Of a stretch of DNA of 31,547 nt, positions 1 through 31,547 are shown in pieces. The notes beneath the pieces were generated by a model that saw only the letters and a list, made by a program, of their open reading frames with translations, was not told the origin of the DNA and searched no databases. Numbering within the stretch: position 1 is the first letter of the stretch; the number at the start of each line of letters is the position of its first letter. The stretch lies in the IMG/VR virus record IMGVR_UViG_3300042474_001367, positions 1 through 31,547 of that record; one strand, 5' to 3'. Source of the stretch: a virus. Both the position numbers and the translations under genes were made by a program.

Positions 1-223
1 AGAGTGTGTACTCTGCTCGTTGGCTACCCCATGCGCCATGGATTACTGCATTGCCGTGGTCAATTGGAATCTCAATCCAAACATTCGGACCGCCGTATGT
101 AATCCATACAACGATTGACCTTGACAACTCAATAGACAGAGCCTCTGGTTCCTCGCCATCCTCTGGCTCAACGAACCCTTCAACTGCGTCCCGAATGTAC
201 TTGCCTAGTTCCAAGTCGTTCAT
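1..223 (-). CDS. Hypothetical early protein, truncated at the window edge
   Basis: This is the N-terminal 74 residues of a gene that continues past the left edge. The ATG at 223-221 overlaps the TGA of the preceding gene (220-222) in an ATGA junction, and an AAGGAGA-like ribosome site lies just upstream inside that gene. The visible protein is acidic at residues 15-30 (PEDGEEPE) and then has a beta-rich stretch with alternating hydrophobic residues (SIVVWITYGG, VWIEIPI). No motif is recognised. The reading frame stays open to the edge and the gene joins the chain of overlapping minus-strand genes, so translation is likely although the function is unknown. Confidence 0.7.
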   Translation of the reverse strand, partial: MNDLELGKYIRDAVEGFVEPEDGEEPEALSIELSRSIVVWITYGGPNVWIEIPIDHGNAVIHGAWGSQRAEYTL

Positions 224-471
224 CGCTTCATCTCCTTCTCAAAGCGTACCCGAAATGCATTGTCGGGATCAATGCTCTCCATTGCTTGGCGGAGAGTATC
301 CATTCGTGCCTTGGCGAGAGTGGCTTCTGTTTCCACAATGTCGCCCCATCCCGAATCAACCATGATTCGGAAGTTCTTTCCGTCATCAGCCCACGCACGG
401 CATAGCCTGATGTATCGGCGCAAATGGTTGAACTCCATTCGCGCGTTTCTATACTGACGATAAGGGTTCAT
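220..471 (-). CDS. Hypothetical early protein, 83 aa
   Basis: A small charged protein that is probably mostly helical, with many Arg and Lys residues at both ends and a central segment containing DSGWGDIVETEATLAKAR. I recognise no family. The ATG at 471 overlaps the stop of the upstream gene (468-470) as ATGA, and its own TGA overlaps the ATG of the next gene the same way, so all three are probably translationally coupled. A GAGTAAGG sequence before the ATG is a weak ribosome site. The position in a block of tiny overlapping genes, transcribed away from the virion operon, suggests an early or accessory role (inference). Confidence 0.7.
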   Translation of the reverse strand: MNPYRQYRNARMEFNHLRRYIRLCRAWADDGKNFRIMVDSGWGDIVETEATLAKARMDTLRQAMESIDPDNAFRVRFEKEMKR

Positions 472-695
472 ACCTTACTCCTCAACTTGCGCTGCAATTT
501 ACCTCGGTCGCAGCAATTCCCGATGTGAGTATCGTGCCACCCACACTTTTCGCAATAGCCTTCTACATACTCCACCTCCTTATCCGATAGGCTGTGCCTG
601 TATTGCACACCCAAATAGTTTGCCTCGCCTTTGCAGCGAGGGCACGCAATGACAGGCTGCCTGTCAATACTGCTGATGTAAACCTGATTACTCAC
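468..695 (-). CDS. Small zinc-ribbon-like protein, 75 aa
   Basis: The protein carries two Cys pairs, C18-P-R-C21 and C48-E-K-C51, about 26 residues apart. This is the usual spacing of a zinc ribbon, with further Cys at 61 and 62. The C-terminus is basic (RGKLQRKLRSK). I chose the GTG at 695 because it overlaps the TAA of the upstream gene (688-690) with an AGGTGG just before it. A longer in-frame form from 806 would overlap the neighbour by almost 120 bases and is less likely. Zinc ribbons of this size often bind nucleic acid or polymerase subunits, but nothing here fixes a target. Confidence 0.65.
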   Translation of the reverse strand: MSNQVYISSIDRQPVIACPRCKGEANYLGVQYRHSLSDKEVEYVEGYCEKCGWHDTHIGNCCDRGKLQRKLRSKV

Positions 696-894
696 AATCC
701 ACCTGATACTTTCTCCTTCGTGCCTCTTCAATACGCTTGGTCTGTTCCGTCTGCTTCCTGCCACAGGTGCAGCGGTTATTGATCTTGCACAACCCGTGCA
801 AATCAAACTCTCGCTGTGCCTTTGGCTGCTTCGGTTCGTGCATTAGATCCCAGTATGCGTTCTCATCGTAATCATCTACCCACTGGATCTTCAT
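688..894 (-). CDS. Small Cys/His protein, 68 aa
   Basis: The N-terminal half is acidic and aromatic (QWVDDYDENAYWDLMHE). The middle has a compact possible metal site, H33-x2-C36-x5-C42-x-C44, and the C-terminal third is a charged helix rich in Arg, Glu and Lys, ending in a lone Cys67. The ATG at 894 overlaps the stop of the preceding gene (891-893). Four ligands would suffice for one zinc ion, but the spacing fits no family I know. It is one of six neighbouring minus-strand genes with such Cys/His groups. Function unknown. Confidence 0.65.
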   Translation of the reverse strand: MKIQWVDDYDENAYWDLMHEPKQPKAQREFDLHGLCKINNRCTCGRKQTEQTKRIEEARRRKYQVDCE

Positions 895-1154
895 TTGAAC
901 TTGACCTCCGTACCATTGACTACGACATTGAAGTGGTCGTCGTATTTACCACACACACGGCATTCAAACTGATAGGACAGCCCTTCAAGAGGGTCGCCCA
1001 TGTCGCTATTGCCTGTGTAATCAAACCCGCCGAGCCCATCCGATACGACTTCGTAATAGATGTACACGGCTTCAATAGAATGGATCTCCCCTCCGCACTC
1101 GGCGTGCGTGAGGGGAGTTCCCTTCTCTTCAATACGAAGAACGGGCTTACTCAT
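891..1154 (-). CDS. Small HxxC...CxxC zinc-binding-like protein, 87 aa
   Basis: Two possible zinc half-sites, H17-x2-C20 (followed by GG) and C65-R-V-C68-G, flank a beta-rich segment with several aromatics. The second half-site, CxVCG, is typical of zinc ribbons. The start is well defined: ATG at 1154 is preceded by AGGAGGGAG, the strongest ribosome site in this part of the window. The gene lies directly after the 51-aa gene at 1164-1319 and overlaps the next gene by an ATGA. No enzyme motif is visible. The call rests on Cys/His spacing only. Confidence 0.7.
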   Translation of the reverse strand: MSKPVLRIEEKGTPLTHAECGGEIHSIEAVYIYYEVVSDGLGGFDYTGNSDMGDPLEGLSYQFECRVCGKYDDHFNVVVNGTEVKFK

Positions 1155-1163
1155 AACTCCCTC

Positions 1164-1319
1164 CTACCAAAGAATCGGATTGCCATAGGCAGCCGCGTGC
1201 TTCTTGCACATCGGCAGACGCTTTGGATCACTGATGGTTTCATACTTGAACCATACCCGAATGTATCCAAGCGTGTTGCAATCCCGAACAATGCACTTCT
1301 TGACCTTACGATTATTCAC
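1164..1319 (-). CDS. Micro-protein with C-x4-C...C-x2-H motif, 51 aa
   Basis: A short gene filling most of the 220-base gap between its neighbours. It starts with GTG at 1319, five bases after AAGGAGAT. The protein is basic at the N-terminus (NNRKVKK), has C9-x4-C14, an aromatic stretch around residues 19-26, then C38-x2-H41 and ends in Trp just before TAG. The pattern is that of a small single-zinc finger. The good ribosome site, the fit between neighbours and the zinc-type residues support a real gene. An overlapping seven-codon ATG frame begins 18 bases upstream and looks accidental. Function unknown. Confidence 0.65.
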   Translation of the reverse strand: MNNRKVKKCIVRDCNTLGYIRVWFKYETISDPKRLPMCKKHAAAYGNPILW

Positions 1320-1374
1320 GATACATCTCCTTCATAAATGGTTGATTGTTATTGTATTCAGATTTGTTTACACA

Positions 1375-1704
1375 TCACACCTCCTCATCGTATCCATACA
1401 CACGATCTGCACCGAGGTAGTCCCCGATAGATTCCAGATCCCGTGCCATTTCCCTACGATACGCATTCAGATCCCTCTCCCTGCTCTCCTTCGCTCCTTC
1501 CGCAAAGGTCCACTCTTCGGGAGTGAAGTGCCGCAGTTGACTCAACAGGCTTGCCGCCATCTGGCAAGAGAAGCATTTGTTTGCAACATCATCTTCCATT
1601 GAGCACAATTCGTGGCACATACAATCGTACGGATCGCAACATACCCGCCTACTTTCTTCCAATTCCAGGAAGTCAATAGCCGTATCCAATTCATTCGGAG
1701 TCAT
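1375..1704 (-). CDS. Cys-rich N-terminus with charged helical tail, 109 aa
   Basis: Residues 22-47 hold seven Cys (22, 23, 28, 30, 34, 44, 47) plus His31, a dense cluster that could bind one or two metal ions. Residues 60-109 are charged and predicted helical (many Glu, Arg, Asp), ending in YGYDEEV. Two adjacent ATG codons are possible. I prefer 1704 because GAGGTGG lies about seven bases upstream, whereas the ATG at 1707 is too close to it and the GTG at 1719 precedes it. The gene overlaps the end of the upstream zinc-finger gene by 14 bases. No family recognised. The cluster could also be disulfide-linked, but there is no signal peptide. Confidence 0.65.
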   Translation of the reverse strand: MTPNELDTAIDFLELEESRRVCCDPYDCMCHELCSMEDDVANKCFSCQMAASLLSQLRHFTPEEWTFAEGAKESRERDLNAYRREMARDLESIGDYLGADRVYGYDEEV

Positions 1705-1840
1705 CATCTTCCACCTCACAATCGTGTCCTGCCCCGCCGCAACCAGAGCAATAGGTCATCTTGCACTCAATGCAGGTCATCATTACGAATGGTCCGTAAT
1801 CAAACCCACAAACTGAGCACGGGTCATTGTGGAAACTCAC
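1691..1840 (-). CDS. AN1-like double zinc-finger micro-protein, 49 aa
   Basis: Almost the whole protein is a zinc-binding pattern: C8-x2-C11-x11-C23-x2-C26-x4-C31-x2-C34-x4-H39-x-C41, followed by an acidic tail (EVEDDDSE). The order and spacing are close to the AN1 finger (C-x2-C-x9-12-C-x1-2-C-x4-C-x2-H-x5-H-x-C), with Cys in place of the first His and one residue fewer before the second. The start is GTG at 1840, overlapping the previous TGA (1837-1839) as GTGA, eight bases after AAGGAGG. A longer form from 1888 would overlap the neighbour by 50 bases. AN1 fingers in cellular proteins mediate protein binding. The role here is unknown. Confidence 0.65.
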   Translation of the reverse strand: MSFHNDPCSVCGFDYGPFVMMTCIECKMTYCSGCGGAGHDCEVEDDDSE

Positions 1841-2157
1841 ATCCCCTCCTTGATCGCTACTCGCACCCGCGTCTTGGCATCCTGCCACTCAAAGAAGTGC
1901 TCTTCCCCGAAGACTTCGGCTGTGCCATTCACGACATCAACCTGCATCTTCTCAAACTCACCTGTGCTATCGGGACTGGCGTAATACCTTGCGAAGGTTA
2001 TCGTCGCCCCATTCGTGTGAATCTGGTACCATTTCGCGTCTTCCAAATCAGACTTCCTCTCCGCCTCTTCCAATGACCTGCGAAGAGTGTGAATCTCTGG
2101 TAGCATCCAATCGCTGTTGCTAATTCCGTCGCCCACGATCAGCCTCCCATCTTCCAT
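1837..2157 (-). CDS. Hypothetical early protein, 106 aa
   Basis: Residues 20-45 form a charged probable helix or coiled coil (LRRSLEEAERKSDLEDAKW). The second half looks beta-rich, with FARYYAS, EKMQVDVV and a closing EEHFFEWQDAKTRVRVA segment. I recognise no family. ATG at 2157 is the likely start. A GTG six bases upstream (2163) is also in frame, and neither has a clear ribosome site, so the gene is probably translated by coupling to the overlapping membrane micro-protein upstream. The end is secure because the AAGGAGGGGATGTGA there serves as the ribosome site and GTGA start of the next gene. Confidence 0.65.
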   Translation of the reverse strand: MEDGRLIVGDGISNSDWMLPEIHTLRRSLEEAERKSDLEDAKWYQIHTNGATITFARYYASPDSTGEFEKMQVDVVNGTAEVFGEEHFFEWQDAKTRVRVAIKEGM

Positions 2158-2249
2158 AGCCACACCATCGTGTGGGCAATTAGGTACGCGAACCCTAGCA
2201 GGATGAAGAATTTCATCGCTGCTTCCAATACCAATCCAAGCATTCTCAT
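2139..2249 (-). CDS. Single-pass membrane micro-protein, 36 aa
   Basis: A 36-residue protein consisting mainly of one hydrophobic helix (about residues 4-32: LGLVLEAA, then FFILLGFAYLIA) ending in VWLWKMGG. It would span the inner membrane once. The start is ATG at 2249, with AGGGAAG about seven bases upstream. A second ATG two codons in is possible. A longer frame from 2387 would run through a GC-rich terminator-like region and encode an Arg-rich leader, so I reject it. Short phage membrane proteins of this type can be lysis regulators, superinfection-exclusion factors or holin partners, but nothing allows a choice. Confidence 0.55.
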   Translation of the reverse strand: MRMLGLVLEAAMKFFILLGFAYLIAHTMVWLWKMGG

Positions 2250-2277
2250 CTCAATCTTCCCTTTCTCCTGCGTGCGC

Positions 2278-2289
2278 GTGCGTACGCAC
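2278..2289. repeat. 12-bp palindrome with GCGTACGC core (left copy)
   Basis: GTGCGTACGCAC is a perfect palindrome inside a 22-base alternating purine-pyrimidine run (2269-2290). A sister palindrome with the same 8-bp core and one different pair on each side is at 3090-3101. The two copies bracket the 130-aa GC-rich gene and its leader, so they could be paired binding sites of one dimeric protein. They could also be by-products of a CG-rich alternating sequence. Confidence 0.4.
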
Positions 2290-2331
2290 AAAAAAGCACG
2301 CGTCCCCCACTGCCCGTGTGGGCAGCAGGGG
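2290..2331 (-). terminator. Terminator-like hairpin after the 130-aa gene
   Basis: Read leftward, CTGCCC/GGGCAG (2310-2315 with 2320-2325, GTGT loop) forms a 6-bp stem. An outer C-run/G-run pairing (2304-2308 with 2328-2331) extends it across a small internal loop. After eight bases comes a run of six T on the minus strand (2295-2290). This fits a Rho-independent terminator for the gene ending at 2359, although the T-run is further from the stem than usual. Leaky termination would give attenuation between that gene and the early block downstream. Confidence 0.5.
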
Positions 2332-2358
2332 ATCGCGTGTGTGCGTGCGCGGGCGCGA

Positions 2359-2751
2359 TTACTTGACCAACCCGTAGCGGCGGGCAATGCTCACGAGGTA
2401 TGGCGCGCTCGTGAACGCACTCGCGTCCTTCGGGCGAAGCACGATGTATCGCTCATCGCCTGCGCCATTCGTCGTGCGTGCGATTACTGCGCCGCTCTCC
2501 TTGCGCGTGCACGCGAAGGTGAGATCACCGATCACGACCGAGAAGGTCGGGTCGGTAGTCGCGCCTACGAGCGTGGGCGTTGCGCCCGCGAGCGAAGAGA
2601 ACTTCTTCGCCGCAGGGCTAGCCTTCGCACGCGCCTTCGGCTTGCTTGGCTTCGCGGGTGTTGCCGCGCCCGCCTGCGCGCGATCAGCCGCGATCGCAGC
2701 CGCGATCATCGCCTGAACCTGATCCAGCGTGAGTGCCTGTGGCTTGCTCAC
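2359..2751 (-). CDS. GC-rich hypothetical protein with Ala/Lys/Pro linker, 130 aa
   Basis: Start is GTG at 2751, five bases after GCAGGAGG, and reading begins MSKPQALTLDQVQAMI. Residues 8-25 form a probable helix, residues 30-55 are an Ala/Pro/Lys linker (KPSKPKARAKASPAAKK), and residues 60-130 form a compact, probably beta-rich domain with TFSVVIGDLTFACTRKE and a C-terminal YLVSIARRYGLVK. No family recognised. The basic linker would suit DNA or RNA contact (inference). GC content is far above the neighbouring genes (44 of 60 bases in block 2641-2700) and codons end mostly in G or C, suggesting a different origin. The gene is flanked by a structured leader and a terminator, so it may be its own transcription unit. 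Confidence 0.65.
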   Translation of the reverse strand: MSKPQALTLDQVQAMIAAAIAADRAQAGAATPAKPSKPKARAKASPAAKKFSSLAGATPTLVGATTDPTFSVVIGDLTFACTRKESGAVIARTTNGAGDERYIVLRPKDASAFTSAPYLVSIARRYGLVK

Positions 2752-2762
2752 AAAAACCTCCT

Positions 2763-2832
2763 GCCCCGCACGGGGGCATACGCCCCGCGCCACGCGGCGC
2801 GGGCGGCGGGTGGCACCCTGCACAGCGCAGGG
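2763..2832 (-). promoter_or_regulatory. Three stacked hairpins in the leader of the 130-aa gene
   Basis: Three consecutive perfect stems lie within 70 bases: 2816-2821 with 2827-2832 (CCCTGC/GCAGGG, 5-base loop); 2784-2791 with 2796-2803 (8 GC pairs, ACGC loop); and 2763-2767 with 2773-2777 (GCCCC/GGGGC). The last sits directly against the AGGAGG ribosome site of the gene starting at 2751. A transcript from the candidate promoter at 2851-2879 would contain all three. They could control translation, act as an attenuator or stabilise the RNA. No known riboswitch class is recognised. Confidence 0.45.
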
Positions 2833-2850
2833 AGCGTCGCCGTGAGGAGA

Positions 2851-2879
2851 AGATTGCCTGATCGGTTGCAGGCTGTCAA
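2851..2879 (-). promoter_or_regulatory. Candidate leftward promoter with perfect TTGACA box
   Basis: On the minus strand TTGACA (2879-2874) is followed after 17 bases by CAATCT (2856-2851), a poor -10 box. The -35 match and spacing are ideal for a housekeeping-type promoter. Transcription would begin near 2843, giving a leader of about 90 bases before the GTG at 2751. The weak -10 suggests activation or a non-standard sigma factor, or that the match is chance. Confidence 0.35.
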
Positions 2880-2973
2880 CCGCTGCTGCTAAGGCGCGTG
2901 GGACGGGCAGGCAAACACGCGCCTGCGCAGACGCGCGCGTGGGCGCACACACACGGGCGGCGGGCGTGCGAGA

Positions 2974-2991
2974 GGGCGGGAGGGAGGGGGG
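2974..2991 (+). other. G-quadruplex motif with one-base loops
   Basis: Four G-tracts of 3, 3, 3 and 6 bases are separated by single bases (C, A, A). This is the pattern of a very stable parallel G-quadruplex. It lies on the plus strand in non-coding sequence between the early and virion operons. It could stall replication or transcription, or mark an origin. Biological use is not shown by sequence alone. Confidence 0.5.
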
Positions 2992-3089
2992 TGATACCCC
3001 TGCTCTCCGCGCGTGGGAGGCTTATCAAACCTGCACTGCCCGCGCGTGCGAAGGTCGGAATTTCGTGGGGGGCTCCCCGCCGAGCCTTT

Positions 3090-3101
3090 GCGCGTACGCG
3101 C
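3090..3101. repeat. 12-bp palindrome with GCGTACGC core (right copy)
   Basis: GCGCGTACGCGC is a perfect palindrome in non-coding sequence. It shares its 8-bp core with the palindrome at 2278-2289, on the other side of the 130-aa gene. It could be an operator half of a pair, or simply a product of the CG-rich alternating sequence. Confidence 0.4.
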
Positions 3102-3234
3102 CGCGGGGGGGTACACCCAATCTCCGCACTGAACACCCCCTCTGATAAGGCGGCGCGGGTCTTTCAGGCTGCTAAATTCGGGTTATCAAGCCCCCTCCCA
3201 GCAGGGTCCCCTGGTCGCCTTCCCTGTCTTTGGA

Positions 3235-3253
3235 GGGACCCATTAAGGGTCCC
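3235..3253. promoter_or_regulatory. GGGACCC/GGGTCCC hairpin
   Basis: A perfect 7-bp inverted repeat, GGGACCC (3235-3241) and GGGTCCC (3247-3253), with loop ATTAA. The same heptamer occurs at 3204-3210, and GGACCC at 3287-3292. No T-run follows on either strand, so it is more likely a protein-binding site or RNA structure than a standard terminator. Confidence 0.4.
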
Positions 3254-3329
3254 CCAGAACACACACAACAGTAGTAGTACGTTTGCGGACCCTTATATAT
3301 GTCTTAACCAAATCTTAATAATCAATAGA

Positions 3330-3358
3330 CCTAAACTGGGCGCGGCGTGGTGTATAAT
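3330..3358 (+). promoter_or_regulatory. Candidate promoter of the virion operon
   Basis: TATAAT at 3353-3358 is a perfect -10 hexamer in AT-rich sequence, directly preceded by TG. The sequence 17 bases upstream (near 3330) has no convincing -35 box, as expected for a late promoter needing a phage activator or a modified polymerase. Transcription would start near 3365, about 63 bases before the first gene, whose ribosome site GGAAGGA lies at 3417-3423. Confidence 0.4.
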
Positions 3359-3367
3359 TGACCCATA

Positions 3368-3385
3368 ATTCTGGTAAATCAGAAT
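3368..3385 (+). promoter_or_regulatory. Small inverted repeat at the predicted transcript start
   Basis: ATTCTG (3368-3373) and CAGAAT (3380-3385) form a perfect 6-bp inverted repeat with loop GTAAAT. It sits 10 bases after the TATAAT box, where an operator or a 5' stabilising hairpin would be expected. It is short enough to be chance. Confidence 0.3.
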
Positions 3386-3427
3386 ATATAAAAAACTAAC
3401 GAAGACCCTTAAAGGCGGAAGGAATAA

Positions 3428-4816
3428 ATGGGAAGAGCATCAAAAGCGCCTCGCGTCATCGCGGGGTACGGAGGGGGAGCCGCCACTCCTTCTCCGACTA
3501 CTAGAGAGATCCCCGCGCGTCGTCGGACGCAGGCTCAGGTGCAGCGGGCAACAAACTGGAAGCCCAGCGTGCAGCGAGACCGCCCGACTACCGCTCCGTC
3601 TGCCGCTGCGCAGAAGCCAGTAAACACACAGCCAACGCCAAAGGCTGAAACTCCAAAGCCAACCCCAACTCCGAAGACACCACGGCGGCTACCGCTTGGC
3701 TTCGGCAAGGCGGTTGGCGTGTACAACACCATGGAGAAGGGCGTTAGCGGCTTCAAGGACAAGGCGTGGGAAAAGGCTCCATCTGGAATCCGCAAGATCT
3801 CTAACCCAGCAAGGGGTGTATACTCTGGAGGAATGGGCAAATTTAATATGGTGCAGGACGGGATATTCATTGGAGCAAACGTAAAAAATCTTTTTGACTC
3901 TAAGGAAACCGCGACTGACCTGTACAACTCCTACCGTGACAAGTACGCCTCCGTGGAAGATGCCGAGGCTGAGGTCAAGTGGCAGGCTGTAACAAACATC
4001 GTTTCCGTTGGCGCTGACAACATTGCTCAGCAGATGGTTAACCGAGGGGCACAGGCTGCGGTACGCTTTGTTGCCGCGCGAGCCTTTGGTATGGCTGCTG
4101 GCGCAGCGCTTGGTCCTATCGGGTTTGCGCTAACTCTAGTTGCCTTTGCAGTCATTGACAATATGACAAGAGAGAAAGCCACGACTGCAGACCTAAACCC
4201 AGCAGGGGAGGCTGCAACGTCGGTTGCAAACGCCTTCCAGAGCAACACGATGCTAGGCACCACCTTCCTTAACAACGCGGTTATGCCCGCTATCTCCCCG
4301 TCACTACGATCTATTGGGTGGTCAAACACGGAAAAGAACAGCCCGATTGATGTGCAGAACCTTAAGGCAGAGCGAAACCCTACGAACTACCGCTTCTCAG
4401 AGTACGACGAGAACGGCGACCTACGTGTTGCGGAATATAAGGTCTACGAATCATTCGGCAAGAGGAAGGACGAGGTTGGGATGCTGCTTGATCTTGGGTA
4501 CTTCTTGACTCCAGCGGTGGACGACAAGGGGCAACCAGTCGTCAACACATGGGAAAACCCGCTAAATCCAGCAGAAACAATTACCTATCGGTCGTTTGAC
4601 CTTGATGGGTTTGCCCTACAGGAATGGCTAGAGAGCACGGACTGGACGTTTGGCAAGGGAAATATCAAGGATCGCATGGAGGGACTACCCCCAATTGACA
4701 ACCTTGTACAGCAGGCACTTTTTAAGGAGCCACTAACTGGTCGCGAGAAAAATATCACCGTAGAATCGTGGTACAATATGGTCCGAAACGATGCCTCACT
4801 TAAGCCACAGCGCTGA
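3428..4816 (+). CDS. Probable virion protein with Pro-rich N-terminus and membrane segment, 462 aa
   Basis: First gene of the rightward operon, with ATG at 3428 after GGAAGGA. Residues 1-90 are low-complexity and basic, with a Pro/Thr/Lys-rich stretch (about 55-88) that is probably disordered. Residues 213-244 form a hydrophobic, Gly/Ala-rich segment (AFGMAAGAALGPIGFALTLVAFAV) able to cross a membrane. The C-terminal 200 residues are a charged, soluble-looking domain with SFDLDGFALQEWLESTDW. I recognise no family. A disordered basic region plus a glycine-zipper helix in a virion operon fits an internal or ejected protein (inference). The same combination appears in genes at 12343-13372. Confidence 0.75.
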   Translation: MGRASKAPRVIAGYGGGAATPSPTTREIPARRRTQAQVQRATNWKPSVQRDRPTTAPSAAAQKPVNTQPTPKAETPKPTPTPKTPRRLPLGFGKAVGVYNTMEKGVSGFKDKAWEKAPSGIRKISNPARGVYSGGMGKFNMVQDGIFIGANVKNLFDSKETATDLYNSYRDKYASVEDAEAEVKWQAVTNIVSVGADNIAQQMVNRGAQAAVRFVAARAFGMAAGAALGPIGFALTLVAFAVIDNMTREKATTADLNPAGEAATSVANAFQSNTMLGTTFLNNAVMPAISPSLRSIGWSNTEKNSPIDVQNLKAERNPTNYRFSEYDENGDLRVAEYKVYESFGKRKDEVGMLLDLGYFLTPAVDDKGQPVVNTWENPLNPAETITYRSFDLDGFALQEWLESTDWTFGKGNIKDRMEGLPPIDNLVQQALFKEPLTGREKNITVESWYNMVRNDASLKPQR

Positions 4817-4934
4817 CAAAAAGGTCCTTCGTGAGAAAGATCTTGAAATTGAAGAAGAATACGTAAAGTTTAAGAAAATCCCTAGGAAGAAAAAGGAACC
4901 TTCCGAAGAAAAGAAAGGCAAATACAATGGCTGA
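4791..4934 (+). CDS. Highly charged linking micro-protein, 47 aa
   Basis: A 47-codon gene that overlaps the end of the upstream gene by 26 bases and the start of the downstream gene by eight. It fills the only gap (4817-4926) in this part of the operon. The protein is almost entirely Lys, Glu, Asp and Arg with a few hydrophobic residues (VKFKKIPRKKKEPSEEKKGK), and is probably helical or disordered. The ribosome site is not obvious and translation may be coupled. The alternative is that the gap is just a spacer with a chance frame, but an intact frame spanning exactly from gene to gene argues for a gene. Confidence 0.5.
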   Translation: MPHLSHSADKKVLREKDLEIEEEYVKFKKIPRKKKEPSEEKKGKYNG

Positions 4935-6882
4935 TGAAGTAGTAAAGCGTAAGATTCAAGTACTAACTGCTGGCGGAGCACCACTACGCACGCACACCGC
5001 TATTTTTGTCCGCAAGGAAGGAAATAGGGTACGTTTTATTACTGAAGAGGGCAAGACATTTGACCTTCCTGCTGATGAAGTACAGATTAGCGATAAACTT
5101 GAGAGCAAGAAGTTTAGCAAGACCAAGAAGGGCGGCGCAGCAGCACCGTCAACCGAGGCTCCACGCGTCGGACGAGAGAATACGCTCCGAGGAATGACAG
5201 GAAATCAGCGAACGTTTGACGCTGGCAACGCAATGCAGCGCCGAATCTACCGATCACTGAAGAAGACGACAGGATGGTACAGCCTTTCGCTTGCAGAGCG
5301 CGTTCAAGCCAACATTTCCGCACTTCGCAAGGCTGGCATCTCTAACGATTTGATTCCAGGAGTTGTTGACCAGATGAGCCGCCAGTATTTCAGCGGCAAG
5401 GGCGCAACTACAAGCAAGACTGGTACGGCTGCAATCGCAGTTTTGGAAAAGTTTGCTGGTGGAAAGATCACTGGTGGCGTACGCCGCGTCATTGAGCGCG
5501 GAGTAAGCGCACGACGCGCAATGGGCGCTGGCAATGTGTACACCGAAGAGGGGAAAGTTGAGAAGCGAACAGGCAAGGGCAGGCGAGAGTTGATCCGAAC
5601 TGGATCACGTGGCGGCACAAGCCGAGTTCCAACCCCAACAGGCGGATATAGCGCCAAGGGTAAGGAAGTTACGACGGCTCGCGCGAAGGCTCTTGAGGCT
5701 GCAAGGCGCGTGAGCGGTGGGCTTGAGCAGATTGACGAGATGCCAGGATCCCCGCGACGATTTGGTAAAGCAAAGTTTAAGGGCGCACCTGAGGGCGCTG
5801 TTGAAAAGAAACTCGTTATTCAAGAAAACCGATTTATGGGTAAAGACGAAATGGGTAACGACATTCTCAAGCCGTTTAAGAAGACTGTCTCTCTTCTTTA
5901 CAAGGATGGGAAGTACTTTATTCCGAAGGGAAACGGATACTCTGCTATGGACACAAGGGAGACGAAGGAGTTCTTCCTTAAGGGCGGTAAGGTTGAGCGT
6001 AGGAACGTTTCCAAATCATCACCAACCGAAGGCAAGGGCAAGGCTACGACCAAGTTCCTTCTGCGCGAATCCCGAATTGGTGGTCGCATGAACGACGAGC
6101 GGCTTGTAACGATTGCTAAGGAGTTGATTAATCAGGCTCGCAGAACTGGCAACATTCCAAAGGAAGGCGGCTACACCGCGCTCCTTATGAATCAACCACA
6201 GTTCAAGGGAATGGACTCTAAGGACTTGCGCAGAATCATTGCAATTGCCAAGGCTGATGTCAAGTCAGCAAAGGTTGAGCGAAAAGAGAAGAAGCGCGGA
6301 CCTCGCGAGAAGACTGGCGGCAAGACAAAACTTAGCCTCACTGGTCGCGACATTACTGGCGAAGGAACTCCACGAACCCAAAAGGGCAAGGAGACTCGTG
6401 CTGCAATTGAGCGAGCAGAGCAGGATATTGTCCGAGAAGATCTTGAGAAGAAGGCTACCATCCGCAAGGAGCGAACCCGCGCACGTATCCGAGGCGAGAA
6501 GCCAACGGGCGCAATGCGTCCAGCCAAGCCGATCAGCATTACTGCTGCGCGCAGGATGGAGCAGGAAATTGCCGAAGGAAAGAAGCCAAGTAAGGTATTC
6601 ACAAAGCGAACGCCAAAGGCAATTGTCAAGTCCGCTGCAGCAGAAGGAAAGGTCAAGATTAAGGAGCCGCGACTTAACGCTCGCGACAAGGAAGCGCTTG
6701 CTCTCCTTGAGAAACTCCCAGACCGAACGTCCCGAATCAAGGCTGCAGACATGATGAAGATTAGTACAAAGGTCCGAACAAAGGCAATGAGCAAGAACCT
6801 GCTCAGCCTTGCTGGTATGTATGGTGCAAACTACATCCTCTCGCAACTTGGCGAAGAGGCAAGAAAGAAGGGGAAGCGTTAA
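4927..6882 (+). CDS. Very basic probable internal virion protein, 651 aa
   Basis: Residues 7-55 look like a small beta-barrel ([31 protein letters not shown]). The rest is Lys/Arg-rich, largely helical and low in complexity, especially residues 430-620, which alternate basic helices and Gly/Pro linkers. The C-terminus (about 620-651) is a hydrophobic helix, [20 protein letters not shown], followed by ARKKGKR. A very similar ending closes the proteins at 12343-12837 and 12839-13372. No enzyme motif is visible. The charge suggests binding to packaged DNA and the C-terminal helix suggests membrane or portal contact (inference). ATG at 4927 follows AAAGG, and the TAA overlaps the ATG of the fibre gene as TAATG. 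Confidence 0.75.
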
Positions 6883-9800
6883 TGGCTAAGTGGACATCTT
6901 CTCAGCGCGTAAACATTTCTTGGAACGGGTACCACTTTGTTGGAGATGCTGGCACAGAGTTTGGCGTAGACGACTACCTCATTGAGGAACTAGCCGCCGA
7001 GTTTGCTCCAGTCGTTCCTGGCTTTACCGTCACGGAATACTTCCATACCCACGGCAGCGGAACGCATACCCACACGGATTACGTAGAGACTGCAGGCGAC
7101 ACGATGACTGGTGCGCTTATTGTCAACGCACCAATCACCTCGTCCGATGAGGTTAACGCAAATTACTTTGTCGCACAGAACGCTGGCAGCGAGGCTTCGT
7201 TCCGTGTCACTGCAACGGGAAGCCATGCAAAGATTCAGACCAACGATTATGCCGAGGTAAAGGATGGCGAGGCGTTTGCCGATATCCACGCAAAGAACAT
7301 TGAACTTGATTCAAGCATCACCCTAACCGATGCGACCATCACGAGGACTGGCGCTAACGCTCTTGCGATTAGCGGAGACCTAAACGTTGTTGGGGCGCTG
7401 ACGCAAGACGGTGATCAAGTGTCGCTCGTCGGACACACACATACGTACCTTGGTACGGAGTGGCTCACGGGCGAAGGCGTGCCCAGCAACACCCTTGGGA
7501 AGAACACTGACTTCTACATTGACACCGTTTCTTCCCTGTACTACAAGAAGGTCGGCGGCGTGTGGGTGCTTCAGGGAGACCTTGAGGGCGCTCAGGGTCC
7601 TGCTGGTCCTGCTGGTGCTGCTGGCGCTACAGGAGCAACTGGTCCTGCTGGTGCCACTGGTGCCACTGGCGCTACTGGTGCAACTGGAGCGACTGGAGCA
7701 ACTGGTCCTAAGGGAGATACTGGAGACACTGGTCCAGCGGGTCCTGCTGGTGAAGGACTCAGCATTAAGGGTACTGTTTCAACCGTCGGCGCGTTGCCGT
7801 CAACTGGAAACACCGAGGCTGATGCATACATTGTAACTGCAGACGGACATCTTTATGTTTGGAGTGGAACGGCATGGATTGACGTTGGACCAATTGTCGG
7901 TCCACAGGGCGAGACTGGGGAGACTGGTCCAGCAGGTCCACAGGGAGAAACTGGTCCAGCGGGACCTCAGGGAGAAGTTGGACCAACTGGTCCGCAGGGC
8001 GAGATTGGTCTTACTGGCGCAACTGGTCCACAGGGAGAGACTGGTCCAGCAGGCGCGGATGCCCTCTGGACCTTTACTGGTGCGTATAGCGGTGGCGCAT
8101 CTTATGCTGTAGGAGACGTTGCTACGTACAATGGACGAACGTGGTATCGCATTAATTCAAATGGCGGAAACGTCGGAGACACTCCAGCCGAAGGAACATT
8201 CTGGACGCTAATTGCCGAAAAGGGAGATACTGGAGATACTGGTCCGACAGGTGCTACTGGCGCTCAAGGTGAGACTGGTGCTACTGGCGCTCAGGGTCCA
8301 AGTGGCGTTGTTACCGTTACTGCCCCAATCCTTAATACTGGGACAAGTAGCGCGGCAGATCTAAGCCTTGACATCGGGACTGGCGCTACGCAAGTAGCCG
8401 CTGGAGATCACGTCCATAGCGGCGCTGGTACGGCTACGGTTGTTCAAGAGTATGTTAAGAACGACACCGAGGCTAAGGTCAAGGGAGACGTTGTATACAT
8501 CTCTAGCGCAGACGGTACAAATCCAATCGTTTCGTTTGCAGATGCTGATAGCGAATCCACATCAAGCAAGACTCTTGGTCTTCTTGCTCAGGACCTTGGA
8601 ACCAATGCACACGGCTATGTAATCACTCAGGGTATTCTTTCTGGCATTGATACAAGCGCAGCATCCACCGAGGGAGTTTCTGTTTGGCTGTCATCAACCG
8701 CTGGCAAGTTGACATTTGGTGCACCACCTGCAAAGCCAGCCCACAGCGTATACCTTGGCGTAGTTACAAAGAAGAATGCCAGCACTGGTGAGGTGTTTGT
8801 AAACGTCCAGAACGGCTACGAACTTGAAGAGTTGCACAATGTCAACATTGCCTCAACTCCTGCAGATAAGGATTTGCTCTACTGGGATAACAGCACCTCT
8901 TTCTACAAGATGGGTAGTGCTGCGACAATCGGTCTTTCAACCACAAGCCATACGCATGCGGGCGGAGGGGGAGATGTTGTTGGACCATCATCGGCTCTTG
9001 ACAACACATTGCCACGTTTTGATACGACAACTGGGAAACTAATTCAGGGGAGCAGCGTTTTTATTAACGATTCTGATGTTGCGTTTATGCCTGCGGCTAC
9101 AGCAACAAAGGTAATTACAGTTGCTCAATCCGCATCCCCATCCGTTAATATGTCAAGTGGGGATCTGTTTGTTTACGATAGCCTTACGCCATCTCTTGTC
9201 TGGACTCAAACAGCAGACTTCTCAAGCAACACAACTGGAACACTTACATTCCCATCTGGCGCTCAGCAAGGGGACTATGTTGTTCTATATGTAGCATCTG
9301 ACGGAAGTGCTCCGACAATGACATCTACTGGGTGGACACTGCTTCAATCTGGAAACCCAAGCACGCATCCATTTGCATGCTGGCAGAAGCAGATGGGCGC
9401 TACGCCAGATACTGATGTGACTGTTGGTGGAATTAGTACGGCGAGCGCAGCGATTGCTCGTGCATACCGAGGAACTACGGGAGCAGGGGCAAGCGCAGGT
9501 ACGTCCTCAACAACTGGCATGCCTGATGCGCCGACGGTAACGCCAACAGCAAATGGATCAATTGTCATTGCTTTCGGCAGTCTTGATGACGATGCTGGCA
9601 TTACATCGTCAGCGCCCGCTACGTACGGAAATTATGCTGCAATTGAGTCCTCTGCAAGTAAAGTCACTCTTTATAGCGCTGACAAATTTAACGTATCTAC
9701 TTCAGAAAACCCAGCCGCCTTTGCTGGAGGTGGTAGTGACGAATGGGGAGCAGTGACAGTTTCAATGTCTCCAGCAACAAAAGGAACATTCTCATTTACA

Positions 9801-9998
9801 AGCACGCCGACGCAATCTGTTGGGGCATACGGAACAGTTGATGGATCTGTTAAAATTTTCCACATTAAAGGAACAATTGGTGTTCACTTCCCAGCATCTG
9901 TTTCATACATTGGTGGAACCCCCTCTGCGTTTCCAATTCTCGCAACTCTCGTGACATCGGACGGCGGAGCAACATGGGTATGCACATATGCGTCGTAG
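6882..9998 (+). CDS. Tail fibre with collagen-like repeats and carbohydrate-binding module, 1038 aa
   Basis: A modular fibre. Residues 54-66 contain [13 protein letters not shown], a His-rich motif common in phage fibres, followed by a repeat-like region to about 230. Three collagen-like Gly-X-Y stretches lie at about 236-291, 340-393 and 446-474, rich in GPAG, GATG and GPQGE. Between the first two is a module containing [19 protein letters not shown], frequent in phage fibres. Between the last two (395-446) is a CBM5/12-like chitin-type module ([17 protein letters not shown]). Residues 475-720 hold a fibre shaft with another HTH motif, and residues 750-1038 form beta-sandwich tip domains. 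Collagen-like stretches give trimeric rods. Role: host recognition and attachment. Confidence 0.88.
7623..7703 (+). repeat. 9-bp tandem repeats encoding Gly-Ala-Thr
   Basis: Nine consecutive 9-base units, mostly of the form GGN-GCN-ACT, with one Gly-Pro-Ala unit at 7641-7649, encode the first collagen-like stretch of the fibre. Third positions vary between units, so the array has been stable long enough to diverge. Repeats of this kind can gain or lose units by slippage and change fibre length. Confidence 0.8.
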
Positions 9999-10854
9999 TC
10001 CAGCGATTAGCGGTCAAAGAAGGCTTAAATGGGTTTACAGTTCGTATAGCCTTTTGGTAAGTTCAAGCACGCATCAAATTAATTTAGATACTTCTAGAGC
10101 GCACAGGATTGTTGTTATTAATTACGCAACAGCAAATGGAACAACCACTACGCCAGACTCGGTTGTAATGGACGATCTTATTCCTACGGTTACTAACGGA
10201 ACATATACTGATGTATTTGGCATGTCATATACAGATAACGCTGGGACCGAAGGAACTGGTCTTGTAATATCAATTTTTGATGTAAGTGCTGGATCTACAG
10301 TATTTGAAGTTCAGGGTCAGACAGCAGAAGATTATTATGGATCAATGCTTCTTGTATTTTACGATTCTGGAGGAACAGATGCGCTTGAGTCAAAGTCATT
10401 TACATCCTCAAGAGACGACCAGACCGACTACAGTTACGATGCAAATTACACGAGTATAAAGTTCTGGGGAATTAACGAATCAAGTACACTTGCTCTACAC
10501 GAACAGAACGTTACTGGCGCAACAATTACTGGATTGTCACCATCTGCTCAAGCGCTAATCGTTCTATATCACGGTTATGGTAATAATTATGCTGCAGCAA
10601 GTGCTGATGTTGAGCACAGCGATTCAAACGAAGGATTTTGTATTCTACGAAAAACTGCTGGTGAGATAAATACAAAAGTAACTCCAGTGTTTAAAATAAA
10701 AGTAGACGCTGCAAATCCAGAAGGGCAGGGAACTTCTTCATGGGCTGGATTTAATGTATATAGCGGAACGCAATTTGGTAGCACCTCAGATCTTTATTTA
10801 AGCACAAACACTGGATTTTCCCAGGGGGATATACTAGGCGCACTTATATTTTAG
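9988..10854 (+). CDS. Second receptor-binding or fibre-tip protein, up to 288 aa
   Basis: The protein is rich in Thr, Ser, Gly and alternating hydrophobics with few charges, typical of beta-sandwich fibre tips. Examples are [26 protein letters not shown] and [13 protein letters not shown]. It directly follows the fibre and precedes a tail assembly chaperone, so host binding is the likely role. ATG at 9988 overlaps the fibre stop by 11 bases but has no good ribosome site. An AAAGAAGG at 10018-10025 precedes an out-of-frame ATG that stops after six codons, and an in-frame TTG (near 10051) is another option, so the start is uncertain. The sequence is about 40% GC against about 50% around it, with AT-rich codons, suggesting recent acquisition. 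Confidence 0.7.
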
Positions 10855-10862
10855 GAGGAGTT

Positions 10863-11315
10863 ATGGAAAAATATGTTTTTGTAAATGGTCAAGATGTCGT
10901 AAAGTATCCAGTCTCAACACAAGATCTTATTGATATTATTGGCGTAGAGGCTACATCTGTTCAGCAGAAAATTGACGCTGGGATTCACAAAGTTTTCCCA
11001 AGTCCAAAAGGTTCTGACTGGAAAAAGACTTACGTGGAAAAGAATCCTCGCTGGGTAGGAGACTCGTGGGTTGAGGTATGGGAAGAGCGGGATGCTACCC
11101 CAGAGGAACTAGAAGAGCGCGCTAGTGCAAAATGGGAAATTATCCGACGATATCGTACCGAACTTCTTGCCGACACAGACTGGACACAGTTTGTTGATGT
11201 TCCTCTAAGCGTTGAAAAAAAGCAGGAGTTTGCTGATTACCGACAAGCCCTACGCGACATTACGGATCAGCCAGATCCATTTGACATCTGGTTCCCAGAG
11301 GTCCCAAATGCCTAA
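10863..11315 (+). CDS. Phage tail assembly chaperone (Phage_tail_APC family), 150 aa
   Basis: Residues 91-148 match the family signature: W-x-x-I-R-x-x-R-x-x-L-L, then TDWTQFVDVPL, then YRQALRDIT and a closing P-x-DIWFPEVP. Such proteins are found next to tail fibre genes and help fibres or tail components fold or assemble. They may not remain in the particle. The N-terminal 70 residues are less conserved and probably contact the fibre. Start is ATG at 10863 after AGGAGG, a strong site. The last codons overlap the ATG of the peptidase gene. The position after two fibre genes fits the assignment well. Confidence 0.85.
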   Translation: MEKYVFVNGQDVVKYPVSTQDLIDIIGVEATSVQQKIDAGIHKVFPSPKGSDWKKTYVEKNPRWVGDSWVEVWEERDATPEELEERASAKWEIIRRYRTELLADTDWTQFVDVPLSVEKKQEFADYRQALRDITDQPDPFDIWFPEVPNA

Positions 11316-11877
11316 ACTAAAGATCCGATCTCAACTTCCTCATGTTGAGAAGGGCGGCGTACTAGATGACTGCGGACCATCGTCTGCTGCATGCGCAACG
11401 TCGTGGGTTCTTGAAAAAGACATTACGGCAAAGCAGGGAATTGACGCGAAGGTCAAGGCAACTGGTCGTCCAGACAAGCCAGGAGTTGCAGATAATGCGA
11501 CATCAATGGCAGAAATAATTAAGATTGCTAAGGAGTTGGGGGCAAATGGTCGCTGGGCAAGAGACTGGGACGACGTTGTTAGTAGCCTTAAGAAAGGCGC
11601 TGCAATTGTCATCAACGTTCAGGCTGCAAGGTTCTACCCACCACAGGCAATCAGCGCATGGCACAAGCGGTTTGTTGGTCGGCACGCTGGTGCTACCTAT
11701 GGGCACATGGCTGCTGCGGTGTGGGATAAGGAGTTTGGATTTCAGTTTGCTGACCCGACTTTCTCAGGACTTAAGGCAGAGAAGTACGCAGTCACAGTGA
11801 CAGAAAAGGAACTAAAGGCAATTGCATCAAGCAAGGGGGATGCTCCGCACAGCCGATGCATCATCATCAAGGCGTGA
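11308..11877 (+). CDS. C39-like cysteine peptidase, 189 aa
   Basis: A papain-like peptidase core is visible. Cys22 lies in DDCGPSSAACA, the nucleophile motif of C39-type peptidases. His133 lies in YGHMAAAVW, and Asp149 in FQFADPTFSG completes the probable triad. There is no signal peptide, membrane segment or cell-wall-binding domain. I start at ATG 11308, which overlaps the chaperone stop by eight bases. Related domains in phages occur as the catalytic part of endolysins and in virion-associated enzymes, and C39 enzymes elsewhere cleave double-glycine leaders. Here the gene lies between tail and packaging genes, so it could be the lysin, a virion-borne wall peptidase or a processing protease. 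The sequence does not decide. Confidence 0.75.
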   Translation: MPKLKIRSQLPHVEKGGVLDDCGPSSAACATSWVLEKDITAKQGIDAKVKATGRPDKPGVADNATSMAEIIKIAKELGANGRWARDWDDVVSSLKKGAAIVINVQAARFYPPQAISAWHKRFVGRHAGATYGHMAAAVWDKEFGFQFADPTFSGLKAEKYAVTVTEKELKAIASSKGDAPHSRCIIIKA

Positions 11878-12350
11878 CTGAACTAGCCCCTGTATTGACC
11901 AACTGCTCTGCCTGCCGTAGCCCATTTGTTGAGGCGATCAACAAGAAGATGAAGGAAGGCGTTGCGGACGTAAAGATCAGCGAATGGCTCAAGGAGAACG
12001 GTGGCTACATCAGCCGAGTGAGTCTTGGGAAGCACAAGCGCGACCACCTTGTAGAGCGCCACGAAGCGGCTAGGATCGCCGCCAAGAAGGTCCTAGAGAA
12101 GCAGGCAAAGACGATCAAGGCAAAAGGCGACCTCGCCTCGCTAGTGGCAAATCAGGTGTATAATATGGTGGAAGACGGGGCACTGATGCCGACGCTGGCA
12201 GAGGGGCTTCGTGCTCAGGAAATGATTGATCGTCGGCAAGAGAAGGGCGCAGACCGAGATCTTACGATCATGCTGGCTCAGGTTCTGGGCGGTGCAATGA
12301 TTGTTGAAGGAACAGCGGAAGAAGTTGAACAGGAGCAGATTGATGCGTAA
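11874..12350 (+). CDS. Probable small terminase subunit, 158 aa
   Basis: The N-terminal region has C11-S-A-C14 and, after about 40 residues containing a helix-turn-helix-like segment (DVKISEWLKENGGYISRVSLGKH), H54-x3-H58, which together could bind zinc. The remainder is helical: a Lys/Ala-rich helix (68-85), then two more to residue 145, and an acidic tail. Small size, a DNA-binding-like N-terminus, a helical oligomerisation region and position upstream of the large terminase fit a small terminase, which recognises the packaging site. Sequence similarity to a known family was not recognised, and five genes intervene before the large subunit. GTG at 11874 forms a GTGA overlap. ATG at 11856 is an alternative. 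Confidence 0.55.
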   Translation: MTELAPVLTNCSACRSPFVEAINKKMKEGVADVKISEWLKENGGYISRVSLGKHKRDHLVERHEAARIAAKKVLEKQAKTIKAKGDLASLVANQVYNMVEDGALMPTLAEGLRAQEMIDRRQEKGADRDLTIMLAQVLGGAMIVEGTAEEVEQEQIDA

Positions 12351-12837
12351 GAAGAAGGGTAGCAAATACCTACGAAAGGCTACGGGGCTTAAGGCTTCTC
12401 AAATGATCCGTCAGGGTAACTTCCGTGCCGCTGCCCGAATGATCGGGCACTCTGTTGACCCAGAAAATCCAGTTGCTGCTGGTAAGAAGAAGATGTCTCC
12501 GAAGTTGCTATCAAAGGCTGCTGCAATTTATAAAGATCAAGTTAAGAATAAGAAGAGCCTTGGTCGCGCCGCCGCAAAGGAAATTAGTTTTGCTCGTGGA
12601 AACGCACGACTAATTAGGGTTACCGACTCGCTCCCAACAGTTGCAAATAAAATGCCAGTGTTTAAGGACGTTAAAGTAGTGGCATCAAAGAATATTGCAA
12701 AGTCCCTAAAGAATGCTTCCGCCTTTATTGAAGGCGGTAAGGTCGCCCGCACTGCGGCTCGTGGTGCAGGTGTATTTGGTATTACTGCTATGGTGGCTAG
12801 CCACTTGGCAGGAGAAGTAAGAAAGAAGAAGGGTTGA
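12343..12837 (+). CDS. Basic protein with hydrophobic C-terminus ending in ExRKK, 164 aa
   Basis: Strongly basic, with RKKKGSKYLRKATGLK at the start and Lys-rich helices throughout. Residues 136-156 are a small-residue hydrophobic helix (TAARGAGVFGITAMVASHLA), followed by GEVRKKKG. That ending resembles those of the proteins at 4927-6882 and 12839-13372. Start is ATG at 12343 with AGGAG seven bases upstream, overlapping the previous stop as ATGCGTAA. A longer TTG form from 12301 lacks a ribosome site and is rejected. The protein has no recognised family. The charge and C-terminal helix suggest a DNA-associated internal protein that can contact a membrane or portal (inference). Confidence 0.7.
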   Translation: MRKKKGSKYLRKATGLKASQMIRQGNFRAAARMIGHSVDPENPVAAGKKKMSPKLLSKAAAIYKDQVKNKKSLGRAAAKEISFARGNARLIRVTDSLPTVANKMPVFKDVKVVASKNIAKSLKNASAFIEGGKVARTAARGAGVFGITAMVASHLAGEVRKKKG

Positions 12838-12838
12838 T

Positions 12839-13372
12839 ATGGCTGGAAAGAAGAAGTTCGCTCCACGCAAACTCAAGTCCCCGAAGCGAGAGGTCGGAGT
12901 CAATGCTGCCCTTCTTGCTGGCGGTGGTGCTGCGGGTACTGTAATCGGAGCAAAGATCGGTGGAGCACGTGGTCGTGCTGGTCTCCGAAGTCGTCTTGTT
13001 GATGCAACGCGTCAGGCAAAGTTTGCATATGACACCGATATGGGAGTTATTACATCGGGCAAGGATAAGGGCTGGTCACGAGCAGAAGTCAACAAGGCTG
13101 ATACTGCTGTAAGCCGACTTGCAACAAAGGAAGCAAAGCGATACAACTACAAGAGCCAATCATACAAGGGTATTGTTGGTTCAAATGCAGACATTAAGAG
13201 CGGTAGGTATCCTAACGCTAACGCTTTTGCACGGAAGAACACACGAGATGCAATGCGTGGCGCTGCATCAAGCCGTGGCGCACGACGTGGTGCCGCAGTC
13301 GGTGGTCTGAGTGGCGTTGCGTTGTCTGCGCTTGCGCAGGCTGTTGCGCGAGAACTTCGTAAGAAGCGATAA
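12839..13372 (+). CDS. Basic glycine-zipper protein with two hydrophobic segments, 177 aa
   Basis: After a Lys/Arg-rich start (residues 1-18) comes a hydrophobic glycine-zipper segment, VNAALLAGGGAAGTVIGAKI (21-40). The middle is basic and soluble-looking. Residues 150-170 form a second hydrophobic segment, GAAVGGLSGVALSALAQAVA, followed by RELRKKR. This final tail matches those of two other proteins in the window. The two segments with close GxxxG-type spacing could form a helical hairpin in a membrane. The gene begins two bases after the TGA of its neighbour, to which it may be distantly related in layout. Likely an internal or ejected virion protein (inference). No database family is recognised. 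Confidence 0.7.
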   Translation: MAGKKKFAPRKLKSPKREVGVNAALLAGGGAAGTVIGAKIGGARGRAGLRSRLVDATRQAKFAYDTDMGVITSGKDKGWSRAEVNKADTAVSRLATKEAKRYNYKSQSYKGIVGSNADIKSGRYPNANAFARKNTRDAMRGAASSRGARRGAAVGGLSGVALSALAQAVARELRKKR

Positions 13373-13383
13373 GGAGAAATCCA

Positions 13384-13785
13384 ATGACGGAGAGGGATAG
13401 GGTTCGTGATTACCTTGGAAGAATCAAGGACGACATGAACCTTCGGCAATGGACAATTAAGGTGTCAGATGATCTGCCCCCTGATGACTCTTGGGCTGAC
13501 GTTGAGGTAAGCCAGAATCTCTGGACTGCCACAGTACGGATCAGCAATGACTTCTTTAAGGAGTCGCCAGAGCATCAGAGGGAGATCTTGGCACATGAAC
13601 TTTCGCATGTTCACTATGGGTCTTTGGAGCGCCTCGTTGAGTCGCTTGATAAGATCTTGGGCGATCAAGCCTATAAAATCCTAGAGCACCTTTGGGATAT
13701 TGAATCGGAGCGCGCAGCGGACTCTATCGCAGTCCCTCTCGGTAGGTCCCTGCCGCTTCCTAACTTTAAGGGTGGGAAAAGATGA
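13384..13785 (+). CDS. Minimal HExxH zinc metallopeptidase, 133 aa
   Basis: Residues 69-77, LAHELSHVH, contain the zinc-binding HExxH signature with H71, E72 and H75. About 34 residues later ERAAD (E109-D113) supplies the third ligand and the helix typical of gluzincin-type enzymes such as the M48 group. The N-terminal 60 residues form a small beta region ending in an aromatic strand (LWTATVRIS) next to the active-site helix. At 133 residues it is near the minimum for such a fold, without a propeptide, signal or membrane segment, so it would act in the cytoplasm or the particle. ATG at 13384 follows AAGGAG. The substrate is unknown, with scaffold or another virion protein possible. Confidence 0.75.
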   Translation: MTERDRVRDYLGRIKDDMNLRQWTIKVSDDLPPDDSWADVEVSQNLWTATVRISNDFFKESPEHQREILAHELSHVHYGSLERLVESLDKILGDQAYKILEHLWDIESERAADSIAVPLGRSLPLPNFKGGKR

Positions 13786-13979
13786 GTGTACGAAAACTAG
13801 TTAACCCGATGAAGCAAGAAAAGAAGCCGCTTCAGAATATTGATAAGTGGAACCCTCCTACAAAGAAGGACCCTATTAAGATTCCACGTGCAACAATTAC
13901 TGACAACTATATTTCTGTCCCAGATCAGTACATCCCTGAGGAGCCACCTACGGTGAGAACTCGGAGGAAGAATGCCTAA
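13782..13979 (+). CDS. Small Pro/Lys-rich protein, 65 aa
   Basis: ATG at 13782 overlaps the metallopeptidase stop as ATGA, with GGTGGG upstream. The protein is rich in Pro, Lys and Asn (KKPLQNIDKWNPPTKKDPIK) and likely unstructured, with one beta-prone stretch TITDNYISVPDQYI and a basic end. No family or motif recognised. Tight overlaps on both sides support translation. It may be a partner or linker peptide of a virion protein, but nothing specific is visible. Confidence 0.6.
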   Translation: MSVRKLVNPMKQEKKPLQNIDKWNPPTKKDPIKIPRATITDNYISVPDQYIPEEPPTVRTRRKNA

Positions 13980-14337
13980 GTCTCCCGCATGGACACGGAA
14001 GGCTGGGCAAAATCCTAAGGGCGGGCTAAACGAGCGAGGTCGCGCCTCTCTTCGTGCCGCTGGTCATAACATCAAGAAAGGCGTAACTGGCGCTGCCAAC
14101 ACCCCAGAGAAGATGCGACGAAAGGGTTCTTTCCTTTCTCGCATGTTTGGACCTGGGGCACCTGGAGCAATGGTCGCGCCAAACGGAAAGCCGACGCGAC
14201 GAGCGCTGAGCGCAGCCGCTTGGGGAGAGCCAGTGCCAACAAGCGACGCGGCTAGGGCACGGCTATATAAGAAGGGACAGGCACTACTTGCCAAGTATAA
14301 AAACACCAAGTCAAAACCTACTAAGCGATCTTCATAG
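13972..14337 (+). CDS. DUF6321-like basic protein, 121 aa
   Basis: The pattern AWTRKAGQNPKGGLNERGRAS at the N-terminus, then SFLSRMFG and PGAMVAPNGKPTRRALSAAAWGE, matches the layout of a small protein family found in many phages, recorded to my knowledge as DUF6321. Its biochemical role is not established. The remainder is Lys/Arg-rich. It begins inside the end of the preceding gene (overlap of eight bases) and its last 50 bases overlap the start of the large terminase gene. Its place immediately before the terminase is compatible with a packaging or DNA-binding role, but this is inference. Confidence 0.7.
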   Translation: MPKSPAWTRKAGQNPKGGLNERGRASLRAAGHNIKKGVTGAANTPEKMRRKGSFLSRMFGPGAPGAMVAPNGKPTRRALSAAAWGEPVPTSDAARARLYKKGQALLAKYKNTKSKPTKRSS

Positions 14338-15793
14338 GGGTCGTACTGACCCTTCGTTCTTCGCAGAGCGTTTTCTTGGGGTACAGATGAATGCTGGACA
14401 AAAGGTCTGGGCTGCTGGCTGCTCCGAGCGCGGAGAAAATGGATGGTCCCCTAAGTACCTCACGACAGTTGTGTCTGCTGGTAACCGTGCTGGCAAGACG
14501 CTTGCAATGGCGCTTGTCATTTTCCATTCTGCGTTCTACAAACTAGGGGTTCGTCCTCCGAAGCCCAATGACCCTGAAGACGCTCTCCGTTGGATCAACG
14601 CCCCCTACGACTGGTATCATGTCGGTATCCAGCAGGAAACTGCTGAACTCGTATTTAGGGAAATTTCCCTGATTACTCAAGGCATCCACCCTGCTCAACA
14701 GCGTAGAGGCTGTCCGCTGTTTGCCGACATCGGTCCAGTCGCGAACCTTGACAAGAAGTATCGCGGGGAGTACCTTTGGGTACAATTCCACAAGGCTGTC
14801 GGGGGAGCCAACATCCATTTTAGAACGACGCAAGACAAGGCGAAGGCTCTCCTCGGAAAGGACATGCACGGGATCTCCTTTGACGAGGCTGCGTTTGACC
14901 CCTATCTTATGACCATCTACCAAGAGGTGCTCAACCTCCGCCGTCTCTCCACTGGCGGGCAATTGCACTTCATCTCCACCCCGACGGAAGGGATCAACGA
15001 TTACGCCGATCTCTGGGAATTGGGGAATCCCGATAACCCAAACAAAGATCCCCAGTTCCTCTCGTTCAGGATGTCTACCCGTGACAATATTGGCTTCGGC
15101 TTGTCCCAAGAGAACTTTGACAATATCATCCGACAGCAGGTAGAACATCTTGTCCCCCAGAATATTGACGGATTTTTCATTGAAGCCCGTAATGCGTACT
15201 TTTCCTCTGAAATGGTGGACCAAGCCTTTGATCCAGTCGTTGAACAAGAGTTACCTCCAATCAAGAAACACCGCTATGTCCAGGGCTGCGATCCTGGGAT
15301 TTCCTCCGATGCTACGTGGTCTGTTACCCTAGACTATACCGACAAACACAACATGTTGGGGGTACGGGCTAGGCGTAGGAGTGGTCGTCAGACTATAATG
15401 AACGTCGTGAATATGCTGCGAGAAACCCATCTGTTGTATAATCAGGGCAGTGCCTGTACTACGATCCTAGATAGCACTGGGTTTGGGGGTAAGATGTTTG
15501 CCCAAGAACTTAGTATTATTAAGCCTCTAAGACAGGTAGACTTTTCTGGTACTAAGGCTAAGAAACTTGAGATCCTATCTGATCTTAAGGCTGTTATAGA
15601 TAAAGGAATGATTAAGTTTCCTAGATCTGGGATCTGGTTGGAACTGAGGAGACAGTTGCTGGGATATAAACTTGATGATCGCAAGTTGGAAACGGATGCT
15701 GTAATGGCACTCGCCGTAGCCGTGCGATATGCAACGCGGTCGGCAAGCGAGGCTGTTGAAGATCCGCAGTTTAATTACTTTGGGGTGGTGTGA
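14288..15793 (+). CDS. terL: Large terminase subunit
   Basis: Motor of DNA packaging, acting at the portal. Residues 63-71 (SAGNRAGKT) are the Walker A loop. About residues 194-203 (HGISFDEAAF) hold the Walker B strand with catalytic Glu. The nuclease domain begins near residue 333 (GCDPGISSDAT, first metal Asp), with ILDSTGFGG near 391 and DAVMALAVAVRYA near 468 giving the other acidic residues. At about 501 aa it has the usual length. The start is TTG at 14288, with AAGAAGGGA about ten bases upstream. The first in-frame ATG (14387) would cut off the conserved FFAERFLG region. GC falls from about 57% in the ATPase half to about 46% in the nuclease half. Confidence 0.92.
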   Translation: MPSIKTPSQNLLSDLHRGRTDPSFFAERFLGVQMNAGQKVWAAGCSERGENGWSPKYLTTVVSAGNRAGKTLAMALVIFHSAFYKLGVRPPKPNDPEDALRWINAPYDWYHVGIQQETAELVFREISLITQGIHPAQQRRGCPLFADIGPVANLDKKYRGEYLWVQFHKAVGGANIHFRTTQDKAKALLGKDMHGISFDEAAFDPYLMTIYQEVLNLRRLSTGGQLHFISTPTEGINDYADLWELGNPDNPNKDPQFLSFRMSTRDNIGFGLSQENFDNIIRQQVEHLVPQNIDGFFIEARNAYFSSEMVDQAFDPVVEQELPPIKKHRYVQGCDPGISSDATWSVTLDYTDKHNMLGVRARRRSGRQTIMNVVNMLRETHLLYNQGSACTTILDSTGFGGKMFAQELSIIKPLRQVDFSGTKAKKLEILSDLKAVIDKGMIKFPRSGIWLELRRQLLGYKLDDRKLETDAVMALAVAVRYATRSASEAVEDPQFNYFGVV

Positions 15794-17865
15794 TGGCAAA
15801 GGCTAAGGGCGTACCAAGTCTAGTAGAAAATGGACGATCAGTTGCTGGTCAGGTAACCACTGACCCAAATGTTTTTGATACGGTACGAAGAGGCGCTGCT
15901 GGTACAAACGTAATCTCTAATGCAACAAAGAAGTACTTTGAAAGCAAACTGCCTCCTGCATACAAGGCAAGTTCCGAAGCACTAAAGAAGCGTGCTGCTC
16001 TTTCTGGGGACAACGACATGTATCGCGTGGCAGCAAAGTTTACAGAGATCCTTGAGCGGAAGTCCTCCAGTCAGTCAGAGGCTGACCGACGACGCGGCAT
16101 GTTCCGACGATTTGATAACTTGTTCCATGCAAACACAATGACTGTTGGTGGTGCGGATCACTGGGCTGACGATCCCAGCGCTCGGCTCGGTGGTCGCGCT
16201 CACGTCTCCGTCAACGCTCACGCTTCGTACGTTACAATCCCAGCATCGCTGCAGGCAGTGCGCCCAGTTATTAACTACGTCCCGACTGGAACCGAAAAAG
16301 AAGACCGATCAATTGCAGCCAACCGCGAGAAGTTGTTCTTCCGATGGTGGGAAGAGGCAGAGTTGGATCTTGTCATGGAAGACGCTGCGTTGTTTAAGAG
16401 TCTTTACGGAGACACCGCTGCAAAGATCTATTGGGATCCAGTCCGCAAGTTGCCAAAGGTTCACGTCATCTCATCGCCAGAAAACCTTTACCTTGGCTAC
16501 GGCGTAAGCGACTACACGCGACTAGACTGGGCGCTTTATACATACGGGATCTCGCCACTTGCTGCTGCAGAAGAGTTCGGTGTTGATGTAATCCCAGCGA
16601 AGGAAGGCGATATCTTCTATCCATACGTTACTAAGGGGACGCATGACGATCCTCTTGGCACTTTGTACCGCGACTCGTTTGAGCGTAACTTCATGCGACG
16701 GCAGACTGACTACGAGCGACTTCAAGTTGAAGTCTATGACTATTGGTACAAGGAGCCACAGGGCAAGGGCAAGGCTCCTCTTGTTAAGAACTGCGTTTAC
16801 GTTGGCACGCAACTTATTAGCGAAACCGAACATCCAGAATACGACGGGGAGATCCCGTACGTAATCCTGACCAACAGCCGAATTCCTGGCAGCCCATACG
16901 GGAAGCCAGAACTTTACGATGTTGAGCAACTCCTCCGCGAGAAGGACGAGCGCATCACGAATCAGGCGCAGTTTATTCATCAGGTCGTTGGTGGTCAGAT
17001 GTTCCAGTTGATTGGACAGGATGCCCCAGAGGAAGTCCCTGCCAATGCTATTCCAAAGCCAGGTCGTATTGCAAGCCCAGGTGCTGGCAATCGCATTGAG
17101 CCAATTCAGCCGTTTATCCCACAGATGCAGATTGAAGACTATAACCGCCGACTTGATCGCGAGTTGACTGTTATCTCTGGTCTTAACGATCTACTCCTTG
17201 GCGTTGCCCCGTCGGGCGTTCTTGGATCTAGCCGAGCAATTGCTTCACTTATTGCAAACTACGAGCAGCGCATTGCGCCAAAGCGAAAGTTGTTCTATCA
17301 GTGGCTTAAGAATGTTTGGCGACTTTCATGCAAGGTATGGGAGAATAAGAGCGACGAGGTTAAGATTATCTTTGACGGTCAGTACCGCATTGAAATTACT
17401 CCACCAGAGTTGACCCCTCGCGATACACTTGAACTTGCAAGCACTGCAATTAACCTTGTGCAAAATCGCATCTGGTCGGCAGAGCGCGCAATGGATCGCG
17501 TGGGCGTGGAAGATCCTCAGGGCGAGAAGGATATTATCCGCGACGAACAGACAGATGCTACAATCAATCCTGCTGCAGTTGCAACAATGGCTCAGGTCAT
17601 TGCTCAGTTCCAGCAGATGGGTGTCACCCCTCCACAGGGAGCGCAGCAACAGGGTCAGGCTGGCATGGAGTCAGCAATGAACGCTATGCGAACGCAGAAC
17701 CCGTCGCAGCAATTGATTGAGGGACAAAACGATGAAGACCTAAATGCTCAGGGTATGGCTGAGGCTCAGCCGTCCAATGCTGCTGGGTTTGCGGAAAGCC
17801 CAGAGCAGTTGGCTCTGATGGAGCAGCAGGCGCAGCAAGCGCCTATGGGAGGCTTGAATGGCTGA
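15793..17865 (+). CDS. Portal protein, 690 aa
   Basis: Dodecameric ring at the capsid vertex through which DNA passes. The central region has portal-like features: FRRFDNLFHANTM, a wing rich in beta strands, then a long segment with IPGSPYGKPELYDVEQLLREK (about residues 356-376). A tunnel/clip-like region with LNDLLLGVAPSGVLGSSRAIASL follows near 465-485. The last 90 residues are Gln/Met/Ala-rich and disordered (QQQGQAG, EQQAQQAP), an extension often seen in portals. It directly follows the large terminase with a TGATG junction. I use ATG 15793, although GTG 15790 is also in frame. Position, size and pattern agree. No single signature residue proves it. Confidence 0.85.
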   Translation: MAKAKGVPSLVENGRSVAGQVTTDPNVFDTVRRGAAGTNVISNATKKYFESKLPPAYKASSEALKKRAALSGDNDMYRVAAKFTEILERKSSSQSEADRRRGMFRRFDNLFHANTMTVGGADHWADDPSARLGGRAHVSVNAHASYVTIPASLQAVRPVINYVPTGTEKEDRSIAANREKLFFRWWEEAELDLVMEDAALFKSLYGDTAAKIYWDPVRKLPKVHVISSPENLYLGYGVSDYTRLDWALYTYGISPLAAAEEFGVDVIPAKEGDIFYPYVTKGTHDDPLGTLYRDSFERNFMRRQTDYERLQVEVYDYWYKEPQGKGKAPLVKNCVYVGTQLISETEHPEYDGEIPYVILTNSRIPGSPYGKPELYDVEQLLREKDERITNQAQFIHQVVGGQMFQLIGQDAPEEVPANAIPKPGRIASPGAGNRIEPIQPFIPQMQIEDYNRRLDRELTVISGLNDLLLGVAPSGVLGSSRAIASLIANYEQRIAPKRKLFYQWLKNVWRLSCKVWENKSDEVKIIFDGQYRIEITPPELTPRDTLELASTAINLVQNRIWSAERAMDRVGVEDPQGEKDIIRDEQTDATINPAAVATMAQVIAQFQQMGVTPPQGAQQQGQAGMESAMNAMRTQNPSQQLIEGQNDEDLNAQGMAEAQPSNAAGFAESPEQLALMEQQAQQAPMGGLNG

Positions 17866-20596
17866 AATCTACGGATCTTTTGGTCGCGTAATTACTGGTA
17901 ATACTCTTGGCAGTAGCGTCGCCTCGCTTGCCCGTCAGATCCTTAACGACAAGATTAGCCGAATCTTCAATGCGTACCGAGACGAGGTTCAGTACGAAGG
18001 ATCCCTTCTTGATGCTGGAAGTGCTATCTCTAAACTTACAGAGATGCTTGGTCTTGTACAGGCAGGTAGTGAGGCGGAGAAGGACATCAAGGAATACATT
18101 GATGCAATCCGACAAGAGGACCGAAAGCGCCGCGCGAACAAGGCAATCAATAAGGTTGATCTTGCTGGTGCAGAAAACAAAGACTACCCAGAACTAATCA
18201 AGGCAATCAAGGGGATCCTTGCAGACCCAACAATTACAGAGACTGAAAAGGAAGCGTACAAGGCTGCCCTTGCAAATCAGACTCGTAACTACATTAACAA
18301 CATTATGCGACAGTTTAATGATGGCGGTAGCGTAACGGTTGACGGCAAGACTGTTGACTTCGGTATGTCTGCAAATCATTCTCAATTGACGAGCATTATT
18401 GGCGGACTGATGACAGACAATCCAGATATGCGTATGGAGATCGGAAAGGCGTTTGATCAGTCGCGAGCAATGGTTATGCTCAAGGCAGCAGAGTTTGCCT
18501 TTGCCGAAAACAAAGACATTAGCAACAACGGTCGTGCGGCTGCCTATGAAAAGTTGAAGAAGTCCACGCAGGAGGCATATGACCTACTTGCAAAGTCTGA
18601 GTTTGACCTTGCAAATAGTGGAGTTGCCCTTGACCTATTGAAGGACATTACAAAGTACTCGGAAAACATTCAGGACTATAAGGATGCTGCTGCTAGCGAG
18701 TACGCACGAGACTACGTAAACAAGGGAAACGCCAAGGCTACGTCGTACTTTGATGCCGTAGATAAGTTTGCTACTCAGGTTCTTGGTAACGCAAAGGATG
18801 CAATTACTGGAGGAACATCACTAGCCAATCTCGTACTCTCTGGAGACATTGATGCCGTATACCGATATCTAGACGCAGTTGCCGCAAACAACAAGGGGAA
18901 TACTGGATTCACTATTGATGGTAAGTCGTACTCAATTTCTCGCGATGCGTTCTTTGACGGCATCCGAACTACTCGCAAGATCTTTAATGCCCTTGACGAC
19001 TTCTCAAGCGGGAACAAGAATGTGCACCCAGATGACCAGACGTATTTCTCTGAGGCTGCTGGACGGTACAACGTGTTTATCCAAGGTAAGGAAATCTTTA
19101 CTATTGAAGATAAGTACGACGCTGCACGGGATACAATGATCAAGAACATCCGATCCTCTGGTGGCGACATCTATAAGATCCGAGAAGCATACATTAAGTT
19201 TGGTCAGGTCCTTAGCGGTCTTGCTTCAACCTATGGTCCGAACTCGCTTGTCTATGATGAACTAATGACTGAATCAAGGCTGTACGTTAGCGGAGACGTT
19301 GGCAAGGGAGATCAGTTGACCTACGGAGTTGTTAGCGGTAACTTTGACCTAGGCACGGAGAAGTATGAAGACTATCTTGCCGAGCCACTTAGCGCTCACG
19401 ACATTGCCGCAAATACCCGAAGAGACCTTCTTGAGACGTTTGTTGACTTTGACGGTGACAAAATTACAATCCCAAGGAACTTGGGTCCAGACTCTGTTCT
19501 ATCGTACGAGGGCGTAAAGTTTGCACGACCTTCTTGGGCTGCGGACGGGATTAAGGTCAAGGGTCTTACTGGTCCAAATGAAGTCCATCAGATTATTCCG
19601 ATCCAAGATAGCCTTGGCAAGGAGAAGGGTTGGCTCTCATTTGTTAATGGTAAGTTCATTGGCGGAACGCGATCAAATGGTAAGTACACTTTTTACAACT
19701 CGTCGGATATTACAAGAAACCTTGCGTCGCTTGGTATTACCAGTCCCTCCGACATGGAACTTCTCTTTACCGATTCAGGCATGGTATCCAACGTTAACAT
19801 TGCAATTCTTGGATCAAAGCGAGAGTTGACCCTTGACCAAATGGAAGTCCGAAATGGGACATGGGAAGACAGGGTTACTGGTGTTCAGGGAGAAAACGCT
19901 GGTATTACTCCAAACAAAGATGAGTTTGATACATATATTAAGGATCTTATTGACAAGAAGCAAATTAAACTTCTTCCTCCTGCGCCTTCCTATGCTCAGC
20001 AGAAGACTGAAGATCGCATCCTTATTAAGGACGATCAGGGTAACTGGGTTGCCGCAACCGCACTCCTTGACGATAGTGTTGTTGAGCAGATCATGGATCG
20101 CTTGCCGATGATCACCACGCCTCCAGGAACAGACGGTGACTTTGGTGGAACGACCCGAATCCCAGGTCTTGGCGGGTTTGGAATGGGCAAGGGCGGGACA
20201 GGCACAAAGCCTGCCCTCACTCCAGAGCAGCAAGAGGCGGAGTACATGCGACGCGGGCAAATGCCAAGTGGCGGAACTAGGAGCACAACTCTGCCAACTC
20301 CTCCTAGAGTTGATCCAAACAGGGATCTTGGATATGGTGAGCAGGTTCCGATTACTCCGCCAGGCGGTCCATCCACTGGAATTTCTCCAGTGACGGGAAC
20401 AACTCCAGTAACTGGTCCTTCGCCTATTACGCGCCCTGGTCCAATTAAAACAACGACTGCAATCAAGCCTATTGCCAGCCTGACAAGTCAGGCAATGGTT
20501 GACTTTAGGGCTGGAGAGCGACAGTCACTTACTAGCACTAAGTCTACCGCCGTAGGTGGATTCTTTAGGAACTCGCCATTTAAGATTTCGCTGTAA
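17858..20596 (+). CDS. Large virion protein of unknown role, 912 aa
   Basis: ATG at 17858 after GGGAGG, overlapping the portal stop. Residues 1-330 are helical with many Ala, Asp and Lys repeats. Residues 330-680 mix helices with beta segments (GFTIDGKSYSISRDAFFDG, KGWLSFVNGKFIGGTRSNGK). Residues 760-880 are a Pro/Thr/Gly-rich low-complexity linker (PVTGTTPVTGPSP), and the last 25 residues end in VGGFFRNSPFKISL. No enzyme motif or known domain recognised. Its place between portal and scaffold, as in podophages that encode internal proteins near the portal, suggests an internal core or ejection protein (inference). It could instead be a decoration or neck protein. Confidence 0.7.
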   Translation: MAEIYGSFGRVITGNTLGSSVASLARQILNDKISRIFNAYRDEVQYEGSLLDAGSAISKLTEMLGLVQAGSEAEKDIKEYIDAIRQEDRKRRANKAINKVDLAGAENKDYPELIKAIKGILADPTITETEKEAYKAALANQTRNYINNIMRQFNDGGSVTVDGKTVDFGMSANHSQLTSIIGGLMTDNPDMRMEIGKAFDQSRAMVMLKAAEFAFAENKDISNNGRAAAYEKLKKSTQEAYDLLAKSEFDLANSGVALDLLKDITKYSENIQDYKDAAASEYARDYVNKGNAKATSYFDAVDKFATQVLGNAKDAITGGTSLANLVLSGDIDAVYRYLDAVAANNKGNTGFTIDGKSYSISRDAFFDGIRTTRKIFNALDDFSSGNKNVHPDDQTYFSEAAGRYNVFIQGKEIFTIEDKYDAARDTMIKNIRSSGGDIYKIREAYIKFGQVLSGLASTYGPNSLVYDELMTESRLYVSGDVGKGDQLTYGVVSGNFDLGTEKYEDYLAEPLSAHDIAANTRRDLLETFVDFDGDKITIPRNLGPDSVLSYEGVKFARPSWAADGIKVKGLTGPNEVHQIIPIQDSLGKEKGWLSFVNGKFIGGTRSNGKYTFYNSSDITRNLASLGITSPSDMELLFTDSGMVSNVNIAILGSKRELTLDQMEVRNGTWEDRVTGVQGENAGITPNKDEFDTYIKDLIDKKQIKLLPPAPSYAQQKTEDRILIKDDQGNWVAATALLDDSVVEQIMDRLPMITTPPGTDGDFGGTTRIPGLGGFGMGKGGTGTKPALTPEQQEAEYMRRGQMPSGGTRSTTLPTPPRVDPNRDLGYGEQVPITPPGGPSTGISPVTGTTPVTGPSPITRPGPIKTTTAIKPIASLTSQAMVDFRAGERQSLTSTKSTAVGGFFRNSPFKISL

Positions 20597-23500
20597 TGGT
20601 TGATTGGATTGGAGTACCGCCAGAAGACGAGCCGTATAAGCCGTTTTCTGATGGAGGTAGCAATGATTCTTCGGGTTCTCAGTCTACTTACCAAAAGCGT
20701 CGTATCGGCGTTGACATCGTTGGTGGAGCGCCTGCTTCTCAGGAACCAGTTGACGATGTATTTGATATTCCTCGCGCTGGGATGGAGTTTGTTGGTGGCG
20801 CTGCTGGCGGTCTATTCTATGGAATTGATACTCTTAACCGACTAGCCCACGAAGAAGTTGCCAAGTTGCGCATTAAGAATGCGATGGCGTTTGGCGATCC
20901 CAAGATGGCACAGAAGTATCTTGACATGGTTGGCAAGTACGACATGTCTATTGACGAGGTTGCATCGGAGATGTATAAGGATGGCGTTGCCGTAACTGGT
21001 GGCGTTCCTCACGACCTTATGCTTTCCATCTTTGCAGACCCACTCAATGTAGTCGCTCCCGTGGTCGGCGGAACCTACCAGAGGGCAAAGAAGTCCGCTG
21101 GATTCCTAGACGAGATGGGTGACGAGACAAAGCGCGACATCATGGGGCGAGTTAAGGCTCGCACCCCAATGACACCAGACGATGAGAAGTTTATGAGCAG
21201 CCGAATGAATCAGGCGCTTGGTCGTGCATATAGCAGGGTCAGTAGGGGAAGCGGTGGCTTTGTAAAGGCTCTTGGTCAACTTGTGCTTGGTCGTGCATCT
21301 TCTGCAATCATCACTGCTCTTGGCGTAAACACCATGCGGAAGGTTGCTCAGTATGCCGACAATGCTGGAGTTGCCGATCTATTTGACGATTCTGTTTCTA
21401 TTGCGGCTGCCCATGTTAGCCGAGGCGCAGCGGCAAACCATGTTGTCAACAACTCTGTAATCCGAAACACCTCAGCGGTGGAGGGGAGGATTCAGGCGGT
21501 TGAGCGTGCTACGTCGCTATCCGACGATGCCGCCCGCGCAGAGTTTAAGAACGCAACAAATCTTGACGAGCGATCCTCCATCCTTACGGACGAAGAGATC
21601 AACTCACAGTTTGACGAACTCTTTAACATCAAGCAGGAGCGCATGCGCGCAGGCAAGGGTTCAGACTGGGCAGAGCGAGTCCGCCGTGGTCTTGTTGATA
21701 CTGCAGTAGAGGGCGACCTTGGCGAGCAGATTGGCAAGGGCGGCGTGCTTAATGTCCTAGATGAGGCTATCGTAAGCAGCAGGCAGTCTGTTGACCGAGA
21801 GGTCGCGCTTGTGTTTACCCGTGAATCTGCCGACGCGCTCCTCATTGCAGCGAAGGGACCTGCTGCGGCGAAAGAGCACTTCATCTCCAAGATGGAGTTT
21901 ATGCTGTCGCGCGACGAGGCTGCCAATCTGTTTGACGAACTAGTGATGGACGCTTCTAAAGTATCTGATCAGAACAAGGCACTGGTTCAAGCGGTTAATA
22001 CTGCAAACTTCCTACACCTTGGGTATGCTGCGCGAACTCTTGCTGGCAATATGCGAGAACTTAAGGCGCTGTCTGAAACCCCATCGTTCCTCAAGAATAT
22101 TGACCAGAAGATCCGCCCACTCATTAGGACGCAGATGGGACGCATGAGTATTGTCAGCGCCCGAACAATGACAAAGCAGGATCGCAAGCAGATCCTTGCG
22201 CGACTTGAATCTGCAGAAACGTTTGAGCAAAAGCAGGAGATCGTTCGCGAGGCTATTGAGAACTTTGACAATGCAGCGGCTGAGTTCCAAGCCCTTGGCG
22301 ACGCGTCCAAGACCGTCATCAATGAGGACACGGTTGCCGTCTTCGCAAAGAAGATTGACCAACTTACTGATCTTCCAGATGAGATCCCAGTGTCATTTAC
22401 TAACGCGCTTGCTGACGTTCCTGCCTACACAAACTTCCTATCCGACGCTGCACGGCTGGGGTACAAGATCATCCTTGAGCCAGAGGGGGTAGTGACAAAG
22501 CCTAAGATTGACATTACAGAGTTTGGGTCCCGTGCTGCCGTACGACCAAAGTCCTCGCTCTGGGTTCCGATTACTGATGACGGGATGGACGTTGTGTTTG
22601 GCAACCGTACAAAACTTGGCAAGTTTGTTGACTACAACTTCGGGGACCGCTCAACAATTAAAATTATGCAGAACACGCTAGACCGAATGTATGAGTACGC
22701 AGCAACACGACTGAAGAGTCCTATGTCACGTGCGGTAATCCGTGACCTCCATAGGGAGTTGATGGACGAAGCGTTCAAGACACGAGGGTCTTTGCGCACA
22801 GTCAGCATGGCGCTGTCTGGCGAAGGCGATGGATCTATTGTCAATGTTATGCAGCGGCTTGAAGACAGGATTGCCCAGCAGGGACCACAGGCACTACAAG
22901 AGTTTAGGGCAATGGTTAAGAATGGGGACTTTGAGGACATGATCTTCTACGCCGCAAAGGGTGACGTTGCCGTAACTGGTGTTGCGTCGCAGATCAGCGG
23001 TGGCTTTAAGATTGCTCTTCGCAAGTCGCCCGTGCTTCGTGGTGCTGTCGGAAAGTACATTGTAGAGTGGGCAGACAAGTGGTACCCAATGTTCAAGTTT
23101 ACAAAGAACCCAATCTTTCAACTTGCAGAAATTGTAGAGTCTAAGTTCTTCAATGGTCTGCGCGGGATTATGCCAGAGTGGAAGATCCCATTCACTGGTC
23201 GTCGTTTCGGGACAAAGCGGTACTACGATGTCATGGACCCTATGACCAATAAGATGCAGCGGCTTGACTCCGTAAAGATTATTCAAGACTTGGCTGCCGC
23301 CGAACGACCAGAGTTGCAGTTCGCTCAGGACATGGCTGCCCTCAATGCATACTTTGGGTACAGCACAACGCAGGCATTGCTTACCGTAGGCGAGGCGGGA
23401 TCAGAGTTTGTTAAGAACATGGAGAAGTCCCGATCATGGTGGGCTGGTCTTGTGGAGGGTGCGGCAACCAGCAAGGCAACTGACTTCTGGCGTATGACCG

Positions 23501-24963
23501 CAGATCAGAACCTTTCGGCTATGGCTGAGTCACTCCCTCGCATGATGCAGAAGTCTGCACCAGCGCAATGGGACGTATGGCTGCAGTCCGCTGGCGGCGA
23601 CCCGCGCGGCGCTGCCCTCCTTTTCCTGCATCAGGCACACTCGCTTCGCACGAGCCGATCTGCAGCGCGAGCGTTCATGAACCGACACAAGCCGCTTGGT
23701 CTTGGGTTTGGTCGCCAGTTTGATGACGACCCTATTAAGAACCTGAACACGGCGCTACGAGATGCGAACCGACAAGTGCGGGCAACAAGCCATAGCGCAG
23801 CAGCAAGGACGCTGGCAGACAACCTTGCTGACGTGCACGCTGGTGCTGCCGCTGTCGGGTATAACCAAGAGGCGCTAGATGGAATTACTAAGGCTATTGC
23901 CATCCTACGAAAGACAAGTCCAAATCCTCGCTCTGCAGCCAAGTCGTATCAGAATGCGCTTAACGAGTTGGGCGTTGCTAGCGGCAAGATGGAGATTGAG
24001 TTTACCGCAGCAGTCAAGCGCAAGCAACTTGTGCGCGACTCTCTAATTTCTAATGGCATCCCTCGCCCAATGGCGACGGAGATGGCGGCGCTATACGTCG
24101 TAGCCCAGCGACGTGGCGAGATGATCCCAGAGGTTGCAATGCAAGTTGAGCGAGCACTTGCTGGCAAGGTAGTCATGTCTGCCGAAGATATCAACAAGTT
24201 GTCCAACCACCTGCAGGCTATCCGTGAGGCACGCACTGGAGAAGAGACCGTATGGAATACAATCATGGACGGCATTGACGCGCAAATCCGACACGAGTCA
24301 ATCCCTGTGCATTTCTACAACACGAACCGATCATTCTTTGAGCGCACGTTTAACCACGTGTTCTTCTCGCTGTACCCTACGTCGTACATGTTTGGCAAGG
24401 TACTGCCAGAGTACATGCGACTTCTGTACGCTACGCGAACCAAGTCCCTTGCGGGGCTAGTCCTTGAACCGTACGAGCGGGTTCTGCGCCTTGCGTCTGG
24501 CGGCAACTTTAGCCTGAAGGCGTGGAGCGACTTTGCTCCGCTTGTTGGGTTCTCTGCTGCATACAAGATCCGACAGGCAATGCTTCGCGAGATGTCAGAA
24601 GGCGACCCTACAGAGTACGACCCACTGATGTTCTTCCTTACGCAAACGCTTATCCCTGGACTCCCAACCGACATTACTGTCGGTGTCAACGTTGCACCGC
24701 TTGCAGCAGTTGAGCAGTTTGGGAATACATTAGAAGAAACAGGAAGTGTCCCACAGGCACTTCTTGAAGGAGCAACCAAGGGTGTCGGAACGGCAGCCCT
24801 TGCGATGAAGAGAGTTGGCTTGCCACAGGCGGCTACCGTTGTGGGTAGCATTGCAAATACGCTTGCCAACCCTGAAGATCAAGACCTGTCTCCAGTAGAA
24901 AACATTCAAATGTTTATTGAGACAAGGATTGATGATATAGGAAAGTTCCTACGTAATGAGTAG
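20596..24963 (+). CDS. Giant probable internal or ejection protein, 1455 aa
   Basis: The longest gene here, starting in a TAATG overlap with the previous stop. The protein is mostly helical with Ala, Asp and Arg, and scattered hydrophobic patches: GAAGGLFYGIDTL (about 69-81), SIFADPLNVVAPVVGG (144-159), QLVLGRASSAIITALGV (228-244) and a membrane-compatible stretch near 1240-1260 (HVFFSLYPTSYMF). The C-terminal 200 residues include GVNVAPLAAVEQ and GTAALAMKRVG. No lytic transglycosylase, peptidase or transferase motif could be found by eye. Length and helical character are like podophage internal core proteins ejected into the cell. A tape measure is less likely because it sits before the scaffold and capsid. 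Codon use matches its neighbours. Confidence 0.7.
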   Translation: MVDWIGVPPEDEPYKPFSDGGSNDSSGSQSTYQKRRIGVDIVGGAPASQEPVDDVFDIPRAGMEFVGGAAGGLFYGIDTLNRLAHEEVAKLRIKNAMAFGDPKMAQKYLDMVGKYDMSIDEVASEMYKDGVAVTGGVPHDLMLSIFADPLNVVAPVVGGTYQRAKKSAGFLDEMGDETKRDIMGRVKARTPMTPDDEKFMSSRMNQALGRAYSRVSRGSGGFVKALGQLVLGRASSAIITALGVNTMRKVAQYADNAGVADLFDDSVSIAAAHVSRGAAANHVVNNSVIRNTSAVEGRIQAVERATSLSDDAARAEFKNATNLDERSSILTDEEINSQFDELFNIKQERMRAGKGSDWAERVRRGLVDTAVEGDLGEQIGKGGVLNVLDEAIVSSRQSVDREVALVFTRESADALLIAAKGPAAAKEHFISKMEFMLSRDEAANLFDELVMDASKVSDQNKALVQAVNTANFLHLGYAARTLAGNMRELKALSETPSFLKNIDQKIRPLIRTQMGRMSIVSARTMTKQDRKQILARLESAETFEQKQEIVREAIENFDNAAAEFQALGDASKTVINEDTVAVFAKKIDQLTDLPDEIPVSFTNALADVPAYTNFLSDAARLGYKIILEPEGVVTKPKIDITEFGSRAAVRPKSSLWVPITDDGMDVVFGNRTKLGKFVDYNFGDRSTIKIMQNTLDRMYEYAATRLKSPMSRAVIRDLHRELMDEAFKTRGSLRTVSMALSGEGDGSIVNVMQRLEDRIAQQGPQALQEFRAMVKNGDFEDMIFYAAKGDVAVTGVASQISGGFKIALRKSPVLRGAVGKYIVEWADKWYPMFKFTKNPIFQLAEIVESKFFNGLRGIMPEWKIPFTGRRFGTKRYYDVMDPMTNKMQRLDSVKIIQDLAAAERPELQFAQDMAALNAYFGYSTTQALLTVGEAGSEFVKNMEKSRSWWAGLVEGAATSKATDFWRMTADQNLSAMAESLPRMMQKSAPAQWDVWLQSAGGDPRGAALLFLHQAHSLRTSRSAARAFMNRHKPLGLGFGRQFDDDPIKNLNTALRDANRQVRATSHSAAARTLADNLADVHAGAAAVGYNQEALDGITKAIAILRKTSPNPRSAAKSYQNALNELGVASGKMEIEFTAAVKRKQLVRDSLISNGIPRPMATEMAALYVVAQRRGEMIPEVAMQVERALAGKVVMSAEDINKLSNHLQAIREARTGEETVWNTIMDGIDAQIRHESIPVHFYNTNRSFFERTFNHVFFSLYPTSYMFGKVLPEYMRLLYATRTKSLAGLVLEPYERVLRLASGGNFSLKAWSDFAPLVGFSAAYKIRQAMLREMSEGDPTEYDPLMFFLTQTLIPGLPTDITVGVNVAPLAAVEQFGNTLEETGSVPQALLEGATKGVGTAALAMKRVGLPQAATVVGSIANTLANPEDQDLSPVENIQMFIETRIDDIGKFLRNE

Positions 24964-24985
24964 GATGGTACAATAGGAGGAAGCA

Positions 24986-25540
24986 ATGGCTGAAACCGAA
25001 GTCGTGAACACGCCACCGCAGGAGTCGCCTGCACCTGAGGCTGTAGAGCCACAGGTAGCGACCACTCCAGCAGAAGATGATGTCACCACTTGGAAGAAGC
25101 GGCTGGCTGGGAAAGATCAGGCGCTAACATCTGCGAAGGCAGAACTTGAGTCTATCCGTAAGGAGGCTGAAGAACTAAAACGCTGGAAGGCTGAGAATGA
25201 GAATGCGAACTTGTCCGAGTTCCAAAAGTCTCAGAATCGTCTTGTTGCGCTTGAGGCAGAACTTAACGAGGCACGGGAGGCTGCTAAAAACGAGCGGCTG
25301 AAGAGTGCCTACCCGAACTACGCTCAGTTCTTGGCTGACACTGCAGGTCTTTCGGATGAAGCGCGAGCCGCTTCGTTTGAGAAGTACATGGCAGATCTCA
25401 GAAAGGAACAGGCTAAGGAAGGGACGGACACATTTGTTGAACCGAATAATCCTAGGAAGTCTAGCGGTAATGGAAGCGGGAAGCGTTCCCAGTCCGACAT
25501 TATTGCAGATATGGAGAAACTCGGTAATCCGTTCATCTAG
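24986..25540 (+). CDS. Scaffolding protein, 184 aa
   Basis: Placed immediately before the major capsid gene, as scaffolds usually are. Residues 1-30 are Pro/Glu-rich and disordered. Residues 35-105 form a continuous charged coiled coil (KDQALTSAKAELESIRKEAEEL, continuing with LVALEAELNEAREA). Residues 106-140 are helical, and the C-terminus is Ser/Gly/Lys-rich followed by a short helix (SQSDIIADMEKLGNPFI), which is the part that usually binds the capsid protein. ATG at 24986 follows AGGAGG closely. The scaffold shapes the procapsid and leaves before DNA packaging. The assignment rests on position and coiled-coil character. Confidence 0.85.
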   Translation: MAETEVVNTPPQESPAPEAVEPQVATTPAEDDVTTWKKRLAGKDQALTSAKAELESIRKEAEELKRWKAENENANLSEFQKSQNRLVALEAELNEAREAAKNERLKSAYPNYAQFLADTAGLSDEARAASFEKYMADLRKEQAKEGTDTFVEPNNPRKSSGNGSGKRSQSDIIADMEKLGNPFI

Positions 25541-25559
25541 TTAGTCTAAGGAGAATATC

Positions 25560-26507
25560 ATGGCTATTACTAGTACGTCAACGACGGGGTTTTCTGATCT
25601 AGTTCAGGAACTCGTCCTCGCTAAGGCGCAGGAAGAACTGCGCGGGCGACTCGTGCACGTGATGCCAGGTCACTACGTTCCTGGGCGTTTTGTGAAGGGT
25701 ACTAACACCATTCGCTTCGCTCGCTACGCAGACCTCGGCGCGGACACGACTCCGCTCAATGAAGGTGAATCACCTGTTGATCAGGCGCTCAGCATCGGCT
25801 CGGATTACTTTACTGCTACGCAGTACGGTAAGACGATTGCCGTGACTGACCTTGCTCAGTTGGACTCACCTCACGACCTCATCTCAATCGCCTCGGAGCG
25901 CATTGCGCGACAGGCTGCTGAGACGATGGATCTTGTTGTTAAGGATGTTCTTGCCGCAGGCACGAACGTCAAGTACGCAGGCGATGCAACTTCCCGCGCA
26001 ACTGTTGCGCAGGGCGATGTCATCACGGGCGCTCTCGTGAAGAAGATGGCGGCAAGCCTCAAGGCTGCCAACGTCCCAACCTTTGCGGACGGCTTCTACC
26101 GCTGCGTTATCCACCCGTTCCAGGAGTACGATCTGATTACGGATACGACTGCTAACGGCTGGATTGAATCCACCAAGTACGTGGACAACCTCCCGCTTCT
26201 GAACGGCGAGATCGGGCGCTTTGCTGGCGTTCGCTTCCTCGTTTCGTCCAATGCGAAGGTGTTCGCAGAGGCTGGTGCTGATGACGCAGATGTCTACAGC
26301 GCTCACTTCTTCGGTCCAGATTCGTACACGGTTGGCGATTCGCAGACCCTTCAGGCGTACTTCGTGTCGCCTGGTGGCGATCACAGTGACCCGCTTGCGC
26401 AGCGCGCAATCGCTGGTTACAAGATGCGCTTCGGCGCGAAGTTGCTTGACCTCACGGGTGCACGCTACGTGCGCCTTGAGACGGGCGCGACGCTCAGCGG
26501 CGAGTAA
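25560..26507 (+). CDS. Major capsid protein, N4-gp56-like (HK97 fold), 315 aa
   Basis: The main shell protein. The pattern resembles the N4 gp56 capsid family: GTNTIRFARYADLGADTTPL then EGESP, QYGKTIAVTDLAQL (about residues 86-99) and ARQAAETMDLVVKDVLAAGTNV (about 115-135), followed by a beta-rich domain with RFLVSSNAKVF and a closing KLLDLTGARYVRLE. Length is ordinary for the family. ATG at 25560 follows AAGGAGA. GC is about 58-60% in the blocks counted, clearly above neighbouring genes, with strong use of C-ending codons, as expected of the most highly expressed gene. A GC hairpin follows at 26519-26546. No maturation cleavage site can be inferred. Confidence 0.9.
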   Translation: MAITSTSTTGFSDLVQELVLAKAQEELRGRLVHVMPGHYVPGRFVKGTNTIRFARYADLGADTTPLNEGESPVDQALSIGSDYFTATQYGKTIAVTDLAQLDSPHDLISIASERIARQAAETMDLVVKDVLAAGTNVKYAGDATSRATVAQGDVITGALVKKMAASLKAANVPTFADGFYRCVIHPFQEYDLITDTTANGWIESTKYVDNLPLLNGEIGRFAGVRFLVSSNAKVFAEAGADDADVYSAHFFGPDSYTVGDSQTLQAYFVSPGGDHSDPLAQRAIAGYKMRFGAKLLDLTGARYVRLETGATLSGE

Positions 26508-26518
26508 TCAATAGGTGA

Positions 26519-26546
26519 GGGGGGGCGGCTGGCGGGTCGCCCCCCT
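26519..26546 (+). terminator. GC hairpin after the capsid gene
   Basis: G-run plus CG (26519-26527) pairs with CGCCCCCC and a T (26538-26546), an 8-9 bp stem around a 10-base loop. No T-run follows, so it is not a standard Rho-independent terminator. It may slow polymerase or protect the capsid message from 3' decay, lowering expression of the tail genes relative to capsid. Confidence 0.5.
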
Positions 26547-26564
26547 GATCCGATAGGAGGTTAG

Positions 26565-27248
26565 ATGGCAACACGAGCAACAATCAGAACAGAAATCCGA
26601 AGGGATCTACGAGATCCAGACGCAAAGACTTGGAGCAATGATGAGATCAATGATCTTATTAACTCTGGCATTGATGCTATCTCCGACCTCTCAGCACTTG
26701 AAACAGTAGAATCCTTTGAGGCGGTGTTCCCGTCTCTGTCTGGATCAAACATGGGCAAGAGCCTTGAGTTCACGCCCAACACCATCTTTAGCAATATCTT
26801 CAGGGTAGATGTCCTTGACTCAAACCTTCGGTTCTATGAAACCCTTCCTATTAGCACGGGGCATGGATGGGGCAACGGCTGGCAGTGGTTTGCTGGCAAA
26901 CTCCATATCCCAGCAGGGTATTCTTACCCAACCTTTGACCTCGTTGTAGGCGAGGATGTCTATGAGCGAGTTAACTTGAAGATCTGGGGATACAAGCGAT
27001 ACACACTACTTAATGACGACAGTACTAACTCAGACCTTACCGATCAACTTAAAAATGCAGTAAAGATCTACGTGCAGGCTGAGGCGCTGCAGCGCTTGAT
27101 GGTTGACCGTGCCGACTTCCAGCAGTGGCAGATTGCTTCTGGCTCAAGCGACATGACTATCAGCGAACTCTCTGTCCTTGCTTCATCCGCTCGTACCCGA
27201 TGGCGCTCCGAACAGCAGCGCATCCGAAGGATGAGGCAACTTGGATGA
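26565..27248 (+). CDS. Head-tail adaptor protein, 227 aa
   Basis: Directly after the capsid gene. The N-terminus TRATIRTEIRRDLRDPD then KTWSNDEINDLINSGIDAIS is the typical helical start of phage head-completion or adaptor proteins, with conserved W-x-x-x-E-I-x-x-x-I-N. The middle is beta-rich with many aromatics (WGNGWQWFAGKLHIPAGYSYP) and the C-terminus returns to helices, ending very basic (RWRSEQQRIRRMRQLG). Such proteins form a ring below the portal and link it to the tail. ATG at 26565 follows AGGAGG and the gene ends in an ATGA overlap with the next. Subtype (gp6-like or tail-tubular-A-like) cannot be decided by eye. Confidence 0.7.
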   Translation: MATRATIRTEIRRDLRDPDAKTWSNDEINDLINSGIDAISDLSALETVESFEAVFPSLSGSNMGKSLEFTPNTIFSNIFRVDVLDSNLRFYETLPISTGHGWGNGWQWFAGKLHIPAGYSYPTFDLVVGEDVYERVNLKIWGYKRYTLLNDDSTNSDLTDQLKNAVKIYVQAEALQRLMVDRADFQQWQIASGSSDMTISELSVLASSARTRWRSEQQRIRRMRQLG

Positions 27249-28258
27249 TTGATCTAACACAGCCTATCTATTGGGAGCAGCCTAACGGAGTATTTATTAA
27301 TCTTAATGATCTAACAAATAACTCTACCTTCTCTCCCACTCAACCAATCTCTGGCTACCGCGTAAAGAGTATTTCCTTCGGTGCCGCTAACCCAATCGGA
27401 TACGAAGATCCTCGCGCAACCCGTGACGGCGTTGACGTAGCGGATGCATACATTGGGCGAAGGTTGCTGCAAATTCAATTGGATCTGTACGGTGCTACTC
27501 GTCAGGATCTTGCAGGTAGACTTGAGACCATTGTCAAGATGATGCGATTTGTTCCTAAGAGGTTCCAAGCAAGCGATGGGTTTAGGCGATTCAAGTTTAC
27601 AATGATTACTAATGACACGACCAATTTCCCTACGGGAAGGATTGAGGCATACTCTGTCTGCCGACCAGCGCAGATGCCACAGATTGAAACCAATCCGATG
27701 ATGTTTAGCGGTAGCGACAGCGCTGGGTATAGCACGGGGGTTATCCTTGCGTTTGTCATGAAGTCACCGTACAAGTTCTCTGACACCTTGAAGAACGGGG
27801 GCATCACGCTGGGTGGTTCTGCTGTCACGCTTCACAATCACGGGACGGCACCATCGTACGCGGAACTAGTTATTGCCAAGATCACTACTGCGACTCCATC
27901 AAAGAACGCAGCGCTTGTCAAGTTTACGATAACACTTAATGGAACTCCTCTTGTGCTATCAATTCCCGCCAACACAATTGGAGACGATGCAACCTACGAG
28001 TACAAGATTCTTATTAACTACGATGAGCAAATTGTTTACGATTCTAGAATTACAAAAGACGGAGGCGCTGCGCTAAATACAATTAACCAGAAATACATTA
28101 TCGTAAACTCTGGCGCTCTGTTTGGTCTTATTGATCCAGACGATGATCATTACGGTGGTACCCCGTCCACTGTTTCCGTAAGCGCTGTGGACGGATCAAA
28201 CAATCCTATTACGACGGGCTATAGCGCCACTATTTCGTGGAGGGAGGCGTGGTATTAA
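27245..28258 (+). CDS. Distal-tail-like (Dit-like) protein, 337 aa
   Basis: The N-terminal domain pattern (VFINLNDLTN, PISGYRVKSISFG, then GRRLLQIQLDLYGATRQDLAGRLE and MMRFVPKRF) resembles the ring-forming domain of distal tail proteins, which join the tail tube to the baseplate. The remaining ~180 residues are a beta-sandwich region (SYAELVIAKI, ALVKFTITLNG). The start is ATG at 27245, overlapping the preceding stop as ATGA. An in-frame extension upstream to 27125 lies inside the adaptor gene and is rejected. The following gene also resembles a tail-tip protein, which supports the call. No tail tube gene lies nearby, which is unusual for a Dit gene. Confidence 0.65.
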   Translation: MIDLTQPIYWEQPNGVFINLNDLTNNSTFSPTQPISGYRVKSISFGAANPIGYEDPRATRDGVDVADAYIGRRLLQIQLDLYGATRQDLAGRLETIVKMMRFVPKRFQASDGFRRFKFTMITNDTTNFPTGRIEAYSVCRPAQMPQIETNPMMFSGSDSAGYSTGVILAFVMKSPYKFSDTLKNGGITLGGSAVTLHNHGTAPSYAELVIAKITTATPSKNAALVKFTITLNGTPLVLSIPANTIGDDATYEYKILINYDEQIVYDSRITKDGGAALNTINQKYIIVNSGALFGLIDPDDDHYGGTPSTVSVSAVDGSNNPITTGYSATISWREAWY

Positions 28259-30925
28259 ATGGCTACACTAACCGTACCAGTACTTTCTTCAGAAGCGTGG
28301 ATGCGCAGGAGGGTAAGCCCCGCTACTACCTACACGACTGAAGCAACCTCCGAGATCGGAGAGATCATTGACACGCTGCCAGTAGGGTGGAGCACGGGTG
28401 AGTTTGGGCGCAAGTGCCGAGCCTCCGTGTACTTTGACACCATTGACTTCAGTTCTATTGGGACTATTAACTCAGCGACCATGACGTTCCAGTACTCCGA
28501 CCCAACTCCAGACTTTCAGGTTAACCAGTCCTGTACGGCATCCCGCACCTTGCGCATTGAGCGAAGGACCGTAGCGGCTACTGGATCTACGTGGGCAACT
28601 GGTGTGTCAACGGGGGTTCACTTCTCCAACACCAGCACGATTAGCGTAACGCTTGCAGCGAACCTTGCAAACACTGCTGGTCTTTCTGCCAACGTGCTAT
28701 CACTTGTAAACGCGTGGAAGAACGGCGACCCACAAGAGGGAATCGTTCTCCGCATTTCTACCGACACAGCCGATACAACTTCATCGCCACAGACAACTCC
28801 CGTAGAGAATAAGCCAGGAGCAGGGTTCATCCCAAGTTCCTTTGAGATTGTTATTGACTACACTCCACTACCAGTTTCACCAAGCGCTCCGCAACTTGTC
28901 ATCCAAAACAATGCTACGGACGGCGGTACACTAGGATCAACCACCCCAGTAAAGTCTTTCAATGCAGGCACAACGTCGCAATGCAATCTTCGGTTTTCAT
29001 TTATTGACGACAATGAGACGGAGGGTGACTACTGCTACGCGTACCAAGTTGAAGTCTATACAAACTCTTCGTTCACTGGTTCCCCAGTGTGGTCCGAAAA
29101 TAAAGTAACTACTGGTCAGCCAGCAGGAACTATTACATACATCCTTGACTTTAATAACGTCCCGAAGGACACCGACTTGTATTGGCGTGCACGGGTTATT
29201 GACACAAACCCAGGGGATACTTACAGTCCATACAGTACGCTGACCAACGGTAGCGGTACCAGCCAAGAACGTGCCGTATTTAGGGTACAGGCTGCAACTA
29301 CTGAGCCTCCACCCCCAGGAGGAGGCGGAGGTAATCCAGAGTACACATCCGTTACAACCTTTGCGCGCAATAAGTTCCGTGTTGAGTTCTATGGCATTCA
29401 AGACACGGTTACTGCTGGGCTTGAGTTGATTAACGCAGACGACAACCCCCAGACCCCAGCCCCGTCCTTTAACCCTACCCCCAACAAGCACGCCGACGGG
29501 AACTGGCAGCCATCTGCCATTATCCACGATGCCAAGGCAATTGGGGTTTCCCAGCAAATTAACGGAGCGGGGGAGTTCTTCCTTACCCTGCCCTCTAACC
29601 ACCCTCAGATTGGCGCAATTGTGCCTCTACGGACGTTTTGGAGGGTGTCTCGGTGGGACGAGAAGGCTGGATACTTCATTGTGGCGGGAGAAGGGATGGT
29701 CACTGAGACGATCAGCAGCCCGAACGAGGTCATCGTCTATGGCACGGACAAGTTGGGGATGCTCGCCCGCCTCATTGTTCCAGTAGACAAGACTCTGCTC
29801 GGAGCCTACTATACCTTCCAAAACTTTAGGCTTGACCAGATCCACGATGCCCTGCTTCCTTCGGCTGGAAATGTAGAGCAGTCAATCAGTAGATCGGTTA
29901 CGACAAGGGCATCAGTTGCTGGGTCTACTGGATCTATTGTAACACTGACGACAAGTGTTGCCCACGGGTACCTACAAGGAGATGCTGTCACTGTGACAAA
30001 TGTAAACGATGCTGCACTCAACGGTACATTTGTTATTGCTTCTATCCCAACGACAACTACCTTTACGTACAAACTTACTGATAAGAGCAAGGTAGTTGCA
30101 AGTGGCGCTGCTGGCACAGGTGCTACTTCTGTCGTCAATCGTTTTACCCGCAACATGTTTGAGCCGTTCCAAGCCAACCGAAGAATCCTTGCAGGCACGA
30201 CAGATGTGAGCGATACGCCAGCATCCTCTACCTACCGAACTGTCACTGAGGCGAAGAGCATCATGTGCGACGGAAAGTCCTACCTTGATACGCTTGCAGA
30301 GTTCTGTGACATCCTTATGGCAGGCACGACAGATGTTGTACTCATTGAAGATCCGAACATCGGGCTTCCAGCGGACAACCCTGCCAACCTGTACCAAGGG
30401 ATTCAGTATCGCCACCTCAAAGAAGAGGATATTCCAAGCCCTAAGTTCTGGCTGAAGTATGGCGACAGCGTGACTGACTTTAAGTACCAGCCATTCCAAA
30501 GCAAGATTGCTACGCGCGCAGGGGTTCTTAACTACGCATACGATAGCGGCGGTACATCAACAAGCACCTTCGGTATCAAGAGTGCGCTTAACTTCCCGCT
30601 GTACGATAACTACGGACTGATTGAGATTTTTGAAAAGATTGACGATGAACGAAACGACATCCAATACGCAGCAAATATGTTGTATAATCGGTATCCGAAT
30701 CAAGTTGTTGAGTTTAACCTTGGGGTTGTCTCAACACAGATTACGCCATTCACTGGCTATCAGGTAGGTGACCTGATCCAAGTGTATATCTTGCGCAGGA
30801 ATGTTTCTGTGACAGATAAGTTTGCCCTCACTCGGCAGGAGTGGATCGGCAACGAGGATGGATCTGAGAATATTATCTTCCTGTTCTCACCGCAGCAACG
30901 ACTATCGTTCTTGGCACAACTATGA
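28259..30925 (+). CDS. Tail-tip protein, ReqiPepy6 Gp37-like with sugar-binding-like N-terminus, 888 aa
   Basis: Residues 1-205 look like a carbohydrate-binding or DNRLRE-type beta-sandwich (ASVYFDTIDFSSIGTINSAT, MTFQYSDP). Residues 205-345 resemble a fibronectin-type domain (LRFSFIDDNETEGD, YWRARVIDTNPGD). A Pro/Gly linker (EPPPPGGGGGNP, about 349-359) leads into a domain similar to the siphovirus Gp37-like family (AIIHDAKAIGVSQQINGAGE, WRVSRWDEKAGYFIVAGEG). That domain is interrupted at about 553-620 by a small beta module (HGYLQGDAVTVTNVNDAALN) frequent in phage proteins. The Gp37-like family belongs to tail-tip or baseplate proteins of Gram-positive phages. ATG at 28259 follows GAGGGAGG. 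The N-terminus may bind cell-surface glycans. Confidence 0.7.
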   Translation: MATLTVPVLSSEAWMRRRVSPATTYTTEATSEIGEIIDTLPVGWSTGEFGRKCRASVYFDTIDFSSIGTINSATMTFQYSDPTPDFQVNQSCTASRTLRIERRTVAATGSTWATGVSTGVHFSNTSTISVTLAANLANTAGLSANVLSLVNAWKNGDPQEGIVLRISTDTADTTSSPQTTPVENKPGAGFIPSSFEIVIDYTPLPVSPSAPQLVIQNNATDGGTLGSTTPVKSFNAGTTSQCNLRFSFIDDNETEGDYCYAYQVEVYTNSSFTGSPVWSENKVTTGQPAGTITYILDFNNVPKDTDLYWRARVIDTNPGDTYSPYSTLTNGSGTSQERAVFRVQAATTEPPPPGGGGGNPEYTSVTTFARNKFRVEFYGIQDTVTAGLELINADDNPQTPAPSFNPTPNKHADGNWQPSAIIHDAKAIGVSQQINGAGEFFLTLPSNHPQIGAIVPLRTFWRVSRWDEKAGYFIVAGEGMVTETISSPNEVIVYGTDKLGMLARLIVPVDKTLLGAYYTFQNFRLDQIHDALLPSAGNVEQSISRSVTTRASVAGSTGSIVTLTTSVAHGYLQGDAVTVTNVNDAALNGTFVIASIPTTTTFTYKLTDKSKVVASGAAGTGATSVVNRFTRNMFEPFQANRRILAGTTDVSDTPASSTYRTVTEAKSIMCDGKSYLDTLAEFCDILMAGTTDVVLIEDPNIGLPADNPANLYQGIQYRHLKEEDIPSPKFWLKYGDSVTDFKYQPFQSKIATRAGVLNYAYDSGGTSTSTFGIKSALNFPLYDNYGLIEIFEKIDDERNDIQYAANMLYNRYPNQVVEFNLGVVSTQITPFTGYQVGDLIQVYILRRNVSVTDKFALTRQEWIGNEDGSENIIFLFSPQQRLSFLAQL

Positions 30926-31179
30926 CCAAGAGCAATGTGTCTGCGATTGTGGAGGCTATTATGGAACTACGTGCTGAACTACGCGAGGACCTCAAGGAAA
31001 TGTCGGAGCGTCTTACCAAGATTGACGAGCGGTTGCGTGAAGTTGAAGTAGCGCAAGCCATTGCGCGGGAGGTAAAGATTGAAGCCGATCTCTCAGGGAA
31101 GTGGAAGGCTGGCATTGCGACCAGTATCGCAGCGGCAGTTGCCGCACTTCTACAAGCGCTTGCGCAAAAGGGAAACTAA
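30922..31179 (+). CDS. Holin-like membrane protein with coiled coil, 85 aa
   Basis: Residues 8-50 form a charged coiled coil (AIMELRAELREDLKEMSER). Residues 62-80 are a hydrophobic helix (AGIATSIAAAVAALLQALA) ending in a short polar tail (QKGN). This layout, a cytoplasmic coiled coil plus one C-terminal membrane helix, is that of XhlA-type hemolysin/holin partners. ATG at 30922 overlaps the tail gene stop as ATGA, with no clear ribosome site, so it is probably coupled. It could alternatively be a tail-end membrane protein. A second holin-type gene converges from the right, and a pair of such proteins is common in lysis modules. Confidence 0.6.
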   Translation: MTKSNVSAIVEAIMELRAELREDLKEMSERLTKIDERLREVEVAQAIAREVKIEADLSGKWKAGIATSIAAAVAALLQALAQKGN

Positions 31180-31285
31180 GGAAGCCATCTTCCGCTACAT
31201 AGACTGGCAGGAAGACTACGTTACCCGCATTGATGAGCGGGACTTACGCCTACACTTTCTCCTCATTTCCGATCAGGAAATGTAG
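31160..31285 (+). CDS. Possible micro-protein at the end of the virion operon, 41 aa
   Basis: From a TTG at 31160, 41 codons lead to TAG at 31283-31285, directly before the terminator hairpin. The protein is charged, with RKRETKEAIFRYIDWQEDY and RIDERDLRLHFLLISDQEM. The start overlaps the holin-like gene by 20 bases, and the ribosome site is weak. The frame continues upstream to 31079 inside the holin-like gene with no better start. Real translation is uncertain. Confidence 0.3.
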   Translation: MRKRETKEAIFRYIDWQEDYVTRIDERDLRLHFLLISDQEM

Positions 31286-31317
31286 GAGCCGTCAGGGGAG
31301 GACGACCCTGACGGCTC
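31286..31317. terminator. Bidirectional hairpin between converging genes
   Basis: A perfect 12-bp stem, GAGCCGTCAGGG (31286-31297) with CCCTGACGGCTC (31306-31317), and an 8-base loop. It stands between the end of the rightward operon (31285) and the end of the leftward holin gene (31340), where a terminator for both would be expected. Neither side has a long T-run, so ending may depend on Rho or on the hairpin alone. Confidence 0.7.
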
Positions 31318-31339
31318 AGTTAGCGCGAAGTATAGCAGG

Positions 31340-31547
31340 TTACTTCGCGAGATCCTTTCTTACGGTATCCTCAATGAGGATGTCCAGTTCCTGTGGGCTG
31401 ATCTTAACTCCGCGTTCCTGTAGCGCCTGAGTTACTGCGGTCAAGACGAGCGTCTTCTTAGTCTCGCCTTCACCACTGCCAGCGTACTGCTCCGCAGCGC
31501 TGACTGCAGCCTTCACCAAACTCTGGGCAAAGGTGTACTGCTCATTG
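31340..31547 (-). CDS. Phage holin, LL-H family, C-terminal part
   Basis: The last 68 residues of a gene entering from the right edge. TAA lies at 31342-31340 on the minus strand and the frame is open to the edge. The sequence has the C-terminal pattern I associate with the LL-H holin family: a helix with AAVSAAEQY, then GEGETKKTLVLTAVTQALQE, then ISPQELDILIEDTVRKDL. The membrane helix of such proteins lies near the N-terminus, which is outside the window. The gene faces the virion operon, so a separate leftward transcript exists at this end. The call rests on the C-terminal pattern alone. Confidence 0.65.
   Translation of the reverse strand, partial: NEQYTFAQSLVKAAVSAAEQYAGSGEGETKKTLVLTAVTQALQERGVKISPQELDILIEDTVRKDLAK

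Follow-up and report, generated by a model that had tools for sequence, protein, structure and literature searches.

Three basic proteins of the late gene block

The window, by which we mean the whole 31,547-nucleotide stretch of viral DNA analysed here, encodes three strongly basic proteins, which we name B1, B2 and B3 (open reading frames 4927-6882, 12343-12837 and 12839-13372). The reading frames, their coordinates and their C-terminal sequences are precisely as a first-pass annotation of the window gave them, and the strong basicity it ascribed to all three is borne out by net charges of +75 for B1, about +35 for B2 and +28 for B3. An alternative start of B2 is possible, at TTG 12301 in place of ATG 12343. 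The three proteins and the neighbouring features discussed below are as follows.

4927-6882, + strand: B1, basic protein of 651 aa without known family (open reading frame and profile searches)
6772-6879, + strand: C-terminal tag of B1, its last 36 aa (the B1-tail family profile finds B2 tails)
11311-11877, + strand: C39-like peptidase, probable endolysin (PF13529, E 0.002)
12343-12837, + strand: B2, basic protein of 164 aa (open reading frame; the model of a relative is a long helical hairpin)
12727-12834, + strand: C-terminal tag of B2, IEGGKVARTAARGAGVFGITAMVASHLAGEVRKKKG (tail alignments, profile searches)
12839-13372, + strand: B3, basic protein of 177 aa with a fast-evolving middle (open reading frame, alignments)
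12902-12967, + strand: N-terminal apolar Gly-rich segment of B3, retained in most relatives (alignment)
13262-13369, + strand: C-terminal tag of B3, AASSRGARRGAAVGGLSGVALSALAQAVARELRKKR, a separate motif of similar look (alignments, profiles)
13384-13785, + strand: HExxH metallopeptidase-like protein (LAHELSHVHY), immediately 3' of B3 (weak Pfam SprT/M78 matches only)
13972-14337, + strand: DUF6321 basic protein, untagged (PF19846, 3.4e-21)
14288-15793, + strand: terminase large subunit, the anchor for relatives (phrog_2, 8.6e-16)
25560-26507, + strand: major capsid protein with relatives in Pagevirus-type phages (profile and similarity matches)
30922-31179, + strand: hemolysin/XhlA-like probable holin of 85 aa (phrog_1193, 5.9e-5)

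PHROG and Pfam profile searches with B1-B3 of the window and with their alignments gave no significant match, and among their relatives only isolated weak matches were seen. A search of named phages with TerL, portal and B1-B3 returned no match. In a PDB profile search B3 matched prion proteins (best E 0.025), a hit that we rejected as the product of Ala/Gly-rich composition.

The head genes recognised are terminase, portal, coat and adaptor, and the coat protein matches those of Pageviruses and other phages. This podophage-type set, together with the lack of any recognised tape-measure or tail-tube gene, suggests a short tail; the lineage is of freshwater type and probably short-tailed. No prohead protease was recognised among the proteins searched with PHROG and Pfam. 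The gene at 13384-13785 carries an HExxH...ExxxD pattern, and the DUF6321 protein directly ahead of the terminase is near-universal in this phage group; by PHROG matches, the DUF6321 domain is also found at the C-terminal end of long phage proteins. Between portal and scaffold (17858-24963), an unusual position, lie two giant proteins of 912 and 1455 aa without known family, which are candidates for internal or ejected proteins. At 2000-3400, where the leftward and rightward gene blocks meet, GC content is 64-69% compared with about 50%. This GC-rich island contains short repeats, both inverted and direct, and is also present in a relative (L094:1500-2500). It has no match in Rfam and may be an origin or control region.

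Conserved tails on diverging bodies

Used as queries, B2 and B3 found only near-identical contigs plus one diverged contig, L005, whose B3 retains the first 15 and last 15-30 residues of the window protein but not its middle. B1, or its last 76 aa, gave no match as a direct query against viral contigs. With the terminase as an anchor, 22 loci of 74-99% identity were obtained and then a further, more distant set; we refer to the nearer set of these terminase-anchored relatives as the inner clade. Matches of the B3 tail alignment to viral contigs are confined to members of this lineage, and a genome collection scanned with TerL for a prophage or host yielded none.

The B1 slot, upstream of the tail fibre, holds basic proteins of 578-723 aa in L012, L017, L019-L021, L023 and G003. 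The B2/B3 slot holds two basic proteins ahead of the terminase, with a small zinc-ribbon-like protein on one side and the HExxH protein on the other; basic proteins occupy all three slots throughout the inner clade. In the late block of three near-full genomes, G001-G003 (35.7, 40.0 and 39.9 kb), the strongly basic tagged proteins number exactly three per genome, and the other late-block match of a simple tail screen of these genomes is an adaptor protein of weak charge whose end is amphipathic. None of the 47 CDS of Pagevirus Pony has such a basic tailed form. The head genes are shared by more distant relatives (64-68% terminase identity), which are without B2, B3 and the tag, so that this type of head does not always come with the tag. 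Several outer-clade contigs (e.g. L032:2797-3760) have other genes in the B2/B3 slot; one of these begins MMTWVYVGGTFD and may resemble a nucleotidyltransferase.

Across 20-odd related contigs, gene-order-matched proteins retain a tail of 30-36 residues, in which an apolar Ala/Gly-rich helix is followed by Lys/Arg, whereas their bodies have diverged past recognition. Where 3' ends are intact, the tail is retained by B1 in 8 contigs (6 distinct) and by B2 and B3 in all (11 and 15 distinct, respectively). A search of the relatives for tail-less homologues thus found the tail in every gene-order-matched protein with an intact 3' end, a result that is partly circular because homologues were recognised partly by gene position.

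In each of the three families the last 36 aa are the most similar part, and upstream of them similarity drops to background. In the window, L008, L023 and L019, the body of B2 is dissimilar to all other B2 bodies, except that the window matches its near relative L005, and yet most tails of B2 proteins with dissimilar bodies align. L015 encodes two adjacent proteins of the B3 type whose bodies are unrelated but whose B3 tails are nearly identical (z 13). Rough dN/dS estimates between the window and L005, for which dS is near saturation, are 0.06 for the tail and 0.18 for the body of B2, and 0.15 and 0.40 for those of B3. In the same comparison dN is about 0.1-0.16 for neighbouring proteins against 0.54 for the B3 body, and both bodies, that of B2 and that of B3, evolve more rapidly than the genes around them, again with dS near saturation. 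The tag is conserved and is under purifying selection at the protein level.

When the B1-tail profile was searched against 787 ORFs, the best eight other matches were B2 C-termini, the top one at E 4.1e-7, six of them with E below 0.03 and the remaining two close to 1, and the B2-tail profile returned B1 first (E 1.8e-5). As these matches are reciprocal, the B1 and B2 tails demonstrably share one motif at the level of sequence profiles. The B3-tail profile returned neither B1 nor B2 from the 787 ORFs. Cross-family z scores of the last ~36 aa against column permutations are 16.8 for B1-B2, 8.3 for B2-B3 and 5.1 for B1-B3; windows 36 aa or more upstream have z mostly near zero, with a few scattered values of 3-5 in no consistent pattern. 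The pairwise scores of B1-B2 and B2-B3 beat shuffles that keep residue classes in place (0 of 200 as good), and that of B1-B3 is not above them (20 of 200). BLAST E-values between tails, computed without composition correction, were excluded from the evidence. Judged by these comparisons, the B3 tail is strongly conserved in its own family and is only a look-alike of the B1/B2 motif, similar to it in design. The common C-terminal address on separate proteins proposed by the first-pass annotation is well supported by the conserved tails, the variable bodies and the single motif of B1 and B2, but by profile it does not take in B3.

The B1/B2 motif is about K-x-x-A-[KR]-x-x-G-[VL]-[LF]-x-[IV]-A-x-[ML]-x-x-x-x-L-x-G-x-x-K-K and the B3 motif about R-G-A-x-x-G-[GA]-x-x-[GA]-A-x-x-x-x-[IL]-[AV]-Q-x-V-[AL]-x-E-[LMI]-x-K-K. 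The E-x-R-K-K ending initially read in all three proteins is that of the window and its closest relatives, whereas elsewhere the ends are E-[LMI]-[NRS]-K-K (B3) or G-x-x-K-K (B1/B2). The B1 tail of the window is among the most divergent B1 tails, and the B1-B2 link, clear at the family level, is weaker within the window alone (z 4.8). In L008 and L009, a single protein replaces the B2/B3 pair; its tail is B2-like, and the protein also matches the B3 profile in part (E 2.2e-8), making it a possible link.

A putative capsid-targeting tag and its alternatives

We tentatively favour the reading that variable internal proteins carry, in this tail, a C-terminal tag that targets them to the capsid, much as the N-terminal capsid targeting sequence (CTS) does in phage T4. 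The Ala/Gly-rich helix with its Lys/Arg end would dock onto some conserved part of the head during assembly, for which the scaffold, the coat interior or the inner core are candidates. Docking would carry B1 and B2, and probably B3 as well, into the prohead, and from there they would enter the host together with the DNA. We infer the presence of B1-B3 in the virion, the docking partner, the injection and the function of the bodies. In favour of a targeting tag are the one motif on B1 and B2, the unrelated bodies under a constant tail, the fixed positions in the late block and the podophage-type head genes; against it are the lack of a recognised prohead protease, the B3 tail that profiles do not join to the others, and the presence of the tag on only part of the phages with this head. 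Late position and gene order are compatible with encapsidation and do not prove it. If real, the tag would let candidates for injection be listed from their sequences alone across an uncultured lineage that comprises hundreds of related contigs, and for small phages of about 40 kb it would supply a loading peptide that can be put to the test.

Some of the more distant relatives, which form a sister lineage, instead encode basic proteins with different bodies and a common N-terminal M[GA]VD[KR]GYGSG, two per contig in L049, L067, L105 and L106 and one in L057, L071 and L075. Their positions include the following.

L049:931-2476, N-tagged basic proteins
L067:1407-3250, N-tagged basic proteins
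L105:709-2373, N-tagged basic proteins
L106:1855-3519, N-tagged basic proteins
L057:743-1006, N-tagged basic protein
L075:4281-5252, N-tagged basic protein

In L049 and L105/L106 the N-tagged pair flanks an HExxH metallopeptidase gene of the same type as the one after B3. The N-terminal tag is possibly a second version of the same tagging system, and the same design at the opposite protein end speaks for the tagging of variable cargo. A further-reaching proposal, which we regard as quite unlikely, is that swappable tagged basic proteins and a dedicated maturing metallopeptidase make up an internal-protein cargo module, with which two sister lineages would load fast-evolving proteins into the capsid, by different tags at opposite ends, for delivery into the host.

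Alternatively, B1-B3 could be minor structural proteins of the tail or portal vertex or of the inner core, the tail being an oligomerisation or docking element that packs them and no transferable address. B1 always stands directly before the tail-fibre gene and B2/B3 before the terminase, and helices rich in small residues pack tightly. AlphaFold predicts a helical hairpin with a poorly defined tail for a B2 relative, although the resemblance to internal virion/DNA transfer proteins is insignificant, and a fold search with this model gave no significant match to a named ejection protein (P22, T7, N4). For B3, a helix is predicted at 152-176 with modest confidence (pLDDT 66-67 in the last 20 residues), in a model that is poor overall (pLDDT 54) and unfit for fold search. 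However, a structural role of this kind sits poorly with neighbouring proteins that are well conserved while the bodies of B1-B3 are not, and with the same tail on the unrelated, side-by-side proteins of L015. We consider it rather unlikely.

Unlikely, too, is a membrane helix, with which the tail would insert in or lie on the host membrane and B1-B3 would be ejected channel-forming or lysis-associated proteins. An apolar stretch of ~18 aa does lie between basic residues, there is a further apolar, Gly-rich segment in B3, and B2/B3 are near the gene for the C39-type probable endolysin. The Gly/Ala-rich hydrophobic stretch of the earlier description is indeed present before the ending, but on the octanol scale it is weakly hydrophobic and poorer than most holin controls: the best 19-aa windows are mostly +1 to +6.5 in B2/B3 and near or below zero in some B1, whereas two holin-like proteins from the wider lineage reach -4.1 and -7.6. 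This comparison does not discriminate sharply, since the 85-aa holin candidate of the window itself reaches only +0.7. That this XhlA-like probable holin is encoded elsewhere suggests that B2 and B3 are not needed as holins; moreover, basic residues on both flanks are unlike a simple tail anchor, and a 651-aa protein bearing the same tag is no holin. With most tails unfavourable against these controls, the suggestion that they are membrane-inserting ends of ejected proteins is weakened, and a protein-docking helix appears to fit the tail better than a membrane anchor.

It is very unlikely that the adjacent HExxH metallopeptidase reads or removes the tail as a signal for maturation or degradation. 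The gene directly follows a tagged protein in 23 of the 23 inner-clade contigs showing the junction, and in L049 and L105/L106 of the sister lineage its counterpart lies between the N-tagged proteins. The argument is one of gene neighbourhood, however, and in L084/L087 the metallopeptidase gene adjoins untagged genes. Metallopeptidases are not, to our knowledge, known as prohead proteases.

Finally, it is highly improbable that the tails are a by-product, with Lys/Arg ends from the overlapping Shine-Dalgarno sequence of the next gene and an Ala/Gly stretch from biased composition: the gene after B1 and B2 mostly starts 0-4 nt from the stop, so that purine-rich last codons must carry its ribosome site, but in most B3 relatives a gap of 8-17 nt contains a GGAGG-like site of its own and the protein still ends in ELNKK/ELRKKR, B3 ends use CGT/CGC/CGA and AAC codons that form no such site, B1-B2 and B2-B3 similarity exceeds that of class-preserving shuffles, and other genes with overlapping starts lack such ends. 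The Shine-Dalgarno sequence accounts for only some last residues, where it may add Lys or Gly; the motif core is unaffected, and there the by-product is largely refuted.

Comparison with known packaging signals

Packaging tags have been characterised experimentally in very few phages (T4 and P1, with those of giant phages inferred), and all those in the literature consulted are N-terminal. The T4 internal proteins IPI-III are small and basic, with a common N-terminal CTS and divergent mature parts (PMC9026906). They resemble the proteins described here as small basic proteins that vary between relatives and have a short terminal sequence in common (B1-B2, with B3 a look-alike only). However, the T4 CTS is N-terminal, needs about 10 residues and is removed by gp21, whereas the tag of the window lineage is C-terminal, about 30-36 residues long and without a recognised prohead protease, and no sequence similarity is claimed. 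We therefore do not class the tag as a CTS, since its position differs and its encapsidation and cleavage are at most putative.

In P1, the N-terminal 30 residues of DarB are a capsid targeting sequence (PMC9024508). There also a short terminal stretch brings an injected protein into the head, but from the N-terminal end. The propeptides of giant phages are inferred to target likewise (PMC5694885). With N-terminal signals known from T4 (PMC9026906) and P1 DarB (PMC9024508), the first-pass view that no phage signal of this form has been described stands in a narrower sense: our literature search found no description of a C-terminal tag common to several phage proteins.

The ejection proteins of P22 require scaffold to enter the particle (PMC8402733). 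P22/T7-type ejection proteins are held inside a short-tailed virion, as is proposed for B1-B3, but no similarity to B1-B3 was found. We know of no common terminal tag among them. Encapsulin cargo, by contrast, carries C-terminal loading peptides (PMC7355545). The tag described here is likened to these by design, not sequence: in encapsulins, too, a conserved C-terminal sequence is joined to unrelated cargo of an HK97-fold shell, although that shell is a cellular compartment.

Follow-up and report, generated by a model that had tools for sequence, protein, structure and literature searches.

How does a phage build its virion when it encodes the tip of a long tail and no gene for the tail tube can be recognised? 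This question is raised by a stretch of viral DNA of 31,547 nucleotides (IMG/VR record IMGVR_UViG_3300042474_001367, hereafter the window), a linear fragment of 31.5 kb. An initial annotation had described a virion operon with Dit-like and Gp37-like genes and without a tube gene, and had offered two explanations: a short-tailed phage that uses such tail-tip proteins, or tube genes that lie outside the window. We find this virion gene set to be genuine; it is shared by a large lineage of uncultured phages whose genomes measure about 40 to 43 kb. All genes named from the terminase through the SU10-type adaptor are present at the sizes given at the time (Table 1), while the adaptor, Dit, and Gp37-like genes do not lie inside the quoted span (12839-26507) but at 26565-30925.

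Table 1. Virion-related and neighbouring genes of the window, all coordinates referring to its full length.
Feature	Coordinates	Strand	Evidence
Collagen-repeat tail fibre	6882..9998	+	PF01391 E 5.9e-20
Conserved 164-aa protein, candidate small terminase by eye	11856..12350	+	present in 8/9 records
Metallopeptidase-like protein with HELSH	13384..13785	+	weak phrog_87 E 0.01; present in 8/9 records
Large terminase subunit	14288..15793	+	phrog_2 E 8.2e-16; 14-member alignment, relatives 64-89% identical
Portal protein	15790..17865	+	phrog_64 E 1.9e-9
Giant protein 1, 912 aa, proposed internal/ejection protein	17858..20596	+	conserved position; no family match
Giant protein 2, 1455 aa, proposed internal/ejection protein	20596..24963	+	family in 20/22 records examined, window included
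Scaffold	24986..25540	+	position and family conservation, 20/22 records; no family match over curated cut-off
Major capsid protein, N4-gp56 type	25560..26507	+	phrog_1357 E 6.6e-54; PF13252 and PF25209 over cut-off
Head-tail adaptor, SU10 type	26565..27248	+	PF24175 E 2.6e-5
Predicted Dit (distal tail protein)	27200..28258	+	ATG at 27200; fold and family profile
Probable hub/Tal-type protein	28259..30925	+	PF14594 match at 29495-29659; hub-like predicted model
Small protein at operon end, holin-like by position	30922..31179	+	phrog_1193 E 5.9e-5

The genes from terminase to adaptor form one plus-strand operon that is kept in relatives, so that their arrangement is not due to chance. The order of portal, giant 1, giant 2, scaffold, capsid, adaptor, Dit, and hub agrees in 80 of the 84 capsid-anchored loci, as far as each of them reaches. 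The capsid protein passes the Pfam capsid models of the N4-gp56 family (42.1 versus 23 bits for PF13252 and 36.9 versus 27 bits for PF25209), and the adaptor scores slightly below the cut-off of its model in hmmscan (25.2 versus 27 bits for PF24175). Relatives were not found when capsid and terminase were searched against a collection of genomes from 84,980 species in search of a host.

In line with the initial annotation, no tube or tape-measure family matched significantly in the window, where the best values were E 0.055 for the tape-measure family phrog_2335 and E 0.23 for the major tail family phrog_584. The former match belongs to a 462-aa protein that we dismissed as a tape-measure candidate, its family having been seen only in the window and in relative G002. 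Among 36 proteins, one gave a weak match to a "minor tail protein" (phrog_7565, E 0.009). Within the tests made, neither a tube nor a tape measure could be recognised in five putatively complete relatives (G002, G005, G006, G007, and G026; completeness judged by end overlaps, with all five classed as linear in IMG/VR), and the 56 protein entries from relatives G002 and G006 likewise showed no recognisable tube. PF10145 matched in 0/12, PF06199 in 0/11, and PF16461 in 0/11. These negatives are not proof, because the sensitivity of the searches was limited—the six-frame genome search with PF24175 missed even the window's own adaptor, which hmmscan detected—and PHROGs would not catch a tube that has diverged too far.

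Between portal and scaffold, the two giant proteins of 912 and 1455 aa are found just as first described, and the pair is present in 44 of 46 loci, with an ORF of 793 to 1018 aa holding the place of giant 1 in 44/46. Their description as helical is weakly borne out by mean helix propensity for the 1455-aa protein (1.05) and not for the 912-aa protein (1.00). No strongly hydrophobic segment was detected in either giant, which speaks against an ejection role, and PDB profile searches with both gave no convincing match. In three relatives of giant 2 (L202, L211, and L206), an ADP-ribosyltransferase domain (PF03496) scores over its cut-off; such domains fit injected cargo, and we regard both giants as putative internal ejection proteins. 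A tailed phage whose tube has diverged beyond recognition and with giant 2 as a tape measure encoded upstream of the capsid seems unlikely to us. It would be in line with the several operon proteins that lack a family match and with the tape-measure-like variation in length of the giant 2 family (1157 to 3021 aa among members of at least 1000 aa, some of them cut by contig ends). However, a tube is expected to be a core gene, and once the 20 families shared by 5 or more of 9 records are accounted for, none of the conserved late genes is left over as a fitting candidate. The 1455-aa protein itself is disfavoured as a tape measure by its position, since a tape-measure gene would not be placed ahead of the scaffold, and by the enzyme domains, which fit cargo better than a ruler.

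The gene that directly follows the adaptor encodes, as judged from its modelled fold and its sequence profile, a Dit protein with the characteristic two-domain fold. Its AlphaFold model (pLDDT 74.6, pTM 0.70) comprises a tube-like N domain and a galectin-like C domain, and the best Foldseek match of this model is the Dit of SPP1 (E 1.5e-9), with the top 10 PDB rows all being phage or tailocin tip entries. VIA alignments of the model gave Z 15.1 over 250 residues and, for SPP1 Dit, Z 14.9 over 225, and the sequence profile of the family likewise matched SPP1 Dit best (PDB 2x8k, E 3.5e-4). PF05709 matches in 10 of 24 records, always inside the Dit gene, and its curated cut-off was not reached in any of the 24 (best 16.6 versus 24.2 bits), with no hmmscan match for the window's own protein; we therefore file it by fold and not by Pfam model.

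The next gene probably encodes a hub/Tal protein, according to sequence and predicted structure, with a fold that is less firmly backed than that of the Dit. PF14594 in 8/24 and PF06605 in 3/24 records gave weak matches, every one of them in the hub gene, but since they miss the curated cut-offs (best 18.7 versus 26.2 and 21.7 versus 31.3 bits, respectively), we do not file the protein as a member of either family; hmmscan with the window's Gp37-like protein matched no hub family. Hub proteins top the Foldseek results for the low-confidence model (pLDDT 48.5), each match being weak alone, and VIA ranked hubs first with the same model (Z 11.4 to 9d93_Oa). The conserved core spans residues of about 370 to 888, preceded by an extension (residues 1-369) that is specific to the clade and contains an Ig-like domain, and the family model was rebuilt from alignment A5 using residue 370 to the end after removal of rows shorter than 500 aa.

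It seems very unlikely that these two proteins are instead podophage nozzle or knob proteins that have only their fold in common with Dit and hub, as in phi29-type tail knobs such as phi29 gp9 and Andhra gp12, which are podophage tail ends with a tube-related domain. Passages of PMC9710869 and PMC11476376 describe tube-related beta-sandwich domains in podophage knobs, and a podophage portal-tail complex appears weakly among the Foldseek rows (8i4m_A, E 0.023). However, the match to SPP1 Dit covers both domains including the galectin-like one and is joined by the sequence-profile match, and the hub-like gene comes next in siphophage order. A phi29-type knob is a single protein, not Dit plus hub as in the window.

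In siphophages, the tube and tape-measure genes sit between neck and Dit. Least probable of all is an ordinary siphophage with its genes for tube, terminator, and tape measure beyond the ends of the window: although the window is a linear fragment and the Dit and hub genes of isolates, as seen in structure matches, come mostly from long-tailed phages, the adaptor adjoins or overlaps Dit (spacing of at most 3 nt) in 50/50 loci with adaptor, Dit, and hub, with no tape-measure gene between neck and Dit, and the absence of a recognised tube from the five relatives with overlapping ends, the lack of PF10145, and the lack of a spare conserved late gene make the second explanation of the initial annotation unlikely.

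We consider it likely that the window encodes a short-tailed phage with a siphophage-type tip placed directly on the neck, and with giant proteins that are ejected together with the DNA. This corresponds to the first explanation offered initially and is supported by the relatives in which no tube is recognisable; the short tail itself we infer from the genes. In such a virion, a Dit ring would come after the portal ring and the SU10-type adaptor, and a hub trimer would then close the channel (presumably 6 Dit and 3 hub copies, as in siphophages); tube, terminator, and tape measure would all be absent. Host contact would be made by the hub, its clade-specific extension, and the collagen-repeat fibre. 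The 912- and 1455-aa proteins would be packed in the head, leave it with the DNA, and build a channel across the envelope; certain relatives may also bring an ADP-ribosyltransferase into the cell with them. With somewhat less assurance, we favour the view that short tails take a further form in this widespread uncultured lineage—a siphophage Dit-hub tip seated directly on the head adaptor, either a reduced long tail or close to a long-tail ancestor—that is served by a giant ejected pair able to carry effector enzymes.

If true, such a DNA-injection device, with the tip of a long tail and no tube in between, would be unusual in its construction and would show the minimum for a working Dit-hub tip and bear on the relationship of short and long tails. 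It would also break the baseplate division drawn in a review on phage adsorption to Gram-positive hosts, which describes podoviruses as lacking a baseplate, unlike sipho- and myoviruses (PMC9863714). Searches of open-licence PMC papers brought up no title or abstract on a podophage with Dit.

The tip proteins of SPP1 (gp19.1, PDB 2x8k) and of Douge/Bxb1 have the two-domain fold in common with the window's Dit and are likewise directly followed by a hub-type gene, but the window's Dit comes directly after the adaptor, and neither tube nor terminator nor tape measure can be recognised. The internal core of T7 (gp14-gp16) consists of large internal virion proteins, as proposed for the giants, and PMC9863714 describes that these proteins exit the head and extend the tail. 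Unlike the giants, the T7 core genes lie after the nozzle gene, and hhalign, which is insensitive here, detected no homology of the giants to gp15 or gp16. Single-sequence hhalign against proteins of Zeigle, Pascal, and T7 matched only capsids and missed even the portals, so that its negatives mean little. The Streptomyces podophages of the Beephvirinae (Zeigle and Abafar) have a related N4-gp56 capsid (hhalign probability 99.3), and in them, too, a giant gene lies between those for portal and capsid. Their records gave no Dit or hub profile match, and searches for terminase and portal homology in 50,697 phage records brought no match at E ≤ 1e-5. For Abafar, a passage of PMC11536984 reports a short tail of 16 nm seen by electron microscopy, and this capsid kinship speaks for the proposed short tail. 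None of eight named records with the common capsid family matched Dit or hub, and Pascal gave no such match. The capsid of this Bacillus phage of the genus Pagevirus is related as well (hhalign probability 99.9), and a head-to-tail joining protein of podovirus type is noted in its record, but its largest gene comes after the tail genes, unlike in the window.

The window phage is best regarded as a probably short-tailed phage with Dit/Gp37-like tip proteins, and this was the first of two alternatives offered by the initial annotation. Such a phage would join a siphophage tip to a podophage-like head and ejection layout. The virion gene set was described correctly there, except that coordinates needed correction (see the table). 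The record (31,547 bases, no end repeats) is probably a fragment. Its single late operon carries recognisable packaging and head genes for terminase, portal, an N4-gp56-type capsid and an SU10-type adaptor, with two giant proteins of 912 (giant 1) and 1455 (giant 2) residues between portal and scaffold. When window proteins were compared with family libraries, neither giant had a significant match, and the window's own copies of the two proteins 3' of the adaptor received no tail-tip name.

Coordinates of features in the window and in related loci (L-numbers)
Feature	Record	Coordinates	Remark
GC-rich stretch	window	2401-3300	
Late operon	window	3428-31179	+ strand
Giant 1	window	17858-20596	
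Giant 2	window	20596-24963	
Capsid	window	25560-26507	+ strand
Adaptor	window	26565-27248	+ strand
Dit	window	27200-28258	+ strand
Hub (Gp37-like)	window	28259-30925	+ strand
N-terminal hub extension	window	28259-29365	369 residues
PF14594 match in hub	window	29495-29659	
E1-FCCH-like domain of hub	window	29933-30128	residues 559-623
PF03496-bearing giant 2 relatives	L202	842-9385	2847-3021 aa (all three)
	L211	289-9354	
	L206	793-9378	
Extra capsid-adaptor gene	L226 (G023)	14070-15329	
Large protein upstream of terminase	L123 (G006)	10165-17442	
Scanned entry, piece of a protein	L124	19596-20000	

The first protein after the adaptor is a Dit. Its AlphaFold2 model (15-member alignment; pLDDT 74.6, pTM 0.70) retrieved phage or tailocin tip entries in all of the best ten Foldseek rows against the PDB, headed by SPP1 Dit (E 1.5e-9), and VIA-align matches to a Douge baseplate chain (Z 15.1, rmsd 4.1, 250 residues) and SPP1 Dit (Z 14.9, rmsd 3.7, 225 residues) cover both domains. 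Independently of structure, the family sequence profile also matched SPP1 Dit in the PDB (E 3.5e-4), and PF05709 matched 10 of 24 records, each time within the Dit gene and under the curated cut-off. In a viral structure library, an uncultured-phage tail protein ranked first (40% identity), ahead of tail proteins from cultured phages, many of which bear siphophage or actinophage names.

The Gp37-like gene, with a conserved core beginning around residue 370, likely encodes the hub. PF14594 matches it in 8 of 24 records including the window, PF06605 in 3 of 24; every match lies in this gene and scores under cut-off. Although the model is poor (pLDDT 48.5), Foldseek ranks hub or tail-tip entries from Chi, JBD30, a gene transfer agent, PhiTE, phiCD508 and P1 highest, and VIA aligns it best with the Bxb1 tail tip (Z 11.4, rmsd 3.5, 184 residues). 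Unrelated rows are due to a separate segment, some 80 residues long, that resembles E1_FCCH and matches ubiquitin-activating-enzyme and endosialidase chains; over 49 residues the E1-FCCH-like domain shares 59% identity with part of a Microbacterium phage record that is annotated as major tail protein. The N-terminal extension of this clade, absent from many relatives, has a weak Ig-like match (PF25788) and is possibly a receptor-binding part.

This arrangement is shared widely. Among 84 capsid-anchored loci labelled with family profiles, 80 show, as far as their contigs reach, the order portal, (giant 1), giant 2, scaffold, capsid, adaptor, Dit and hub; only the capsid was labelled in the other four (L027-L030; capsid identity 25-29%). 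The adaptor was labelled in 65 loci and Dit in 59, and one of the six adaptor loci without a labelled Dit (L018, from G009) stops just past the adaptor. Where adaptor, Dit and hub were all labelled, the adaptor-Dit distance never exceeds 3 nt (50/50 loci) and the Dit-hub distance stays within 1 nt in 48 of the 50, and a single ORF of 793-1018 aa separates portal from giant 2 in 44 of the 46 loci holding both. One subclade (G008, G022-G026) has an extra gene of about 415-445 aa between capsid and adaptor; the G023 copy looks by eye like a glycosyltransferase, and the copy read had no PDB sequence match.

The other alternative placed the tube genes outside the window. Overlapping ends in 5 of 14 long related records, namely G002 (440 bp, 98.6% identical), G005 (140), G006 and G007 (123, exact) and G026 (156), make these putatively complete. 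PF10145 (tape measure) had no match in 12 records and the tube families PF06199 and PF16461 none in 11 each, though these searches are not fully sensitive, since PF24175 missed the window's own adaptor, which hmmscan had detected. PHROG scans of 56 G006 and G002 entries lacking a profile label (10 + 10 + 36) returned families of replication, nucleotide metabolism and holins as well as unknown ones, with phrog_7565 (E 0.009) as the sole tail-labelled match. Conservation is the stronger argument. A tail tube would belong to the core genes. Among the 20 families shared by 5 or more of 9 records, the late ones (terminase, portal, giant 2, scaffold, capsid, adaptor, Dit, C39-like peptidase, collagen-type fibre, a small protein resembling holins, a DUF6321 protein, a small-terminase-like protein of 150-170 aa and a metallopeptidase-like protein with HELSH) include no fitting tube candidate. 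Hub and giant 1, too divergent for this table, were traced by profiles.

For the preferred short-tailed phage, the simplest assembly order would be portal, adaptor, Dit ring, hub trimer and fibres. According to a review (PMC9863714), Dit is a hexamer and Tal a channel-closing trimer, ring sizes that we adopt by analogy, and in T7 the nozzle follows the adaptor and the tail is lengthened by inner-core proteins once binding has occurred. In the window phage, Dit and hub would occupy the place of the T7 nozzle, and the two giants would stand in for the inner core.

Giant 2 is present in 20 of 22 records examined. PF03496 (ADP-ribosyltransferase) scored over cut-off in three relatives, L202 and L211 (two of three scanned with Pfam) and L206, and 3 of 37 members (22 giant 2, 15 giant 1) matched at E <= 0.001; the window's own giant 2 had no such Pfam match. 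The domain retains an ExE motif and is likely an injected host-takeover enzyme. T4 Alt and N4 virion RNA polymerase are ejected virion enzymes, and by analogy an enzyme domain within a giant encoded among the head genes would be expected of a protein that enters the host by ejection. In L183, a GNAT-like match fell under cut-off. Neither giant has a 19-residue stretch above 1.6 (Kyte-Doolittle); by this simple test, membrane insertion has no support.

Searches with capsid, terminase and giant proteins found many uncultured viral contigs. Among 50,697 phage records, no isolate matched terminase or portal at E 1e-5 or giant 2 at E 0.01; only the capsid has distant relatives (73 records, each below 60% identity). 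Among those inspected are Streptomyces podophages, Bacillus Pagevirus, a Paenibacillus phage and a Stenotrophomonas phage that encodes a putative virion RNA polymerase. One of the Streptomyces kin, Abafar, has a tail of 16 nm by microscopy (PMC11536984).

Upstream of the terminase, G006 encodes a protein of the 2425-2585 aa class, without Pfam or PHROG match, with similar proteins in G005 and G007 and a similar 2533-aa ORF in G004. Just upstream of the window's late operon, the GC-rich stretch (61-71% vs 51% for the record) contains CG-rich imperfect repeats and is a possible origin or control region.
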